Positions 1 through 64,000 of a DNA stretch of 64,000 bases are shown one piece after another. Under the pieces are notes generated by a model. The model was not told the origin of the DNA, made no database searches, and saw nothing but the letters and a program-made list of their open reading frames with translations. The stretch covers positions 62,001-126,000 of the forward strand of contig NZ_KQ758475.1 in the NCBI RefSeq assembly GCF_001456955.1. The letters are read 5' to 3'. Both the position numbers and the translations under genes were made by a program. The stretch is from Microbacterium enclense. Its GTDB lineage: Bacteria > Actinomycetota > Actinomycetes > Actinomycetales > Microbacteriaceae. Numbering within the stretch: position 1 is the first letter of the stretch; each line of letters begins with the position of its first letter.

Positions 1-6
1 GACGGC

Positions 7-1158
<1,152 letters not shown>

Positions 1159-1182
1159 CGTTGCGGCCCTGAGGGCCAGGGC

Positions 1183-1266
1183 GACACGACGCAGGAGATC
1201 CGGCGCCGAGCGATCCAGGCGCCGGCATCCGTCGCCGCCCGCGGAGCCCAACTCCTGCGTTGTGTC
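1183..1266. repeat. Inverted pair of GCAGGAG(T)-type repeat between galK and esterase
   Basis: GACACGACGCAGGAG (1183-1197) faces ACTCCTGCGTTGTGTC (1251-1266), giving a stem of about 15 bp around a GC-rich loop of roughly 53 nt. The arm word GCAGGAGTTGTG and its complement recur in the tandem array at 17595-18370 and as an inverted pair at 26187-26258, so this is one copy of a dispersed intergenic palindrome family. It could also fold as a terminator for galK, though no T-run follows. Confidence 0.7.
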
Positions 1267-1369
1267 TCGATGAGTCGGGTGAGCCCCCGAGCGGGCGGTC
1301 ATCGGCGAGCGGGCTCGCGGGCGCGACCGAATCTGGCGGCCCGCGCGACCGGGGCGGCAGGATGAGGGA

Positions 1370-2833
1370 ATGGATGCCGCTCCCCTCGCCGTGACCTCGA
1401 AGGGCCGCGTGCGCGGCTTCCGGCGCGGAGACACCGCCGTGTTCCTCGGCATCCCGTTCGCTCAGGCACCCGTGGGGTCCCTGCGATTCGCCGCGCCGGC
1501 GCCGGTCGAGCCGTGGAAGGGCGAGCGCGACGCCTCCGCGTACGGCGCGACCGCCCAGCGGGGCGATGCCGGCATCACGCTCATCCCCGAGCCCAGCGTG
1601 CCGGGCGAGGCCACGCTGAACGTCAACGTCTTCGCACCGGCCGACGCGATCCGGGATTCCGCGTTGCCGGTGCTCGTGTGGATCCACGGCGGCGGTTACA
1701 CCTCGGGCTCCCCCGCGAGCCGCTGGTACGACGGCGACGCGTTCGCCCGCGACGGGGTCATCGTGGTCGTCATCTCCTACCGCATCGGCTTCGACGGGTT
1801 CGGGCTCATCGACGGCGCACCCGCCAACCGCGGCCTCCGCGACCAGATCGCCGCGCTCGAATGGGTGCGCGACGAGATCCGCGCGTTCGGCGGCGACCCC
1901 GCGCGTGTGACCGTCGCGGGGCAGTCGGCGGGCGGCGGGTCGGTGCTCGCGTTGATGGCGAGCCCCGCGGCATCCGGGCTCTTCTCCGCTGCGATGGCCG
2001 TCTCGCCCGCGGTCGGCGCGGTCACGCACGAGGCCGCCGAGAACCTCGCCCGCCGCGTCGCCGCCCGCGCAGGGGTCGAGGCCGACCGGGAGGGCTTCGC
2101 ATCCCTCGCCGAGGACCGTGTGCTCGCGGCGCAGAAGAGCGCCCTCACCCCGCGCCCCGTTCGGACGCTCTCGTCGCTGGCGACCCTGCTCGACGACGGG
2201 CTGCCGCTCGGGCCGGTCATCGACGGCGACGTGCTGCCGCGGCATCCGCTCGAAGCCCTGGCGGACGGAGCGTCGGCTGACATCCCGCTCGTGATCGGCT
2301 CGACCGACGACGAGTTCACGGGGCTCACAGCGCGCTTCGCCGGCGTGCTCCGCTTCGTGCCGGTGCCGTTGGCGCTGGCCGTGCTCGGCCTTCCGCGTTC
2401 GCGGCGGCGCGCCTACCTCGACCGCACCCGGCGTCGAGGAGCCGCGGCCGTGCTCGGCGGCTACGCCACCGACCGGGTGATCCGATCGACCGTGCTCGAG
2501 GCCGCCCGGGCGCGCGGGACGGCACCGACGTGGGTGTACCGCTTCGCGTGGGCCTCCCCCGTGCCCTCGATCGGCGTCGCCTGCCATTGCCTCGACGTGC
2601 CGTTCTGGTTCGACCACCTCGGCGCCGACGGGGTCACCGCGATCGCCGGCCCCACCCCTCCCGTCGACCTCGCCACGCGGATGCACGGCTGCGTGGTCGC
2701 GTTCGCGCGGGACGGTGATCCGGGCTGGCCGCAGTGGGAGGCCACGACACGGCGCGCGCGGGTGTTCGACGCCGTGGCATCCGCCCCCGTCGTCGAGTCC
2801 GACGCCTACGCCGACGTCGCACCGCTGGTCTGA
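1370..2833 (+). CDS. Carboxylesterase, type B family
   Basis: A 487-aa alpha/beta hydrolase of the carboxylesterase type B family, hydrolysing carboxylic esters of unknown physiological identity. The family start motif GIPFAQAPVG is at 28-37, the oxyanion-hole HGGG at 106-109 and the nucleophile elbow GQSAGG at 184-189 (Ser186). An acidic residue near 315 (TDDEF) and a His near 405 (ACHCLD) would complete the triad. There is no signal peptide, so it is cytosolic. The ATG at 1370 has a GAGGGA stretch directly upstream but also a CAGGAT box 6 nt away, so it could be leaderless. Monocistronic; followed by the twin-hairpin region. Confidence 0.9.
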   Translation: MDAAPLAVTSKGRVRGFRRGDTAVFLGIPFAQAPVGSLRFAAPAPVEPWKGERDASAYGATAQRGDAGITLIPEPSVPGEATLNVNVFAPADAIRDSALPVLVWIHGGGYTSGSPASRWYDGDAFARDGVIVVVISYRIGFDGFGLIDGAPANRGLRDQIAALEWVRDEIRAFGGDPARVTVAGQSAGGGSVLALMASPAASGLFSAAMAVSPAVGAVTHEAAENLARRVAARAGVEADREGFASLAEDRVLAAQKSALTPRPVRTLSSLATLLDDGLPLGPVIDGDVLPRHPLEALADGASADIPLVIGSTDDEFTGLTARFAGVLRFVPVPLALAVLGLPRSRRRAYLDRTRRRGAAAVLGGYATDRVIRSTVLEAARARGTAPTWVYRFAWASPVPSIGVACHCLDVPFWFDHLGADGVTAIAGPTPPVDLATRMHGCVVAFARDGDPGWPQWEATTRRARVFDAVASAPVVESDAYADVAPLV

Positions 2834-2886
2834 GGGCGTGCTCGCGTCCGTGTCTTCGGGCCCGGCTGATGCGGTTGGCCCGGTTT

Positions 2887-2945
2887 GGGGCGGTTTTCGC
2901 CGTTCGGGGCGGAAAAATCACGCCCCGAACGGCGGAATCCGCCCC
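2887..2945. repeat. Long hairpin repeat, family GGGGCGG, copy 1
   Basis: Arms 2887-2911 and 2921-2945 are 25 nt each and pair with two mismatches around the 9-nt loop GAAAAATCA (2912-2920). The core stem is TTCGGGGCG/CGCCCCGAA. It lies between two convergent genes (esterase rightward, methyltransferase leftward), where it could act as a bidirectional terminator. A second copy with an identical loop lies 140 bp on. Confidence 0.85.
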
Positions 2946-3026
2946 GAACCCAGCGAAGCCCCGCCGCCGCCGCACGTGGCCGGCCGAGGGCGGCAGCCCG
3001 CCCGTCGGACTTGACTGCGCCGGATT

Positions 3027-3085
3027 GGGGCGGCTTCCGCACTTCGGGGCGGAAAAATCACGCCCCGAACGGCGAAATCCGCCCC
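3027..3085. repeat. Long hairpin repeat, family GGGGCGG, copy 2
   Basis: Second copy of the element at 2887-2945: arms 3027-3051 and 3061-3085 with the same 9-nt loop GAAAAATCA at 3052-3060. The left arm has diverged (CTTCCGCAC in place of TTTTCGCCG) while the inner stem, loop and right arm are nearly unchanged. The 81 nt between the copies hold no gene. Together the copies account for most of the 327-bp gap at 2834-3160; the rest is GC-rich spacer. Confidence 0.85.
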
Positions 3086-3160
3086 AAATCGCTGAACGCG
3101 CGTTCACCGGGGCGGGCGGCGACCCGGGGCGGGCGAAGCCCGCCGCACCGCACCGGAGGG

Positions 3161-4132
3161 TCAGTCCGCGAACGGCTCCAGGCGCTTGCGCATCACGGCC
3201 ACGGCATCCGCGTTGTCGTCGATCAGCACGCTGTCCCTGCCCAGGGGGGCGGCGACCGCGCCGAGCGTGCCGCTGCCGGCGAACATGTCGAGCACGCGAT
3301 CACCGGGGCGGCTGGACGCTTGCACCATGCGGCGCAGCACCCCCTCGGGCTTCTGCGTCGGGTAGCCGGTCTTCTCGCGGCCCGTGGTCGGAACGATCGT
3401 GTGCCACCAGACGTCGGTGGGCATCTTGCCGCGCGCGGCCTTCTCGGCGGTCACGAGGCCCGGGGCCATGTAGGGCTCGCGGTCGACGGCATCCGAATCG
3501 AAGAAGTACCGCTGCGGGTTCTTCACGTAGACCAGGATCGTCTCGTGCTTCGTGGGCCAGCGGCGCTTGGTCTTCGCGCCGTAGTCGTAGGCCCAGATCA
3601 GCTCGTTCAGGAATCGGTCGCGGCCGAACAGCGCGTCGCACATCACCTTGGCGTAGTGCACCTCGCGGTAGTCGAGGTGCAGGTACAGCGTGCCGTCGTC
3701 GGCGAGCAGGCGCCATGCCTCGATCAGTCGCGGCTCGAGGAAACCCCAATAGTCGTCGAACCGGTCGTCGTAGGTGCGCAGGTCGCCGCGCAGACGTGCA
3801 TACTCGCGTCCGTGGAAGCCGCGCTGCACCACGGGAGGCGGGGGCGGCTCCTCGTCGGGGAACGTCAGCATGTTGGGGTCGTCGTCGACGGATGCCGCGG
3901 CCTCGGGCTCGTCGGCATCCGGGGTCGCGGCATCCGGGGTCTCGTCGATCTGCGGCGTGTAGGTCGCCGACTCGACGGCCTTGGAGCGCGTGCGCCCCGT
4001 GTTGAACGGCGGGTCGAGGTAGACGAGGGCGAAGGAGCCGTCGGCGTACGCGGGAGTGATCGCCAGATTGTCGGCGTGGTGGATCTCGACGCGGCCCGGC
4101 TGGGGAGCGTCGGGCAGGACCTCGACGCTCAC
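3161..4132 (-). CDS. Site-specific DNA methyltransferase (N4/N6, beta-class order)
   Basis: Predicted S-adenosylmethionine-dependent amino-methyltransferase acting on cytosine N4 or adenine N6 in DNA. The catalytic motif IV (YLDPPFNTG, DPPF at about residues 40-43) precedes the SAM-binding motif I (FAGSGT, about 284-289). That beta-class order is typical of the N6_N4_Mtase family. An acidic, proline-rich insertion of some 50 residues follows the DPPF motif. The chosen GTG at 4132 overlaps the lipoate-ligase stop as GTGA, implying translational coupling; a GTG at 4150 would add six residues. No restriction endonuclease is nearby, so it looks like an orphan methylase. The target sequence cannot be read from the gene. 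Confidence 0.88.
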   Translation of the reverse strand: MSVEVLPDAPQPGRVEIHHADNLAITPAYADGSFALVYLDPPFNTGRTRSKAVESATYTPQIDETPDAATPDADEPEAAASVDDDPNMLTFPDEEPPPPPVVQRGFHGREYARLRGDLRTYDDRFDDYWGFLEPRLIEAWRLLADDGTLYLHLDYREVHYAKVMCDALFGRDRFLNELIWAYDYGAKTKRRWPTKHETILVYVKNPQRYFFDSDAVDREPYMAPGLVTAEKAARGKMPTDVWWHTIVPTTGREKTGYPTQKPEGVLRRMVQASSRPGDRVLDMFAGSGTLGAVAAPLGRDSVLIDDNADAVAVMRKRLEPFAD

Positions 4133-5178
4133 GGAACGCGCTGCAGCCACGCGTCGGTGGCGAACTTCGTCTCGACGAGCGCCTCGGCCTCGGCGTACTC
4201 CTCGTCGGTGATGTGCCCGGGGGTCGCGCCGTACAGGGTCGTGAAGGTCTGGATGAACCGGTCGATCACCTGATCACGCGGAAGGCCGGTCTGGCTGCGC
4301 AGCGGGTCGACCCGCTTGGCCGCCGACACCGTGCCCTTGTCGCTCAGCTTCTCGCGGCCGATACGCAGCACCTCGGTGAGCACCTGGCCGTCCATGTCGT
4401 AGCTGAGGGTCGCGTGGTGCAGCACCCCGCCGTTGGCGAGGCGCTTCTGCGCGGCCCCGCCGATCTTGCCGTGCGGGCCGGCGATATCGTTGAGCGGCTG
4501 ATACACCGCGTCGATGCCGAGCGATCTCAGCGCCTGCAGCACCCAGTCGTCGAGGAACGCGTAGGAGTCGGCGAAGGTCATCCCCGCGACGAGGGATGCC
4601 GGGACGTACAGCGAGTACGTCACGATCGAGTTCGCGGCCATGAGCATCGCTCCCCCGCCCGAGATGCGGCGCACGACGTCGAAGCCGTGCGCGGCCGCCC
4701 CCGCGGGGTCGACCTCGTTGCGCAGCGACTGGAACGAGCCGATGACGACGGCGCTTTCGTTCCACTCCCAGAGGCGCAGCGTGGGCTTGCGCAGCCCCGC
4801 CCCGACGCGGGTGGTCAGCACCTCGTCGAGCGCGAGGTTCATGCGGGGAGAGACGGGACGGTCGTGGACGACCTCCCACTCGAAATCGGCCCATCCGGGA
4901 GCGGTGACGAGGGCGCGGCGGATGGCCGTGGCGACCGACTCGGGCGTGAATCCGAGCAGCTGCGCCCCCTCGGGGAGCGCCGCACGGATGGCCGCGGCGA
5001 TCGTCGGGACGTCGGACTCCACCGGCAGGCCGTTCACGGCGGCGTCGATGTCGTCGAGGGCGTCGTCGGGCTCGAGGAAGAAGTCACCGGCGAGGTGGAA
5101 GCCGTGGATGCGACCCTCGCGCTCTTCGAGGTCGACGACGACCAGCTTGCCCCCCGGGACTTTGTACTCGCCGTGCAT
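4129..5178 (-). CDS. Lipoate-protein ligase A family, accessory domain at the N terminus
   Basis: Attaches lipoate (or octanoate) to lipoyl domains of 2-oxoacid dehydrogenases and GcvH. The 349-aa product carries the biotin/lipoate ligase fold: RRISGGGAM at about 170-178, NDI at 230-232 and the catalytic Lys238 in GPHGKIGG. Residues 1-90 (starting MHGEYKVPGGKLVVVD) resemble the small accessory domain that normally forms the C terminus of LplA or a separate LplB protein in archaea, so the domain order appears permuted. The ATG at 5178 is preceded by TAGGCT with a 6-nt gap and no Shine-Dalgarno sequence, suggesting a leaderless mRNA. The 3' end overlaps the methyltransferase start. Confidence 0.87.
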   Translation of the reverse strand: MHGEYKVPGGKLVVVDLEEREGRIHGFHLAGDFFLEPDDALDDIDAAVNGLPVESDVPTIAAAIRAALPEGAQLLGFTPESVATAIRRALVTAPGWADFEWEVVHDRPVSPRMNLALDEVLTTRVGAGLRKPTLRLWEWNESAVVIGSFQSLRNEVDPAGAAAHGFDVVRRISGGGAMLMAANSIVTYSLYVPASLVAGMTFADSYAFLDDWVLQALRSLGIDAVYQPLNDIAGPHGKIGGAAQKRLANGGVLHHATLSYDMDGQVLTEVLRIGREKLSDKGTVSAAKRVDPLRSQTGLPRDQVIDRFIQTFTTLYGATPGHITDEEYAEAEALVETKFATDAWLQRVP

Positions 5179-5224
5179 GCGTCCAGCCTACGGCGGGCGG
5201 CCCGCGGGGGCTGCCGCCGAGATG

Positions 5225-6172
5225 TCAGCGCGGTGCCGTCTCGGCGATGGCGGGGCGCGCGCTCGGCGCGGACGCCGGAGCCGGTCCCCGGCGGTGGCGA
5301 CGCTCGATCGCCTGGCCGGCGTACGACGCCCCGATGATGAGGGCGGCACCCGCGAGGCCGGGAAGCCCGACCGCCTCGCCCCCGATCGCGACGCCCACGG
5401 CGAGCGCCCACACCGGCTCGGTCCCCATGAGGATGCTCGCCCGCGTCGCCGACGTGCGCCGCACCGCCCACAGCTGCACGACGAAGGCGAAGACCGAGCA
5501 CAGCAGTCCGAGGAAGAGCAGATTCGCCCATCCGGATGCCGTGAGCCGGGCCGCCGCAGCGGGCAGGTCGGCGCCGGCCACGGCCGACGACGTCACCGCG
5601 CACACGACGAGCTGCACGAGCACGACGGCGAGGGTGCTGTCGTGCCGCTCGCGAGTGAGGCGCGCACTGGCGGTGACGTGGACGGCGCGCACGACCGCGG
5701 CGGCGATGACGAGCGCGTCGCCGACGGTGGGGGTGCGCAGCCCGCCGTCCGAGACGAGCAGGGCCACGCCGACCACCGCCGCGACGGCGGCGACGAAGTA
5801 CGAACGCGGCAGCCACGACCGCGCGGCGATGCTCTCGAGCACCGGGGTGAAGACGAGGGCGAGGCTGATCAGCAGCCCCGCGTTGGTCGCCGTCGTGAGG
5901 TGCACGCCCGCGGTCTCGAGGCCGATGACCGCCGCCTGCGAGCACCCGAGCAGTGCCGCGATCGCGAGGCCCCGGCCGCGCGGCATCCGTTCGCGCCGGA
6001 TGAAGCACACGATCCCGAGCGCCGCCGCGGCGATGATGAAGCGCAGCGCCACGGCGGGGGCGACGCCCACCTCGCCGGTCAGTTCTTTCGCCGCGAGGAA
6101 GCTCGCGCCCCACACCACGGCCACGGCTATGAGCAGCAGGTCGACGACGATCTCGGGTACGCGACGGGTCAT
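5225..6172 (-). CDS. EamA-family (drug/metabolite) transporter
   Basis: Inner-membrane transporter of the DMT superfamily, probably an exporter of small metabolites or amino acids. The roughly 315-aa product shows about ten hydrophobic helices arranged as two EamA repeats; the first repeat begins at VVDLLLIAVAVVWGASF and the second around residue 150. The ATG at 6172 places the first helix directly after a short basic N terminus; an upstream start at 6214 would add 14 residues lacking a convincing signal. The gene is divergent from a LysR regulator 71 bp away, the usual arrangement for a transporter controlled by its neighbour. Substrate unknown. Confidence 0.88.
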   Translation of the reverse strand: MTRRVPEIVVDLLLIAVAVVWGASFLAAKELTGEVGVAPAVALRFIIAAAALGIVCFIRRERMPRGRGLAIAALLGCSQAAVIGLETAGVHLTTATNAGLLISLALVFTPVLESIAARSWLPRSYFVAAVAAVVGVALLVSDGGLRTPTVGDALVIAAAVVRAVHVTASARLTRERHDSTLAVVLVQLVVCAVTSSAVAGADLPAAAARLTASGWANLLFLGLLCSVFAFVVQLWAVRRTSATRASILMGTEPVWALAVGVAIGGEAVGLPGLAGAALIIGASYAGQAIERRHRRGPAPASAPSARPAIAETAPR

Positions 6173-6243
6173 ATCCCCACTGTCACCGCCCGGACGCGGA
6201 AGAACAACGCCCACTTCCTTCCGTATCCCGTAAGTTCGGACTT

Positions 6244-7143
6244 ATGGATGCCGCCCACCTGCGCTTACTCCGAGAGCTCGGCGACCGCGGCAGCGTCGCC
6301 GCCGTCGCCGCGGCCCTGCACATCTCGGCATCCGCGGTCTCGCAGCAGCTCGCATCGCTCCAGGCGCGCGTTCCCGTGCCGCTCACCATGCGGCGCGGCC
6401 GCGTCCTCGCGCTGACCCCGGCCGGTGAGGCGCTGGCTGCGGCGGGAGCGCGCGTGGATGAAGCGCTCACCGCCGCGCGGGAGGCGGTGGGGGCATTCCT
6501 CGAGAGCGACGATCGGCCCGTGCGGGTGTCGGCGTTCCACAGTGCCGGGCTGGCATTGTTCGGTCCGCTCCTGCGCGCCCTCGACGGCACCCCGCCCCTG
6601 CACCTGACCGACGCCGATGTCGCTCACCACGCTTTCCCGGGTCTGACCGCCGACCACGACCTCGTCATCGCCCACCGCCTGGCGCACGATCCTCGGTGGC
6701 CGAGCGACCGCGTGGTCGCGACCGGGCTGCTCGAGGAGCCCCTCGACATCGCCCTGCCCGCGGGGCATCCCCTGGCATCCCGATCCCGCGTGCACGCCGC
6801 CGACCTCGCCGACGAGTCGTGGGTGTCGGTGCACGAGGGCTTTCCCCTCGCCGGCGTGCTCGACCACCTCGCCGCCCGCGTCGGACGGCCCCTGCGCATC
6901 GCGCACCGCATCAACGAGTTCTCGGTGACGGCGGAGGTGGTGCGCGCGGGCGGCGCGGTGGCCGTCATGCCGAGGACGACCACGACCTCGCTCGCCGCCG
7001 ACGGAGTCGTGCTGCGCCCGCTCGCCGATGTGGACCTCGTGCGTCACGTCGACGTTCTCGCGCGACCCGACACCCTGGCCTACGCCGCGGTGCGACGCGT
7101 GTTGCGGACGCTGCGCACGGTGGCGGCGGAGGCGGCGGGCTGA
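6244..7143 (+). CDS. LysR-family transcriptional regulator
   Basis: A 299-aa regulator with an N-terminal winged helix-turn-helix (about residues 2-60, containing HISASAVSQQLASL) and a C-terminal periplasmic-binding-protein-like effector domain (about 90-295). Such proteins activate or repress a divergent target, here most likely the EamA transporter gene. The ATG at 6244 is preceded by TAAGTT (6231-6236) with a 7-nt gap and no ribosome-binding site, so the mRNA is probably leaderless. That places its promoter, and the likely operator, inside the 71-bp intergenic region. Confidence 0.92.
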   Translation: MDAAHLRLLRELGDRGSVAAVAAALHISASAVSQQLASLQARVPVPLTMRRGRVLALTPAGEALAAAGARVDEALTAAREAVGAFLESDDRPVRVSAFHSAGLALFGPLLRALDGTPPLHLTDADVAHHAFPGLTADHDLVIAHRLAHDPRWPSDRVVATGLLEEPLDIALPAGHPLASRSRVHAADLADESWVSVHEGFPLAGVLDHLAARVGRPLRIAHRINEFSVTAEVVRAGGAVAVMPRTTTTSLAADGVVLRPLADVDLVRHVDVLARPDTLAYAAVRRVLRTLRTVAAEAAG

Positions 7144-7159
7144 TCCCGCCCGCCGTGCC

Positions 7160-8752
7160 TCACCGGCAGGCGACCTCATAACCGTCGCCGTCGAAGACGA
7201 CGCCGTAGCCGACGCCCGGGAACAAGCGCTGCCCCACGTCGGTGACGCTGCCCCACTCGCCGGGCGTTCCCCCGGCGACGGTGTCGATCACGATGCAGTC
7301 GGGCTCGGGGTTGGCGTTGCCGATCCAGTAGACCTCGTGGTCGCTGACGAGGTAGTTCATCAGCCCGATGTCGCTGACCACGCTCGCCCCGGCGGGGACC
7401 GCGGCGATCGCCGCCCGGGCGCTGGCCGCGCGCGGCGACGGCTCCCACGCGGCGGCCGTGACGAGCGAGAACAGCGGCAGGCCGGGCAACAGCACGATGG
7501 CCGCCGTCACCGCGATGGCGGGCGCCTGGCGTACGTAGGCCCGCATCCACGCCCAGCGGGATGAGCGTCCGCGTTCGATGGCATCCAGGAGTGCGACGAG
7601 CACGATCGGGATGAGCACCGCGCTGTAGTGCCACGTCGGCGCCCAGTAGCCGGTGTTCGTCGAGAGGAAGCGCCAGGCCAGGGTCGGCAGCAGCAGCAGC
7701 GCCAGCGGCGAGCGCAGCACGAGAACGGCGGACGAGGCGAGGATGAGCGCGAGGGTCTCACCCTTGGCCGGGTTGAAGAGGATCGCAGTGTCGGTCAGGA
7801 CGCTGAGCGGATCGGCCTTGTCGGCGTAGGCCCATTCCCCACCCGGGTTGAGCGCCGGCAGCACGATCATCGTCGCGACGACGAACCACACCACACCCCA
7901 CACCGCCAGCCCCGCACCCAGGCTCACGCCCGAGAGGCGTGCCAGCCCGCGCAGAACCGACGGCGCCGAGGCGGCGCCCGCGCGCGGTGCCACCCCGACG
8001 CGGCCGTGCTGCGCGACCGCGGAGACGTCTTCGTGCGGATGCCCCCGACGCTCACGCCACGCCAGCAGCATGATGACCAAGCCGAGCATGACGACCGTGA
8101 GCCCGAGGTCTTCCTTGACGAAGACGAGCGGCGCGCCCCACAGCGTCGCGACGCCCCAGCGGCGGTCGAGCACGGCGATCAGGCTGAGGGTGAGCAGGGG
8201 CACGGCGAGCGCGATCTCGTGGAACTGCGCGTCGGCGGCGTACTGCAGACCCCAGGCGAAGCCGAAGGCGAGGCCGAGCGCCACGCCGGCGATGGGGCCC
8301 AGGCGGGTCAGCGCCGCGCGCGTGAAGACGGCTGCCGAGAGCGCGAAGCAGGCGGCCTGGATGACGAGCAGCGTGAACGCCGACGGGAAGATCGCGTAGA
8401 TCGGCGCGAGAACGGCCAGCAGCGGGTGGAAGTGGTCGCCGAGCAGGTTGTAGCCGTCGCCCTTGATGTCGACGATGGGCGGCTGCAGCGCCGCGTAGTG
8501 CGCGAGCAACTGAGTGAAGATGCCGAGATCCCACGAGCGGGCGGTGAAGTGGGCCCACTGCTGCGCGGCGAAGAGGACGTAGCCGACGAAGACGATCACG
8601 AAGACGGCGACCGGACCCGCCCAGTCGCGACGGCGACCCCAGACGCGGGAGGCGACCCCCGATGCCGGGCCGAGGGCGGTCGCACGCCGCGGGGCGACCG
8701 ATGGGGCGTCGACCGGGTCGCCCGGGGCGGCGGGCGCGGACGTCTGAGTCAT
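7160..8752 (-). CDS. DUF2079 polytopic membrane protein
   Basis: A 530-aa integral membrane protein with about ten to twelve hydrophobic segments starting near residue 48 (VAVFVIVFVGYVLFAAQQW). Family features include the early HFTARSWDLGIFTQLLAHY region and the GDHFHP motif near residue 115. DUF2079 proteins resemble GT-C type glycosyltransferases and have no established substrate; polyprenyl-phosphate-linked sugar transfer outside the membrane is plausible but unproven. A central basic loop (about residues 235-265) separates two membrane halves. The ATG at 8752 is the first in-frame start. Convergent with the LysR gene and upstream of tatB in reading order. Confidence 0.85.
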   Translation of the reverse strand: MTQTSAPAAPGDPVDAPSVAPRRATALGPASGVASRVWGRRRDWAGPVAVFVIVFVGYVLFAAQQWAHFTARSWDLGIFTQLLAHYAALQPPIVDIKGDGYNLLGDHFHPLLAVLAPIYAIFPSAFTLLVIQAACFALSAAVFTRAALTRLGPIAGVALGLAFGFAWGLQYAADAQFHEIALAVPLLTLSLIAVLDRRWGVATLWGAPLVFVKEDLGLTVVMLGLVIMLLAWRERRGHPHEDVSAVAQHGRVGVAPRAGAASAPSVLRGLARLSGVSLGAGLAVWGVVWFVVATMIVLPALNPGGEWAYADKADPLSVLTDTAILFNPAKGETLALILASSAVLVLRSPLALLLLPTLAWRFLSTNTGYWAPTWHYSAVLIPIVLVALLDAIERGRSSRWAWMRAYVRQAPAIAVTAAIVLLPGLPLFSLVTAAAWEPSPRAASARAAIAAVPAGASVVSDIGLMNYLVSDHEVYWIGNANPEPDCIVIDTVAGGTPGEWGSVTDVGQRLFPGVGYGVVFDGDGYEVACR

Positions 8753-8817
8753 GCGAACATCTTCGCGTACCGGCCATCGTCAGACGAATGCCCGACAGCC
8801 GGGTGGGGAGAACAGCC

Positions 8818-9465
8818 TCAGCGGGAGGAGGCGTCCGCAACCGGCGACAGCGGGGCGCGAAGATCGACGGATGCCGAGGGGCGGACGCGCGCGGGAGCGG
8901 CCTCCCACGCCGGCTCGTCGTCGTCGAGATCGGATGCCGCATCGAGCGGCGCGGGCGGCGCGGAGCGCGGCACGGTGGGTGCCGATACGGCCGACTCGGA
9001 CGCCTGCGCGGACGATGTGGGCGCGGCCGGCTCCGACGCCTGCGCGGCCGGCTCCTCCACCGACGGTGTGGACGGCGCTGCCGCCGCCGACGCGAGCGGC
9101 TCGCCGGGCGCCGACGCCTCGGGCGGGTTCGCGGCCGACGTCGCGGCCGGCGCGTCGGCATCCGGCGTAGCGGCCGACGGCCCAGCGGCCGCCGGCGCGG
9201 CGGCATCCGGCTCGGCGAGCAGTGCCTCGCGGATGATGCGGCGCGGGTCGTACTGCCGAGGATCGAGACGCTGCCAGTCGACGTCGGCCACCTCGGGCCC
9301 GAGCTCCTCGCGCACCCGCTCCTGAGCGGTGCGGGCCATGCGCCGCACCTGTTGAATGGTGCGGCGCAACGACTCCGCCGCGGCGGGCAGACGTTCGGGG
9401 CCGATGATCATCACGGCGATGAGACCGATCAGAAGGATCTTCTCCATCGTCAGGCCGAAGGTCAT
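8818..9465 (-). CDS. tatB: Sec-independent translocase subunit TatB (TatA/B family)
   Basis: Component of the twin-arginine translocase that exports folded proteins. The product of about 215 aa begins MTFGLTMEKILLIGLIAVMI, a single transmembrane helix followed by the GPERLP hinge and an amphipathic helix (about 30-65), the TatB pattern. The remaining ~130 residues are Ala/Pro/Asp-rich low complexity, longer than in Escherichia coli but common in actinobacteria. The ATG at 9465 has an AAGGG ribosome-binding site about 7 nt upstream; MEKILL at 9447 is an alternative. It lies 49 bp downstream of tatA on the same strand. No tatC is in the window. Confidence 0.88.
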   Translation of the reverse strand: MTFGLTMEKILLIGLIAVMIIGPERLPAAAESLRRTIQQVRRMARTAQERVREELGPEVADVDWQRLDPRQYDPRRIIREALLAEPDAAAPAAAGPSAATPDADAPAATSAANPPEASAPGEPLASAAAAPSTPSVEEPAAQASEPAAPTSSAQASESAVSAPTVPRSAPPAPLDAASDLDDDEPAWEAAPARVRPSASVDLRAPLSPVADASSR

Positions 9466-9514
9466 GAGAGACCCTTGTGCACTGACGCGGCGTCGTGCGG
9501 GCGCACGTGTCGGA

Positions 9515-9751
9515 TCAGCGAGACGACGGCGGATCGACCGCGACGGCGTCGCTGCGCGCGTCGGTCGACGGCGCGGCCGAGGCGCGCGCGTCGGCGGCAT
9601 CCTCGTCTTTCATCGCCTTGATCTCACCGCGGAAGACGCGAGCCGATTTGCCGACGCTCTGCGCGAGGGCGGGGAGCTTGGCCGCGCCGAAGAGCAGCAG
9701 GATCACTGCCAGAACGATCAGCAGGTGCCATCCGGTCAGTCCATGGAGCAT
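9515..9751 (-). CDS. tatA: Sec-independent translocase subunit TatA
   Basis: Pore-forming subunit of the twin-arginine translocase. The 78-aa product has the classic layout: short N terminus, one helix ([20 protein letters not shown]), a glycine-hinge FGAAKLP, then an amphipathic helix and a charged tail. The ATG at 9751 is fixed by a strong GAGGAGG ribosome-binding site 5 nt upstream; longer upstream starts are not supported. It is transcribed with tatB and sits divergently from the envelope locus that encodes a Tat substrate at 13805. Confidence 0.93.
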
Positions 9752-9846
9752 GAGGCCTCCTCGGCCGTGCCGGCGCCTTCGCCGGCCATCGGGAATCGGC
9801 GCGGGGAACGCACCGTCGGCGATGCTAGCCCGCGACGACAAAGATT

Positions 9847-9859
9847 CACAACCTCCGCG
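9847..9859. repeat. Single copy of CACAACCTCCGCG repeat word
   Basis: CACAACCTCCGCG upstream of tatA matches the start of the 107-bp tandem unit at 56681, 56788 and 56895. It is followed by GTCGCACGCAC instead of ATGTGCACAAC, so only the first 13 nt are shared. It is a short match and could be chance, but the word is not seen elsewhere in the window. Confidence 0.4.
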
Positions 9860-9890
9860 TCGCACGCACTTTTGTTGGTCGCCAGTCGCG

Positions 9891-9929
9891 CAACTTTTGA
9901 TTGACCTATGGAAAAACATCGGTCAAGAT
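9891..9929 (+). promoter_or_regulatory. Candidate promoter/operator upstream of the sugar dehydrogenase
   Basis: TTGACC (9901-9906) and CAAGAT (9924-9929) are separated by 17 bp, a plausible -35/-10 pair. TTGACC and GGTCAA (9921-9926) form an inverted repeat overlapping it, a possible operator. CAACTTTTG (9891-9899) followed by GATTGACC (9899-9906) has counterparts CAAAAGTTG and GATTGACC at 22514-22533, upstream of the sugar-binding protein gene, suggesting a shared regulator. The leader to the ATG at 10173 would be about 240 nt. Confidence 0.5.
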
Positions 9930-9945
9930 GACCAGCGAGCGACAT

Positions 9946-10132
9946 CGCCGATCATGCGAAGACGACTCACCCCCGGAGCTCGCCCGAGACCCGCCCGCAG
10001 AGGCGGTGATCGGCGACCCATCCGAACTCGACGAAGAGCGGAGGATCGCACCCGCGCGTGGCCGACAGCCACCGCATGAAGAGCCCGGGCCGTCACGAAA
10101 CAGTCGTTGAGACCGACCGTGTGACGACCCGG
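9946..10132 (+). other. Long structured leader before the sugar dehydrogenase
   Basis: The predicted 5' leader contains two pairings. CGCCGATCA (9946-9954) pairs with TGATCGGCG (10017-10025), and 10085-10096 pairs with 10121-10132 with one mismatch (CCGGGCCGTCAC with GTGACGACCCGG). It does not match a riboswitch class I recognise; it may only be an mRNA-stabilising or attenuating structure. No gene is apparent in 9930-10172. Confidence 0.35.
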
Positions 10133-10172
10133 TGAAAACAACTCGCACGCATTCACAGGAGCTGTATTCACG

Positions 10173-13100
10173 ATGAACTCTACTTCTCGGCATCCGGCCA
10201 AGAGGTCCCGGTTGACGGCGGTCCTCGCGGCCACCGCGCTGGGCCTCGGCGCCTTCGCCGCGGCACCCTCGGCGGCCTTCGCCCACGAGGGACACGACCA
10301 CGGGACCGACCCCGTCATCACCGATCCCGGTGGCGACCACGGCGACCCCACCGACCCCGGCACCCCCGACCCGGGCGACACCGGCGAAGACGGCGGCGCC
10401 CTCGACTGGAGCAACTACGAGCGCGTCCTGCTCACGAAGGACGTCGGCGAGCCGATCGACCTCGCGGTGCTCCCCGACAAGCGCGTCCTGCACACCGCCC
10501 GCAACGGCGACGTGCGTCTGACCGACCCGGCCACGGGCGTCACGCGCATCATCAACAAGCTCGACGTCTACGCGAACTCCGAGGACGGCCTCCAGACCGT
10601 CGCGATCGACCCCGACTTCGAGAACAACAAGTGGGTGTACCTCGTGTACTCGCCGCGCGACGCCGACGGCGACGGCGTGGCCGACACCCCCACCGGCAAC
10701 GCACCGAACACCCTGCCCGCCGGGGCCGACGAGTCGTACTGGGACCGCTGGCTGGGCGTGAACCGCCTCGCCCGCTTCCAGTGGACCGGCGACCAGCTCG
10801 ACCTCTCCTCCGAGCAGGTCATCCTCGACGTCGAGGTGCAGCGCGGGCAGTGCTGCCACGTGGGCGCCGACATCGGCTTCGACGGCGACGGCAACCTCTA
10901 CCTCAGCACGGGCGACAACACCCCGGCATCCACTCCGGGAGCGAACGGCTTCGCACCCAACAACGACGCCCCCGGCTTCAACCCCGGCTTCGACGCACGA
11001 CGCGGCGCCGGCAACACCAACGACCTGCGCGGCAAGATCCTGCGCATCCACGTCGAGGACGACGGCACGTACACGATCCCCGAGGGCAACCTCTTCGCCC
11101 CCGGCACCGAGCTCACCCGCCCGGAGATCTTCGTCATGGGCGTGCGCAACCCGTTCCGCATCGAGGTCGACATCGAGACCAACTCGCTGTCGTGGGGCGA
11201 CTACGGCCCCGACGCGACGAAGGCCGTCGCCGAGACCGCGGGCCGCGGCCCCATGGGCCTGGTGGAGTGGGACGCCATCAGCCTCGACGAGCCGCAGAAC
11301 GCCGGATGGCCCTACGTGCACGGCGACAACTTCGCCTACAACGACTGGGACTTCGCCACCGCCACCCCGGGTGCGTTCTTCGACCCGCAGAACCTCAAGA
11401 ACGAGTCGCGCTGGAACACCGGTCTCGTCGACCTGCCCCCGGCGCAGCCGGCGACCCTCTGGTACGGCGACAACCCCGGCGACCAGCCGTGGGACGAGCT
11501 GGTGAACTTCGGCGCCGGCACCGGCCAGGGCCCGATGGGCGGACCGGTCTACCACTACGACGAGTCCAACCCCTCGACGACCAAGCTCCCCCGCCACTGG
11601 GACGGCAAGGCGTTCATGGGCGAGTTCTCGCAGGACTACATCGCCGCATTCACGCTCGACTGGGACGCTTTCGAGGTCACCGACATCGAGGACTTCCTGC
11701 CGAACGCGGCCCTGTCGGCCCTCGGGCAGCCCCCGCACGACAACCCGATGGACATGGAGATCGGGCCCGACGGCTCGATGTACGTGCTCGACTACGGTGA
11801 CGGCTTCTTCCGCGCCAACCCGGATGCCGGTCTGTACCGCATCGATTACGTCGCGGGCAACAAGTCGCCCCAGGCGCGCTTCACCGCCACGCCCACCTCG
11901 TCGTCGCAGGCGCCCCTGACGGTGCAGTTCGACGCCGCGGCATCCACCGATCCCGACGGCGACGCCCTCACCTACGAGTGGGACTTCGACGGCAACGGCA
12001 CCTTCGACGCCACCGGCGTCACCGCCTCGTACACCTACACGGAGCTCGGCAACTACACCGCGCGCCTGCGGGTGACCGACGCGGGCGGACGCTTCGGCCT
12101 GACCTCCCGCACCATCTCGGTGGGCAACCAGGCCCCCGAGGTGACCGTGGAGTTCCCCGGTAACGGCGCGTTCTTCGACTGGGGTCAGGCGATCCCGTTC
12201 AAGGTGACGACCCAGGATGCCGAGGACGGCACCGCCACCGACTGCGCCCGCGTGAGCTGGACCTACGGTCTCGGCCACGACGAGCACGCCCACCCCGAGG
12301 TCTCGGGCACCGGCTGCACCGGCGTCTTCCGCACCGACCCCAACTCGCCCGAGCACGGCCCCGGTGCCCTGCTCTACGGCGCCGTCGTGGTCACCTACAC
12401 CGACCGCGGTGCCAACGGCCTCCCGGCCGCCACGGGTGAGGCGACCCTCCGCCTCAACCCGAAGGAGCAGCAGGCCGAGCACGCCATCCGCCGCCAGGGC
12501 GTGACGGTGTACGCCGACGAGGACGCCTCGGGCGGCAACGCCATCCGCGGCCTCGGCCAGGGCGACTACCTCGCCTTCGACCCGGTGAACTTCGCCGGTA
12601 TCGACGGAGCGATCGTCCGGGCCACCGGTGCGGGCGAGGTCCAGCTGCGTTGGGGCGCCGCCGACGCCGAGCCCTTCGCCACGGCGAAGATCCCGGGCGG
12701 CAACGGCTGGAAGGACGTGGAGATCTCGTTCGACGCCCCCGAGGGCACCGGCGCGCTCTACGTCACCTCGGCCGACGAGCTCGCGGTCGACTCGCTGAAG
12801 ATGGTCGGCGACGGCGTGGGCGACGTGACGCCTCCCACGGTGGCGCACACCCTCGCTCCGGCCACCCCCACGGGTGTGGGCGGCGTCTTCAACGAGCCCG
12901 TGCGCTTCTCGGTGCAGGCCGCCGACAACGGCACGCTCGCCAGCGTCCAGTACTCCCGCGACAACGGCGCGACCTGGACGAACCTCGCCGCGAACCAGCA
13001 GTACGGCGTGACGTTCGACCAGAACGGCACGTACGACCTCCGCTACCGCGCCACCGACACCGGCGGCAACGTGTCGGAGCTGGGTTCGGTGTCGTTCACG

Positions 13101-13718
13101 ATCGACCTCGACGCCCCCAACGAGCCGACGGTCGACACGCGGACGATGGTCACGCTCGCCTCCCCGCGTGTCACCTACGGCGCCCCCGGCGACGTCACGG
13201 TGTCGGTGCGCGGCGAAGGCGGCGCCCCCTCGGGCGAGGTCGTGCTGACGGTCGGCGAGAACGAGATCGCCCGCGGAACCCTGGATGCCGACGGCAACGC
13301 CGTCATCGCCCTGCCCGCGGACCTGCCGGTCGGCACGCACACCCTGCGAGCCACCTACGGCGCCGACGAGACGTTCAAGACGTCGGCCGGTATCGCCCGC
13401 CTCACCGTGTCGCAGGCGCGTTCGACGACCACGGTCGCCGTGTCGCCCACGCCGGTCAAGCCAGCCGTGGCCGCCACCGCCACGGTCCAGGTGGCGTCGT
13501 CGACGGGCATCGTCCCGACCGGTGACGCCACGGTGACCATCCGCCGCAACAACGCGGTCGTCGCCACCCTCACCGGAACGCTCGGCGCAGACGGCACCGT
13601 CCAGGTGACCCTGCCCAAGCTCAGCACGGTGGGCGCCTACCAGGTGCAGGCCTCCTACAACGGATCCGCCGGCATCGCGAAGAGCAGCGGCAGCACCAGC
13701 CTGACCGTCCAGAAGTAA
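10173..13718 (+). CDS. Secreted multidomain PQQ-type sugar dehydrogenase with PKD and Ig-like domains
   Basis: A 1181-aa exported protein. Residues 1-38 form a Sec signal peptide ending AAPSAAFA, and the mature N terminus begins with a His/Asp-rich HEGHDHG. The glucose/sorbosone-dehydrogenase beta-propeller spans about 80-555 (GLQTVAIDPDF, GNLYLSTGDN, MGVRNPFRIEVD), predicted to oxidise sugars or sugar acids with PQQ. It is followed by a PKD domain (about 565-650), a carbohydrate-binding-like beta domain (about 760-885), an Ig-like segment (885-980) and two bacterial Ig repeats (about 990-1180). There is no LPXTG anchor. AGGAG lies about 9 nt before the ATG. A strong hairpin follows the stop, separating it from the next gene. 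Substrate and cofactor are inferred from the family only. Confidence 0.87.
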   Translation: MNSTSRHPAKRSRLTAVLAATALGLGAFAAAPSAAFAHEGHDHGTDPVITDPGGDHGDPTDPGTPDPGDTGEDGGALDWSNYERVLLTKDVGEPIDLAVLPDKRVLHTARNGDVRLTDPATGVTRIINKLDVYANSEDGLQTVAIDPDFENNKWVYLVYSPRDADGDGVADTPTGNAPNTLPAGADESYWDRWLGVNRLARFQWTGDQLDLSSEQVILDVEVQRGQCCHVGADIGFDGDGNLYLSTGDNTPASTPGANGFAPNNDAPGFNPGFDARRGAGNTNDLRGKILRIHVEDDGTYTIPEGNLFAPGTELTRPEIFVMGVRNPFRIEVDIETNSLSWGDYGPDATKAVAETAGRGPMGLVEWDAISLDEPQNAGWPYVHGDNFAYNDWDFATATPGAFFDPQNLKNESRWNTGLVDLPPAQPATLWYGDNPGDQPWDELVNFGAGTGQGPMGGPVYHYDESNPSTTKLPRHWDGKAFMGEFSQDYIAAFTLDWDAFEVTDIEDFLPNAALSALGQPPHDNPMDMEIGPDGSMYVLDYGDGFFRANPDAGLYRIDYVAGNKSPQARFTATPTSSSQAPLTVQFDAAASTDPDGDALTYEWDFDGNGTFDATGVTASYTYTELGNYTARLRVTDAGGRFGLTSRTISVGNQAPEVTVEFPGNGAFFDWGQAIPFKVTTQDAEDGTATDCARVSWTYGLGHDEHAHPEVSGTGCTGVFRTDPNSPEHGPGALLYGAVVVTYTDRGANGLPAATGEATLRLNPKEQQAEHAIRRQGVTVYADEDASGGNAIRGLGQGDYLAFDPVNFAGIDGAIVRATGAGEVQLRWGAADAEPFATAKIPGGNGWKDVEISFDAPEGTGALYVTSADELAVDSLKMVGDGVGDVTPPTVAHTLAPATPTGVGGVFNEPVRFSVQAADNGTLASVQYSRDNGATWTNLAANQQYGVTFDQNGTYDLRYRATDTGGNVSELGSVSFTIDLDAPNEPTVDTRTMVTLASPRVTYGAPGDVTVSVRGEGGAPSGEVVLTVGENEIARGTLDADGNAVIALPADLPVGTHTLRATYGADETFKTSAGIARLTVSQARSTTTVAVSPTPVKPAVAATATVQVASSTGIVPTGDATVTIRRNNAVVATLTGTLGADGTVQVTLPKLSTVGAYQVQASYNGSAGIAKSSGSTSLTVQK

Positions 13719-13725
13719 CACCCCG

Positions 13726-13752
13726 GTGGGGGCCGCGATACGCGGCCCCCAC
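13726..13752 (+). terminator. Stem-loop between sugar dehydrogenase and isomerase
   Basis: GTGGGGGCCGCG (13726-13737) and CGCGGCCCCCAC (13741-13752) pair perfectly around ATA. There is no clear U-run, so it may attenuate rather than end transcription into the downstream gene. Confidence 0.7.
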
Positions 13753-13804
13753 CACCCCCCTCGGCCGTCCCGGCACCGGGGCGGACCCACCTCGAAGGAG
13801 AGTC

Positions 13805-14833
13805 ATGAGTCACCACCACGACCACGCGCACCCCACGGTGCCGGATCGGCCCATGAGCCGGCGCACGCTGCTGAAGGCCCTGGCCGCCTCGTCGGTCGCC
13901 GTCGGCATCGGCGCCGCCGCCATGCCCGCCGCCGCATCGGCATCCACCGCCTTCGGTGCCCGTGCCGCCGCGGCCGCCCCGCCCGTCAGCGCCGGCAAGC
14001 GGCTCGTCCCCGTCAACCGCATCGGCATCCAGCTCTACACCGTGCGCGACAAGGTCAGCTCGCTGGGCTTCCGCGCGGTGTTCGAGGAGCTCGCCCGCAT
14101 CGGCTACTCGGAGGTCGAGTTCGCCGGGTACACGCAGGGCAACGTCGGCGCGATCACCCCGCAGCAGATCCGTCAGCTGCTCGACGACAACGGCCTGCGC
14201 GCGACGGGTGCCCACGTCAACCTGAACCCCAACAACATCGACCAGCAGCTCGAGATCGCCCACGTTCTCGGCATGCCGCACCTGGGCCAGGGCGGCCCCA
14301 TCGCCGGCGGATACGGCGGCCCGCTCGCCAAGGACCCCTGGATGCAGGCCATCGGCACGTGGAACCAGATGGGCGAGAAGGGCCGTGCGGCGGGCATCAA
14401 GCTCTACCTGCACAACCACGCTCAGGAGTGGGGCTTCACGACCGACACGAAGGAGCGCGTCTACGACCTGTACTGGCAGCACCTGAACCCCGAGACGGTG
14501 TTCTTCGAGATGGACGTCTACTGGGCGCACGTCGGAAAGCACCTGTACCCGGGATTCGAGCCGATCGACTACATCAAGCGCGACCCGCGACGCTTTCCGA
14601 TCCTGCACCTCAAGGACGGGAAGCTGAACCCGAACAGCGCCAACGGCTACGACATCGTCGAGTTCGGCGCCGGCAACATCGACTACACGGCGTTCCTCTC
14701 GCAGCTGCGCGACCGCGGCCAGCGCTTCGGAATGTTCGAGCAGGACAACGCCGCCACCGTGCCGGTCAACCCCGGCAACTCGCTGGCCAACGCCGACCGC
14801 AGCTACGAGAACATCGCAGCCCTGCGCGGCTGA
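13805..14833 (+). CDS. Tat-exported sugar (phosphate) isomerase/epimerase-like TIM-barrel protein
   Basis: A 342-aa xylose-isomerase-like TIM-barrel protein. The N terminus starts with a His-rich stretch (SHHHDHAH), then a twin-arginine signal MSRRTLLKAL followed by a hydrophobic Ala-rich segment ending about residue 45, so it should cross the membrane folded through Tat. Candidate metal ligands are present in order: EVEFAG, HNHAQEW, EMDVYW, ILHLKD. GGAGAG-like AAGGAGAG precedes the ATG. The annotation name implies sugar phosphates, but outside the cytoplasm free sugars, keto-sugars or glycosides are likelier substrates. It lies between a secreted sugar dehydrogenase and a surface-protein pair. 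Export is well supported; the reaction is not. Confidence 0.85.
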   Translation: MSHHHDHAHPTVPDRPMSRRTLLKALAASSVAVGIGAAAMPAAASASTAFGARAAAAAPPVSAGKRLVPVNRIGIQLYTVRDKVSSLGFRAVFEELARIGYSEVEFAGYTQGNVGAITPQQIRQLLDDNGLRATGAHVNLNPNNIDQQLEIAHVLGMPHLGQGGPIAGGYGGPLAKDPWMQAIGTWNQMGEKGRAAGIKLYLHNHAQEWGFTTDTKERVYDLYWQHLNPETVFFEMDVYWAHVGKHLYPGFEPIDYIKRDPRRFPILHLKDGKLNPNSANGYDIVEFGAGNIDYTAFLSQLRDRGQRFGMFEQDNAATVPVNPGNSLANADRSYENIAALRG

Positions 14834-14850
14834 CCCTCGAGGAAGATCAC

Positions 14851-16122
14851 ATGAACAAGATCATCAAACTCACCACCGTCGGCCTCCTCGTCATCGGGGG
14901 CAGCGTCGTCGCCGTCCCCGCGTACGCGGCCGACCTGACCTGCACCGACGACCTGGGCAGCCAGACCGTCTCGGGCAACCTCCTCGTCCCCGGCGGCGCG
15001 GACTGCGTCCTGGGCGGCGCGACCGTCGAGGGCGACATCATCGTGGAGGAGGGCGGATGGCTGGATGCCACCTCCGTCACCGTCACGGGCGATGTCATCG
15101 CCACCGACGCGTACGGCGTCTCGCTCGACGGCACCAGCGTCGAGGGCGACATCAGCGCGTACTCGGCCGACACCACGGTGGGCTTCCTCTACGTCAACGA
15201 CCTGCGGGTCGGAGGCTCGGTCGAAGCCGGCGGCATCGACGTCGAGGTCGTCGACAGCGCGATCACCGGCTCGCTGCTGACGCAGCAGGCCAACTACGTC
15301 GACGTCGTGCGCACCTCGGTGGGCGGCGACGTGTCGATCGACCGCTCCGGCTGGGGCGTGTCGATGACCGGTGCAGTCGTGCAGGGCGACGTGACCGTGA
15401 GCGGCAGCTCGCGCGACGTGCTCATCGGCGCCACCGCCGACGGCGGCAGCGACGCCTTCGCCAACACCATCGGCGGCGGCCTGTCACTCACGGGCAACTC
15501 GGCCAACCTGCGCGTGGCGAACACCACCGTGTACGGCGCCCTGGCGCTGGATGCGAACACCCCCGGCGCCATCTTCGGCGCGGGCGTGCGCGCGGGATCC
15601 ACGACGGGCGACTACACCGGCGAGGCGCCGACCGCGCCGCCGACCGGTGACCAGTCGATCGCCGTCACCGTGCCGGCGCAGGGCTCGGGCGAGCTCACCT
15701 GGTCGATCGAGGGCACCTCGCGTCTCGTCGACCTCGGTGTCGCCGAGCAGGAGCTCGACCACTTCCACGCCGAGGGCGAGATCATCCCGATCCGCATCCA
15801 GGACACCCGCGCCGGCAACCCCGGATGGTCGCTGACCGCCCAGGTGTCGGACTTCACCGCCGGTGGCGAGCAGGTGTCGAGCAAGTACCTCGGCTGGACG
15901 CCCGAAGTGCTCGAGAACGCGGGCGACGCCATCGCCGGCGCTCCCGTGCCCTCGGGCTTCGACGAGGGCGAGGGCCTGTCGGTCGCTCGCACGCTCGCCT
16001 CGGCGAACGAGGGCCACGCGCGCGGCAGCTCCCTCGTGGGCGCCGACCTGGATCTCAAGCTCCCGCTCGAGACCCCCCGCGGCACCTACACCGCGACCGT
16101 GACGCTGACCGCCCTCAGCTGA
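14851..16122 (+). CDS. WxL-like cell-surface protein with beta-helical N-terminal region
   Basis: A 423-aa exported protein. MNKIIKLTTVGLLVIGGSVV plus VPAYA forms a signal peptide (cleavage near residue 27). Residues about 30-250 are a repetitive series of short beta strands (VEGDI, VTGDV, VGGDV, VQGDV) suggesting a right-handed beta-helix. The C-terminal part (about 265-423) has the WxL-domain pattern: GWSLTAQVSDF at about 324, LGWTPEV at about 347 and a terminal YTATVTLTALS. WxL domains bind the cell wall and are best known in Firmicutes. GAGGAAG precedes the ATG at 14851. The next gene encodes the DUF916 partner expected for WxL proteins. The exact domain family needs a profile search. Confidence 0.78.
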   Translation: MNKIIKLTTVGLLVIGGSVVAVPAYAADLTCTDDLGSQTVSGNLLVPGGADCVLGGATVEGDIIVEEGGWLDATSVTVTGDVIATDAYGVSLDGTSVEGDISAYSADTTVGFLYVNDLRVGGSVEAGGIDVEVVDSAITGSLLTQQANYVDVVRTSVGGDVSIDRSGWGVSMTGAVVQGDVTVSGSSRDVLIGATADGGSDAFANTIGGGLSLTGNSANLRVANTTVYGALALDANTPGAIFGAGVRAGSTTGDYTGEAPTAPPTGDQSIAVTVPAQGSGELTWSIEGTSRLVDLGVAEQELDHFHAEGEIIPIRIQDTRAGNPGWSLTAQVSDFTAGGEQVSSKYLGWTPEVLENAGDAIAGAPVPSGFDEGEGLSVARTLASANEGHARGSSLVGADLDLKLPLETPRGTYTATVTLTALS

Positions 16123-16131
16123 TCCCTCCGT

Positions 16132-16162
16132 CGGGGTCGCGCTCGCCTCGAGCGCGGCCCCG
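16132..16162 (+). terminator. Stem-loop after WxL-like gene
   Basis: CGGGGTCGCGCTCG (16132-16145) and CGAGCGCGGCCCCG (16149-16162) pair with one mismatch around CCT. It sits between the surface-protein gene and its DUF916 partner, so partial readthrough is expected. Confidence 0.65.
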
Positions 16163-16238
16163 GCGGACACCCTTGGCCAGGGCCCGCTCTTCCACGAGCT
16201 CGGCCCCGGCGAGAACCCTCCGAACGAAAGCCACGCCC

Positions 16239-17483
16239 ATGTCCCAGGCGACCACCCTTCCCCGTCTTCTCCTCTCCGTCTCCGCAGCCCTCGCTCTGGT
16301 GCTGGGCACCCCCGTCGCCGCGTCCGCGGCCGCCGCTCCCTCCGCCGCGCTCGCGGCCGCCGCCCCCTCCGCCGCGCTCGCGGCCGCGGCTCCCTCCGCC
16401 GCTCTTGCGGCCGCCGCCCCCTCCGCCGCGCTCGCGGCCGCCGCCCCCTCCGCCGACACCACGGTGACGTGGAGCGTCAAACCCGCCGACACCGCGCAAG
16501 GGCGCGACCGGCCCAACTACGCCTACGACCTGCCGCCGGGCGGCACGGTCGGCGATGCGCTCTACGTCGCCAATCGGAGCCCCCAGCCGATCACGCTCAC
16601 CGTGTACGCGGCCGACGGCTTCCTCACCGAAGACGGTGCCCTCGACATCCTCGCCGGGGGTGTGGCATCCACTGATCTCGGCAGCTGGGTCCAGATCGAG
16701 ACCGCCGAGCTCACCCTCGACAGCGGCGCCAGCGCCGAGGTGCCCTTCACCATCGCCGTACCCGCCGACGCCTCCCCGGGTGACTACGCCGCGGGCGTCG
16801 TGGCATCCATGCTCGTCACCGCCGACAACGGCACGATCACCGAGCGACGCCTCGGCTCGCGCGTGCACCTGCGGGTGCAGGGCGACCTCGCGCCCGCCCT
16901 GACCGTGAACGACGTCGCGGTCGACTACCACGGCACCGCCAACCCCGTCGAAGCGGGATCGGCGACCGTCACCTACACCCTCACCAACACCGGCAACACG
17001 CGCCTGGATCCCAACGTCGACGTCGCCCTCGGCGGTCCGTTCGGTCTGGCTCGCGTGAGCGCCGCCGACGACGCCCCCGAGCTGCTGCCGGGGAGCAGCC
17101 TGCAGCGCACGGTCGAGGTGGCATCGGTCGTTCCGCTGGGCCTGCTGGCGGCCGACGTGACGGCCACCTCGCAGGTCGTCTCGCGCACCCTCGCCGGTGC
17201 GGAGCCCTCGACGCTCGACCCGCTGGTGTCGGCCGGTTCGGCGGCCACGGCCGCGATGCCGTGGACCGCGCTGGCGATCCTCGCCGTGCTCGCCGCGTTC
17301 GTCGTCTGGCGCATCGTCGCCGCCCGCCGCCGCAAGGCCGCGCACGCCCGGGAGCTCGCCGCCGCGGTGGCCGCGGCGCGTGCCGAGGCCGCACCGGCGA
17401 CCGACGCGGAGCCGGTGCCCGCGGGTGGCGTGATCACCGACTCCCCCGACACCGCGACGCGCGCTTCGCGCCGCGACCCCTGA
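16239..17483 (+). CDS. DUF916 (WxL-interacting, peptidoglycan-binding) membrane-anchored protein
   Basis: A 414-aa envelope protein likely bridging peptidoglycan, the membrane and the WxL-like protein. A signal peptide (to about residue 30, PVAASA) is followed by four full and one partial copy of the 9-residue repeat AAAPSAALA. The peptidoglycan-binding DUF916 domain (about 77-190) begins DTTVTWSVKPAD and contains the typical LPPGGTVGDALYVANRS. A second beta domain (about 200-320) precedes one transmembrane helix (about 337-360) and a basic, Ala-rich cytoplasmic tail. The ATG at 16239 has only a weak GAAAG upstream. DUF916 next to WxL is the canonical arrangement. A strong terminator follows. 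Confidence 0.8.
   Translation: MSQATTLPRLLLSVSAALALVLGTPVAASAAAAPSAALAAAAPSAALAAAAPSAALAAAAPSAALAAAAPSADTTVTWSVKPADTAQGRDRPNYAYDLPPGGTVGDALYVANRSPQPITLTVYAADGFLTEDGALDILAGGVASTDLGSWVQIETAELTLDSGASAEVPFTIAVPADASPGDYAAGVVASMLVTADNGTITERRLGSRVHLRVQGDLAPALTVNDVAVDYHGTANPVEAGSATVTYTLTNTGNTRLDPNVDVALGGPFGLARVSAADDAPELLPGSSLQRTVEVASVVPLGLLAADVTATSQVVSRTLAGAEPSTLDPLVSAGSAATAAMPWTALAILAVLAAFVVWRIVAARRRKAAHARELAAAVAAARAEAAPATDAEPVPAGGVITDSPDTATRASRRDP
16329..16455 (+). repeat. 27-bp in-frame tandem repeat in the DUF916 gene
   Basis: Four complete 27-bp units and a partial fifth encode AAAPSAALA repeats directly after the signal peptide. Copies differ by only a few third-position changes (GCCGCGCTC versus GCCGCTCTT), indicating recent expansion. 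Unit number can change without breaking the frame. Confidence 0.9.
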
Positions 17484-17487
17484 GACC

Positions 17488-17526
17488 CGCTCGCGGCGCG
17501 GAGAGGGACACTCCGCGCCGCGAGCG
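17488..17526 (+). terminator. Strong terminator hairpin after the envelope locus
   Basis: CGCTCGCGGCGCGGAG (17488-17503) and CTCCGCGCCGCGAGCG (17511-17526) pair perfectly over 16 bp around AGGGACA, 5 nt after the DUF916 stop. No U-run follows, as is common in high-GC actinobacteria. Confidence 0.8.
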
Positions 17527-17594
17527 ACCCATCACGCCCGTCGTGCTGCGGCACGGCGGGCGTTTCGCGTGCTCGCGCGTCCATCCGCCGCTCC

Positions 17595-18370
17595 GCGCAC
17601 AACTCCTGCAGACCGTCGCCGCAGCCGCCGCGAACCGGCCGCCCGCACCGAAACCGCAGGAGTCGTGCGCCCGTGGAGCGACACAGGCCCACCCTGGGAC
17701 ACAACGCAGGAGCACGGCGACCGACGCCGCCCCCAGCCGCAGGAAACCAGGCGCCCCGGCCCGCCGCGACGCGCACAACTCCTGCAAACCGTCCCACAAC
17801 AGCCCGAAACGGCCGCCCGCACCGAAACCGCAGGAGTCGTGCGCCCGTGGAGCGACACAGGCCCACCCTGGGACACAACGCAGGAGCACGGCGACCGACG
17901 CCGCCCCCAGCCGCAGGAATCCCGGCGCCCCGGCCCGCCGCTCCGCGCACAACTCCTGCAAACCGTCACCACAACAGCCCGAAACGGCCGCCGGCGCGAG
18001 AACCGCAGGAGCCCTGCACCCGGCACGGCGGCACAACCCCACCCGGGACACAACGCAGGAGCCCGGCGACCGACGCCGCCCTCAGCCGCAGGAAACCCGG
18101 CACCCCGGCCTGCCGCGACGCGCACAACTCCTGCAAACTGTCACCGCAGCCGCCGCTTGCCGGCCGACCGCGCCGGAGCCGCAGGAGTCGTGCGCCCGTG
18201 GAGCGCCACAGGCAAACCCGCACACAACGCAGGAGCCCGGCGACCGACGCCGCCCTCAGTCGCAGGAAACACGGCACCCCGGCCCGCCGCTCCGCGCACA
18301 ACTCCTGCAAACCGTCACCACAGCAGCCCGAAACGGCCGACCGCACCCCATCCGCAGGAGCTGTGCGCCT
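17595..18370. repeat. Tandem array, about 175 bp x 5, with GCAGGAGTTGTG palindromes
   Basis: The marker GCGCACAACTCCTGCA starts at 17595, 17771, 17945, 18120 and 18294, spacing 174-176 bp. Each unit also holds an inverted partner (CCGCAGGAGTCGTGCGC) and a further ACACAACGCAGGAGC, so every unit contains an inverted pair and a direct copy of one 12-nt word. Units are separated by CGACCGACGCCGCCC-type spacer. The open frames across it are repetitive, proline/arginine-rich and run in several frames at once, so none is a credible gene. This array fills most of the 1047-bp gap 17484-18530. From 18371 to 18530 there is GC-rich sequence with short CGGCACGG runs and nothing recognisable. Confidence 0.9.
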
Positions 18371-18530
18371 CGCAGCGCGGCACAGCGCCACGGCCCCACA
18401 CCGCACCGCAGGCGCCGCGCACGCCCACGGCGGCACGGCGGCACGGCCGCACGGCACGGCCGCACGGCACGGCGGCAACCACACCGCACCGCGTGGACAG
18501 CGAAAGCCGCACCCCGCGCGGCGGCCGGCG

Positions 18531-19721
18531 TCAGGCGCGCAGGAACGCGGCGTTCAGCGACTCGGGCGCGAGCGCGTGCTCGACGGCCAGCATGCTCGCG
18601 CCGATGACGGCGGCGTTCTCGGCCGCAGCCGACTGCACGATCGACAGGTACTCGGTGGCCAGCGGCGTGGAACGCGTGTAGACGACCTCGCGCACTCCCG
18701 CGATCAGGTGCTCGCCGACGCGTGCCATCGACCCGCCGATGGCGATGACCGACGGGTTCATCAGGCTCACGCACGTCGTCAGCACCTCGCCGATGTCGCG
18801 GCCGGCCTGACGCACCGCCTGGATCGCGTCGATGTTGCCACGCTTGACGAGGTCGACCACGTCGGATCCGGTGTGCGCCTCGATCCCCTGCGCGCGCAGG
18901 GCGCGGGCGATGGCGGGACCGGATGCCAGGGCCTCGAGACATCCGCGGTTGCCGCACTGACAGGGGATGTCGGCGCCGCGCGCGACCTGCACGTGACCGA
19001 TGTCGCCCGCGATGCCCTGGGCGCCGCGCTGCAGGTGCCCGTCGGAGATCAGGCCCGTGCCGATACCGGTGGCGACCTTGACGAACATGAAGTGCTCCAC
19101 GGCCGGCCAGGCGACGCTGCGTTCGCCCAGCGCCATGATGTTGACGTCGTTGTCGACGAGCACGGGCGCGGGGATGTGCCGGTTGATCCAGCCGGGGATG
19201 TCGAAGCGGTCCCAGCCGGGCATGATCGGGGGGTTCACCGGCTGCCCGGTGGAGTGCTCGACGGGGCCGGGGACCCCGATGCCCATCGCCGCGACGTCGG
19301 AGACCGATCGTCCCGACTCGGTGAGCAGAGCGGATGCCGTCTCGACGAGCCACGTCAGAACGGGCTCGGGGCCGAGGGCGATGTCGATCTCGCCGTGACG
19401 CTCCGAGAGCACCTTGCCCGTCAGATCGGCGATGGCCACCGTGCCGTGGGAGGCGCCGAGGTCGACGGCGACGACGACCTTGGCGGCGGGGTTGATGGCG
19501 AACTGCGACGGCGGGCGTCCGCCGGTCGAGACGGCATCGGCGACGGGGGTGATGAGCCCCATGCGCATCAGCTCGTCGACGCGGACGGCGACGGTGGACC
19601 GGGCGAGCCCGGTCGACTTAGCCAGCTCCGCGCGCGTACGCGGGACCCCGTCTCGCAGCAGCTGGAACAACTGGCTCACGCCGTTGACCGACTGCACGGA
19701 ATCTGTCGTCATCCTGTTCAC
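18531..19721 (-). CDS. ROK-family transcriptional regulator
   Basis: A 396-aa repressor with an N-terminal MarR-like helix-turn-helix (about 15-75, RAELAKSTGLARSTVAVRVDEL) and a C-terminal ROK/actin-like sugar-binding domain (from VVAVDLGASHGTVAIAD). The zinc motif CQCGNRGCLEAL, typical of ROK proteins, is intact. It is the last leftward gene behind the permease and ATPase of sugar-uptake locus 1, so it probably senses that sugar and represses the locus. The GTG at 19721 has TGTACT 6 nt upstream and may be leaderless; ATG at 19712 is an alternative. The 90-bp gap to the permease carries a hairpin. Confidence 0.92.
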   Translation of the reverse strand: MNRMTTDSVQSVNGVSQLFQLLRDGVPRTRAELAKSTGLARSTVAVRVDELMRMGLITPVADAVSTGGRPPSQFAINPAAKVVVAVDLGASHGTVAIADLTGKVLSERHGEIDIALGPEPVLTWLVETASALLTESGRSVSDVAAMGIGVPGPVEHSTGQPVNPPIMPGWDRFDIPGWINRHIPAPVLVDNDVNIMALGERSVAWPAVEHFMFVKVATGIGTGLISDGHLQRGAQGIAGDIGHVQVARGADIPCQCGNRGCLEALASGPAIARALRAQGIEAHTGSDVVDLVKRGNIDAIQAVRQAGRDIGEVLTTCVSLMNPSVIAIGGSMARVGEHLIAGVREVVYTRSTPLATEYLSIVQSAAAENAAVIGASMLAVEHALAPESLNAAFLRA

Positions 19722-19768
19722 GCCCTCAGTACACCATTAGTTGCCATGTGTTCGATCCACATGCCGAA

Positions 19769-19795
19769 GGCGGCTACGCACATTACGCAGCCGCC
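19769..19795 (-). terminator. Attenuator-like hairpin between permease and ROK gene
   Basis: GGCGGCT (19769-19775) and AGCCGCC (19789-19795) pair around 13 nt that can extend the stem (ACGCA/TACGC). In the transcribed leftward direction it follows the permease stop and precedes the ROK gene, so it may reduce readthrough into the regulator. Confidence 0.5.
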
Positions 19796-19811
19796 GACGG
19801 CACATGGTCTG

Positions 19812-20861
19812 TCAGCTCCGTCCGGGAGGGCGGGAGAAGCGCTGCTGAAGCAGCACCGCGACCACGATGATGACACCTTTTGCCACGGCCTGGACAGAAG
19901 ACGAGAGATTGTTCTGAATGAAGACGTTGGTCAGCGTCGCGAAGATCAGCACGCCGAACACCGTGCCGGTGATCGTGCCGCGACCACCGATGAGCAGGGT
20001 CCCTCCTACGACGACCGCCGCGATGGCATCCAATTCGTAGAGCTGACCGTGCGTCGAGGTGCCCGCGGTGGTACGGCCGAGGATCATGACGGCGGCGATG
20101 CCGGCGCACAGTCCGGTGATGGCGTACAGCCACATGGTGTGGCGTCGCACGTCGATGCCGGCCAGGCGTGCGGCCTCGCGGTTGCCGCCGACGGCGACGG
20201 TGCGGCGGCCGAAGGTGGTGCGGTTCAGCAGCACCCAGCCGAAGGCCGCGACGATGGCGAAGATCCAGATGAGGATGTCGACGCCGAGGAAGTCGGAGTT
20301 CATGAAGGTGATGAAGCCGCGGTCCTGCACGACGAGCGTGCGGCGTTCGGCCAGGATCTCGGCGAGACCGCGCGCACCGACGAGCATCGCCAGGGTCGCC
20401 ATGAACGCGACCACGTTGCCGTAGGCGATGACGATGCCGTTGATGAGACCCGCACCGATGCCGACGGCCAGCGCGATGAGGATCATCACGCTCCAGTGGA
20501 GGTTGTCGGCGAGGTCCTGCACGGCGGCGAGGGTGGCCACCACCGAGGCCAGACCCATGACGGAACCGACCGAGAGGTCGATGCCGCCGGCGATGATGAC
20601 GAGCGTCATACCGATGCTGATCACACCGATGATCGAGGCCTGCCGCAGGATCACGAGCAGGTTGTCGACACTCGCGAACGAGGTGGGGGCGGTGACCGCG
20701 CCGACGATGACGATGACGAGCAACGCGACGACGAGGCCGATGTTGCGCCCGGCGGAGCCGGAGAGGAGGCGTCGCCAGGTCGGGGCGGGCGCGGGAGCGG
20801 CGACGGCCCCGGTCTCGGCGGGAGCCGTGCGCACACGGGTCGGGGTGGTCGGCTCGCTCAC
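19812..20861 (-). CDS. Sugar ABC transporter permease (CUT2/ribose type)
   Basis: A 349-aa membrane permease of the RbsC/BPD_transp_2 family, with about eight to ten helices starting near residue 40 (IGLVVALLVIVIVGAVTAP) and the characteristic GMTLVIIAGGIDLSVGSVMG segment and VGGNREAARLAGI loop. It forms the channel of sugar-uptake locus 1. The GTG start at 20861 overlaps the ATPase stop as GTGA, so the two are translationally coupled. A cytosolic Thr/Pro/Ala-rich N-terminal extension precedes the first helix. Its binding protein is divergent at 22636. Substrate is unknown. Confidence 0.93.
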   Translation of the reverse strand: MSEPTTPTRVRTAPAETGAVAAPAPAPTWRRLLSGSAGRNIGLVVALLVIVIVGAVTAPTSFASVDNLLVILRQASIIGVISIGMTLVIIAGGIDLSVGSVMGLASVVATLAAVQDLADNLHWSVMILIALAVGIGAGLINGIVIAYGNVVAFMATLAMLVGARGLAEILAERRTLVVQDRGFITFMNSDFLGVDILIWIFAIVAAFGWVLLNRTTFGRRTVAVGGNREAARLAGIDVRRHTMWLYAITGLCAGIAAVMILGRTTAGTSTHGQLYELDAIAAVVVGGTLLIGGRGTITGTVFGVLIFATLTNVFIQNNLSSSVQAVAKGVIIVVAVLLQQRFSRPPGRS

Positions 20862-22378
20862 GCGGCGGATCCTTTCATGACGAGATCGAGCACGCCGTGC
20901 TCGTCGATCTGATGGGAGGGAAGGGTGCTCAGGATGCGGCCGTCGGCGACGACCAGGACGACGTCGGCGAGGCCGAGGACCTCCTCGATCTCGCTCGAGA
21001 CCACCACGACGGCGTTGCCGGCGGCGGCGAGGTCGCGGATGAGGGCGTAGATCTCGGCGCGGGCGCCGACATCGACGCCGCGGGTCGGTTCGTCGAGCAG
21101 CAGCACGTTGGTGCCGTGCACGAGCCAACGGGCGAGCAGGATCTTCTGCTGGTTGCCGCCCGAGAGGGTGCGTGCGGGACGGTCGGGATCGGCCGGGCGC
21201 AGCTCGAACGCGTCGATCTGCTCGCGGGCGACCTTGCGGGCTGCGCGGTCGTCGAGGAAGCCGCCCCTGGCGAAGCGCTTCATCGAGGCGAGGGCGATGT
21301 TGATGAAGATGGGCTCGTCGAGCACCAGACCCTGGCTCTTGCGCTCCTCGGGTGAGAGGCCGATGCCGGCGTGGACGGCGGCGCGCACCGACCCGCGGGG
21401 CAGCGTCTTCTCGCGCACGCGCACGGTGCCGGCGCTCGCACGGCGGGCACCGTAGACGGTCTCGAGGATCTCGGAGCGTCCCGAGCCGACGAGACCGGCG
21501 AGTCCCACGACCTCACCCGCACGCACCGAGAACGACACGTCGCTGAAGACACCGTGGAGCGCCAGGTCCTGCACGTCGAGAACGACCGGGGCGTCGGATG
21601 CCACGGGCTCGCGCACGGGGAAGACGTTGGCGACCTCGCGACCGGTCATCAGACGGATGAGCTCGGCCTTGGGGGTGTCGGCGGCGGAGAGTCCGACCGC
21701 GGTGGTGCGGCCGTCCTTCAGCACGGTGATGCGGTCGCCGATCTCGCGGATCTCCTCGAGACGGTGGGTGATGTACACCACGGCGATGCCGGCGGCGGTG
21801 AGCTCGCGAACGACCGCGAACAGGTTCTTGACCTCTTCGGTGTCGAGGACGGCAGACGGCTCGTCCATGATGATGAGCTTGATGTCGTGCGACAGAGCGC
21901 GCGCCATGCTCACGATCTGCTTGTTGGCGGCACTCAGCGAACCGACCTCGGTGTGCGGTGACAGCGACGAGTGACCGAGACGACGAAGGAGCTCCCGCGT
22001 CTGGCGCGCGGCTTCGGCGCGGTTGGTGAAGCCGCCGCGAGCCAGTTCGTGCCCGAGGAAGATGTTCTCGGCGATGGTGAGGCCGTCGACGACATCGAGT
22101 TCCTGATACATGGTGGCGATGCCGAGGTCGATGGCGGCATCCGGGTCGGCGATCTCGACGTTCTCTCCGAGCCACACGATCTCGCCCTCGTCGGGGCGGT
22201 GCACGCCGGCGAGCGTCTTGATCAGCGTCGACTTTCCCGCACCGTTCTGGCCGAGGACGCAGTGCACCTCGCCCGCGACGATGTCGAGGTCGACGCCGCG
22301 CAGAGCTCGGACGCCGGCGAAGGACTTCGTCACACCTCGGACGCTGAGTAATGACGGCTGATGGTCAACTTTGATCAC
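20858..22378 (-). CDS. Sugar ABC transporter ATP-binding protein (double ATPase)
   Basis: A 506-aa RbsA/MglA-type ATPase with two ABC domains. Walker A GQNGAGKST is at 43-51, LSAANKQIVSMARAL replaces a canonical signature in the first half, and the second half has LSGGNQQKILLARWL and LLLDEPTRGVDVG. It energises uptake with the permease that overlaps its 3' end. The GTG at 22378 is chosen because homologous sequence begins there and TATGTT lies 6 nt upstream (22385-22390), a leaderless arrangement; earlier in-frame starts would add residues without similarity. GGTCAA (22363-22368) lies within its first codons and may be part of an operator. Confidence 0.93.
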   Translation of the reverse strand: MIKVDHQPSLLSVRGVTKSFAGVRALRGVDLDIVAGEVHCVLGQNGAGKSTLIKTLAGVHRPDEGEIVWLGENVEIADPDAAIDLGIATMYQELDVVDGLTIAENIFLGHELARGGFTNRAEAARQTRELLRRLGHSSLSPHTEVGSLSAANKQIVSMARALSHDIKLIIMDEPSAVLDTEEVKNLFAVVRELTAAGIAVVYITHRLEEIREIGDRITVLKDGRTTAVGLSAADTPKAELIRLMTGREVANVFPVREPVASDAPVVLDVQDLALHGVFSDVSFSVRAGEVVGLAGLVGSGRSEILETVYGARRASAGTVRVREKTLPRGSVRAAVHAGIGLSPEERKSQGLVLDEPIFINIALASMKRFARGGFLDDRAARKVAREQIDAFELRPADPDRPARTLSGGNQQKILLARWLVHGTNVLLLDEPTRGVDVGARAEIYALIRDLAAAGNAVVVVSSEIEEVLGLADVVLVVADGRILSTLPSHQIDEHGVLDLVMKGSAA

Positions 22379-22513
22379 TCGGCGAACATAACACGCTCCC
22401 TCACCGTCGCGCGACACCCAATCCGGGGGAGGAGACCGGCCTCGCGGGCGCGCGAGCGCGGGCGCCCTTTTCGCTCCTTGCGAGCCGAACGCCCACTTAT
22501 GCAGTGCAAAAAA

Positions 22514-22545
22514 CAAAAGTTGACTGATTGACCAACACTTCTGCT
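22514..22545 (+). promoter_or_regulatory. Candidate promoter/operator for the sugar-binding protein
   Basis: CAAAAGTTG (22514-22522) and GATTGACC (22526-22533) lie in an AT-rich island in an otherwise GC-rich divergent region. TTGACT (22520-22525) is a good -35; GCTAGC or TAGCGT about 17-19 bp further on could be the -10. Both words recur at 9891-9906. A ROK or LacI-type repressor site is plausible. Confidence 0.5.
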
Positions 22546-22635
22546 AGCGTGAGGCCCGTCAGAGCGGACCCTTCCTTCCGGAAAACACCCGGGGCCGGGC
22601 TGACCCCAGCTGCATCACATTCAAGGAGGAAGCAC

Positions 22636-23685
22636 ATGCGCTCGAACTGGAAGTCGCGATCGCGACTCGTCCTGACCGGTATGGCGGTCGTCGCCTCGGT
22701 CGGTCTGCTGGCCGGCTGCACCGGCTCGAACAACGACGCCCAGAACGTCGTCGACCAGGGCACGTCCGCCGAAGAGAACGCCGCGGCCGGCGACACCGTC
22801 GTCATCGGCTTCTCCGGCCCCGCCGCCGACCACGGTTGGCTCGGCGCGATCAACTCCGGCGCGCTCGCCGCCGCCGCGAGCTTCTCGGACGTCGAACTGC
22901 GTCAGGCCGAGGGCACCAACGACGTCAACGCGCAGATCGCCGCCGTCGAGACCTTCATCAACGACGGCGTGGATGCCATCGTGCTGCTGCCGAGCGACGG
23001 CGCGGCCCTGACCGAAGTGGCCATCAAGGCGATGAACGCCGGCATCCCGGTCATCAACGTCGACCGCGAGTTCTCCAGCCCCTTCGCCGCCCGCTCCACC
23101 GTGCTCGGCGACAACTACGGCATGGGCGTCAGCGCCGGAACGTACATCTGCGAGCAGCTCGAGGGCAACAGCAGCGCCGTCGTCGCCGAGATCGCCGGCA
23201 TCGACTCGCTGCCGCTCACGCAGGACCGCTCCGCCGGCTTCGCCGACGCGCTGTCGGACTGCGGCCTGAAGGTCGGTCCCCGCGTGGCCGCCGACTTCAC
23301 CGTGCAGGGCGGCGAGGCCTCGACCTCGCAGCTGCTGTCGGCCAACCCGAAGATCGACGCCATCTGGAACCACGACGACGACCAGGGCATCGGTGTGCTG
23401 GCCGCCATCACGGCCGCCGGACGCGACGAGTTCATCATGGTCGGCGGCGCCGGCAGCCGGAACGCGATGGAGACCATCGAGGCCGGCGACAGCCCGCTTC
23501 AGGCCACGGTCATCTACCCGTCGACGCAGGCCGCCGACGGCATCGCGCTGGCGCGTCTCATCGCGCAGGGCAAGACCGCGGGCGACCTCATCACCCCGAG
23601 CGTCCCCAACCGCATCGTGCTCGACGCTCCCGTCGTCACGCGGGACAACGTCGCCGACTTCATCGATCTCGCCTTCGAGTCCTGA
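22636..23685 (+). CDS. Sugar ABC transporter substrate-binding lipoprotein
   Basis: A 349-aa extracytoplasmic binding protein of the Peripla_BP_4 (ribose-like) family. The lipobox LLAGC puts the lipidated cysteine at residue 28. The two-lobed fold is evident from VIGFSGPAADHGWLGAINSG at the start of the mature protein and DGVDAIVLLPSDGAALTEV further on. AAGGAGGA just before the ATG at 22636 sets the start. It captures sugar for the permease/ATPase pair encoded divergently. A strong hairpin behind the gene is typical of binding-protein genes that need higher expression than their neighbours. Ligand unknown. Confidence 0.93.
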   Translation: MRSNWKSRSRLVLTGMAVVASVGLLAGCTGSNNDAQNVVDQGTSAEENAAAGDTVVIGFSGPAADHGWLGAINSGALAAAASFSDVELRQAEGTNDVNAQIAAVETFINDGVDAIVLLPSDGAALTEVAIKAMNAGIPVINVDREFSSPFAARSTVLGDNYGMGVSAGTYICEQLEGNSSAVVAEIAGIDSLPLTQDRSAGFADALSDCGLKVGPRVAADFTVQGGEASTSQLLSANPKIDAIWNHDDDQGIGVLAAITAAGRDEFIMVGGAGSRNAMETIEAGDSPLQATVIYPSTQAADGIALARLIAQGKTAGDLITPSVPNRIVLDAPVVTRDNVADFIDLAFES

Positions 23686-23691
23686 TCCGGA

Positions 23692-23724
23692 ACGGGGCGT
23701 CCGCCGACGAGGCGGGCGCCCCGT
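23692..23724 (+). terminator. Stem-loop after sugar-binding protein gene
   Basis: ACGGGGCGTCCGCC (23692-23705) pairs with GGCGGGCGCCCCGT (23711-23724) around GACGA with one mismatch. It probably gives partial termination, leaving the oxidoreductase and isomerase genes at lower expression. Confidence 0.7.
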
Positions 23725-23753
23725 ACCCCGTTCCCCCAGAGAAAGATCCCATC

Positions 23754-24965
23754 GTGACCCAGCCCCTTCGCATCGCCATGATCGGTGCGGGATTCATGGG
23801 CGCCGCGCACTCCCAGGGATGGCGCGTCGCACCCCGATTCTTCGACCTCCCCCGCTCCCCCGAGATGAGCGTCCTCGTGGGGCGCGACGCCACTCGCACG
23901 CAGCAGTGCGCCGACACCTGGGGCTGGGGCGAGAGCGCGACGGATTGGCGCGAGGTCGTCCAGCGTCCCGACGTCGACGTCGTCGACATCGTCACCCCCG
24001 GTGACACGCACGCCGAGATCGCCATCGCCGCCCTCGAGGCCGGCAAGCACGTGCTGTGCGAGAAGCCCCTGGCCAACACCGTCGACGAAGCGCGGCGCAT
24101 GGCGGATGCCGCGGCGGCCGCCGCCGAGAACGGCATCCGGTCCATGGTGGGCTTCACCTACCGGCGCCTTCCCGCCACCACGTTCGCCCGCGATCTCATC
24201 GCCGCCGGCCGTCTCGGCGACATCCGCCAGGTGCGCGCGGAGTACCTCCAGGACTGGCTCAGCGACGCCGAGGCGCCCCTGACGTGGCGCCTGCAGAAAG
24301 ACCGCGCCGGCTCCGGCGCCCTCGGCGACATCGGCGCGCACGCCGTCGACATCACCGAGTACATGACCGGTCAGCGCGTCACCCGCGTCGCGGGCGTACT
24401 CGAGACCATCGTCGCCGAACGCCCCGTGCTGGCGTCGTCGTCTGGCCTGTCGGGCTCGGCCGGAACCGAGCGCGGCGCGGTGACCGTCGACGATCTCGCC
24501 CTGTTCACCGGGCGCCTCGAGTCCGGCGCCCTCGCCTCGTTCGAGGCATCGCGCTTCCGCCTCGGCCGCAAGAACGGCCTGCGCGTCGAGATCGCCGGCT
24601 CCCTCGGCTCTCTCTCGTTCGACCTCGAGAGCCCGAACGAACTCCACCTCTACGACGCGACCCTGCCCGACACCGAACAGGGCTTCCGCCGCATCCTGGT
24701 GACCGAGCCCGGACACCCCTACGCCGGCGCCTGGTGGCCCACCGGCCACATGCTGGGCTACGAGCACGGCTTCTCGCACCAGGCGAAGGACTTCGTCGAG
24801 GCGATCGCCGCGGACGCCGACCCCAGGCCCTCGTTCGCCGACGGTCTGCACGTGCAGGAGGTGCTGGATGCCGTGGCGCGCAGCTCGGACGCCGAGGGCG
24901 CGTGGACGAGCGTCGAGGCACCGACGGCGCCCGTGGCGGCCGATCAGCTGCTCGCGGCATCCTGA
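23754..24965 (+). CDS. Gfo/Idh/MocA-family NAD(P)-dependent oxidoreductase
   Basis: A 403-aa sugar or cyclitol dehydrogenase with an N-terminal Rossmann fold ([17 protein letters not shown] from residue 7) and the family EKPLANT motif near 102-108. The C-terminal substrate domain includes [12 protein letters not shown], whose His is the expected catalytic partner. Members oxidise sugars, inositols or glycosides at a ring hydroxyl. The GTG at 23754 follows a weak AGAGAAAG site. It sits between the binding protein and a TIM-barrel isomerase, so the imported sugar is probably oxidised then isomerised, as in inositol-like or keto-sugar pathways. The exact substrate cannot be assigned. Confidence 0.9.
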
Positions 24966-24993
24966 ATCCATCCCCTTCGAAAGGACGTCCGCG

Positions 24994-25998
24994 ATGACGC
25001 GACCGATCACGCTGTTCACCGGCCAGTGGGCCGACCTGCCCTTCGAAGAGGTCGCGCGCCTCGCCGGGGAGTGGGGCTACGACGGCCTCGAGATCGCCTG
25101 CTGGGGCGATCACCTCGACCCGTGGCGCTGGGACGACGACGACTACGTGCAGGGCAAGCTCGACGTGCTCGAGCGCAACGGCCTGAAGGTCTGGACCATC
25201 TCCAACCACCTCAAGGGCCAGGCCGTCTGCGACGACCCCATCGACCAGCGGCACCGCGACATCGTGTCGGATCGGGTCTGGGGCGACGGCGACCCCGAGG
25301 GCGTGCGTCAGCGCGCCGCCGAGGAGCTGAAGAACACCGCGCGCCTGGCATCCAAGCTGGGGGTGAAGACCGTCACCGGCTTCACCGGATCGAGCATCTG
25401 GAAGTACGTCGCGATGTTCCCGCCCGCCAGCGAGCAGATGGTGGACGCCGGGTACCAGGACTTCGCCGATCGCTGGAACCCGATCCTCGACGTCTTCGAC
25501 GAGGTCGGCGTGCGCTTCGCCCACGAGGTGCATCCGTCGGAGATCGCCTACGACTACTGGACGACGAAGCGCGCGCTCGAAGCGATCGGGCACCGCCAGG
25601 CGTTCGGGCTGAACTGGGACCCGTCGCACATGGTGTGGCAGGACATCGACCCGGTCGCCTTCCTGTGGGACTTCCAGGACAAGATCTTCCACGTGCACTG
25701 CAAAGACACGAAGAAGCGCCTCGGCAACGGCCGCAACGGCCGTCTGTCGTCGCACCTGCCCTGGGCCGACCCGCGCCGCGGCTGGGACTTCATCTCCACC
25801 GGGCACGGCGACGTGCCCTGGGAGGACGCCTTCCGCATGCTGAACGCGATCGGCTATGACGGCCCCCTCTCGGTCGAGTGGGAGGATGCCGGTATGGACC
25901 GTCTGGTCGGAGCGCCCGAGGCGCTCGGATTCGTGCGGAAGTTGTCGACGTACGAGCCCTCGGGCGCGGCGTTCGACGCGGCGTTCAGCACGCGCTGA
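24994..25998 (+). CDS. Sugar phosphate isomerase/epimerase-family TIM-barrel protein
   Basis: A 334-aa xylose-isomerase-like TIM-barrel enzyme without a signal peptide, so cytosolic. Likely metal ligands appear in order: [35 protein letters not shown] and SVEWED. CGAAAGGACG precedes the ATG at 24994 by about 6 nt. It follows the Gfo/Idh/MocA oxidoreductase after a 28-bp gap and should act on the same imported sugar or its keto derivative. It differs from the Tat-exported isomerase at 13805 in length and motifs, so it is not a recent duplicate. Confidence 0.9.
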
Positions 25999-26027
25999 AC
26001 ACCGGGGGGCTGCGGAAGCGAGCCACG

Positions 26028-26060
26028 GAAGGGTCGGGTGCGTCAGGCACCCGGCCCTTC
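26028..26060 (+). terminator. Terminator hairpin after sugar locus 1
   Basis: GAAGGGTCGGGTG (26028-26040) and CACCCGGCCCTTC (26048-26060) pair with one mismatch around CGTCAGG, followed by TGTCTG. It lies 29 nt after the isomerase stop. Confidence 0.75.
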
Positions 26061-26186
26061 TGTCTGCCCGGGGGTTGCGCGGGGTCTGCGCGGGGTGTGC
26101 CCGGGTTCTACGCGGGTTCTGCGCGGGTTCTGCCCTGTCTGCGCGCTGATCCTGACCTCGTTGCGCCCGGATCCCGCCCTGGTTCC

Positions 26187-26258
26187 GCACGACTCCTGCG
26201 GGTGCGGGCAGGAGCGGGTTCGGGAGGCTCCGACGTCAGCGATGTGCAGGAGTTGTGC
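26187..26258. repeat. Inverted pair of the GCAGGAGTTGTGC repeat
   Basis: GCACGACTCCTGC (26187-26199) faces GCAGGAGTTGTGC (26246-26258) across 46 nt, with one G:T-type mismatch. It is the same word as in the array at 17595-18370 and at 1183-1266. Confidence 0.75.
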
Positions 26259-26433
26259 ACGCGGCCGGCGGCGCGAGCCCACGGGCGGTCCCCCGGCGAC
26301 GCGGCGGCGCGGCGACGCGGGGGCGCGGCGGCGCGGGGGCGGTCCGGGGTCGGCGGGCGGCGGGCGGCGGGCGGCGGCGGCGGCGGGGCCCCCGGGGCGG
26401 TTCGCCGTCGCGGCGGTGTGTGCGGCGTCACCA

Positions 26434-27160
26434 GAACAGGGGATGCCACCAGAACAGGCCGTTCCGGCGAACATCGGCCTGTTTCCGTGGCATCCCCTGT
26501 TCTCGGCGCACGCGCAACGCGCGCCAGCCCAGCGAGCCAGGGCGCGGTGGGGCGGCCGACGGCGGCGGTCGGTAGTCGGTGGTCCACGGTCGGCGGGCGG
26601 CCGTCGGCGGGCGGCGGCGGACGCCTGCGAGACGGTTCGCGCCGTCGCCGCGCGGGAACGGCGTCACCAGAACAGGGGATGCCACCAGAACAGGCTGTTG
26701 TAGCCGAAATCGGCCTGTTTCCGTGGCATCCCCTGTTCTCGGCGCACGCGCAACGCGCGCCAGACGCCCAGAAGCGCCCAACGGCCAGCACACAGGATGC
26801 CGCGGGGTGGCGGCGGCGCACGCCTGCGAGACGGTTCACCGTCGCGGCGGTGTGTGCGGCGTCACCAGAACAGGGGATGCCACGAGAACAGGCCGTTGTG
26901 GCCGAAATCGGCCTGTTTCCGTGGCATCCCCTGTTCTCGGCGCACGCGCAACGCGCGCCAGACGCCCGGAAGCGCCCGGCGCCAGCGCCGGGCGATGCGC
27001 CCAACGGCCAGCACGCAGGATTCCGCGGGGTGGCGGCGGCGGACGCCTGCGAGGCGGTTCGCCCCGTCGCCGCGACGCAAACGCGTCACCAGAACAGGGG
27101 ATGCCACGAGAACAGGCCGTTGTAGCCGAAATCGGCCTGTTTCCGTGGCATCCCCTGTTC
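26434..27160. repeat. Four dispersed copies of a long palindrome with GAACAGGGGATGCCAC arms
   Basis: Copies begin near 26431, 26667, 26865 and 27089. In each, GAACAGGGGATGCCAC and its exact complement GTGGCATCCCCTGTTC form 16-bp outer arms (copy 1: 26434-26449 and 26487-26502). An inner AACAGGC/GCCTGTT pair lies inside, so the whole element of about 70 nt folds into one hairpin. Flanks are also repeated: GCGTCACCA before and TCGGCGCACGCGCAACGCGCGCCAG after. The spacers between copies (198-236 bp start to start) are partly related. These copies fill most of the 1352-bp gap 25999-27350. The parts at 26259-26420 and 27180-27350 are low-complexity GGCGGCG/GCGCGCC DNA with no credible gene. Confidence 0.9.
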
Positions 27161-27350
27161 TCGGCGCACGCGCCGCGCGCGCCAGACGCCCGGAATCGCC
27201 CGGCGCCTGCGCCCGGCCCGCACGGTGCGCGCCCGGCGCCCAACCCGCGCCGCGCGCGCCGGCGCCCCGCACCCCCGGCGCGCGGCGCCGCGCGCGCCGG
27301 CGCCCCGCACCCCCGGCGCGCGCCAGACGTCCAGCGCGCCCGGCGGGGCG

Positions 27351-28733
27351 TCAGGCGCCGAGCCCGCGCAGCACCAGGTCGCGCACTCCCGCCGCGGGCA
27401 GCGCCTCGACGTCGGGCAGCAGTCCGGAATCGCTCGTCACGACCATCGGCGCATCGTGGCGCGAGGTGGGCAGGCGGCCGTGGGTGCCGCGCACGCAGGT
27501 GGGGTCGAGCGGCACCGTGCTCATGGCGTAGCGCAGGCCCAGCTTCTTCTTCACGAGGTTGACGCCGGCTTTGGCCTTCGCGAGGCGGTCGGCGGGGTCG
27601 AAGAACAGCTCGGCGGGGTCGTACCCGGGCTTGCGGTGGATGTCGACGCCCCGGGCGTACTCGGGCGCGCGGTCGTCGTCGAGCCAGAAGTAGTAGGTGA
27701 ACCACGCGCCCGGCTCGGCCACGACGACCAGATCGCCCGAACGCTCGTGGTCGAGCCCGTAGCGGGCCTGCGCCTCGCGGTCGAGCACCTCGTCGACGCC
27801 CTCGAGCCCCCGCAGCAGCGCGGCGACGCGCGCGAGGTCGGCGGCATCCGGAACGTAGACGTGGGCCACCTGATGGTCGGCGACGGCGAAGGCGCGCGAG
27901 GTCCACGGGTCGAGCTGCTCGCGGCCGTCTTGCACGTACACCTCGAGCAATCCCGCCCGCCGGAGCGCGCGGTTGACGTCGACGGGGCGCGAGGCCTGCT
28001 CGATGCCGTACTCCGACACCGCGACGACGGTGTAGCCGCGGTCGGCGGCGTCGTCGAGCAGCGGCGCGATGGTGTCGTCGAGCTCGCGGGCGGCGCGATC
28101 GGCCTCGGCGCCGTTCGGTCCGAAGCGCTGCAGGTCGTAGTCGAGGTGCGGCAGGTACGCCATCGCCAGGTCGGGCGCGGGTCCCCACCGTTCGGTGATG
28201 ATGCCGCGGGTCGCCTCGGTCAGCCACGCGCTGCTTCGGATCGTCGCCGTCGGCCCCCAGTACTGGAACAGCGGGAACTCCCCCAGCGCGCCGACGAGCT
28301 GATCGTGCAGGGCCGCCGGGCGCACGTACGCGTCGGGGCTCTTGCGCCCGTCGGCGTGGTAGATCGGCCGGGGCGTCACGGTGACGTCGGTGGTCGCGCC
28401 CATCGCGAACCACCAGCCGAGGTTCGCCGTGCGCAGCTCGGGACGGGAGCGGCGGGCGGTCTCCCACACCTTCTCTCCCGCGACGAGCTTGTTGTGCTGG
28501 CGCCACAGCAGCGGGTCGCCGAGCCCGCGGAAGTACCAGCCGTTGCCGACGATGCCGTGCTCGCGGGGGGCGAGACCGGTGAGCATGGTCGACTGCACGC
28601 TGCACGTCACGGCGGGAAGGATCGTGTCGAGCCCCACCTGACCGCCGCGGCGACCGAGCGCGCTCAACCGCGGCATCGCCGCGAGCGCCCGCGGGGTGAG
28701 CCCCACGATGTCGAGGAGAAGGACCTTGCTCAT
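27351..28733 (-). CDS. Nucleotide pyrophosphatase/phosphodiesterase-like protein (EboF-type)
   Basis: A 460-aa member of the alkaline-phosphatase superfamily, close to nucleotide pyrophosphatases and phosphodiesterases. The first metal ligand Asp8 (VLLLDIVG) and the nucleophile Thr43 (ILPAVTCSVQS) are followed by HGIVGNGWY and later metal-binding HLDYDLQ, SEYGIEQ and DHQVAHVY motifs. No signal peptide. It is the last gene of the six-gene operon; its ATG overlaps the EboE-type stop as ATGA. In Ebo clusters this enzyme would cleave a phosphodiester or pyrophosphate in the trafficked metabolite. The role is inferred from context; the superfamily is certain. Confidence 0.87.
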   Translation of the reverse strand: MSKVLLLDIVGLTPRALAAMPRLSALGRRGGQVGLDTILPAVTCSVQSTMLTGLAPREHGIVGNGWYFRGLGDPLLWRQHNKLVAGEKVWETARRSRPELRTANLGWWFAMGATTDVTVTPRPIYHADGRKSPDAYVRPAALHDQLVGALGEFPLFQYWGPTATIRSSAWLTEATRGIITERWGPAPDLAMAYLPHLDYDLQRFGPNGAEADRAARELDDTIAPLLDDAADRGYTVVAVSEYGIEQASRPVDVNRALRRAGLLEVYVQDGREQLDPWTSRAFAVADHQVAHVYVPDAADLARVAALLRGLEGVDEVLDREAQARYGLDHERSGDLVVVAEPGAWFTYYFWLDDDRAPEYARGVDIHRKPGYDPAELFFDPADRLAKAKAGVNLVKKKLGLRYAMSTVPLDPTCVRGTHGRLPTSRHDAPMVVTSDSGLLPDVEALPAAGVRDLVLRGLGA

Positions 28734-30151
28734 GTGCGGCTCCCGCCGTCGATTCCGGATGCCGGAGACCCGGCGATGTCGCTCGCGTGCGGCGACCGCG
28801 CGGGAGCACCGGATGCGGCGACCCCGGCGAGCTCGCGGCCGCGCGCGGGCGCCGCCGCGGTGGCAGCCCCAACCGCGGGTGGGGGCACCGCCCCCGTGGC
28901 ATCCCGATCCTCAGGCGCGGGCGCCGCCGGCGCGGCATCGCGGTCCTCGGGCGCGGGCACCGCCCCCGTGGCATCGCGGTCCTCGGGCGCGGGCACCGCC
29001 GGCACGGCATCCGGAGCCGAGTCGGTCAGCGCGTGCGGCAGATGCTCGCGCACCCAGCGGAGCTCGGCGGCGATGCCGTCCGCGAGGGTGTCGGGCTGCA
29101 GCGATGCGGGCAGCACCGACCACGTGTACGTCTCCACGTCGAGGTGCGCATCGGCCCCGCCGGGAGCGGCGAGCACCGCGTCGACGGCCGCGCGCAGCAC
29201 CTCGGTCGTCGCGCGCAGCGGAGCCGCGGGCCGGGCGTGGAGCGGGATGTGCACGTGCACCCGCCACGCCTGATCGCCGGGCCACGGCTCGTCTGCGTCG
29301 AGCACCTCGGGCAGGTCGTCGGCGGTGTGCGTGCCGCCGGCGCTGCGCACCTGGTGCACGTAGCGCTCCTCGGCGAAGGGGCGCAGCGCGTCGAGGGCGC
29401 CGGGAGCTTCGGGGTCGGGCACCTCGAGCGCGACGGAGGCCTGCACCTTGACGACCCGCACGCCCGCGGCGGTCGCGGCCGCGACGACGGCGGCCGGATC
29501 GGCGAACGACACCGCGAGATGGCAGGTGTCGAGGCACAGCCCGAGCCGTCCGTCGGCGATGAGCGCCGGGCGCGCGCCGAGCCACGCCACCACGTCGGCG
29601 ACGTCGTCGAGGATGCACCCCGGTTCGGGCTCGATCGCCACCCGCACGGTACGTCCGGTCTCGCGCTCGATGGCGGCGAGGCCCTCGACCAGGCGTCCGA
29701 GGTTCTGCTCCGCGGCGCGGGAGGCCGCGGCATCCCACCCCTCACGCCACCCCAGCGGCAGCGTCGAGATGCTGCCCTCGGCGCCCTCGGGCACCAGCGC
29801 TGCCAGCGCCCGTGCGCAGTCGAGCGTGTACGCGAGGCGCTCGGGCGTCGTCCAGTCGGGGCGGTAGACCGCGAGCTTGACGACGTCGTCGTGGAACCCG
29901 CGGTACGGGAAGGCGTTCACCGTGCGCAGCTCGAGAGCGTTGCGCTCGAGGGCGTCGGCGAGCACCGCGCGGGCCCGCCCGTCACCGGAGAGCGTGGATG
30001 CCACGCCCACCGGCATCCACAGTCCGACGCCGAGGCGGTCGAGGCCCGCGGCCCGCCGCACGGGGCCGGCGTGCTCGTCGAGCTGGCGGACGATGCCGGG
30101 GAGGTCTTCGGCGGGGTGGACGTTGGTGCAGTACGACAGCTCCACCCTCAC
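28730..30151 (-). CDS. TIM-barrel metabolite traffic protein, EboE-type
   Basis: A 473-aa xylose-isomerase-like TIM-barrel protein beginning VRVELSYCTNVHPAEDL, the hallmark start of the EboE family. Acidic and His residues that would bind metal include VAIEPEPGC, LCLDTCH and VKVQAS. The last ~90 residues are Ala/Pro-rich and contain near-identical copies of APEDRDA (tandem DNA repeat at about 28880-29010). This tail is not needed for the fold. The GTG at 30151 overlaps the TatD-like stop as GTGA; GTG at 30145 is an alternative. EboE proteins have no proven reaction; they are needed for metabolite export in the cyanobacterial system. Confidence 0.85.
   Translation of the reverse strand: MRVELSYCTNVHPAEDLPGIVRQLDEHAGPVRRAAGLDRLGVGLWMPVGVASTLSGDGRARAVLADALERNALELRTVNAFPYRGFHDDVVKLAVYRPDWTTPERLAYTLDCARALAALVPEGAEGSISTLPLGWREGWDAAASRAAEQNLGRLVEGLAAIERETGRTVRVAIEPEPGCILDDVADVVAWLGARPALIADGRLGLCLDTCHLAVSFADPAAVVAAATAAGVRVVKVQASVALEVPDPEAPGALDALRPFAEERYVHQVRSAGGTHTADDLPEVLDADEPWPGDQAWRVHVHIPLHARPAAPLRATTEVLRAAVDAVLAAPGGADAHLDVETYTWSVLPASLQPDTLADGIAAELRWVREHLPHALTDSAPDAVPAVPAPEDRDATGAVPAPEDRDAAPAAPAPEDRDATGAVPPPAVGAATAAAPARGRELAGVAASGAPARSPHASDIAGSPASGIDGGSRT
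28880..29010 (-). repeat. In-frame tandem repeat at the 3' end of the EboE-type gene
   Basis: About three repeats with the core GATCCTCAGGCGCGGGCG or GGTCCTCGGGCGCGGGC encode APEDRDA separated by TGAVP or APAAP. Unit length is about 40-45 bp and the frame is kept. Confidence 0.75.
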
Positions 30152-31032
30152 GCCCCCTGGCGCGACGCCATGCCGCGCAGCACCGAGTTGCCCTCGAACA
30201 GGTCGGGACCCTGTTTCGCGGGGGCGAACCCCTCGATCGGGTCGGTGTTCACCCGACCGCTCTGCGCGTAGAAATAGCGGGGGTTGCGCCACAGGATGCG
30301 ATCAACGTCGTCGTCGCTGAAGCCGGCGTCGAGCATGGCGAGGCCGGTCTTCGCGGTCTTCAGCGGGTCGGAACGACCCCAGTCGGCGGCGGAGTTGACG
30401 ATCACGCGGTCGAGGCCGATGCGCTGCATGATCGCGACCACGCGCTGCTCGTCCATCTTGGTGTCGGGGTAGATCGAGAAGCCCATCCACGCTCCGCTGT
30501 CGGCGACGGCGTCGACGCACGTCTCGTTGAGGTGGTCGACGAGCACATGCTGCATCGGGATGCCGGACTCACGCACCACGTCGAGCGTGCGCTGCGTGCC
30601 GACGGCCTTGTCGCGGTGCGGGGTGTGCACGAGCACGGGCAGCGCGAACTCGATGCCGAGGGCGAGATGCTGGCGGAGGATCTCGTCCTCCTCCGGGGTC
30701 ATCGAGTCGTAGCCGGTCTCACCGACCGCCACGACGCCGTCTTTGGCGAGGTAGTGCGGCAGTTCGGGCATGACCTCGCGGCAACGGGGATCGTTCGCCT
30801 CTTTCGGATTCAGCGCGATCGTGCAGTGATGACGGATGCCGAACTGCGCGGCGCGGAACCTCTCCCACCCGATCAGGGTGTCGAAGTAGTCGAGGAACGA
30901 CCCGACGCTCGTGCGGGGCTGACCGAGCCAGAACGCCGGCTCGACGAGGGCGCGAACGCCGGCGTCGTACATGGCCTCGTAGTCGTCGGTGGTGCGCGCC
31001 GTCATGTGGATGTGGGGATCGAAGATGCGCAT
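30148..31032 (-). CDS. TatD-family metal-dependent hydrolase (EboB-type)
   Basis: A 294-aa amidohydrolase-superfamily TIM barrel starting MRIFDPHIHM, whose DPHIH (residues 5-9) is the N-terminal metal site. Other likely ligands are GETGYDS and VLVHTPHRDK, with VLVDHLNE and VNSAADWG toward the C terminus. TatD proteins are known as DNases and esterases, but members in Ebo clusters probably hydrolyse a small metabolite. The ATG at 31032 follows the preceding stop by one base and has GAAAGG 9 nt upstream; a GTG at 31047 is possible. Its stop overlaps the EboE-type start. Confidence 0.87.
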   Translation of the reverse strand: MRIFDPHIHMTARTTDDYEAMYDAGVRALVEPAFWLGQPRTSVGSFLDYFDTLIGWERFRAAQFGIRHHCTIALNPKEANDPRCREVMPELPHYLAKDGVVAVGETGYDSMTPEEDEILRQHLALGIEFALPVLVHTPHRDKAVGTQRTLDVVRESGIPMQHVLVDHLNETCVDAVADSGAWMGFSIYPDTKMDEQRVVAIMQRIGLDRVIVNSAADWGRSDPLKTAKTGLAMLDAGFSDDDVDRILWRNPRYFYAQSGRVNTDPIEGFAPAKQGPDLFEGNSVLRGMASRQGA

Positions 31033-31033
31033 G

Positions 31034-32590
31034 TCAGGCCCTTTCACGAGCGCGGAGGAGGGTGAGATCGTCGGGCACCGTGCGTCCGGCGGCGCGGCGC
31101 TCCTCGGCGAAGCGCGCGGCCATCGCGGCGAGTTCGTCGTCGGCGCGCGCCTCGAGCCCCGCGACGACCGAGAGCGGGATGCCGAGAAACACGCACTTCA
31201 GCACGCCGTGGCGCCACGCATGGTCGTCGAGGTGCGCCGCGGCGAAGGAGCCGAGGGCTGCGGCGACGAGGCGGGTGTCGTTCGCGCGCAGGGCGTCGAG
31301 CACGAGGTCGAGCCCCGCATCACGCCAGGCCGGCGCCGGATCGGTGATCGCGTCGAGGCCGCGCAGCACGCCGCGGCGCTCGGCGTCGTCGCCGCGCCGG
31401 TAGAGCGCGACCGCCGCGGCCGGGTCGGCGCCGCCGTCGGCGAGCGCCGCGATGATGGCGGCCCGGGCGGCGTCGTCGGCGGTCGGCGCGAACGGTTCCG
31501 CGGTCAGCGGCTCGCGTCCGACCTCGCGTCCGGCCGCGGCGAACAGGCGCGCCGCGCCCGTGGCATCCCCTCGCACCTGCTCGACGGCCCGGGTGGTCCA
31601 GGGGTGCGGGCCCGCGCCGCGGGAGGAGATCGCGGGAGCGGAGGATGCCACGGCCCCGGCCGATCCTCCCGTCGCCGAATCCCCTCCCGCCGCCGGCGCC
31701 GCGGGGGCCCGGCCCGCCACCGGCACCGTCGCACCGGAAGCCGCACCGGAGCGCGCCGCGGCGGCGGTCAGCGCCGCCATGCTGGCGCGCGCGAGGGCCG
31801 GAGCCGCGTGCGCATGGCGGGGCAGCTCGACGGCGACGACGCCGCGGTAGTCGAGCTCGCGGAGCGTGGCGAGCGCGGCATCCAGGTCGAGCGCCCCCTC
31901 GCCGAAGGGGAGGTGCTCGTGGGCGTGCGGGAGCATGTCGTCGGCCTGCACGTTGCGCAGCAGCGCACCCGCTGCTCGCAACGCGCCCACGACACCGTCG
32001 GGTTCGACGACGACGCAGTGCCCGAGGTCGACGGTGATGCCGAGGTTCGCGGGGTGCCCGAGGCGGGCGCGCACGGCGAGGGCGTCGGCGACGGTCTCGA
32101 CGACCATGCCGGGCTCGGGTTCGAGGGCGAGCGGAACGCCCGCCGCCGCTGCCACGGCGGTGAGTTCGAGCAGACGCTCATCGAGGAGCACGCGGGCGGC
32201 GTCGAGCGTCACATCGTCGGGGAGCACACCGCTCCACAGCGACACGCAGTCGGCGCCGAGGATCGCGGCGATCTCGATCGCGCGGCGAAGGAACACCATG
32301 CGCGGTTCGGCGTTGCGGTCGACCAGCGTCGGGCGGTGCTTGCGCACGGGGTCGAGCAGGTAGCGCGCTCCGGTCTCGACGACGACCCGCATCCGGCGTC
32401 GGCGCAGATCCGCCGACAGCGCCTCGGCCTGCGCGCGCCAGTCGGGTGCGAACGGGTCGAGGTGCGGGTGGCCGAGCGTGAGGGCGACGGCCGTGTACCC
32501 CTCGTCCTGCAGCACGTCGAGCGCGGACGGCAGGGGGTGATCGGTGAAGCCGTTGGTTCCGTAACCGATGCTCCAAGGCACCTCGTTCAT
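31034..32590 (-). CDS. Fusion of a TIM-barrel isomerase and an EboA domain
   Basis: A 518-aa two-domain protein. Residues about 5-275 form a sugar phosphate isomerase/epimerase TIM barrel with likely metal ligands in LALEPEPG (about 154-161), ITVDLGHC (185-192), PHAHEH (221-226) and VAVELPRH (252-259). Residues 280-328 are an Ala/Gly/Ser linker, and about 330-518 match the EboA type (GAARLFAAAGREVGREPL, helical repeats, LKCVFLGIPLSVV). In other Ebo clusters EboA is a separate protein, so this is a fusion. The ATG at 32590 overlaps the UbiA stop as ATGA. Reaction unknown; a cyclitol or sugar isomerase step is plausible. Confidence 0.82.
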   Translation of the reverse strand: MNEVPWSIGYGTNGFTDHPLPSALDVLQDEGYTAVALTLGHPHLDPFAPDWRAQAEALSADLRRRRMRVVVETGARYLLDPVRKHRPTLVDRNAEPRMVFLRRAIEIAAILGADCVSLWSGVLPDDVTLDAARVLLDERLLELTAVAAAAGVPLALEPEPGMVVETVADALAVRARLGHPANLGITVDLGHCVVVEPDGVVGALRAAGALLRNVQADDMLPHAHEHLPFGEGALDLDAALATLRELDYRGVVAVELPRHAHAAPALARASMAALTAAAARSGAASGATVPVAGRAPAAPAAGGDSATGGSAGAVASSAPAISSRGAGPHPWTTRAVEQVRGDATGAARLFAAAGREVGREPLTAEPFAPTADDAARAAIIAALADGGADPAAAVALYRRGDDAERRGVLRGLDAITDPAPAWRDAGLDLVLDALRANDTRLVAAALGSFAAAHLDDHAWRHGVLKCVFLGIPLSVVAGLEARADDELAAMAARFAEERRAAGRTVPDDLTLLRARERA

Positions 32591-33558
32591 GTGATGTCTC
32601 CTCTCGAGCGGCGGCGCCCGAGCAGGCGACCGGCGACCTCGACGCCGAGCAGGGCGAGGGTCGCGACCGGTGACCCGGCCCGGGCGGCAAGGGCCGACTG
32701 CAGCGGGACGACGGCGCGGATGCCGGCACGCGTGGCATCCCGTGAGTTCGATGCGCTCGCCTCGCCCGCCACGGCCAGGTACCCCGGAAGCACGGCCGCG
32801 AGATAGCGGGCGCCGCCCAGGGCCGCAGCCGCGCGGGCGCCGCCCAGGGCCGCAGCCGCGCGGGGCCCACCCAAGGCCGCAGCCGCGCGAGCACCCCCGA
32901 GGGCCGCAGCCGCGCGGGCCCCGCCGGGCCGACCCGACGCGCCACCCCCGCCGAGCAGACCGGATGCCGCGACGGCCACGCTCGCGGCGACGGCGGCGCC
33001 GCCCGTCACGCGGGTGGACCCGTCGACCTCGCCGCGCGAGACGGCGGTGACCGCGACGGTGTGCACGGCGACCGCGCTCGCGGGCAGCAGGGCGCCGCGC
33101 CACCCGGGGCCCGCCGCCCCCATCATCACGTCGAGGCCACGGCAGACCGCCATGACGACGGGTCCGGCGGCGGTCGGCTTGAAGACGAGGTCGTACGCCC
33201 AGAGCGCCCCCGCCAGCGCGAGCGACACCAGGCCCGAGGCGCGCCCGGCGGCGAACGCCGACCCGATGCCGAGAGCGGTGAGTCCCGCGCCGACGGCGAG
33301 CGCGCGCGAGCGCGTGATACGCCCCGACGGAATCGGGCGCTCCGGCCGCTCGAGCGCGTCGAGATCGGCATCCGCCCAGTCGTTCAGAGCCATTCCGGCG
33401 CTGTACAGGCACACCGACGACGCCGCGAGCGCACCGCCTCGCAGCGGGGAGTCGCCTCCGGAGCCGCGGGCGCTGAGCGCGCCGACCACGGCGTCGCCGA
33501 GCACGGTCAGCGACGCCGGAGCGCGGACGAGGTCGAGATAGTCCGCGACGCGCGTCAC
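32587..33558 (-). CDS. UbiA-family prenyltransferase (EboC-type)
   Basis: A 323-aa membrane prenyltransferase. The first aspartate motif NDWADADLD (59-67) and the following RPERPIPSG (71-79) are diagnostic, and AYDLVFKPT later marks the second conserved region. About seven helices are visible. It transfers an isoprenyl group from a prenyl diphosphate, Mg-dependently, at the membrane. Between helices, about residues 212-250 carry a four-copy AAALGGARA repeat from a 27-bp tandem. The GTG at 33558 overlaps the inositol-phosphate-synthase stop as GTGA. Its acceptor is unknown; the neighbour suggests an inositol-type cyclitol. Confidence 0.9.
   Translation of the reverse strand: MTRVADYLDLVRAPASLTVLGDAVVGALSARGSGGDSPLRGGALAASSVCLYSAGMALNDWADADLDALERPERPIPSGRITRSRALAVGAGLTALGIGSAFAAGRASGLVSLALAGALWAYDLVFKPTAAGPVVMAVCRGLDVMMGAAGPGWRGALLPASAVAVHTVAVTAVSRGEVDGSTRVTGGAAVAASVAVAASGLLGGGGASGRPGGARAAAALGGARAAAALGGPRAAAALGGARAAAALGGARYLAAVLPGYLAVAGEASASNSRDATRAGIRAVVPLQSALAARAGSPVATLALLGVEVAGRLLGRRRSRGDIT
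32806..32925 (-). repeat. 27-bp in-frame tandem repeat in the UbiA-family gene
   Basis: About four units with the core GGCCGCAGCCGCGCGGGC encode nine-residue LGGARAAAA repeats inserted in a loop between membrane helices. Copies are almost identical, so the array is recent. It has the same 9-residue period as the repeat in the DUF916 gene. Confidence 0.85.
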
Positions 33559-34754
33559 GGTGCGGCGACCCGCGCCGCGGCCACCGCGGCCGCCGTCTCG
33601 TGCACCCACGAGACGTACTGCGCGGTCTGCTCGCCGAAGCCGTGCACGTCGCTGCCCCAGGGGTCTTTGAAGAAGCAGCCGAGGGCGGGCACGACGCCGG
33701 CGTGACCGGCGCGGGTGGCCAGCGACAGGGAGCGCACGAGGTCGATCACCAGGGGCGCTGCCAGCGCGGAGTCGTACGCGCTCCACGTGGTCTGCAGGGT
33801 GACGCGGCTGCCGAGGAAGCCGGTGGCGCTGACGTGGTCCCACGCGGTCTTGACGTCGCCGAGGTCGGGCACGTTGTCGATGTGCAGGGGCGCGACGACG
33901 TCGTCGCCGACGAGGGCGTGCAGGCCGCGGTTCTTCGACACGAGCTTGGACCGCACTGCTTCGGGGTCGGCGAGCGTGGCGCCGTCGCCACCGCCGAGCA
34001 GGTTCGTACCGGCCCACGACTGCACCCGGAAGCCGCGCGCGGCGAACATGGGCGCGAGCACCGTGCGCAGCAGCGTCTCACCCGTCTTGCCGTCCTGTCC
34101 GGCGTAGGCGATTCCCGCGCGTTCGGCGCGTTCGCGCAGCACAGGGAGGTTGAGGGATGCCGAGGGGGTGAAGGCCGCGTAGGCGGCTCCGGCCGCGATG
34201 GCCGCGAGGGCGGCGCGTGAGCTCGGCGGCAGCACCCGCACGCCCGGCGTGGTGAGCGCGGCCTGCAGCAGGGCGTCGTCCTCGAAGCCGGGGTGGTAGG
34301 GCGGAAGGGGTTCGGTCGACGACACGTCGATGACGACGACCTCGCGCAGGCCGTGCCGATCGCGGAAGTCCGCGATGTCGGCGGCCATCAGGTCGATCTC
34401 CTCCTGCTGCGTGGTGGTGCGCGTCGGGACGGGGCGCAGGTTCTGCTCGGTGGCGCGGAGGCGCTCGCGCACGGCGTCGACGAGGGCCGCGGGGAACATG
34501 CCGCCCCCGGCGAGCTGCTCGGCGCGCTCCTCGAGCGGGGTCGCCGCGATGTCGTGGCCGCCGACGACAATGTCGGCGACGGCGGGGAACTCCTCGACGC
34601 GCACCGCGTCGGTCTCGGTGGTGAGGCCGATCGGCGAGGCGGCACCGAGGGCGAGCGCGTGGATGCCGATGGTCGCGGTCGTGGCGAGCGACCCGCGCGC
34701 GCCGATGAACCAGGCTCCGACTTCGGCGGTGGAGGGGGTGTCCGAGGTGTTCAC
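33555..34754 (-). CDS. Inositol-3-phosphate synthase-like enzyme heading the Ebo-type operon
   Basis: A 399-aa protein of the myo-inositol-1-phosphate synthase family, converting glucose 6-phosphate to inositol phosphate with NAD. The Rossmann start is WFIGARGSLATTATIG; DGKTGETLLRTVLAPMF, GTNLLGGGDG and SKNRGLHALV correspond to the conserved catalytic core. It is somewhat longer than typical actinobacterial Ino1. The GTG at 34754 starts the homologous region; a palindrome GGATGAGCTCATCC lies at 34779-34792, upstream. It is the first gene of a leftward operon of six. In cyanobacterial Ebo clusters a sugar-phosphate cyclase holds this place, so a cyclitol product is consistent. Confidence 0.88.
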   Translation of the reverse strand: MNTSDTPSTAEVGAWFIGARGSLATTATIGIHALALGAASPIGLTTETDAVRVEEFPAVADIVVGGHDIAATPLEERAEQLAGGGMFPAALVDAVRERLRATEQNLRPVPTRTTTQQEEIDLMAADIADFRDRHGLREVVVIDVSSTEPLPPYHPGFEDDALLQAALTTPGVRVLPPSSRAALAAIAAGAAYAAFTPSASLNLPVLRERAERAGIAYAGQDGKTGETLLRTVLAPMFAARGFRVQSWAGTNLLGGGDGATLADPEAVRSKLVSKNRGLHALVGDDVVAPLHIDNVPDLGDVKTAWDHVSATGFLGSRVTLQTTWSAYDSALAAPLVIDLVRSLSLATRAGHAGVVPALGCFFKDPWGSDVHGFGEQTAQYVSWVHETAAAVAAARVAAP

Positions 34755-34905
34755 GCGGGGATCCGTTCTTCGTTGAGGGATGAGCTCATCCGGGCGCACG
34801 CCGAAGACCGGCCGGTCGGGCCGCGAGAGAGCGCGCTGCAGGGGGATGGCGGGCGGTTCGGATGTTCGGGACGGGTCTCGTCGTCGAGGTGTTCCAGTCC
34901 TCCCG

Positions 34906-34934
34906 ACAGTACTCAGGCTTTTGCGGCTTGGCAA
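34906..34934 (-). promoter_or_regulatory. Promoter of the Ebo-type operon
   Basis: Reading leftward, TTGCCA (34934-34929) and TACTGT (34911-34906) are separated by exactly 17 bp, a good housekeeping-sigma promoter and the best match in the window. The predicted leader of about 145 nt contains the perfect palindrome GGATGAGCTCATCC at 34779-34792, about 25 nt before the GTG, a possible operator or start-site hairpin. Confidence 0.65.
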
Positions 34935-35012
34935 CCAAAAGGTGAAGCCGGAACGCGCATTAAGTGCGCGACGCCCGGGCGTGTTCCGACTCGGCCCCCG
35001 ACAGGGTGCTGC

Positions 35013-35861
35013 TCAGTCCCGCGCGGGCAGGCGCTCGTCGAGCCACGCGAGCAGGTCGGCGCGCACCTCGACCTGCTGCACCTCGTTGAACACCTCATGC
35101 CGCGCCCCCGAGTACACCCGCGTCGTCACGTCGGTCAGTCCCGCTCGCTCGCGGTAGGCGTCGGCGAGGCGGTGCACGCTGCGAGGGCCGCCGACGGTGT
35201 CGTCGCGACCCACCATGAGCAGCACCGGTACGTCACGACCGAGGTCGCGCCGCGGGCGGCCCGCCAGCTTCAGCGTCTCGATCGGGCCGAACAGCCGCAG
35301 GATCGGCGTGGTGGTGGTCAGCGGATCGGCGACGAAGTCGCGACCCACCCGCTCGTCGCTCGAGAGCCATTCCATGCCCGAGCCCCGCTGGTGCTTCCAG
35401 GGGGCGTTGAGGTCGCCCGCGTTCAGCGCGCCCGGCCACCGCAGGGCCGATCCGGTCAGCACGACGGCGTCGTAGGCCTCGGGATGCCGATCGAGCAGCA
35501 TCTGCGCGAGGAACGAGCCCCACGACTGCCCGATGAGCACGAGCGGCAGGCCGGGGTTCTCGTCGCGGATGCGCTGCGTGAGCGTCCACACCGCGTCGCG
35601 CGCCGCCCCCAGACCGCCGGGGCCGAGACGACCGAGCTTGCGGCGGTCGCCGCCCCATTGGCGCAGACCCGTGCGCCCGTGACCGCGGTGATCGTCGGCG
35701 TAGACGGTGTAGCCGTCGGCGACGAGGGCCTCGATCAGAGCCCCGTAGCGACCAGCGTGCTCCCCCACGCCGTGCAGCAACTGCACCACCGCGCGCGGCT
35801 GGGCCGCCTCGTGCACGTCGTAGACGATCGGGATGCCGTAGGCGTCGGTGAACTCGGGCAT
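35013..35861 (-). CDS. Alpha/beta hydrolase, monoacylglycerol-lipase-like
   Basis: A 282-aa serine hydrolase of the Hydrolase_4 (lysophospholipase/monoglyceride lipase) family. The nucleophile elbow GQSWGS places Ser113; DDHRGHGRTG (about 56-65) follows the oxyanion region LLHGVGEHAGRY, and GARHEVFNE near the C terminus supplies the His. No signal peptide. The ATG at 35861 has TACACT (35868-35873) 6 nt upstream and no ribosome-binding site, so the transcript is probably leaderless; longer starts lack similarity. It is separate from the Ebo-type operon, which begins about 260 bp further on. Confidence 0.9.
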   Translation of the reverse strand: MPEFTDAYGIPIVYDVHEAAQPRAVVQLLHGVGEHAGRYGALIEALVADGYTVYADDHRGHGRTGLRQWGGDRRKLGRLGPGGLGAARDAVWTLTQRIRDENPGLPLVLIGQSWGSFLAQMLLDRHPEAYDAVVLTGSALRWPGALNAGDLNAPWKHQRGSGMEWLSSDERVGRDFVADPLTTTTPILRLFGPIETLKLAGRPRRDLGRDVPVLLMVGRDDTVGGPRSVHRLADAYRERAGLTDVTTRVYSGARHEVFNEVQQVEVRADLLAWLDERLPARD

Positions 35862-35965
35862 GGGGCGAGTGTACGGCCGTCGCTCCGTCACCCCGCGGGT
35901 TCGGCAGCCCGCACCGACGTGACGGCGCGATCCGGCACTCGCCCGGGGGTGTGGCATCCATTCCG

Positions 35966-35991
35966 TTAGCACGACTAATGAGTTAGGCTAA
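35966..35991 (+). promoter_or_regulatory. MarR autoregulatory operator candidate
   Basis: TTAGCACGACTAA (35966-35978) and TTAGGCTAA (35983-35991) are two TTAG/CTAA inverted repeats directly upstream of the MarR gene, in an AT-rich island. They resemble the perfect palindrome before the second transporter gene at 37920. Confidence 0.55.
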
Positions 35992-36002
35992 GAAACAGGA
36001 AC

Positions 36003-36464
36003 ATGAACGACCGCGTCGACGAATCCCCCCTCACCGACAACAGTCATGATTTCAGCGCCGCAGCTTCCGAGCTGCGCATGGCGACGTTCCGACTGGCTCG
36101 CCGCCTCCGGGCCCAGCGAGCCGTCGACACCATGAGCGACGGGCAGTTTGCCGTCCTCGCCGCCCTCACGGTGCATGGCGCGCACACGCTCGGCCAACTG
36201 GCCGATCGTGAGCGCGTCACCGCGCCGTCGATGAACCGCACGGTGTCGCTCCTCGAAGAAGCCGGCTACATCACACGCATTCCGGATGCCGCCGACCGCC
36301 GCCGCGTCAGCATCGACCTCACCGACTTCGGTCGCACGATCGTCGACGAGACCGTCCGCCGGCGCGACGCCTTCGTCGAGGAGGCGCTGGCCGAACTCAC
36401 TCCCGACGAACGCGACACCCTGGCCCGCGCGGCCCTGATCATGAGGAAGGTGGCCGACAGGTGA
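36003..36464 (+). CDS. MarR-family transcriptional regulator
   Basis: A 153-aa dimeric winged-helix repressor of the multiple-antibiotic-resistance type. The wHTH spans about residues 45-115 (TLGQLADRERVTAPSMNRTVSLLEEAGYITR, with the wing DAADRRRVSIDLT). It overlaps the following transporter gene as GTGA at 36461-36464, so the regulator and pump are co-transcribed and coupled. AGGA lies only 3 nt before the ATG. Palindromes upstream suggest autoregulation by a small aromatic ligand or drug, as is usual for this family. Confidence 0.93.
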   Translation: MNDRVDESPLTDNSHDFSAAASELRMATFRLARRLRAQRAVDTMSDGQFAVLAALTVHGAHTLGQLADRERVTAPSMNRTVSLLEEAGYITRIPDAADRRRVSIDLTDFGRTIVDETVRRRDAFVEEALAELTPDERDTLARAALIMRKVADR

Positions 36465-37834
36465 GCTCCCCGATGTTCCGGTCGCTGTCGATCTTCAACT
36501 ACCGCGTCTGGTTCATCGGAGCCCTCGTCTCCAACGTCGGCGCCTGGATGCAGGCCACCGCCCAGAACTGGGTGGTGCTCACGCAGCTCACCGATAACGA
36601 CGCCGCCGCCATGGGCGTCACCATGGCCCTGCAATTCGCGCCCCCGCTGCTGCTGGTCGGGGTCACCGGCTGGGTGGCCGACCGGTTCGACCGTCGGCGG
36701 CTCATCATGTGCACGCAGGGCGCCCTGCTGCTGCTGGCCCTCGCCCTCGGCATCCTGCTTCTGACCGGCACGATGACGCTGCCGCTCATGTACGGCTTCG
36801 CACTGGCGCTCGGGGTCGCCACCGCGTTCGACAACCCGGCGCGCCAGGCCTTCGTCTCCGATCTGGTGTCGCAGGAGAACGCCTCCAACGCGGTCGCCTT
36901 GAACGCCGCCTCGTTCAACACCGCCCGCCTCATCGGTCCCGCCGTCGCCGGCGTCATGATCGTGCTCATCGGCACCGGGTGGGTCTTCCTCGTCAACGCC
37001 GTGACGTTCCTCGCGATGCTCGGGGCGCTGCTGATCATGCGCCCGCACGAACTCGTGGCCCGCGTCCGGCGGGCGGGGCCCGCTCGTCTCGCCGACGGCT
37101 TCCGTTACGTCGCGCGCCGCCCCGACCTGGTCGTCATCTTCGTCATGGTGTTCCTTCTGGGCGCCTTCGGCATGAACTTCCCGATCTTCGCCTCCACCAT
37201 GGCGCTCGAGTTCGGTCGCGGCGCCGACGGCTTCGGGCTGCTCAGCTCCTTCGTCGCGATCGGCTCCCTCGCCGGAGCCCTCCTCGCCGCGCGCCGGGAA
37301 CGCGCGCGCATGCGCGTGGTGATCGTGGGCACGGGCGGGTTCGCCGTGGCATCCGCCCTGTCGGTGCTCGCGCCCGGCTACGAGACGTACGCCGCCACCC
37401 TCGTGCTGACCGGCTTCTGCGTGGTCACGACCCTCACCACCGCCAACGGGTACGTGCAGACGACGACCGATCCGGCGCTGCGCGGACGGGTGATCGCGCT
37501 GTACATGGCGATCCTGCTCGGCGGCACCCCCGTCGGCGCCCCGATCGTCGGCGCCGTGGCGGCGGAGTTCGGCCCGCGCACGGCCATCGGACTCGCCGCC
37601 GTGGTCGCCCTGATCGCGTGCGCGATCGGCGCCTCGTGGACCCTCGCGTCGGGCCGAGTGCACCGCCACGAGACGAAGCGGTTCCGCCTGACCGTCGACG
37701 AGACGCGGCCCCTGCCGACGATCCCGCCCGAGCCCGAGGACTTCAGCGACGAGATCGCCGGCACGACCCCAATCCCCCTCCCGCCGGGCGAGCGCGCTCC
37801 GCGCCCGGTGCACCGCCCTCGACACGGCGCCTGA
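36461..37834 (+). CDS. MFS transporter, EntS/DHA3-like
   Basis: A 457-aa major-facilitator exporter with about twelve helices and the MFS motif A-like GWVADRFDRRRLI after helix 2. The NPARQAFVSDLV and ENASNAVALNAASFNTARLIGP stretches are typical of the EntS/MFS_3 subfamily, which exports siderophores, macrolides or other natural products. The C terminus ends in a long Pro/Glu/Arg-rich cytosolic tail. The GTG at 36461 is fixed by the overlap with the MarR stop. Cargo unknown; co-transcription with MarR suggests inducible efflux. Confidence 0.92.
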   Translation: MSSPMFRSLSIFNYRVWFIGALVSNVGAWMQATAQNWVVLTQLTDNDAAAMGVTMALQFAPPLLLVGVTGWVADRFDRRRLIMCTQGALLLLALALGILLLTGTMTLPLMYGFALALGVATAFDNPARQAFVSDLVSQENASNAVALNAASFNTARLIGPAVAGVMIVLIGTGWVFLVNAVTFLAMLGALLIMRPHELVARVRRAGPARLADGFRYVARRPDLVVIFVMVFLLGAFGMNFPIFASTMALEFGRGADGFGLLSSFVAIGSLAGALLAARRERARMRVVIVGTGGFAVASALSVLAPGYETYAATLVLTGFCVVTTLTTANGYVQTTTDPALRGRVIALYMAILLGGTPVGAPIVGAVAAEFGPRTAIGLAAVVALIACAIGASWTLASGRVHRHETKRFRLTVDETRPLPTIPPEPEDFSDEIAGTTPIPLPPGERAPRPVHRPRHGA

Positions 37835-37919
37835 GCGACGTCGAAGTCGGTCCGCATCGGCGGATCGCGACTCGAATTCGGTCGACCGCCCTGTCGCCGA
37901 CCTCTCCCCCTTTTCCCCA

Positions 37920-37940
37920 ATAGCTAGATAAGCTAGCTAT
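37920..37940 (+). promoter_or_regulatory. Perfect operator palindrome abutting the DHA2 transporter start
   Basis: ATAGCTAG and CTAGCTAT form a perfect 8-bp inverted repeat with a 5-bp spacer, ending one base before the ATG at 37941. It contains TAAGCT (37929-37934), 6 nt before the ATG, so operator, -10 box and start site overlap and the mRNA would be leaderless. The MarR product at 36003 is the obvious candidate ligand. Confidence 0.75.
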
Positions 37941-39551
37941 ATGACCGAGAATCAGCTGCCCCGCCGCTGGGCGGGACTCGTCTTCATCAGCATCGCCGTC
38001 TCGCTGATCATCGTCGATTCGACGATCGTCAACGTCGCCGTGCCCTCGATCGTCGAGGAGCTGGATATCTCATCGACCGAGGTGCAGTGGGTGCAGGAGG
38101 CCTACACCCTCGTCTTCGCGTCGTTCCTGCTCGTCTTCGGCAGCCTGGCCGACCGCTTCGGGCGCCGACGACTCCTGCTCACGGGCGTCGTCGTCTTCGG
38201 CGCCGCCTCCATCGCCGCGGCCGTCGCCCCCACCGGCGGGCTGCTGATCCTGGCCCGGCTCGTGCAGGGCGTGGGCGGGGCGATGATCCTGCCGACGACC
38301 CTGTCGATCATCAACGCCACCTTCCGCGGCCGCGAGCGCGGCATCGCCTTCGCCGTCTGGGGCTCGACGATCGGTGGGATGGCCGCGGTCGGACCCCTGC
38401 TCGGCGGGTGGCTGACGACCGCCTTCTCGTGGCGGTGGGCGTTCGGCATCAACATCCCCCTCGGCGTCGTCATCGTGATCGGGGTCGTGCTGACCGTCGC
38501 CGAATCGCGCAGCGACCGGGTGGAACGCATCGACGGCATCGGCGCCCTGCTGTCGGTGCTCACGATGGCGCCCCTCGTCTTCGGCCTCATCGAAGGCCGC
38601 ACCTACGGGTGGTGGACGGTCGACACCGTCCCCACGATCGGCGCCTGGACGTGGCCCTTCGCCCTCTCCCCCGTGCCCGTCGCCTTCGCGCTGGCCGTGA
38701 TCGGCCTCGCCGCGTTCATCGCGTGGGGCATCGCCCGTCAGAGACGGGGCCGCTCGACGCTCCTGGCGTTCGACCTGTTCGGCATCACCTCGTTCCGCAA
38801 CGGCAACATCGCCGCCGCCGTCGTCTCGCTCGGCGAGTTCGGCATCATCCTCGCCCTGCCGCTGTGGCTGCAGTTCGTCGTGGGCTTCGACGCCCTGCAG
38901 ACGGGACTGCTGCTGCTCTCCCTCGCGATCGGCTCGTTCGTCGCGAGCGGCGTCGCGGGCGCACTGAGCGGCAAGGTCGCCCCGGTCTGGGTCGTACGCG
39001 GTGGCCTGCTGGCCGAGGTCGTCGGCGTGGCGGGCGTGGCCGTCACCATCGCGCCGGATGCCGCGTGGGGACCGCTCGTGCCCTCCCTCTTCGTCTACGG
39101 ACTCGGCGTCGGACTCGCCACCGCCCAGCTGACGGGGGTCGTACTGGCCGACGTGCCACCGGCCGCGAGCGGCCAGGCGTCGGGCACCCAATCGACGTCT
39201 CGTCAGCTGGGCGCCGCGCTGGGCGTGGCGATCCTCGGCACCGTGCTGTTCTCGACCACGGCGGGGGTGTTGGCATCCGCTCTCGACGATCGCGGGATCC
39301 CCGCGGCTCAGCGCGATCAGGTCGTCTCGCAGGTCGTCGACAGTGCCGGTGCCGCCATCGCGGGCCTGGCGGCGTCTCCCGACACGCGGGATCTGGCGAC
39401 CGACGCCCGCGAAGCGTTCAGCGACGGCACCCGCGCCGCGGCGTTCACCGCCGCCGCGTTCCTGACGCTGGGTCTCGCCTCGACGCTCACGCTCGGTGCG
39501 GGCGCGGCGCGGCGCGAGCCGCACGCGGCGAGCACCGGCGAAACGGTCTGA
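37941..39551 (+). CDS. MFS transporter, DHA2 (EmrB/QacA) family
   Basis: A 536-aa drug:H+ antiporter with about fourteen helices. Motifs include DSTIVNVAVPSI in helix 1, the motif-A loop SLADRFGRRRLLL after helix 2 and VQGVGGAMILPTTLSIINATF. Such pumps expel cationic drugs and antibiotics. No ribosome-binding site precedes the ATG; the palindrome and -10 box sit there instead. It lies 106 bp behind the first MFS gene but has its own promoter/operator, so one MarR protein may control two exporters. Confidence 0.93.
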   Translation: MTENQLPRRWAGLVFISIAVSLIIVDSTIVNVAVPSIVEELDISSTEVQWVQEAYTLVFASFLLVFGSLADRFGRRRLLLTGVVVFGAASIAAAVAPTGGLLILARLVQGVGGAMILPTTLSIINATFRGRERGIAFAVWGSTIGGMAAVGPLLGGWLTTAFSWRWAFGINIPLGVVIVIGVVLTVAESRSDRVERIDGIGALLSVLTMAPLVFGLIEGRTYGWWTVDTVPTIGAWTWPFALSPVPVAFALAVIGLAAFIAWGIARQRRGRSTLLAFDLFGITSFRNGNIAAAVVSLGEFGIILALPLWLQFVVGFDALQTGLLLLSLAIGSFVASGVAGALSGKVAPVWVVRGGLLAEVVGVAGVAVTIAPDAAWGPLVPSLFVYGLGVGLATAQLTGVVLADVPPAASGQASGTQSTSRQLGAALGVAILGTVLFSTTAGVLASALDDRGIPAAQRDQVVSQVVDSAGAAIAGLAASPDTRDLATDAREAFSDGTRAAAFTAAAFLTLGLASTLTLGAGAARREPHAASTGETV

Positions 39552-39694
39552 AACCCCTCGGGCGGCCGCCGCGATGCGCGCGGGCGGCCGCCCGGCGACG
39601 GCGTCGCGCGGGCTCCTCGAGCTGCACGACCTCGGCTGCGGGCGCACGGAGCGTGCGCGTCGCAGAGCCTGCGCGGCTCCCGGGCAGCCGCCGC

Positions 39695-40972
39695 CTACAC
39701 CCGGGTGTCGACCGCCGAGCCGTCCACCGGCACCAGCCGCGTGAGCTGCGTCACGTGCCGCGGCTCGAGCTCGTCGAGCGACGACACCCCGAGCAGGGTC
39801 ATCGTGCGTTCGATCTCGCTGCGCAGGATCGCGATCGTGCGATCGACACCCTGCCGGCCACCGGCCATCAGGCCGTAGAGGTAGGCCCGGCCGATGAGGG
39901 TGAACTTCGCACCGAGGGCGATGGATGCCACGATGTCGGCGCCGTTCATGATGCCGGTGTCGACCATGACCGTCGCATCCTTCCCGACCTCGCGCACGAC
40001 CTTCGGCAGCAGGTGGAACGGGATCGGCGCGCGGTCGAGTTGGCGGCCGCCGTGGTTGGACAGCACGATGCCGTCGACGCCCTGATCGACCAGGCGGGCG
40101 GCATCCTGAACGTTCTGCACGCCCTTGACGACGATCTTGCCGGGCCACATGCCGCGGATGACGTCGAGGTCGTCGTAGCTGATCGTCGGATCCATCGCGG
40201 CGTTCAGCAGCTCCCCGACGGTGCCGCCGGTGGTGCTGAGCGAGGCGAACTCGAGCTTGGGCGTGGTGAGGAAGTCGTACCACCACCAGGGCCGCGGGAT
40301 CGCGTTGACGATCGTGCCGACCGTCAGCTGCGGCGGGATCGAGAACCCGTTGCGCTTGTCGCGCAGACGCGCGCCCGCGATGGGGGTGTCGACGGTGAAC
40401 TGCAGCGTGTCGAACCCCGCCTTCGCCGCGCGCTCCACCAGGCCGTACGAGATGTCGCGGTCCTTCATGACGTAGAGCTGGAACCAGTTCCTCCCGGGTA
40501 TCGGCCCCTGAGGCTCGCGAAGGGTGGCCGCCTTGACGTCCTCGATCGAGGTCGTCCCCAGGGTCGACAGGGTGAACGGGATGCCGGCGGCCGCCGCCGC
40601 GGACGCTCCGGCGGTCTCGCCCTCGGTCTGCATGAGACGGGTGAACCCGGTGGGCGCGATGCCGAACGGCAGGGCCGAGGGACCGCCGAGGATCTCGCAC
40701 GAGGTGTCGACGTCGGCCGCGGGACGCAGGATGTCGGGGTGGAACTCAACGTCCTCGAACGCGCGGCGGGCGCGGTCGAGCGACAGCTCGCCCTCGGCCG
40801 CGCCATCGGTGTAGTCGAAGGCCGCTTTGGGGGTGCGCCGCTTCGCGATCGCGCGAAGGTCGCCGATCGTCAGCGCAGCGTCGAGACGGCGCTTTCGCGC
40901 GTCGAGCTCGGGCTTCTTGAACTGCATGAGCTCGAGGAGCTCGCCGACCTTGGGGAGCTGGCGCTGAACCAT
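39695..40972 (-). CDS. lldD: FMN-dependent L-lactate dehydrogenase / alpha-hydroxy-acid oxidase
   Basis: A 425-aa flavoenzyme oxidising L-lactate to pyruvate at the membrane face, or a related 2-hydroxy acid. The FMN TIM-barrel covers about 45-410; the active-site SNHGGRQLD contains the catalytic His and Arg, and [20 protein letters not shown] and GRAYLYGL bind the FMN phosphate. Length exceeds the usual ~380 by an N-terminal segment. The ATG at 40972 is chosen over GTG at 41002 because the operator at 40988-41004 overlaps the latter. That operator suggests control by a GntR-family LldR-type regulator, not in the window. Confidence 0.88.
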
Positions 40973-40987
40973 GGGGTTCTCACTTTC

Positions 40988-41004
40988 ATGTGGTCTGACC
41001 ACAT
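40988..41004. promoter_or_regulatory. GntR/FadR-type operator upstream of lldD
   Basis: ATGTGGTC-T-GACCACAT is a perfect palindrome with 8-bp arms, 15 nt before the lldD start. The core TGGTCTGACCA fits the TNGTNNNACNA consensus recognised by FadR-subfamily GntR regulators, including corynebacterial LldR. Lactate-responsive repression is the natural inference. Confidence 0.75.
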
Positions 41005-41029
41005 CGTAGAACCCCCCGCAGGCTGCCCG

Positions 41030-41875
41030 CTACGTCTCGCGCGTGATGGTGACCTTCACTTTGAGGTTGCTCCGGCCCGGACCCGCGTACACACCGCGCA
41101 GCGGCGGCACGTCGTTGTAGTCGCGGCCCCGGCCCACCAGCACGTGGCGGTCGCCGATCTCGATGTTGTTCGTCGGGTCGAAGCCCTGCCAGTCGCCGGC
41201 GAACCACTCCACCCACGCGTGCGACTCCCCGGTCACCGCCTCGCCGACCTCGGCGGAGGGCCTGGGGTGCAGATACCCCGACACGTACCGGGCCGGGATG
41301 CCGACCTCGCGAAGCGCCCCGATGGCGATGTGCGCGATGTCCTGACACACGCCCTTGCGCGCCTCCCACGCGTCGACGGCGGTCGAATGCACGCCGGTCA
41401 CGCCCTGCATGTAGTCGATGGCGTCGCCGATGGCCTCGGCGATGGCGTGGGCCGCGGGGCCCGGACGATCGTGCTGCGCGGCGATCGAGCGCGCGAGCTC
41501 GGCGACCTCCGGGTGCGGAACCGTGCGACGCGTCTGCGTCAGCTGCTCGACCGTCGCGATCGAGCGGGCGGACTCCGCGGCCAACTGCTCCCACGTGATG
41601 TCGCTGTGCTCGATCGGTCGCGGACGCACCTCGACGAGCGACCGCGCCGTGATCATGAGCGCCGAGTGCGGCGACAGCACGTCGAAGGCCGCGACCCGCG
41701 TGCCGAAGTAGTCGACGTACTGGTTGACCGACGTCGACGGTTCGATGTCGAGCGACGAGCTCAGCACGAACTGGCTCTCCGTCGAGTGCGGGAGCATGCG
41801 GGCCTCGTTGTACGACGCCGAGACGTCGCCCGGATAGACGAAACCGGTCTGGTGCTCGATGCGCAGACGCTTCAT
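41030..41875 (-). CDS. Transglutaminase-like family protein
   Basis: A 281-aa protein with an N-terminal beta domain (MKRLRIEHQTGFVYPGDVSASYNEARML) and a transglutaminase/protease-like core. The catalytic Cys is in WEARKGVCQDIAHIAIGALRE, the His in ESHAWVEWFAGDWQGFDPTNN and the Asp in the same segment. It belongs to the conserved trio with alpha-E and circularly permuted ATP-grasp proteins, thought to make or modify a peptide, product unknown. It follows the alpha-E gene with a 97-bp gap carrying the TGAGCC repeat. Confidence 0.9.
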   Translation of the reverse strand: MKRLRIEHQTGFVYPGDVSASYNEARMLPHSTESQFVLSSSLDIEPSTSVNQYVDYFGTRVAAFDVLSPHSALMITARSLVEVRPRPIEHSDITWEQLAAESARSIATVEQLTQTRRTVPHPEVAELARSIAAQHDRPGPAAHAIAEAIGDAIDYMQGVTGVHSTAVDAWEARKGVCQDIAHIAIGALREVGIPARYVSGYLHPRPSAEVGEAVTGESHAWVEWFAGDWQGFDPTNNIEIGDRHVLVGRGRDYNDVPPLRGVYAGPGRSNLKVKVTITRET

Positions 41876-41914
41876 CGCACGTTCCCTTCACCCTGGCGTC
41901 GCGCCGAGGGTCCC

Positions 41915-41972
41915 TGAGCCTGTCGAAGGGGTTGGTGAGCCCGTCGAAGGGGTTGGTGAGCCCGTCGAACCA
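41915..41972. repeat. 21-bp tandem TGAGCCCGTCGAAGGGGTTGG repeat (two full copies plus a partial)
   Basis: Two 21-bp units (41915-41935, 41936-41956) and a partial third ending in the alpha-E stop. The core TGAGCCTGTCGAAGGG is the widely dispersed CCCTTCGACAGGCTCA sequence found in many bacterial genomes. It inserts at the end of the alpha-E gene and separates it from the transglutaminase gene. Confidence 0.85.
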
Positions 41973-42905
41973 TCATGAGATCTCCCCGATCCAGCTCGGC
42001 TCGGCCTGCGTCGGGAAGAAGCGCGATCGGATGGCCTCCGACGCCTCGCGCGTCACCGTCTGCACGCGCTGCATGTGCTCCGGCAGATCGGTGAGCACGT
42101 CGCTGACCGGGCGATACTCCAGATCGTTGCGGATCTGACCGAGGGCGCGCAGCACGGTGTTGGAGTGCCCGACGCGATCGGCGCGGGGGTCGATCGCGCT
42201 CATGCAGTCCTCGGCGCGCTGGATCGAGTAGATGATCGAGCGCGGGAACAGGCGGTCGAGCAGCAGGAACTCGGCCGCATTGCGCGCGCTCGGCATCCCG
42301 CGATACGTGCGCAGGTAGGCCTCGTACGCGCCGCAGGAGCGCAGGATCGTCGTCCACGACGGACCCGACACCTCCGTCAGCGACCGCGTGGCCAGAAGGC
42401 GCGCCGTCATGTCGGTGCGCTCGATGCTGCGGCCCAGCGTGAAGAACTGCCACGCCTCGTCGCGGTTCGTCGAGGAGTCGACGATGCCGATGGCCAGGGC
42501 CGCGCGCTCGCGCACCCACTGGAAGAACTCGTGCACCTTGTCGGTCTGCAACCGCCGCGGCATGCGGGAGTTCGTGGTGTTGAGGATCTCCCACAGCTCG
42601 GTCGAGACGATCTCGCGCGCCCGGCGGGCGTTCTCACGCGCCGCCGTGAGCGAGTAGGCGATGCTCGACGGGTTCATGCGGTCGACGGCGAGGCGGGCGA
42701 GCACGTCGTCGCGACGCACCGTGTCGACGTTCTCGGGCCAGGCCGAGCCCATGACGCTCAGCAACGACCGGCAGGCGGTGTCCTCGTCGATCCAAGGGTC
42801 TTCGAGAAGCAGCTGCAGGTGCACGTCGAGGATGCGGGCGGTCCCGTCGCTGCGCTCGATGTACCGCCCGATCCAGAACAGCGATTCCGCGATGCGGCTC
42901 AGCAT
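41973..42905 (-). CDS. Alpha-E domain protein
   Basis: A 310-aa all-helical protein starting MLSRIAESLFWIGRYIERSD, the diagnostic start of the alpha-E (DUF403) family. Other family features are TNRDEAWQFFTLGRSIERTD and FLLLDRLFPRSIIYS. Its role is unknown; it always accompanies a circularly permuted ATP-grasp protein and a transglutaminase. Its ATG overlaps the ATP-grasp stop by 7 bp, giving coupled translation. Confidence 0.9.
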   Translation of the reverse strand: MLSRIAESLFWIGRYIERSDGTARILDVHLQLLLEDPWIDEDTACRSLLSVMGSAWPENVDTVRRDDVLARLAVDRMNPSSIAYSLTAARENARRAREIVSTELWEILNTTNSRMPRRLQTDKVHEFFQWVRERAALAIGIVDSSTNRDEAWQFFTLGRSIERTDMTARLLATRSLTEVSGPSWTTILRSCGAYEAYLRTYRGMPSARNAAEFLLLDRLFPRSIIYSIQRAEDCMSAIDPRADRVGHSNTVLRALGQIRNDLEYRPVSDVLTDLPEHMQRVQTVTREASEAIRSRFFPTQAEPSWIGEIS

Positions 42906-44668
42906 GAGCCGACCTCCTCGGTCACCGAGCTCGCGGACGGGTCGGGGACCCGCTCGCGGGTCTGCTGCTGCTGCTCGGCCTGCGGACCGTGCTGCACCCC
43001 GGCATCCTGTTGCTGCTGCTCCTGCTGCTCCTTGCCCGAACGCGATTCGCTCGGCCGCGGGTCACGCGGGGAGGTGGCGGGCGCGGGCTGCCCGTCGTAG
43101 ATGATCGGGATGGCCTCGGTCACCGCCGCCTGGTCGGCGACGAGTCCCGAGACGCCGTTGCCCTGGCCGTACTCGACGTGCGAGGGCGCGGCGCCGCCGA
43201 TCACCCACGTGTCCTTCGAACCGCCGCCCTGGCTGGAGTTCACCACGAGCTGCCCCTCGGGCAGCGCCACGCGCGTGAGGCCGCCGGGCAGCACCCAGAT
43301 GTCGTCGCCGTCGTTGACGGCGAACGGACGCAGGTCGGCGTGGCGGGGTCGCATCCCGTCTTCGACCAGCGTGGGGATGGTCGAGAGCATGACGACGGGC
43401 TGGGCGATCCAGCCGCGCGGGTCGGCGAGCAGGCGCTTGCGCAGCTGCTCGAGCTCGGCCGGCGAGGCGTCGGGGCCCACCACGAGCCCCTTGCCACCGG
43501 AGCCGTCGACGGGCTTGACCACGAGCTCGGGCAGCCGGTCGAGCACCTCTTCGAGGGCGCCCGGGTCTTCGAGGCGCCAGGTGTCGACGTTCTTGAGGAT
43601 CGGCTCCTCGGCGAGGTAGTACCGGATGAGGTCGGGCACGTAGGTGTAGAGCAGCTTGTCGTCGGCGACCCCGTTGCCCACGGCGTTGGCGATCGTGACG
43701 TTGCCCAGGCGCGCGGCGAGCATGAGGCCGGGCGCACCCAGCATTGAGTCGGCGCGGAACTGCAGCGGGTCGAGGAAGTCGTCGTCGACACGGCGGTAGA
43801 TGACGTCGACGCGCTGCGGGCCGCGGGTCGTGCGCATGAACACCTTGCCGCCGATGCACAGCAGGTCGCGGCCCTCGACCAGCTCGACGCCCATGAGGCG
43901 TGCGAGCAGCGTGTGCTCGAAGTACGCCGAGTTGTAGACGCCCGGGGTGAGCACGACGATGTTCGGGTCGTCGATGCCGGGCGGGGCCGACGCGCGCAGG
44001 GCGGCGAGGAGCTTGTTCGGGTAGTCGCCGACGGGCCGCACGCGCATCGAGACGAACAGCTCCGGCAGCGTCTGGGCCATGACGCGGCGGTTCGAGATGA
44101 CGTACGAGACGCCCGAGGGCACACGCACGTTGTCTTCGAGCACGCGCATCTCGCCGTGCTCGTCGCGGATCAGGTCGATGCCCGACACCTGGATGCGCAC
44201 GCCGTTGGCGCTGCGGATGCCGGCGGCCTGGCGGTAGAAGTACTGCGACGACGAGATCAGCCCCGCGGGCAGGATGCCGTCGCGCACGCAGTGCTGGTTG
44301 CCGTACGCGTCGTCGAGGAACGCCTCGAGTGCCTTGACGCGCTGCTTCACGCCGGCCTCGATGCGCGACCACTCGTCGTACGCGATGACGCGCGGCACGG
44401 CATCCAGGGGGAAGGGCCGCTCCTCGCCCGCGAAGTCGAACGTCACGCCCTGCGCCAGGTACGAGCTCGCGAGCGACTCGGTGCGTCCGCGCAGCTCCTC
44501 CTGGGTCATCTGCGCGAGCGTCTGGTACAGCTCCCGGTACGCCGCGCGAGAGGGTGCGGCTTCGCCCGGACTCACCGGGACACCGAACATCTCGTCGAAC
44601 GCCGGGACGCCGGATGCGGTCTTGCGCGGCGCCAGCGTGGAGCCGTAACCGTCGAACAGGTCACCCAT
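42899..44668 (-). CDS. Circularly permuted type-2 ATP-grasp protein
   Basis: A 589-aa ATP-grasp enzyme of the permuted type-2 family (DUF404/DUF407), predicted to ligate a carboxylate to an amine using ATP. Seen motifs include RVLEDNVRVPSGVSYVISNR, VVLTPGVYNSAYFEHTLLAR, VKPVDGSGGKGLVVGP and WIAQPVV. The C-terminal ~60 residues are Pro/Gln-rich low complexity, ending in EEVGSC. It heads the leftward trio. The ATG at 44668 has TAGAGT 6 nt upstream (44675-44680) and no ribosome-binding site, so it is probably leaderless. Confidence 0.92.
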   Translation of the reverse strand: MGDLFDGYGSTLAPRKTASGVPAFDEMFGVPVSPGEAAPSRAAYRELYQTLAQMTQEELRGRTESLASSYLAQGVTFDFAGEERPFPLDAVPRVIAYDEWSRIEAGVKQRVKALEAFLDDAYGNQHCVRDGILPAGLISSSQYFYRQAAGIRSANGVRIQVSGIDLIRDEHGEMRVLEDNVRVPSGVSYVISNRRVMAQTLPELFVSMRVRPVGDYPNKLLAALRASAPPGIDDPNIVVLTPGVYNSAYFEHTLLARLMGVELVEGRDLLCIGGKVFMRTTRGPQRVDVIYRRVDDDFLDPLQFRADSMLGAPGLMLAARLGNVTIANAVGNGVADDKLLYTYVPDLIRYYLAEEPILKNVDTWRLEDPGALEEVLDRLPELVVKPVDGSGGKGLVVGPDASPAELEQLRKRLLADPRGWIAQPVVMLSTIPTLVEDGMRPRHADLRPFAVNDGDDIWVLPGGLTRVALPEGQLVVNSSQGGGSKDTWVIGGAAPSHVEYGQGNGVSGLVADQAAVTEAIPIIYDGQPAPATSPRDPRPSESRSGKEQQEQQQQDAGVQHGPQAEQQQQTRERVPDPSASSVTEEVGSC

Positions 44669-44774
44669 GCGACGACTCTACTCAGCGCCGTGTTGCCGCC
44701 ACGTTTCCCGGGCGGCGATCCCGGCGGATGGATAGAGTGACGCTCACCTCGCCGCCACGACCAAGGGTGCCTCC

Positions 44775-45998
44775 ATGCGCGTGCTCGTCACCAGTTCCCG
44801 CAACACCTTCGCGCTCGATCTGATCCGCAAGCTCGGGAGCGTCGGTCACACCGTCTTCGCCAGCGACACATACGACGGAGCGGTCGGGAGCCACTCGCGC
44901 TTCCTCGCCGGACACCTGACGACGCCGTCGCCGCGCTTCGAGACGGATGCCTTCATCGCCGCCGTGAGCGCGTACGTCACCGAGCACGACATCGACCTGA
45001 TCATCCCCACCTTCGAGGAGGTGTTCCACCTCGCCGCCCGCGCGACGGACCTGCCCGCGGGAACCCGCCTCTACGCGGGCCGCTTCAGCGATCTCGCCCG
45101 CCTGCACGACAAGGCCAGCTTCCAGCGACTCGCCCAGGATGCCGGGGTGCCCATCCCCGAGACCGTCGTGGTCACCTCGCCCGACGAGCTGCGCACCGCC
45201 ATCGACCACTTCCCCCGGTACTTCGCCCGCGCGGCGTTCTCGCGCGGCGGCGTGGGCCTGCTGACCAACACCGGACCGCTCGCCGGCAAGGTGCCGATCG
45301 AGGACTGCGTGCCCACGCCCGAGCAGCCGTGGCTCGTGCAGCCCTTCGTCGACGGGCCGATGGTGTGCACGTACAGCGTGGTGGTCGCGGGCCGGGTGCA
45401 GGCGCACACCACGTACAAGGCCGCCGAGCAGTGGGCGCACTCCACCGCGATCGCCTTCGTCGCCGTCGACAGCACCGACACGCTGCGGTACACGCAGCAG
45501 CTCGTCGACGCCCTCGACCCCGGGTTCACGGGCCAGATCTCGTTCGACTTCGTCGACCACGGCACGGACGCCGCCCCGGATTACAAGATCATCGAGTGCA
45601 ACCCGCGGCCCACCAACGGCGTCATCCTGCTCGACGCCGACGATGTCTCGAAGGCGATCCAGGGCGAGCTCGCCGCGCCCGTCGTCGCGATTCCCGGCAC
45701 GCAGCGGCAGATCACGCTCGCCGTGATCGCCGACGCGTTCACCGAGCCGCTGTCGCACCTGCCGAAGACGCTGCACGATCTGCTGACCGTGCGCGACGTC
45801 GGTGCCGGGTGGTGGGACGACGCCGCGATGCTGTGGAGCCCGGCGACGATCGTGCACGGCGCGAAGATCTCGCACGGCGACCGCAAGGAGGCGCTCGCCG
45901 CGCTCGGCGACGACATCGTCTGGAACGGCGAGCCGATCGCGGGCATGAGCGAAACGGATGCCGCCGCCCTCGAGGCCGTGCACGCCAGCCGGGCGTGA
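44775..45998 (+). CDS. ATP-grasp domain ligase, carbamoyl-phosphate-synthase-like
   Basis: A 407-aa ATP-grasp protein, beginning MRVLVTSSRNTFALDLIRKL with a Rossmann-like preATP domain, then the ATP-grasp core (DKASFQRLAQDAGVPIPETV, about 112-131; YFARAAFSRGGVGL; FDF and IIECNPRPTNG near 280). Such proteins ligate a carboxylate to an amine, making dipeptides or amides; substrates are unknown. It is divergent from the permuted ATP-grasp trio, suggesting a linked function. A TAGAGT box at 44733-44738 lies upstream; no strong ribosome-binding site is visible. Confidence 0.87.
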   Translation: MRVLVTSSRNTFALDLIRKLGSVGHTVFASDTYDGAVGSHSRFLAGHLTTPSPRFETDAFIAAVSAYVTEHDIDLIIPTFEEVFHLAARATDLPAGTRLYAGRFSDLARLHDKASFQRLAQDAGVPIPETVVVTSPDELRTAIDHFPRYFARAAFSRGGVGLLTNTGPLAGKVPIEDCVPTPEQPWLVQPFVDGPMVCTYSVVVAGRVQAHTTYKAAEQWAHSTAIAFVAVDSTDTLRYTQQLVDALDPGFTGQISFDFVDHGTDAAPDYKIIECNPRPTNGVILLDADDVSKAIQGELAAPVVAIPGTQRQITLAVIADAFTEPLSHLPKTLHDLLTVRDVGAGWWDDAAMLWSPATIVHGAKISHGDRKEALAALGDDIVWNGEPIAGMSETDAAALEAVHASRA

Positions 45999-46054
45999 GC
46001 GCCGCCTCCCGGCATCCGTCTCTCCTCCCCACCGACCTGCCCGCGCGTAGCCGC

Positions 46055-46115
46055 GCGAGGGGTCAAGAACTGTCGCCCGGCGCCTCTCCCGGCGACAAGA
46101 ATTGACCCCTCACGC
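46055..46115. repeat. GAGGGGTCA...TGTCGCC palindrome, copy A
   Basis: Arms 46055-46077 and 46091-46115 are nearly complementary: GCGAGGGGTCAAGAACTGTC against GACAAGAATTGACCCCTCAC. The loop is about 13 nt. Half of the element recurs at 46151-46162 (GCGAGGGGTCA), exactly where the alcohol dehydrogenase stop codon lies, so its TGA is part of the repeat. A second full copy is at 54284-54346. Confidence 0.85.
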
Positions 46116-46159
46116 GGCTTGACACCCCGGCCTGGTCGCCGCGCGTAAAGCGCGAGGGG

Positions 46160-47341
46160 TCAGGAGCCGGGGCGCAGCACGACCTTGATGCAGCCGTCCT
46201 CCTTCTTCTGGAACGTCTCGTACAGGCCGGGGGCGTCGTCGAGCGGGGCGTGGTGGGTCACCAGGTCCATGACGCCGAGCGGGTCGGCGGGGTCCTCGAC
46301 CAGCGGAAGCAGGTCGTCGATCCAGCGCTTGACGTTGCACTGGCCCATGCGCAGGTTCAGCTGCTTGTCGAACATCGTCTTCATGGGCAGCACGTCGGCC
46401 TCGCCGGCGTAGACACCGCTCAGCGAGACGGTGCCGCCGCGGCGCACGAGGTCGATCGAGGCGTAGACCGCGGCGAGGCGGTCGAGCCCGGCCTTGTCCA
46501 TGAGCTTTCGCGCGAGGGCGTCGGGCAGCAGGCCGACGGCGTTCTGGGCCAGCTTGATGCCGCCGTTGCCGTGGGCCTCCATGCCGACGGCATCCACCAC
46601 CCCGTCCGCCCCGCGGCCCTCGGTGAGATCGACGAGTTCGTCGACGACCGTGTCGGTGAGGTCGTAGGTCAGGATGCCGTGGCGCTCGGCCATCGCGCGG
46701 CGCTCGGGCTCCGGCTCGATCGCCAGCACGCGGTACCCCAGGTGCACGCCGATGCGGGCGGCGAACTGCCCGACCGGCCCGAGCCCCATGACCGCGAGGG
46801 TGCCGCCCTCGGGCACGTTCGCGTACTGCACGCCCTGCCAAGCCGTGGGAACGATGTCGCTGAGGAAGAGGTAGCGGTCGTCGGGCAGGTCGTCGCCGAC
46901 GCGGATGTGGTTGTAGTCGGCGAGCGGAACGCGCAGGTATTCGGCCTGTCCGCCCGGCACCTGGCCGTAGAGCTTGGTGTAGCCGAAGAGCGCGGCACCG
47001 CTGCCGTACTCGCGCACCTGCGTCGTCTCGCACTGCGACTGCAGGCCGCGGCGGCACATGAAGCAGTGGCCGCAGGAGATGTTGAACGGCACGACGATGC
47101 GATCGCCGACGGCGAGGTTCGTCACGGCCGAGCCCACCTCGACGACGACGCCCATCGGCTCGTGGCCGAGCACGTCGCCCTTGTCGATGAAGGGTCCGAA
47201 GAGTTCGTAGAGGTGCAGGTCCGACCCGCAGATCGCGGTGGACGTGATCTTCACGATCGCATCGGTGGGCTCGAGGATCTCGGGGTCGGGGACCTCCTCG
47301 ACGCTCACGTTGCGCGTGCCCTGCCAGGTCAGTGCCTTCAT
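46160..47341 (-). CDS. Zinc-dependent alcohol/formaldehyde dehydrogenase family
   Basis: A 393-aa medium-chain dehydrogenase. The catalytic zinc site is in STAICGSDLHLYE and GDVLGHEPMG; the structural zinc Cys cluster is CGHCFMCRRGLQSQC; the NAD loop is VMGLGPVGQFAARIG. It resembles the glutathione-independent formaldehyde dehydrogenase subfamily, with the long KLMDKAGLDRLAAVY insertion. It could detoxify formaldehyde or oxidise alcohols. The ATG at 47341 is the first homologous start. The gene stands alone; its stop codon falls inside a GAGGGGTCA repeat. Confidence 0.9.
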   Translation of the reverse strand: MKALTWQGTRNVSVEEVPDPEILEPTDAIVKITSTAICGSDLHLYELFGPFIDKGDVLGHEPMGVVVEVGSAVTNLAVGDRIVVPFNISCGHCFMCRRGLQSQCETTQVREYGSGAALFGYTKLYGQVPGGQAEYLRVPLADYNHIRVGDDLPDDRYLFLSDIVPTAWQGVQYANVPEGGTLAVMGLGPVGQFAARIGVHLGYRVLAIEPEPERRAMAERHGILTYDLTDTVVDELVDLTEGRGADGVVDAVGMEAHGNGGIKLAQNAVGLLPDALARKLMDKAGLDRLAAVYASIDLVRRGGTVSLSGVYAGEADVLPMKTMFDKQLNLRMGQCNVKRWIDDLLPLVEDPADPLGVMDLVTHHAPLDDAPGLYETFQKKEDGCIKVVLRPGS

Positions 47342-47427
47342 GGTCGTGCCTCTCGTTCCGGGGTCTGCCAGTCTGCGCCCGGCGCGCGTACGCGGCCGAG
47401 GTGGTTGACGAGCCCCCCGGCCATGCG

Positions 47428-48147
47428 TCACGCGCCCGGGGCCGCCAGCGGCGGTGCGTCGATCCAAGCGTGCACACGCGCGAGGAACGCGGCATACCCG
47501 GCCGGCGTGCGCCCCGTGAGGCGACCCGACGTCTCGACCTCGTGCTCGTCGCTCGCCCGCTCGCGCGCGCCGAGAGCCCGCACCGCGCGCACGAGCGCGA
47601 CGTCCTCGTGCTCGACGAGATCCGGGATGCCGCCTGCCTCGGTGTACGTGCTCGCCCGCACCCCGAGATTCGCGCCGTGCACGTTCCCGGGCGGTCGGCC
47701 GCGGTGATGGGTCGCGAGCCAGTAGGCCGCATGTCGGGCGCTGAGGTCGGCGAAGTCGGGGCGGACGGTGCCGAGCACGAGGTCGACCCCCGCGTCGGCG
47801 AGGTCGAGCTGGTGCGTGATCCAGTCGGGGGGCACCACGGTGTCGGCATCCGTCATCGCGATCCACGTCTGCCGCGGGTCGACGTCGCTCAGGGACAGCG
47901 CGTGCGTGACCCCGATGCGGCGGGCGGTGCCGACGCGGCGAGCGGTGATCGTCACGGACTCGACCGGCCAGCGGGCGACCTGCGGGGCCGTGGTGTCGGT
48001 GCAGGCATCGAGCACCACGACGACCGTCGCCACCAGGTCGGGGTGCCGCTCGCGCGCCGTCGCCACCGCGCGGACGACGGATGCCAAACACCGCCCGATC
48101 AATGCCTCTTCGTCGTGCGCCGGGATGACGACGGCCACCGCCCTCAC
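47428..48147 (-). CDS. Glycosyltransferase family 2 protein
   Basis: A 239-aa GT-A glycosyltransferase: VVIPAHDEEALIGRCLASV at the N terminus, the metal-binding DXD-like MTDADTVVPPDW near residue 95, and EHEDVALVRAVRALG near 190. It transfers a sugar from an NDP-sugar to an unknown acceptor in the cytosol. The GTG at 48147 overlaps the fusion-gene stop as GTGA. It is the third gene of the leftward operon. Confidence 0.88.
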   Translation of the reverse strand: MRAVAVVIPAHDEEALIGRCLASVVRAVATARERHPDLVATVVVVLDACTDTTAPQVARWPVESVTITARRVGTARRIGVTHALSLSDVDPRQTWIAMTDADTVVPPDWITHQLDLADAGVDLVLGTVRPDFADLSARHAAYWLATHHRGRPPGNVHGANLGVRASTYTEAGGIPDLVEHEDVALVRAVRALGARERASDEHEVETSGRLTGRTPAGYAAFLARVHAWIDAPPLAAPGA

Positions 48148-49652
48148 GAGACGAGCCCGGCCTCGGCCGCGACCGACCGCGCCCCCGGGTGCGCGAAGAC
48201 CTCGAGCACGAAGTCCTCCTCCTCGTGCCGCACGAGACGCACGAGGTCGGAGCGTGCGGCGAGCGCATCGTGCACCTCGTCGCCACTGCGCGGATACTCC
48301 GCGACCGGATGCCGCCAGTGGCAGGCGACGAGGTGACCGTCGGGGGTGAGCGAGGCGACGGCGGCGGCGAGCCCGCGATCGAGGTCGGACCCGGCCCAGT
48401 AGTAGGCGACCTCCGACAGCACGACGAGGTCGAAGGCACCCTCGGGCCAGTCGTCGGGAAGGGTCGCCCGGCGCAGCTCGACGTTCCCGCGGTCGCCCAG
48501 CCGCCGGCGTGCGCGCTCCAGCGCGGCCTCGGCGAGGTCGACGGCGAGCACCCTGTCGCTGCGGTTCGCGAGCTGCGCCGTGAGCGCGCCCGTCGAGCAC
48601 CCGGCCTCGAACGTCGCGCGGTAGTGGCGCCAGGGCAGGGCGGCGAGGAGCACGGCGCGCTTGCGCTCTTCGTACCAGCGCGAATCGAAGCCCCACGGGT
48701 CGTCGTGCCGGGCGTACATGTCGTCGAAGTAGGCCTGGCCAACGGATGCCGACGGCCCCGCCGCGTCCGCGCTTTCCCGCGGCGCGACCACGCTTGCGCC
48801 GGCGCCCTCCGCCATCCTCGCGGTCGGCGCCGGCGTCGCGCCCGCGCCCTGCGGCACGAGGGAGCCCTCGGCATCCCGCACCTCGGCGCCGGCGCTCGCA
48901 CCGACTCCCTCCGGCGCGAAGAACACCTCGGCATCCCTCTCGAAGTGCGCGCGCATGCGGACGTGCACCATCGCCTCGTCGCCCGGCGCCGGCGACAGCG
49001 GTCGCAGCTGACTCGCGTGCGCGTCGAGGGCGCGGGTCTTGGCATCCTGAACGCTCGGGTCGAGCGCGAGACGCTCGGCGCGATCCCACGGCACGTCGTC
49101 GGAGGTGCCCCAATGCCAGAGCCAGATCGGGAACGCGCGCGAGTGCACCCCGCGGGCCGCGCACACCTCCTCGACGATCTCGCCGACGACGCGGTGATCG
49201 CGGTGTCCGTCGCCGCGCCAGGGCGACAGCACGAGCACGCGGTCGGAACCGGCGCGGTCGAGAGCGTGCGTCACGGCGGCGGCGATGGCGTCGCGGTGCT
49301 CGTCGGTCCCCCCGTCGGGCAGGCCGAGGAAGACCGGGGCGGCGCTCAGCCCGAGTTGGCCCATCGCGGCGTGAAGCTCCCGGCGGCGCAGCAGCGCGAG
49401 CGTCGCGGGCGTGTGCGTGGGCGAGTCGGGATGCGATCTCTCACCGTCGGTTGCGACCAGCAGGTCGATCGGGATGCCACGGGCAGCGGCCGTGGCGAGG
49501 AGCCCCGCCGCGCCGAGCGTCTCGTCGTCGGGGTGCGCCGCGACGACGAGGAGCCGGTCGACGTCGAGGTCGAGCGCGGGAAGGTCGCGGCGCAGGGCGG
49601 CGGTCCAGGATCCCTCGTCGGTGCCCGGCTCGCGGTGGTCGAAGCTCACCAT
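48144..49652 (-). CDS. PIG-L deacetylase / SAM methyltransferase fusion
   Basis: A 502-aa bifunctional protein. Residues about 30-235 are a LmbE/PIG-L zinc deacetylase (AAHPDDETLGAAG; GDGHRDHRVVG), which removes acetyl from N-acetylglucosamine-type sugars. A Pro/Ala/Glu-rich linker (about 240-305) leads to a NodS/class-I methyltransferase (about 310-502; FEAGCSTGALTAQLA, VVLSEVAYYW). The two usually occur as separate proteins. The ATG at 49652 overlaps the acyl-CoA-dehydrogenase stop, and the 3' end overlaps the glycosyltransferase. Confidence 0.9.
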   Translation of the reverse strand: MVSFDHREPGTDEGSWTAALRRDLPALDLDVDRLLVVAAHPDDETLGAAGLLATAAARGIPIDLLVATDGERSHPDSPTHTPATLALLRRRELHAAMGQLGLSAAPVFLGLPDGGTDEHRDAIAAAVTHALDRAGSDRVLVLSPWRGDGHRDHRVVGEIVEEVCAARGVHSRAFPIWLWHWGTSDDVPWDRAERLALDPSVQDAKTRALDAHASQLRPLSPAPGDEAMVHVRMRAHFERDAEVFFAPEGVGASAGAEVRDAEGSLVPQGAGATPAPTARMAEGAGASVVAPRESADAAGPSASVGQAYFDDMYARHDDPWGFDSRWYEERKRAVLLAALPWRHYRATFEAGCSTGALTAQLANRSDRVLAVDLAEAALERARRRLGDRGNVELRRATLPDDWPEGAFDLVVLSEVAYYWAGSDLDRGLAAAVASLTPDGHLVACHWRHPVAEYPRSGDEVHDALAARSDLVRLVRHEEEDFVLEVFAHPGARSVAAEAGLVS

Positions 49653-50692
49653 GCGCCGTCACCCCCTGCCACGTCGCCGCCGATCTTCGCGAGATCGCGC
49701 TCCGCGTGGTGCTGGCGGACGTAGACCTGCAGGTCGGCGACGCGCCGGGCGTGCGCCTCGTCGGCGACGAGCGGCAGCGGCCCGAGCGCGTGCGCGGCTT
49801 CGGCGATCGTCGTCTCGACCGCGTCGGCGACGACCGCACGCGCGCGGGCGGCCCGCAGACCCTCGGATGCCGAGCCCCCGGCGTCGAACACCGCCGCGGT
49901 CTCGACGAGGACGGCGCGCGCGGCCCAGAGCGCCGTGTCGGCCCGGCCGAGGTGTACGCGCGAGAGCTGGTCGGCGTGTTCCCCGCCCGCCGCGGCGGCG
50001 AGGGCGGTGCGCAGGGGCGTCGCCGCGCCCCACCAGCACGCCGCGACCCCGACCCCGCCGTGCGCGAAGCCGGGCCGGCGCAGGTACCACCCGGCATCCC
50101 CCACCGGAACGGCCCGGGCCCCGTCGACGTCGATCGGGGCGCTGACGATGCGATCGAGACCCCGCGCGTGCCAGGGGCCGGAGCGTGCGGTGACGGCCGG
50201 GTCGCGAAGGTCGAGCGCGAAGAGCTGCCGGCGCTCGTCGTCGATCCAGGCGGTGACGAGCGCGTGATCGAGGTCGGCGGCGAGAGAGCACCAGGGCTTC
50301 GTGCCGCGGAGCGTCCAGCCGTCGGCATCCTGTCGTGCCTCCAGCCGCAGTCCCGCGCCTTCGGCGGCGAACACGCCCCACGAACCAGCCGTGTCGACGT
50401 CGATCGCGAAACCGGCCGCCGCGGCCTCGTCGAGGATCGCGAGGGCGTCGAGGTGCGGCTCGAGCACGCGCGCGGCGGCGACGTCGCGGGCGGCGACCGA
50501 CGCGAGCAGTTCCCACGTCGCCGCGACCGAAGCCGGCCGGGCGACGACAGTGGCCCACGCGAGCGTGGCGGCGACGTCGCTGCCGAGGGCCGGTACGGCA
50601 TGCGCTCGGTGCAGGGCGTCGCGGACGTCGTCGAGGCCGGGGGTCGTGTCGGGGATGAGCAGGGGGAGTGCGGGATGGTCACCGTCGGTCAC
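49646..50692 (-). CDS. Acyl-CoA dehydrogenase family protein
   Basis: A 348-aa flavoprotein of the acyl-CoA dehydrogenase fold, somewhat shorter than the usual ~380 aa. The middle beta domain (about 95-195: GAGLRLEARQDADGWTLRGT, KPWCSLAADLDHALV) and the C-terminal helical bundle (about 205-340) are recognisable, but the catalytic Glu cannot be placed with confidence. It heads the operon with the PIG-L fusion and glycosyltransferase. Such members in glycolipid or secondary-metabolite clusters act on non-fatty-acid substrates. The GTG at 50692 is the first start; no ribosome-binding site is obvious. Confidence 0.8.
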   Translation of the reverse strand: MTDGDHPALPLLIPDTTPGLDDVRDALHRAHAVPALGSDVAATLAWATVVARPASVAATWELLASVAARDVAAARVLEPHLDALAILDEAAAAGFAIDVDTAGSWGVFAAEGAGLRLEARQDADGWTLRGTKPWCSLAADLDHALVTAWIDDERRQLFALDLRDPAVTARSGPWHARGLDRIVSAPIDVDGARAVPVGDAGWYLRRPGFAHGGVGVAACWWGAATPLRTALAAAAGGEHADQLSRVHLGRADTALWAARAVLVETAAVFDAGGSASEGLRAARARAVVADAVETTIAEAAHALGPLPLVADEAHARRVADLQVYVRQHHAERDLAKIGGDVAGGDGAW

Positions 50693-50775
50693 GCACGTCA
50701 GTGAAGAAACCGTTGCGGATTCCGTCTAGATCGTTGACAGCGCGGCCCGACCGCTGCAGTACTGCGCGAAGACCC

Positions 50776-50880
50776 GGCTCGGTCAGCGACGCGACCGCAG
50801 GCGGCCGTGCCGCACGGCGCGGCTGGCTCAGCGACGCGACCGCACGGCGCGGCTCGGTCAGCGACGCGACCGCACGCGGC
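50776..50880. repeat. Short tandem duplicates of the downstream gene's 3' end
   Basis: TCAGCGACGCGACCGCA occurs at 50783, 50828 and 50858. The last copy is the 3' end of the hydrolase gene (VRSRR-stop); the others lie beyond it, 30 and 45 bp away, with shared flanking GGCGCGGCTCGG or GCGGCCGTGCC. It looks like repeated local duplication of a gene terminus. Confidence 0.75.
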
Positions 50881-52027
50881 CGTGCCGTAGCGCGTCGAGG
50901 TGAGCGACGGCGAGCAGCAATCGGGGGAACGACGCCGACGCCCCTTTGCGGGGCAGGCGGTCGAGGGCGGCCTCGTCGCCGGGCAGCCTCGCCTGCTGCC
51001 CCCGCACCAGCCGCCGCGTCGCGTTCAGCAGGGCCAGCGGGTGCGTGTCGAGGGCGCTGTGGCCGTTGCGGATGCGCACGAGGGTGGCATCCGGGGCCGA
51101 CGCCGCCACCCGCTCGGCGATCGCGGGCGGGGTGCGCAGGTCGCGGTCGCCCGAGAGCACCACCAGCGGGAAGTCGAACGAGCGCACCGCCGCGACGAGG
51201 TCGTCGGGCTCGCCGACGAACGCCGGGAACAGGTGCGCGAGCGGAAGGTAGGTCAGCGCCGGATCGAGCGGGTGCCCGTCGGGGGTGCCGGCGTAGCCGA
51301 GCTCGCGGAACGCGATGGTGCCGACGAGGTCGAACTCGTAGATGCCGGGGATGCGCGGCAGACCGCCGTCGCGCGTGGCGTACGCCCCCAGGGCCCGCCA
51401 GGTGAGACCCGCCCGGTGGCGCAGCAGCGGCAGCACGAGGTCGGAGCCGCCCAGCTCGTACGCGGCCCGCACGATGTCGAGCACGACCCGCGGGGCGACA
51501 CCCGCGGCCACGAGACCTCTCACGCCGCGGGCCATCTCGTCGTCGGCATCCCAGAACAATCCGCGCACGCGCTCCCGCTCGAGGCCGACGTCGCGCGTGG
51601 ACTGCAGGGCCGAATCGAGCAGCATGGATGCCACGCGCTGCGGATGCCGCGCCCCCAACGCCATCGCCAGATAACTGCCGTACGACGAGCCGACGATCAC
51701 CGCCCGGTCGATGCCCTCGGCATCCAGCACCGCGACGAGGTCGTCGAGCACCGAGGCGATGCGCATCGCCTCGGCGGGCAGCGGTCGGCCGTCGAGGTCG
51801 GTGCGCGACCGGCCCACCCCGCGGTGCTCGACCATCACGAGGTCGAGGCCGCCGCGCGCCGCCCACCGCCGCAGGCCGCGATAGGGCAGGAGCGAGGCGA
51901 GCCCGGGGCCGCCCGGGATGACGACGACGGGCGTCGCCCCACGCGGCCCGGTGCGCACGTACGTCAGGTCGAACGCCGGTGCACCGCCCGCGGCCGGGCG
52001 GCGGATCGACCGCGGGGTCTCACGCAT
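50858..52027 (-). CDS. Alpha/beta hydrolase, proline-iminopeptidase-like (S33)
   Basis: A 389-aa serine hydrolase related to prolyl aminopeptidases. PGGPGLAS (about 38-45) is the oxyanion segment, VEHRGVGRS follows, and GSSYGS (113-118) holds nucleophile Ser115; DRDLRTPP and RNGHSAL supply Asp and His. The lid region is long. The ATG at 52027 is preceded by TAGCGT (52034-52039) with a 6-nt gap and no ribosome-binding site, so it is likely leaderless. Natural substrate unknown. Confidence 0.88.
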   Translation of the reverse strand: MRETPRSIRRPAAGGAPAFDLTYVRTGPRGATPVVVIPGGPGLASLLPYRGLRRWAARGGLDLVMVEHRGVGRSRTDLDGRPLPAEAMRIASVLDDLVAVLDAEGIDRAVIVGSSYGSYLAMALGARHPQRVASMLLDSALQSTRDVGLERERVRGLFWDADDEMARGVRGLVAAGVAPRVVLDIVRAAYELGGSDLVLPLLRHRAGLTWRALGAYATRDGGLPRIPGIYEFDLVGTIAFRELGYAGTPDGHPLDPALTYLPLAHLFPAFVGEPDDLVAAVRSFDFPLVVLSGDRDLRTPPAIAERVAASAPDATLVRIRNGHSALDTHPLALLNATRRLVRGQQARLPGDEAALDRLPRKGASASFPRLLLAVAHLDALRHGRVRSRR

Positions 52028-52109
52028 GCCAGCACGCTACTCGCGGGGGCGGGATGCCGCTGTGGAGAGCTTCTGTGCCTGCGGTATGAATCGACGTACA
52101 CTCGGCCAC

Positions 52110-52346
52110 ATGGCGCCTGAGACCCTCACCCTCATCAGGGACGCGCTCGCGCTCGACCCCGATCAGCGTGCGGTCATCGCGAACGCCCTCCTGCAGAGTC
52201 TCCACCCGTCATCCGAACCCGACGACGTCGAGGAGCCATGGCTCACAGAGGCGGCCCGTCGCCTCGACACCGCGCGCGACGGATCATCGGAGACCATTGA
52301 CGCCGACGCGCATTACGCGCGCCTGCGCGCCTCGCTCGCCGAGTGA
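52110..52346 (+). CDS. Antitoxin, putative addiction module component family
   Basis: A 78-aa acidic protein (MAPETLTLIRDALALDPDQR) of the putative addiction module component type, which neutralises a ParE/RelE toxin and usually represses its own promoter. It overlaps the toxin gene as GTGA at 52343-52346. The ATG at 52110 has TACACT (52097-52102) 7 nt upstream and no ribosome-binding site, so leaderless translation is likely; an ATG at 52086 would add eight residues. Confidence 0.82.
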   Translation: MAPETLTLIRDALALDPDQRAVIANALLQSLHPSSEPDDVEEPWLTEAARRLDTARDGSSETIDADAHYARLRASLAE

Positions 52347-52660
52347 CGGCCCGTCAGCGCGAGCATCCGGAGGCCGCCGCCGAACTCGACGCCGCCGTTC
52401 ATTGGTACGAACAGGAGCGAACGGGACTCGGCGCGTTGCTCTTGGACCGGGCGGAGCAGGCCCGCCGCGATCTCGCTGAGTGGCCCGATGCGTCGCCGCC
52501 TTCTCGAACTCTCGATGACGGAACGATCGTCCGGAGCAAGGCCATCCACGGGTTCCCGTACCGGATCGTCTACGCAGTCGAGCCGGCGGGTGTCGTGATC
52601 CTCGCGTACGCGCATGAGCGCCGCGAACCGGCGTTCTGGGCGCTCCGCCGCGACGAATGA
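52343..52660 (+). CDS. Type II toxin, RelE/ParE family
   Basis: A 105-aa toxin of the RelE/ParE superfamily, with AAAELDAAVHWYEQE near the N terminus and the core strands IHGFPYRIVYAVE and VVILAYAHERREPAFW; this last motif is typical of ParE-like members. ParE toxins inhibit gyrase, RelE toxins cleave mRNA; sequence alone does not decide between them. The GTG at 52343 overlaps the antitoxin stop. No mobile element flanks the pair. Confidence 0.87.
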   Translation: MTARQREHPEAAAELDAAVHWYEQERTGLGALLLDRAEQARRDLAEWPDASPPSRTLDDGTIVRSKAIHGFPYRIVYAVEPAGVVILAYAHERREPAFWALRRDE

Positions 52661-52743
52661 GTCACCGACGCGCGGGATGCCGATTGGCTGTGAAATCGGG
52701 CGGGGACGGCGTCGGCGGGCATCGGCATCCATAAGCTCCGATC

Positions 52744-54279
52744 GTGACCCGCTCGACGTCCTTCTCCCGCGGCATCCCCGCTGCCGCCGCCATCGGGGCG
52801 ACCGTGCTCGGCGCGGGGCTGGGCGAGCTCGTCGCGGCGATCGTCGCTCCCTCCGCCAGCCCCTTCTCCGTCATCGGCGGCGGCATGATCGACATCGCGC
52901 CTGCGTGGGCGAAGAACCTCGCCATCGACCTCTTCGGCACCGGCGACAAGGCGGCGCTGCTCGTCGGCATCGCCGTGCTGCTGCTCGTGGTGGCCGGGCT
53001 GGCCGGGCTGCTGGAGTGGCGCCGCCCGCCGTGGGGTCGGGTCGTGCTCGTCGGGCTCGGAGTCGTCGGAGCCGTCGTCGCGATGACCCGCGCCGACGCG
53101 GGCACCCTGTCGCCCGTGCCGTCGATCGTCGCGGGCGGCGTCGCGGCGATCGTGACCGCGCTGCTGCTGCGTCGCCTCCGCCGGCCGTCGACGCTCGCGC
53201 CGGCCGACACCGGCCTCACCCGACGCGGCGTGCTCGCCCTGTCGGGCGTCGCCGTGATGGCGGGCGCGCTGGCGGCGCTGGGGTCGGTCGCCCTGAGCAG
53301 CGGTGCGCGCGCGGTGAGCGCCGTGCGGGCGGCGCTGCGCCTGCCGGCCCCGGCGACCACCGTCGACGTACCGGCCGCAGCCGAACTCGGCATCGACGGA
53401 CTGTCGCCCGTGATCACGCCCGCCGCCGACTTCTATCGCATCGACACCGCCCTCGTCGTGCCGCAGGTCGACCCGGCCACGTGGTCGCTGCGCGTGCACG
53501 GGCTCGTCGAGCAGGAGGTCGTGCTGCGCTGGGACGACCTCGTCGCCCTGCCGCAGCAGGAGACGGTCGCCACCCTCGTGTGCGTGTCGAACGGCGTCGG
53601 CGGCGATCTCGTCGGCACCGCGCGCTGGCTCGGCGTTCCGCTGCGCGACATCCTCGCGCGGGCACGCCCCACCGCCGAGGCCGACATGGTGCTCTCGCAC
53701 TCCATCGACGGGTTCACGGCATCCTCGCCCCTCGAGGCGCTGACCGACGACCGCGATGCGCTGCTGGCCATCGGAATGAACGGCGAACCGCTGCCGATCG
53801 AGCACGGCTTCCCGGTGCGCATGGTCGTGCCGGGGCTCTACGGCTACGTCTCGGCGACGAAGTGGGTGACCGAACTCGAGGTCACGCGCTTCGACCGGGC
53901 CGAGGGGTACTGGACGCCGCGCGGCTGGTCGGAGCGCGGCCCGGTGAAGCTGCAGTCGCGCATCGACGTCCCCCGTGCCGGCGCACGCGTCGCGGCGGGC
54001 GACGCCGTCATCGCGGGCGTCGCCTGGCAGACGCACGTCGGCGTCTCCGGCGTCGAGGTGCAGATCGACGACGGGCCGTGGCAGCCCGCGACACTCGCCA
54101 CCGCCATCTCGGCCGACACGTGGGTGCAGTGGAGCATCCCGTGGCAGGCGACGGCGGGCGAGCACACTCTGCGCTGCCGCGCGACCTCCACCGCCGGCGA
54201 GACGCAGACCGAGGCCCGCACCCCACCCGCCCCCGACGGAGCGACGGGCTGGCCGGAAGTGCGGGTGACAGTCGCCTGA
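52744..54279 (+). CDS. Membrane-anchored molybdopterin-dependent oxidoreductase
   Basis: A 511-aa protein. The N-terminal ~190 residues contain about four membrane helices (IPAAAAIGATVLGAGLGELV; ALLVGIAVLLLVVAGLAGLL). The sulfite-oxidase/YedY-type molybdopterin domain covers about 215-400: LRWDDLVALPQQE, then TLVCVSNGVGGDLVGTARW with the Mo-binding Cys near 280, and HGFPVRMVVPGLYGY. A Mo-cofactor dimerisation-like beta domain follows (about 405-505). The active site should face outside. The GTG at 52744 has TAAGCT (52732-52737) 6 nt upstream, so it is probably leaderless. Substrate is unknown; sulfite or protein Met-sulfoxide are family examples. Confidence 0.9.
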   Translation: MTRSTSFSRGIPAAAAIGATVLGAGLGELVAAIVAPSASPFSVIGGGMIDIAPAWAKNLAIDLFGTGDKAALLVGIAVLLLVVAGLAGLLEWRRPPWGRVVLVGLGVVGAVVAMTRADAGTLSPVPSIVAGGVAAIVTALLLRRLRRPSTLAPADTGLTRRGVLALSGVAVMAGALAALGSVALSSGARAVSAVRAALRLPAPATTVDVPAAAELGIDGLSPVITPAADFYRIDTALVVPQVDPATWSLRVHGLVEQEVVLRWDDLVALPQQETVATLVCVSNGVGGDLVGTARWLGVPLRDILARARPTAEADMVLSHSIDGFTASSPLEALTDDRDALLAIGMNGEPLPIEHGFPVRMVVPGLYGYVSATKWVTELEVTRFDRAEGYWTPRGWSERGPVKLQSRIDVPRAGARVAAGDAVIAGVAWQTHVGVSGVEVQIDDGPWQPATLATAISADTWVQWSIPWQATAGEHTLRCRATSTAGETQTEARTPPAPDGATGWPEVRVTVA

Positions 54280-54283
54280 GCGC

Positions 54284-54346
54284 GCGTGAGGGGTCATTTT
54301 TTGTCGCTTCCGAGCGTCCTCGGCGACAGAAAATGACCCCTCACGC
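54284..54346. repeat. GAGGGGTCA...TGTCGC palindrome, copy B
   Basis: Arms 54284-54307 and 54323-54346 (24 nt each) pair almost perfectly; the left arm contains GGGGTCATTTTTTGTCGC, the right GCGACAGAAAATGACCCC. The loop is 15 nt. It lies between the convergent oxidoreductase and rocD genes and, with its T-run, is a good bidirectional terminator. A 23-bp tandem (TCGGGCGCGGAGCGCG) follows at about 54350-54395. Confidence 0.88.
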
Positions 54347-54395
54347 GGGTCGGGCGCGGAGCGCGCGGGGCGTCGGGCGCGGAGCGCGTGGGGTG

Positions 54396-55613
54396 TCAGG
54401 CCGACAGAACGTGCTTGAGCTGCTCGACCGCCCAGTCGAGCTCGGTCGCGCGGATCGTCAGCGGCGGCGCGATGCGGATGGTCTGGCCGTGCGTGTCCTT
54501 CACGAGCACGCCGCGCGACAGCAGCTTCTCGGCGACCTCGCGGCCCGTGCCGTACGCGGGGTCGATGTCGACGCCGGCCCACAGGCCCGCGATGCGCACG
54601 CCGGTCACGCCGTGGCCGATGAGCGCGCGCAGCGCCGGCTCCAGGTGCGCACCGAGCGCCTTGGCGCGGGTCTGGAATTCTCCGGATGCCAGCATCTCGA
54701 CGACGCGGAGCCCCACCGCGGCGGCCAGCGGGTTTCCGCCGAACGTCGAGCCGTGCTCGCCCGGGCGGATGACGCCGAGCACGTCCTCGTTCGCGACGAC
54801 CGCCGACAGGGGCAGGATGCCACCGCCCAGCGCCTTGCCGAGCAGGTAGACGTCGGGCACGACACCCTCGCGATCGCACGCGAACGTCTCACCCACGCGT
54901 CCGAGGCCCGACTGGATCTCGTCGGCGATGAACAGCACGTTGCGCTCGGTGCAGAGCTTGCGCACCCGCTGCAGGAACCCCTCCGGCGGAAGCACGACGC
55001 CAGCCTCGCCCTGGATGGGCTCGAGCAGCACGGCGGCGGTGTTCTCGTCGATCGCCGCGGCGATGGCATCCGCGTCTCCGTACGGCACGTGCACGAAGCC
55101 CGGAGCGTACGGGCCGAAGTCGTCGTGCGCCGTGGGGTCGTCGCTGAAGCCGACGATCGTGGTGGTGCGGCCGTGGAAGTTGCCGTTCGCGACGATGATG
55201 GTCGCCGCGTCGGGGGTGATGCCCTTCGTGCGGTAGCCCCAGGCGCGCGCAACCTTGATGCCGGTCTCGACGGCCTCGGCGCCGGTGTTCATCGGCAGCA
55301 CGAGGTCTTTGCCGCACAGTTGCGACAGCGCGGTGGCGAAGGGGCCGAGGCGGTCGTTGTGGTACGCCCGACTCGTGAGCGTCAGGCGGTCGAGCTGCTC
55401 GCGGGCGGCGGCGACGATCGCGGGGTGACCGTGACCGAAGTTCAGCGCCGAGTACGCCGACAGCAGGTCGAGGTAGCGCTTGCCCTCGACGTCGGTGACC
55501 CACACGCCCTCGGCGCGCGAGACGACGACGGGCAGCGGGTGGTAGTTGTGCGCGACGTGGGCGCCCTCATCGGCGATCAGACGGGCGCCGAGGTCGTCGA
55601 GAGTGGTGCTCAT
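54396..55613 (-). CDS. rocD: Ornithine aminotransferase
   Basis: A 405-aa class-III PLP transaminase converting ornithine plus 2-oxoglutarate to glutamate semialdehyde and glutamate. RYLDLLSAYSALNFGH (near 55), FIADEIQSGLGR, and the PLP-lysine segment LLGKALGGGILPLSAV are all present. ATGA at 55610-55613 couples it to the upstream amidinohydrolase gene, so arginine or its derivatives can be routed to ornithine and then glutamate. The longer upstream start lacks homology. Confidence 0.93.
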   Translation of the reverse strand: MSTTLDDLGARLIADEGAHVAHNYHPLPVVVSRAEGVWVTDVEGKRYLDLLSAYSALNFGHGHPAIVAAAREQLDRLTLTSRAYHNDRLGPFATALSQLCGKDLVLPMNTGAEAVETGIKVARAWGYRTKGITPDAATIIVANGNFHGRTTTIVGFSDDPTAHDDFGPYAPGFVHVPYGDADAIAAAIDENTAAVLLEPIQGEAGVVLPPEGFLQRVRKLCTERNVLFIADEIQSGLGRVGETFACDREGVVPDVYLLGKALGGGILPLSAVVANEDVLGVIRPGEHGSTFGGNPLAAAVGLRVVEMLASGEFQTRAKALGAHLEPALRALIGHGVTGVRIAGLWAGVDIDPAYGTGREVAEKLLSRGVLVKDTHGQTIRIAPPLTIRATELDWAVEQLKHVLSA

Positions 55614-56506
55614 CGGGATCCCCCTCGCAGTTCGAGGGTGCAGCACTTGATGCCGCCGCCGCCGAGCAGCAGCTCGGACAGGTCGACCTTCACCGGCGTG
55701 TAGCCGCGTTCGCGCAGCTGCGCCTCGAACCCGACGGCGCGGGGCGAGATGATGACGTTCTTGCCGTCGCTGGCGGAATTGAGTCCGAAGACGGCGCCGT
55801 CGCTGTCGGAGACGCGGATGGCATCCGGGTACCGCTCGCGCAGGATCGCCTGGCTGCGCTCGTCGAACGCGTTCGGCAGGTAGGCGATGTTGGCCTTGTC
55901 GACGCCGCCGGGACCCTCGACCGGATCGAGCACGGCGATCGCAGTGTCGAGGTGGTAGAACCGCGGGTCGATGAGCGTCAGCGAGACGACCTCGCGCGAG
56001 AACACCTCGCCCACCTCGCGGTGGCTGTCACCGGTCGAGCGGAAGCCCGTGCCGGCCAGGATCGTGTCGCCCACGAGCAGGAAGTCGCCCTCGCCCTCGT
56101 TGACCTCGACGGGCTCGGCGACCTCGAAGCCGTTGGCGGCGAACCAGTCGATGAACGCGGGTGCCTCGGCGGCGCGCTCGCGGAAGCGGAACTTCGGCCC
56201 GTACGCCACACCGTCGATGACGAATCCGCCGTTGGCGGTGTAGACCATGTCGGGCAGGCCCTCGACCGGGTCGATGAGCTCGATGTCGTGACCGAGCTCG
56301 GTGTACGTGTCGTAGAGGGCCTGCCACTGCTGCAGCGCCAGGTTCGTGTCGGTGGGGCGCGAGGGCTCCATCCACGGGTTGATGCTGTAGCTCACCGTGA
56401 AGTGCTCGGGGCGACACATCAGGTAGCGGCGGTGCTGCTGCACGCGCTCGGTGCTCGTCGCGGAGGCCACGTCGGATGCGGGCGTGGCGGTGGGGGTAGC
56501 GGACAT
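55610..56506 (-). CDS. Dimethylargininase / arginine-modifying amidinotransferase-fold hydrolase
   Basis: A 298-aa member of the arginine-deiminase/DDAH superfamily. It starts with MCRPEHFTVSYSINPWM, the family N terminus; DMVYTANGGFV and EGEGDFLLVGD line the site, FYHLDTAIAVLD provides His, and IKCCTLEL near the C terminus holds the nucleophilic Cys. It would release citrulline (from methylarginine) or ornithine from arginine. GGAGCAGAG with a 6-nt gap precedes the ATG at 56506. It is coupled to rocD, which favours an ornithine-yielding role. Exact substrate not determined. Confidence 0.87.
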   Translation of the reverse strand: MSATPTATPASDVASATSTERVQQHRRYLMCRPEHFTVSYSINPWMEPSRPTDTNLALQQWQALYDTYTELGHDIELIDPVEGLPDMVYTANGGFVIDGVAYGPKFRFRERAAEAPAFIDWFAANGFEVAEPVEVNEGEGDFLLVGDTILAGTGFRSTGDSHREVGEVFSREVVSLTLIDPRFYHLDTAIAVLDPVEGPGGVDKANIAYLPNAFDERSQAILRERYPDAIRVSDSDGAVFGLNSASDGKNVIISPRAVGFEAQLRERGYTPVKVDLSELLLGGGGIKCCTLELRGGSR

Positions 56507-56680
56507 CTCTGCTCCTCGGAGGAAAGGTGCGGCGGACGCTGTCCTGGGGCCCGGTGGCCCTTCGAACCCGTCGGTGCCGTGACACCGTGCGGGGAAAGGT
56601 CGGTCCGAGCACGCCGCGATCATTCTCGCACGCGCGCGCGAGCGAGCGCGCGTGGCGCGGCGCGGTGCGGTTTCGCGGTG

Positions 56681-56918
56681 CACAACCTCCGCGATGTGCA
56701 CAACCTCAGCGGCATCCACCCCGACCCGACGGAGGGTGCGCGAATCACTGACCTTCTGCACGGCGACGGGCGGACGGGCACGCGCCGCACAACCTCCGCG
56801 ATGTGCACAACCTCAGCGGCATCCACCCCGACCCGACGGAGGGTGCGCGAATCACTGACCTTCTGCACGGCGACGGGCGGACGGGCACGCGCCGCACAAC
56901 CTCCGCGATGTGCACAGG
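56681..56918. repeat. 107-bp tandem repeat, two full copies and a partial third
   Basis: CACAACCTCCGCGATGTGCA starts at 56681, 56788 and 56895, spacing exactly 107 bp. Units are essentially identical and contain an internal CACAACCTCAGCGGCATCC, so the CACAACCTC word appears twice per unit. Recent duplication is likely. It fills most of the gap 56507-56960, which holds no credible gene; 56526-56680 is GC-rich spacer. The first 13 nt also occur at 9847. Confidence 0.9.
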
Positions 56919-56960
56919 TTGCGCGAACCGACCCTGCGCGAGCCGACACCGGATGCCGCG

Positions 56961-57923
56961 TCAGAAGGCCCCGCGCACGCCCTCCGCCCGCAACCGGACG
57001 ACGTCGGCCGCGGAGTACAGGCCCGCGTCCGATCCCAGCCCCGTGGCGACGAGGCTGCCGCACGCCAGCCCCCGCTCCGCGCACTCCGCCGTGCTGAGCC
57101 CGTCGACCAGGCCCCAGATGAACCCGGCGCTGAAGGCGTCGCCGCAGCCGGTCGTGTCGACGACGTCGACGGCGTATGCCGGAAGCCGCATGTCGCGGCC
57201 GGCGCGCGTGCTGACGCTGACGCCGGCCGCGCCGCGGGTGATGACGAGGGTCGAGACCCCGGCAGCCAGGTAGAACGTGATCGCCTCGCTCAGCGTCGTC
57301 GCGCCCGCGAACGACAGGGCGTCCTCCTCGCTCGGGAAGAGGTAGTCGACGTACGGCAGGCACGGCAGCACCGCCTCGCGGTCGGCGGCTGCGCCGGTGG
57401 GGATGAAGTCCATGGTCGTGACGACCCCGGCCGCGCGGGCCCGACGCAGCAGCTCGACGCTCGGGGCACCGTCGATGCCCGGAAGCAGGCACGTGCCGCC
57501 GAGGTGCAGCACCGCCACGTCGCTGAAGTCGATGGATGCCAGATCGTCGGGCCGGATCGCCGCGTTCGAGCCGATGACGTGCAGCGCCGGCCGGCTGCCG
57601 TCGCGGCGGATCGGCAGCATCGTCGCCGAGGTCGGCCGCTCGGGCCGCACCACGAGACCGTCGATGTCGACGCCCTCTCCCGCCATCGTCGAGCGCAGGA
57701 ACGCACCCAGCGCGTCGTCGCCGACCGCGCCCACCGTCGCGACCGGGACGCCGAGTCGCGCGAGGTCGACGGCGGTGGCGGCGGCCGTGCCGGCGACGGT
57801 CAGACGGATCTCGTCGAGCAGCGCGAGTCCCTGCCCGGGAGGGATGGCGTCGACGTAGCGGCCGAGCACGTCGGCGACGTGAAGGCCGGCGGTGACGACG
57901 CGGCGGGTGGTGGTCGCGGGCAT
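56961..57923 (-). CDS. PfkB-family carbohydrate kinase
   Basis: A 320-aa ribokinase-fold sugar kinase. VAGTAAATAVDLARLG near the N terminus (about 43-58) and the C-terminal ATP/catalytic motif DTTGCGDAFSAGF with the base Asp262 identify it. GAGGAG 5 nt before the ATG at 57923 sets the start. It is divergent from the CUT2 ABC operon, so it probably phosphorylates the same sugar or a product of the FGGY kinase pathway. Substrate is unknown. Confidence 0.92.
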   Translation of the reverse strand: MPATTTRRVVTAGLHVADVLGRYVDAIPPGQGLALLDEIRLTVAGTAAATAVDLARLGVPVATVGAVGDDALGAFLRSTMAGEGVDIDGLVVRPERPTSATMLPIRRDGSRPALHVIGSNAAIRPDDLASIDFSDVAVLHLGGTCLLPGIDGAPSVELLRRARAAGVVTTMDFIPTGAAADREAVLPCLPYVDYLFPSEEDALSFAGATTLSEAITFYLAAGVSTLVITRGAAGVSVSTRAGRDMRLPAYAVDVVDTTGCGDAFSAGFIWGLVDGLSTAECAERGLACGSLVATGLGSDAGLYSAADVVRLRAEGVRGAF

Positions 57924-58127
57924 GGGTCTCCTCGTGCGGGGCGGAACGGGCGCATCTTACTGACAGCGGGAGCGCCGCCGCTTTCATGTCATCGTGTGAC
58001 GGTCGGGTCGAACGTTGTCCGAGGCACTCCCTACGCTGAGGGGGCCGCTTCCCGGCGGCACCCCACACAGCATCCGCGGCGACGCGCGCACCGACGCGAG
58101 CGCCCAACGGCCCCACAGGAGCCCACC

Positions 58128-59141
58128 GTGAGAAAGTCCCTCTTCGCCCTTCCGGCGATCGTCGTGGCGGCGGGCCTGGCCCTCGCCGGTTGCACGACCG
58201 TCTCGTCCGAGTCCTCCGCCCCGAACGGCGAGGGCGTCGACGCCAGCCAGCCGCTCGCGGGCAAGACGATCGGCGTCGCCGTCGTCGGCACGCAGCACTT
58301 CTGGGACCGCGAGGCCTTCCAGGGTGCGGTCGACGAGGTCGAGAAGCTCGGCGGCACCGTGCTCACCACCGACGGCAACCGCGACAACACCCTGCACGCG
58401 CAGAACCACGACATCTTCCTCGCTCAGAACGTCGACGCCGTCATCACAATCCTCGGCGACGCCTCGGTCGACCCGAAGCTGCAGCAGCTGCACGACGCCG
58501 GCATCCCCGTCTTCGGCGTGGACCACGCCTCGGAGTGGGCCGTCAACAACGCGCAGTCCGACAACGAGGTGGGCGGCACGGCCCTGGGCAAGATCACCGG
58601 CGACGCGCTCGGCGGCGAGGGCAGCATCGCCGTGTTCAACGCGTTCGGCTCGAGCCTGTCGTTCTGCGGCGAGCGCTACGACGCGTGGAAGAACGAGCTC
58701 GCGACGAACTACCCGAACATCAAGCTCATCGAGCCCGAGCTCGCCGAGCAGTTCGCCAACGCCCCCGACGACGCCCGTCAGCAGACGCTCGCGCTGCTCG
58801 AGAAGTACCCCGTCGGCACCATCCAGGACATCCACGTCGCGTGCTGGGACCAGCCCGCCATCGGCGTCGTGCAGGCGATCGAGGACTCGGGCCGCACCGA
58901 CGTGAAGGTCACCGCCTTCGACGCCGGCCCCGACACGCTCGAGATCATGAGCGAGCCGGGCAGCCCGTTCGTCGGCAACATCGCCCAGCTGCCGCGCAAG
59001 ATCGCGACCATCTCGGCCGACAACGTGGGCAAGTACTTCCTCGGCGAAGAGGTCGAGAAGGTCAGCTACGTCGACACCATCCCGGTCGCCGGTCCCGACG
59101 AGGCGAAGAAGGTCTCGAAGGAGCTGGGCTACACCCAGTGA
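58128..59141 (+). CDS. Sugar ABC transporter substrate-binding lipoprotein, locus 2
   Basis: A 337-aa Peripla_BP_4-type lipoprotein; LALAGC gives the lipid Cys at residue 22. TIGVAVVGTQHFWDREAF begins the binding lobe and VDAVITILGDASVDPKLQQL the second half. It has little similarity to the binding protein at 22636, so the systems carry different sugars. AGGAG 6 nt before the GTG at 58128 fixes the start. GTGA at 59138-59141 couples it to the ATPase. Confidence 0.92.
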   Translation: MRKSLFALPAIVVAAGLALAGCTTVSSESSAPNGEGVDASQPLAGKTIGVAVVGTQHFWDREAFQGAVDEVEKLGGTVLTTDGNRDNTLHAQNHDIFLAQNVDAVITILGDASVDPKLQQLHDAGIPVFGVDHASEWAVNNAQSDNEVGGTALGKITGDALGGEGSIAVFNAFGSSLSFCGERYDAWKNELATNYPNIKLIEPELAEQFANAPDDARQQTLALLEKYPVGTIQDIHVACWDQPAIGVVQAIEDSGRTDVKVTAFDAGPDTLEIMSEPGSPFVGNIAQLPRKIATISADNVGKYFLGEEVEKVSYVDTIPVAGPDEAKKVSKELGYTQ

Positions 59142-60685
59142 CGAACAGCTCCTCCTCCTTCGTGACGCCGGTCCTGCACATGACCGGCGTCACGAAGGCG
59201 TTCGCGGGCGTCCCGGCTCTGCGGGGCGCCTCGATCGACGTGCGCCCGGGCGAGGTGCACGGCCTCGTCGGCGAGAACGGCGCGGGCAAGTCCACGCTCA
59301 TCAAGATCCTCGCGGGCATCTATGCGCGCGATGCGGGCTCGGTGGTCATCGGCGGCACGGATGCCGGCACGCTGACACCCGCCGATGCGCACGCGGCCGG
59401 CATCCGCTTCGTGCACCAGGAACTCCAGCTCGTGCCCGACATGACGGTCGCCGAGAACGTCTGGCTCGGCAACGAGCAGAGCGCGGGCGGCGTGCTGCGA
59501 GGACGCCGCATGAAGACCCGGGTGACCGAGGTGCTGCACGACGTGCTCGGCATCCGGCTCTCGCCGACCCGTCTCGTGCGCGACCTCGGGCCCGCCGAGC
59601 GCAAGCTCGTGCAGGTGGCCCGGGCGCTCGTCGACGACGACGCGCGCCTCATCGTCTTCGACGAGCCCACCGCCCCGCTCGCCAGCGCCGAGGCGGAGCA
59701 GCTGCTCGGCATCATCGGGCGCCTGCGCGACCGCGGCATCGCGAGCCTGTACATCTCGCACTACCTCGGCGAGGTCACCCGCATCTGCGACCGGGTGACG
59801 GTCCTGCGCGGCGGTCTCGACGTCGGACGCATCGACTCCGTCGACGCCGACAGCGGCCGCGAGATGATCCGCCTGATGATCGGGCGCGAGATCGACGACC
59901 TCTACCCCGCCCGCCGCCCCGCCACCACGGCCGAACCGGTGCTGCGCGGCCGCGGCCTGCGCGTCGGGGCGGTCGTGCACGGTGTCGACCTCGACGTGCG
60001 CCCCGGCGAGATCCTCGGCGTCACCGGGCTGCTCGGCTCCGGCGCCTCCGAGCTGGCCGAGGCCCTGGTGGGCCTGCACCGTCACACGGGCGACCTGTCG
60101 CTCTCGGGCCGCCGCTTCCGCCCGTCGAGCCCCGCCGCGGCCCTCGAGGCGGGTGTCGTGCTCGTGCCGCGTGACCGGCGTCACGACGGCGTCGTGCTCG
60201 ACTTCTCGACCCAGCGCAACCTCACGCTGTCGACGCTCGCCGAGGGCACCCGCGCGGGACTCCTCGACGACGCGGCGTCCCGCGACCGCGCGTCGGAGCT
60301 GGCGGAGCGCCTCGACATCCGCCCGCGCGACACCGGCGTGCAGACGCGTCTGCTCAGCGGCGGCAATCAGCAGAAGGTCGTGCTGGGCCGCAGCCTCGCC
60401 GCCGGCGCCCGCGTCATCGTGCTCGACGAGCCGACGGTCGGCGTCGACATCGGCGCGAAGCAGGAGATCTATCGCCTGCTGGCCGAGCTCGCGGCATCCG
60501 GAACCGCCGTCGTCGTCGTCTCGACCGACCCGGCCGAGGTGCTCGGACTCAGCGACCGCATCGTGGTGCTGGAGCGCGGACGCGTGGCGCACGAGGTGCC
60601 GACCGACGGCCTGACCCTCGAGCACCTCAGTGCGCTGGTCACCGGCAGCACCGCCGACCCTCGAACCGAAGGGGATGCCGCGTGA
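59138..60685 (+). CDS. Sugar ABC transporter ATP-binding protein, locus 2
   Basis: A 515-aa double ABC ATPase. Walker A GENGAGKST is at 45-53; the first-half signature region reads DLGPAERKLVQVARAL with Walker B LIVFDEPTA. The second half has LSGGNQQKVVLGRSL and VLDEPTVGVDIG, with a degenerate Walker A (GLLGSGASEL), as is usual in RbsA-like proteins. The GTG at 59138 overlaps the binding-protein stop. Its own 3' end is duplicated 71 bp downstream. Confidence 0.93.
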   Translation: MTNSSSSFVTPVLHMTGVTKAFAGVPALRGASIDVRPGEVHGLVGENGAGKSTLIKILAGIYARDAGSVVIGGTDAGTLTPADAHAAGIRFVHQELQLVPDMTVAENVWLGNEQSAGGVLRGRRMKTRVTEVLHDVLGIRLSPTRLVRDLGPAERKLVQVARALVDDDARLIVFDEPTAPLASAEAEQLLGIIGRLRDRGIASLYISHYLGEVTRICDRVTVLRGGLDVGRIDSVDADSGREMIRLMIGREIDDLYPARRPATTAEPVLRGRGLRVGAVVHGVDLDVRPGEILGVTGLLGSGASELAEALVGLHRHTGDLSLSGRRFRPSSPAAALEAGVVLVPRDRRHDGVVLDFSTQRNLTLSTLAEGTRAGLLDDAASRDRASELAERLDIRPRDTGVQTRLLSGGNQQKVVLGRSLAAGARVIVLDEPTVGVDIGAKQEIYRLLAELAASGTAVVVVSTDPAEVLGLSDRIVVLERGRVAHEVPTDGLTLEHLSALVTGSTADPRTEGDAA

Positions 60686-60756
60686 GCACCCTCGTCACCA
60701 TCGGCCCCGGCGCCGGCGGAGCGCCCTCCCGATCGACCGAAGGGGATGCCGCGTGA
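60682..60756 (+). CDS. 24-codon ORF made by duplication of the ATPase/permease junction
   Basis: GTGAGCACCCTCG starts at 60682, overlapping the ATPase stop as GTGA, and ends with GAAGGGGATGCCGCGTGA, overlapping the permease start at 60753 the same way. The stretch ACCGAAGGGGATGCCGCGTG plus AGCACCCTCG appears at both junctions, 71 bp apart. The peptide begins VSTLVTIGPGAGG and ends STEGDAA, copying the permease N terminus and the ATPase C terminus. It is probably only a coupling relay that lets ribosomes reach the permease, not a functional protein. Confidence 0.6.
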   Translation: MSTLVTIGPGAGGAPSRSTEGDAA

Positions 60757-61757
60757 GCACCCTCGCCGCCCCCGAGCGCACCGCGCTCGCCCCGCGCGTG
60801 CGGAGCCTGCTGGCCCGGCGCGGCCCGCTGCTCGTCGTCCTCGCGATGACCGTCTACCTCGCCGTCACGGCGAAGGGCTTCCTCGGCGTCGCCAACGTCA
60901 CCGCCAGCCTCACCCAGGCGGCACCGGTGGCGCTGGTGGCGATGGGCCTCGCCATCGTCGTGATCGGCGGCGGCGACGACGTCGTGGTCGGGGGCATCGA
61001 CCTGTCGATCCCCGCGACCGCCGCCCTGGCCACCGCGATCGTCAGCGATCAGCTGACCACGTACGGCACGCCCTTCGCGGTCGCCTTCGCCCTCGGCATC
61101 CTGGTCACCACCGTCTTCGGGCTGCTCAACGCCATCCTCGTCGGCTGGGTCGGACTGTCGTCGATCCTCGCGACCCTCGCGGTGTACGTCGCGGTCGTCG
61201 GCATCACGCGCGTGGTCAGCGGCAACCGTCGCATCGACGTCGCCGACCCGCTGATCGTGGCCGTGCGCGACACGCGCGTCGCGGGCATCCCGCTCGCTGC
61301 GGTCCTCATGCTGATCGTCGCCGCGGTGCTCGTGTTCGTCATGGCCCGCACCCCCTACGGCCGACGCCTGCAGGCGGTCGGCGGAAACCGGGATGCCGCG
61401 ATCTTCGCCGGCATCCCGGCCCAGCGCTACATCATGTCGACGTTCGTCATCGCGGGGGTCGTCGCCGGTCTCAGCGCGCTGCTGCTCATCGCCCGCGGCT
61501 CGGGCAGCAGCCCGGGCATCGACGAGCGCCTCATGGTCGACATGGTGCTGGCGACGTTCCTCGGCGCCGCCTTCACTCGGCGCGGCACCGTGACCGTCGC
61601 AGGGTCCGTGCTGGGCGCGCTCTTCGTGGCGCTGCTGTCGAACGGCCTCATCCTCTCGCGCGTCGCCAACGCCTGGGTCGACGGCTTCAAGGGCGTGCTG
61701 ATCCTGCTCGTCGTGGCCGCCGCGGCCGCCCGCAAGAGCGAGGAGGCCCGCGCGTGA
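60753..61757 (+). CDS. Sugar ABC transporter permease 1, locus 2
   Basis: A 334-aa CUT2 permease: GPLLVVLAMTVYLAVTAKGF is the first helix, GLAIVVIGGGDDVVVGGIDL the signature region and VGGNRDAAIFAGIPAQRY the cytoplasmic loop. The GTG at 60753 is coupled to the preceding 24-codon ORF; the ATG-like starts further upstream belong to other frames. It overlaps the second permease as GTGA at 61754-61757. Two distinct permeases suggest a heterodimeric channel. Confidence 0.92.
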   Translation: MSTLAAPERTALAPRVRSLLARRGPLLVVLAMTVYLAVTAKGFLGVANVTASLTQAAPVALVAMGLAIVVIGGGDDVVVGGIDLSIPATAALATAIVSDQLTTYGTPFAVAFALGILVTTVFGLLNAILVGWVGLSSILATLAVYVAVVGITRVVSGNRRIDVADPLIVAVRDTRVAGIPLAAVLMLIVAAVLVFVMARTPYGRRLQAVGGNRDAAIFAGIPAQRYIMSTFVIAGVVAGLSALLLIARGSGSSPGIDERLMVDMVLATFLGAAFTRRGTVTVAGSVLGALFVALLSNGLILSRVANAWVDGFKGVLILLVVAAAAARKSEEARA

Positions 61758-62866
61758 GCACCACCGCCACCCGCACCCGCTGGTCGGGCGTCGCCGGTTC
61801 CGCCGCGGCCACCGTCACCCGCTACGGCTTCGTCGCCGCCTTCGCGCTGCTCATCGTGTTCTTCTCGTTCGCGAGCGACGCGTTCCTTCGCCCGACGAAC
61901 CTGCTCAACGTGCTCGACGGCGTCGCGATCCTGCTGCTGGTCGCCCTCGCCCTCACCGTCGTGGTGTCGTCCGGCGGCATCGACCTCTCCGCCGCCGTCG
62001 CCGTCGACTTCGGCGCGTGGTTCGCGATCGTGTCGATGATGTCGTTCGGGATGCCGTGGCCCGTCGCCGTGCTGCTGGGCCTGCTCGGCGGCGCGCTGAT
62101 CGGGGCGCTCAACGCCTTCCTCATCGTGGGGCTCGGCGTCACGCCCTTCCTCGCCACCCTCGGCACGTTCTTCATCGGGCGCAGCGCCCAGCAGATCGGT
62201 ACGAACGGCGGCGCGAGCGTCAGCTTCCGCGCGGCTCCCGAGGGCTTCACCTTCCTCGGCTCGGGCGACGTGCTCGGAGTCGGCATCCCGGTCATCATCG
62301 CCGCGGTCGCGGCCGTGGGCATCGGCATCCTGCTGCACCGCACCCCCGCGGGCGTGCGCATCCAGGCCATGGGCCTGCAGGATCGCGCGGCCGTCGTCGC
62401 GGGGCTGCGCACCCGTCGCATCCGGGTGCTCGTCTACGTCGGCGCGGGCGTGCTGTGCGCGGCGGGCGGCATCCTGCTCAGCGCGTCGCTGCGGCTGTAC
62501 ACCCCGCTCGCGGGCTTCAGCTACCTGTTGGATGCCATTGCCGCGGTGTTCATCGGCGCGTCGATGCACCCGCGCTCGCGGCCCAACGTGCCCGGTACCG
62601 TCGTGGGTGTGCTGTTCCTCGGCGTGCTGGCGAACGGCCTCGACCTGCTCGGGCTCGACTTCAACGTGAAGGCCGCGGTGCAGGGCGTGGTGCTGCTGGT
62701 CGCCCTCGTGCTGGCGTACACCGTCGCGCAGCGCGCGCGGGCGGCGGCGGAGCGCAAGCCCGCTGTCGCGGCGGCCCGACCGGGCGCCGCCGGGACGGGC
62801 GCGGTCGCCCCGGACGCCGCAGCCGCCCCGCGCACCGGCGACACCACCCCGGGCGGCACGGCGTGA
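61754..62866 (+). CDS. Sugar ABC transporter permease 2, locus 2
   Basis: A 370-aa CUT2 permease: ALLIVFFSFASDAFLRPTNL, LTVVVSSGGIDLSAAVAVDF, and AMGLQDRAAVVAGLRTRRIR. It is only distantly similar to permease 1. The last ~45 residues are Ala/Pro/Gly-rich and cytosolic. The GTG start overlaps permease 1, and its stop overlaps the FGGY kinase start as GTGA at 62863-62866. Confidence 0.92.
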   Translation: MSTTATRTRWSGVAGSAAATVTRYGFVAAFALLIVFFSFASDAFLRPTNLLNVLDGVAILLLVALALTVVVSSGGIDLSAAVAVDFGAWFAIVSMMSFGMPWPVAVLLGLLGGALIGALNAFLIVGLGVTPFLATLGTFFIGRSAQQIGTNGGASVSFRAAPEGFTFLGSGDVLGVGIPVIIAAVAAVGIGILLHRTPAGVRIQAMGLQDRAAVVAGLRTRRIRVLVYVGAGVLCAAGGILLSASLRLYTPLAGFSYLLDAIAAVFIGASMHPRSRPNVPGTVVGVLFLGVLANGLDLLGLDFNVKAAVQGVVLLVALVLAYTVAQRARAAAERKPAVAAARPGAAGTGAVAPDAAAAPRTGDTTPGGTA

Positions 62867-64000
62867 CCCCCGCCGTCCTCGGCATCGACGCCGGCACCAC
62901 CGCCGTCAAGGCCGTGCTGTACTCGCTCGAGGGCGAGACGCTCGCCGCCGGGCACCGGTCGGTCGCGGTCGTGCGCACCCCCGACGGCGGTGCCGAGAGC
63001 GACATCGACCTCGTCTGGGAGGCTGTCGTCGGCGCCGTGCGCCAGGCGCTGTCGCAGGCGCGCAGCACGGCCCCCGACGTCGTCGCGATCGGTGTGACCG
63101 GGCAGGGCGACGGTGCGTGGCTCGTCGACGCCGAGGGGCGGCCGGTGCGTCCCGCCGCCCTGTGGCTCGACGGCCGGAACGCCGACCGCGTGACCGCCTG
63201 GCAGCGCGACGGACGGGATGCCGCGGTGATCGCCGCCACCGGATCGGCCAGCTTCCCCGGCACCCTCCCCGTGCTGCTCGACGGCTTCGCCGAGACCGAG
63301 CCCGACGTGCTCGCCCGCGCGGCTCACCACCTCAACTGCAAGGACTCGGTGCGTCACCGCCTCGCCGGCGAGGTCGCGACCGATCCCTCCGAGGCGTCGC
63401 GCACGTACCTCGATCCGGCGACCCTCGCGTACTCCGACGAGATGATCGACGCGCTCGACCACCGCCGCTTCGCGCATCTGCTGCCGCCCGTCCGCGCCCC
63501 GCACGAGCGCGGCGGCACCCTCACCGACGATGCCGCCGCCGAGCTCGGCCTCCGCGCCGGCGTGCCCGTCGCCATCGGCCTCGTCGACTCCGCCGCCTGC
63601 CCCGTGGGTCTCGGCGCGCTCGCCGACCAGGACGGCTGGGTGGTGCTCGGCACGACCGCGACCGTGGCCGTCAACCGCGTCGACCGCGCGGCGGCCGACA
63701 GCGGGATCGGCATCCTCATCCCCACCGGCCGCGGCACCCAGGTGCTCGAAGCCCTGTCGTCGATGGTCGGCACGCCCAACCTCGACTGGGTGCGAGGCAC
63801 CCTCGGCCTCGCCGACCGCAGCTGGACCGAGCTCGAACGCCTCGCGCGCACGGCGCCCGACGGCAGCGGCGGAGTCATCTACCTGCCCTACGGCTCGCCC
63901 AGCGGCGAGCGCGCCCCGTTCGTGGATGCCGCGGCCTCGGCGTCGTGGGTCGGCATGAACGTCACGACCACCCCCGCCCAGCTGCTGCGGAGCGTCTTCG
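62863..64000 (+). CDS. FGGY-family carbohydrate kinase (partial, runs off the window)
   Basis: The first 379 codons of a sugar kinase; the frame stays open to the last base. VLGIDAGTTAVKAVLY (from residue 5) is the phosphate-binding start, IGVTGQGDGAWLVD and LWLDGRNADRV follow, and GTTATVAVN marks the second ATPase domain. FGGY kinases act on xylulose, ribulose, glycerol, erythritol and similar. The GTG at 62863 overlaps permease 2, making it the fifth rightward gene of the operon and the likely kinase for the imported sugar or polyol. Confidence 0.92.
   Translation, partial: MTPAVLGIDAGTTAVKAVLYSLEGETLAAGHRSVAVVRTPDGGAESDIDLVWEAVVGAVRQALSQARSTAPDVVAIGVTGQGDGAWLVDAEGRPVRPAALWLDGRNADRVTAWQRDGRDAAVIAATGSASFPGTLPVLLDGFAETEPDVLARAAHHLNCKDSVRHRLAGEVATDPSEASRTYLDPATLAYSDEMIDALDHRRFAHLLPPVRAPHERGGTLTDDAAAELGLRAGVPVAIGLVDSAACPVGLGALADQDGWVVLGTTATVAVNRVDRAAADSGIGILIPTGRGTQVLEALSSMVGTPNLDWVRGTLGLADRSWTELERLARTAPDGSGGVIYLPYGSPSGERAPFVDAAASASWVGMNVTTTPAQLLRSVF

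Follow-up and report, generated by a model that had tools for sequence, protein, structure and literature searches.

What would an ebo operon make when the sugar-phosphate cyclase EboD is missing from it and an inositol-phosphate synthase stands at its head? The question is raised by a locus of Microbacterium enclense, analysed here within a 64,000-nt stretch of DNA (the window). According to passages of PMC5133447, ebo clusters span several phyla and occur even in algal plastids, and an isoprenoid-cyclitol product has already been proposed for those of the EboD type. In Nostoc, ebo genes are needed for scytonemin export, the studied ebo mutants all build up the same monomer in the cytoplasm, and a lipid carrier has been proposed (passages of PMC6282210).

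Gene content and order of the operon

The operon comprises six minus-strand genes at 27351-34754, in the position and on the strand where the sequence-only reading had placed them:

33555..34754, minus strand: INO1-type myo-inositol-3-phosphate synthase, at the head of the operon (PF07994/PF01658)
32587..33558, minus strand: UbiA-superfamily prenyltransferase of the SCO3242 family, in the EboC position (NF045897)
31034..32590, minus strand: fusion of a TIM barrel (enzyme X, xylose-isomerase-like) with an EboA helical domain (PF01261 and NF035938)
30148..31032, minus strand: TatD-like metal-dependent hydrolase, in the EboB position (PF01026)
28730..30151, minus strand: EboE, a xylose-isomerase-like TIM barrel (NF035939)
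27351..28733, minus strand: EboF-type type I phosphodiesterase/nucleotide pyrophosphatase (PF01663)

The four 4-bp overlaps and the single 1-bp gap described earlier were read directly in the sequence as GTGA (INO1/EboC), ATGA (EboC/TIM), GTGA (EboB/EboE), and ATGA (EboE/EboF), with TGA-C-ATG before EboB; the EboB start is ATG, and an alternative GTG lies at 31047. The order INO1-EboC-TIM-EboA-EboB-EboE-EboF, with all seven parts on one strand, was found in 51 of the 80 named actinobacterial loci, and the arrangement is therefore not due to chance; these 80 loci are those that ranked highest in similarity to the window, and close kin are therefore favored among them. Most relatives have a seven-gene operon, in which TIM and EboA are separate genes, and the cluster stays joined across the phylum, the lack of which the sequence-only reading had named as a refutation. 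The genes for an upstream alpha/beta hydrolase, MarR, MFS, and FMN-dehydrogenase were rejected as operon partners, with homologues in none of 111 other loci (E 1e-30). No Rfam match reached the gathering score in the 64,000-nt window.

The two matches that had been set beforehand as a refutation test, to the EboA domain and to EboE, both exceed their cut-offs (NF035938, 144 bits against 50, residues 372-511 of the fusion; NF035939, 413.4 bits against 250). The EboB-position TatD protein scores 47.8 bits with PF01026 and 380 bits (phmmer) with its TatD counterpart in the Azospirillum ebo cluster. The EboF-type phosphodiesterase reaches 207.7 bits with PF01663 and 447.9-496.7 bits (phmmer) with the EboF-position proteins of three EboD-type clusters. 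The C-terminal tail of EboE is repeat-rich. The locus had been called a complete Ebo-type operon; its kinship to ebo holds, but EboD is missing, with no profile match or other match in the operon genes. Canonical eboABCDEF clusters of cyanobacteria, Bacteroidetes, and eustigmatophyte plastids (passages of PMC5133447) share with it the EboA domain, an EboB-like TatD protein, UbiA, EboE, EboF, and the operon organization, whereas the operon studied here lacks EboD, contains INO1 and an extra TIM enzyme, and has the order INO1-C-X-A-B-E-F. Its UbiA protein differs as well: a member of the UbiA superfamily (PF01040, 72.8), it passes the SCO3242_trans model NF045897 (277.5, cut-off 260) and falls below the cut-off of the EboC equivalog NF035940 (131 against 250). 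The motif N-[DEH]-x-x-D-x-x-x-D is kept in 80 of 83 UbiA homologues.

In the fusion protein, the TIM domain (PF01261, 117 bits) covers residues 25-275, and the full-length EboA_family model scores 51.9 against a cut-off of 320. The AlphaFold model of the fusion has a pLDDT of 89.3, with low confidence in the linker, residues 288-324. Foldseek returned ketose 3-epimerases as the top matches. The EboA fold is a helical repeat with no PDB match at E 0.001, and thus no function follows from it. The fusion had been taken as a telling physical link between EboA and an enzyme, which the relatives do not support: of 72 named loci that contain both TIM and EboA, just 17 have them fused and the other 55 have them as separate genes (L075 being counted among the latter). 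The survey loci agree, with separate genes at 16 of 17, so that fusion is not the common state. Actinobacterial hybrids were, moreover, already mentioned in 2016, as 'data not shown' (passages of PMC5133447).

INO1 and enzyme X in place of EboD

Both Pfam domains of INO1 exceed their cut-offs (PF07994, 133 bits; PF01658, 103 bits), and its closest solved relative is the Archaeoglobus fulgidus myo-inositol-1-phosphate synthase 1u1i (E 1e-53). The eight catalytic residues of the Archaeoglobus enzyme, located by aligning INO1 with 1u1i and with the entries of its mutants, are invariant in all 66 selected rows; their presumed roles are in part visible in the mutant entries. The two enzymes share family and catalytic residues, and the INO1 described here is tied to an ebo operon. 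The actinobacterial mycothiol INO1 is a distant homologue, since the operon protein scores only 38 bits with TIGR03450 (cut-off 638). A 54-row tree places 31 actinobacterial INO1 proteins linked to ebo in one clade (99/98), which the Gemmatirosa and haloarchaeal proteins join (97/96). Distances of INO1 correlate with those of EboE (r=0.918) and TIM (0.897), with none of 2000 permutations as high, and the INO1-EboE co-divergence partly reflects shared species history. A role of INO1 as the first step of the pathway is well supported, its reaction being predicted from family membership and the conserved residues.

The survey of the phylum covered 396 genomes, 18 of which contain EboE above the cut-off of 250, and 17 of these have INO1 no more than 5 kb from EboE. 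EboD was found at none of the 80 named actinobacterial loci (60 of them with at least 18 kb) and at one of 19 survey loci (L027), which has neither INO1 nor X. Among the 63 named loci with at least 7 kb before EboE, 52 contain INO1, and the remaining 11 all keep X. Ten of the 11 corresponding genomes have INO1 elsewhere, in seven cases adjoining a second EboE; the eleventh, G546, has no INO1 in its genome. The sequence-only reading let INO1 take over the EboD position; INO1 does stand there, but not alone: X accompanies it in 55 of the 56 INO1-bearing named loci and was found in none of ten EboD-bearing loci. The swap is thus of INO1 plus TIM enzyme X for EboD, which is new.

Beyond the actinomycetes, nine of ten plasmid records with EboE carry EboD and lack INO1 and X; the tenth, from Gemmatirosa, has INO1 and X and lacks EboD. 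The pairing of INO1 and TIM enzymes is seen again in one Gemmatimonadota and on three haloarchaeal plasmids. The haloarchaeal INO1 clusters are a reduced set, which consists of INO1, TatD, two TIM proteins, UbiA, and a phosphodiesterase and in which EboA and EboE were not detected; at one haloarchaeal locus (L137) the set is present and INO1 is absent within the 25 kb examined, and an INO1 from Halomarina that belongs to this group lies outside any such cluster. A different TIM isomerase adjoins the EboD cluster of Ketogulonicigenium. In every locus examined, the INO1 plus X set and EboD were mutually exclusive. Clusters of the eboG type (Deinococcus and L027) have EboB, UbiA, EboE, and EboF in common with the operon and, unlike it, carry EboD and an EboG-like gene, the EboG label being taken from passages of PMC5133447 and from gene position. 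In Gemmatirosa, an EboG-like gene (52 bits) occurs together with INO1 and X, so the choices between A and G and between D and INO1 look independent.

No description of INO1 in an ebo cluster was found among the papers listed from the main texts of the open-access journal literature (20 of 174 and 20 of 203 papers for two of the queries); the word 'inositol' does not occur in the main texts of PMC5133447, PMC9235831, and PMC6282210. Figure 3 of PMC9235831 draws Saccharomonospora clusters, and the INO1 arrangement may appear there.

Candidate pathway, neighboring genes, and competing explanations

On balance, we favor by a modest degree the explanation that the INO1-type ebo operon makes a prenylated inositol-derived lipid for metabolite handling at the membrane, with INO1 and X doing the job of EboD. 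INO1 would cyclize glucose 6-phosphate to inositol phosphate; X, with EboE and EboB, would remodel the cyclitol, to which the membrane UbiA protein would add a polyprenyl chain. EboF may hydrolyze a phosphoester or pyrophosphate along the pathway, and EboA may be a helical-repeat scaffold. INO1 and X would thereby fulfil the role that EboD has elsewhere, and the lipid would serve the handling of small molecules at or across the membrane, where a secreted oxidoreductase may act at many loci (GSDH here, ScyD/ScyE or PQQ dehydrogenases elsewhere). The gene content, the intact INO1 active site, the exclusivity of INO1 plus X and EboD at the loci examined, co-inheritance, and the frequent secreted dehydrogenase are read from sequence. 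The substrates of the enzymes after INO1 and the final product are conjectural, and the presumed transport role is carried over by analogy from Nostoc (passages of PMC6282210). A prenylated cyclitol lipid or carrier had been put forward by the sequence-only reading; its cyclitol-plus-prenyl logic stands, but the prenyl-inositol product is still something we infer, and the ideas were partly published before. In favor of the lipid, a polyprenyl synthase gene lies near 10 of 77 loci. Counting against it are the UbiA score below the EboC cut-off and the acceptors of EboC relatives, which transferred farnesyl groups to quinoline-type compounds (6 of the 14 aromatic acceptors assayed) and to no phenols or catechols; the acceptor section of PMC9235831 makes no mention of a cyclitol. 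Genome G546, locus L137, the Halomarina INO1, the Ketogulonicigenium isomerase, the frequency of the neighboring sugar genes in the genus without ebo, and the loci with no secreted dehydrogenase nearby also speak against it.

The wider locus, with its secreted dehydrogenase, sugar importer, and isomerases, had been omitted earlier and contains the following genes:

10173..13718, plus strand: secreted GSDH (glucose/sorbosone dehydrogenase) beta-propeller with PKD, CBM6, and Ig-like domains (PF07995; secretion judged by eye from the N terminus)
13805..14833, plus strand: secreted-type TIM-barrel protein (PF01261, 54.4 bits; twin-arginine-like N terminus by eye)
18531..19721, minus strand: ROK-family regulator (PF00480)
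19815..20738, minus strand: permease of a sugar ABC importer (conserved part; PF02653)
20858..22516, minus strand: ATPase of the sugar ABC importer (ORF; conserved part up to 22396; PF00005, two stretches)
22528..23685, plus strand: sugar-binding protein of the importer (PF13407)
23751..24965, plus strand: Gfo/Idh/MocA oxidoreductase (PF01408/PF22725)
24982..25998, plus strand: TIM-barrel sugar isomerase/epimerase (PF01261, 146.7 bits)

The secreted-type TIM-barrel protein has homologues in 27 of 77 loci. A homologue of the isomerase/epimerase (57% identical) adjoins the Gemmatirosa INO1 cluster, and the gene is near EboE in five of nine ebo-bearing genomes; as it is present in 112 of 149 genus genomes, it was rejected as an ebo-specific partner.

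The operon might instead yield a diffusible prenylated cyclitol secondary metabolite, an antimicrobial or repellent that the secreted dehydrogenase modifies, with no carrier lipid, which we regard as possible but unlikely. Such a product was proposed for EboD-type clusters (passages of PMC5133447), the 'edible' EDB phenotype is cited in PMC6282210, and PKS and NRPS genes adjoin the operon on Streptomyces plasmids. Expression tables of PMC3610822 list within the S. coelicolor CDA cluster both SCO3242, the namesake of the operon's prenyltransferase family, and SCO3243, given as a myo-inositol phosphate synthase like the operon INO1; we saw the two in print solely in those tables and found no published function for them. 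However, the unrelated scaffolds of the neighbors (type II PKS, NRPS, ScyD/ScyE) better fit a generic accessory role, and the retention of one and the same monomer by the studied Nostoc mutants (PMC6282210) also speaks against it.

The neighborhood itself suggests a membrane-bound redox or other cofactor of exported beta-propeller oxidoreductases (GSDH, PQQ dehydrogenases, ScyE), to which we give a low probability. Ten of 16 genomes have GSDH at most 10 kb from EboE, where 0.27 would be expected, and the gene at 10173..13718 is the sole GSDH match in this genome; ScyD/ScyE precede INO1 on three Streptomyces plasmids; a PQQ dehydrogenase adjoins one of two Salipiger EboD-type clusters and a PQQ-dependent sugar dehydrogenase the Natronococcus INO1 cluster; and no PqqE above the cut-off was found in this genome. 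Against this, 33 of 77 loci have no GSDH, ThuA, or ScyD/ScyE nearby (ScyD/ScyE being near none of the 77), and proteins of the GSDH fold need not bind quinone. A cofactor also gives no direct account of monomer retention in the cytoplasm of Nostoc (passages of PMC6282210). Its general form, in which the ebo pathway of bacteria and haloarchaea, with EboD or with INO1 plus X, would make a novel prenylated cyclitol cofactor on the outer side of the membrane that these enzymes require, the 'transport' phenotype being a consequence, seems rather doubtful to us.

It is very unlikely that INO1 is a housekeeping supplier of inositol (for phosphatidylinositol, mycothiol, or a solute) that merely heads the operon. 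No further INO1-type match was found in this genome, as a sole supplier would have it, but MshA above the cut-off is absent from all 29 genus genomes, which removes mycothiol as a reason; the ebo-linked INO1 proteins are a separate clade, outside which fall the second, different INO1 proteins of G051, G075, and G097; and the tight operon and the co-divergence also speak against it. A catabolic island for sugars or cyclitols, with the ebo genes serving degradation, is highly improbable: importer, Gfo/Idh, isomerase, ThuA, and 3-keto-disaccharide hydrolase genes recur around the operon, and the haloarchaeal copies have ABC genes together with ThuA or DUF1080 nearby, but INO1 is a biosynthetic enzyme and UbiA enzymes prenylate, the isomerase, like the other sugar genes adjoining the operon, is common in the genus without ebo, and the operons of Streptomyces plasmids lie among other biosynthetic genes without sugar genes.

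Meaning for the ebo pathway

For the favored lipid pathway, a definite start can be proposed, since INO1 has a predictable substrate and product. The INO1 variant lends weight to the idea of a cyclitol as a genuine ebo intermediate and makes the ebo product easier to track down. Together with the reduced haloarchaeal set, the exchange of EboD for INO1 and X suggests a minimal set of enzymes for reconstitution.

Operon organization and conservation

The six leftward genes described by the sequence-only reading were confirmed in coordinates and junctions (four 4-bp overlaps and one 1-bp gap), and profile matches bore out their proposed identities as INO1 (myo-inositol-3-phosphate synthase type), a UbiA prenyltransferase, a fusion of a xylose-isomerase-like TIM barrel (X) with EboA, a TatD-like hydrolase (EboB), EboE, and a type I phosphodiesterase (EboF). 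The prenyltransferase scores above the SCO3242-family cut-off and below the EboC equivalog cut-off. The actinobacterial source genome comprises 3.67 Mb in 15 contigs, and its closest named relative among the matches listed is Microbacterium testaceum (85% for EboE, 92% for INO1).

Features of the window
10173-13718, plus strand: GSDH, a glucose/sorbosone dehydrogenase beta-propeller protein with PKD and CBM6 domains, before the operon (profile match)
Before the operon, beside GSDH, plus strand: secreted-type TIM protein (profile match)
Between the secreted-type TIM protein and the operon: ROK gene with an ABC sugar importer, Gfo/Idh oxidoreductase and isomerase
27351-34754, minus strand: six-gene operon (profile search of products)

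GC-rich minisatellites are located inside the prenyltransferase gene (27-bp unit, 32806-32925), in the EboE C-terminal tail (36/72-bp units, 28843-29011), and just beyond the end of the EboF gene (38-bp unit, 27247-27322).

The synteny survey suggested by the same reading showed that the gene set stays together in relatives. EboE was matched in 19 of 396 genomes of the phylum and exceeded the cut-off in 18, of which 17 carry INO1 (PF07994) within 5 kb, as taken by comparing the two match tables. The sole exception (G381) has a cluster, L027, composed of EboD (the sugar-phosphate cyclase of canonical ebo), an EboG-like gene, EboB, EboE, UbiA, and EboF, followed by IPP isomerase; it is the only one of 19 fetched survey loci with EboD. 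The named-genome set consists of the best 80 of at least 591 confirmed stretches, all actinobacterial, and favours close kin, because it was ranked on similarity to the window. Fifty-one of these best 80 loci share the uniform order INO1-EboC-TIM-EboA-EboB-EboE-EboF, the others being cut by contig ends, having parts under the tblastn threshold, or lacking INO1. In the same best 80, INO1 is present at 52 of the 63 loci having at least 7 kb before EboE, and EboD was matched at none, 60 of the stretches spanning at least 18 kb. Within the genus Microbacterium, EboE was found in only 9 of 149 genomes, and the operon is therefore patchy.

INO1 and X in place of EboD

The claim that INO1 replaces EboD holds in that INO1 occurs at ebo loci devoid of EboD, but it leaves out X, which accompanies INO1 at 55 of 56 INO1-bearing loci among the best 80 of at least 591. 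EboE was matched in 48 plasmid-collection records, 16 of them non-actinomycete; ten of these were examined, the other six being additional records of Ketogulonicigenium and Mycetohabitans. Nine (Ketogulonicigenium, Roseivivax, Azospirillum, two Deinococcus, two Salipiger, Mycetohabitans, and Aureibacter) contain EboD, and neither INO1 nor X was found in them (tblastn, 1e-8). The TIM isomerase adjoining the Ketogulonicigenium cluster matches the secreted-type TIM protein of the window, not X. In the tenth record, Gemmatirosa (Gemmatimonadota), an EboG-like gene, EboB, EboF, UbiA, INO1, and X stand in a row, with a divergent EboE and a copy, at 57% identity, of the isomerase beside the window's operon. 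INO1 also occurs with a phosphodiesterase, TatD, UbiA, and two TIM proteins, the TatD-adjacent one being nearest to X, in Halobaculum, Halocatena, and Natronococcus, where EboA, EboG, and EboE were not found (tblastn, 1e-8); Haladaptatus has the haloarchaeal set without INO1 within the stretch examined. Judged from gene content, INO1 together with X appears to stand in for EboD.

INO1 was further matched in 28 of 32 actinomycete EboE plasmid records, many of them near-copies, 3-5 kb from the EboE match. Reduced ebo-like clusters on haloarchaeal plasmids (L130, L132, L136, L137) comprise TatD, two TIM, UbiA, and phosphodiesterase genes, with INO1 alongside in three of the four. Both the Mycetohabitans and Aureibacter EboD-type clusters are preceded by genes for a large hypothetical protein and a ferritin-like protein.

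Clusters without INO1 are informative. One genome (G128) carries an INO1-bearing cluster as well as one that lacks INO1, and X is present at all 11 INO1-less named loci with enough flank (among the best 80 of at least 591). Ten of the 11 genomes with an INO1-less cluster hold INO1 elsewhere, so nearly every one keeps one INO1; G546, unlike the other ten, has none. In seven of the 11, INO1 and a second EboE are about 5 kb apart or less; the distance is about 26 kb in G541 and more than 1 Mb in G547 (Streptomyces canus V4I20, the genome of L095), and in G544 INO1 is on a different contig. A weak INO1 fragment of 37 positions near the second EboE of G547, combined with the distant full INO1, looks like relocation and decay. 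Six INO1-less Streptomyces copies (L024, L084, L088, L100, L110, L117) are preceded by GGT-, inositol-monophosphatase-, and CrtO-like genes, with a P450- or macrodomain-like gene on the other side (GGT, IMP, P450, and macro names assigned by eye).

The best solved relatives of INO1 are Archaeoglobus MIPS structures (1u1i, E 1e-53). Positions aligned with D225, N255, D261, K274, K278, K306, D332, and K367 are conserved in all 66 INO1 sequences (one from the window, the others from the 65 of 98 loci at which five genes gave long hits). These eight are catalytic residues of MIPS, in part visible as mutant structure entries. Glucose 6-phosphate to inositol phosphate is well supported as the predicted first step by family and residues. 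A midpoint-rooted tree of 54 rows drew on 30 of the 66 sequences, one more ebo-linked copy, four ebo-linked copies of other phyla, and 19 further sequences; a mycothiol-type locus was left out for want of a hit. The 31 actinobacterial ebo-linked copies form one side of a branch (support 99/98) and join the Gemmatirosa and haloarchaeal copies (97/96); other MIPS, among them a second INO1 that three ebo-bearing genomes carry, lie apart from these. Halomarina INO1, outside any ebo-like cluster, nests within the haloarchaeal group, and the Arthrobacter plasmid row has a very long branch. Pairwise distances of INO1 correlate with those of EboE (0.918) and TIM (0.897), with 0 of 2000 permutations as high in either case, shared species history contributing to both.

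The reported fusion of EboA to an isomerase barrel is present in the window, but X and EboA are encoded by separate genes at 55 of the 72 named loci (among the best 80 of at least 591) and at 16 of the 17 survey loci; in 12 of the latter 16 the two genes may overlap by 4 bp. Actinobacterial hybrids are mentioned in PMC5133447, without the data being shown. AlphaFold models the fusion (pLDDT 89.3, pTM 0.64) as a TIM barrel linked to a helical domain through a low-confidence stretch (288-324). Top Foldseek hits of the barrel are ketose 3-epimerases, e.g., UlaE, with IolI at rank 19 and the 3-keto-glucoside 4-epimerase YcjR at rank 38; the helical domain had no PDB match at E 0.001.

Neighbouring genes and secreted dehydrogenases

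Neighbours were counted as homologues at E 1e-20 in 77 loci of at least 18 kb (60 named, from the best 80 of at least 591, and 17 unnamed). GSDH occurs at 42 loci, the isomerase at 31, ThuA at 28, the secreted-type TIM protein at 27, Gfo/Idh, the ABC ATPase, and 3-keto-disaccharide hydrolase at 19 each, polyprenyl synthase at 10, and ScyD/ScyE at none. GSDH is present at 32 of the 60 named loci (17 of 28 genera). In 10 of 16 ebo-bearing survey genomes (the 18 without G318 and G381) GSDH is no more than 10 kb from EboE, where GSDH numbers and genome sizes would predict 0.27; these genomes are not independent. In the window, GSDH and EboE are 17.7 kb apart, this GSDH being the only match in that genome. 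A PQQ-dependent sugar dehydrogenase adjoins the Natronococcus cluster, and a PQQ dehydrogenase one of the two Salipiger clusters. Against a general dehydrogenase link, GSDH, ThuA, and ScyD/ScyE are all missing at 33 of the 77 loci; against a link of the isomerase to ebo, it occurs in 112 of 149 genus genomes and near EboE in five of nine ebo-bearing ones. The stretch of about 3.7 kb (14834-18530) that separates the secreted-type TIM gene from ROK contains no clear gene.

INO1 follows directly on a ScyD/ScyE gene in three Streptomyces plasmids (L123, L133, L134), two of them close copies. Together with a downstream multicopper oxidase, this gives a scytonemin-like export-then-oxidise layout outside cyanobacteria.

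Proposed pathway and role

After the first step, X, EboE, and EboB would rearrange the cyclitol, UbiA would add a prenyl chain, and EboF may remove or open the phosphate linkage. Prenylation is proposed because the Asp-rich motif of UbiA is kept (80 of 83 homologues) and polyprenyl synthase lies near some clusters. By analogy with Nostoc, as described in PMC6282210, the operon may help a metabolite reach the outside. Streptomyces plasmid operons adjoin type II PKS, NRPS-type, and ScyD/ScyE genes, and PMC3610822 lists SCO3242 and SCO3243 in the S. coelicolor CDA cluster; such varied biosynthetic neighbours fit a scaffold-independent accessory role. Among INO1-type plasmid operons, L128 lies beside NRPS-type genes and L135 beside type II PKS genes.

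The operon should be classed apart from canonical ebo, since tests for EboD and at the EboC equivalog cut-off were both negative. It is a real, old, and widely shared ebo variant with known relatives, its core enzyme replaced, and very probably works like canonical ebo.
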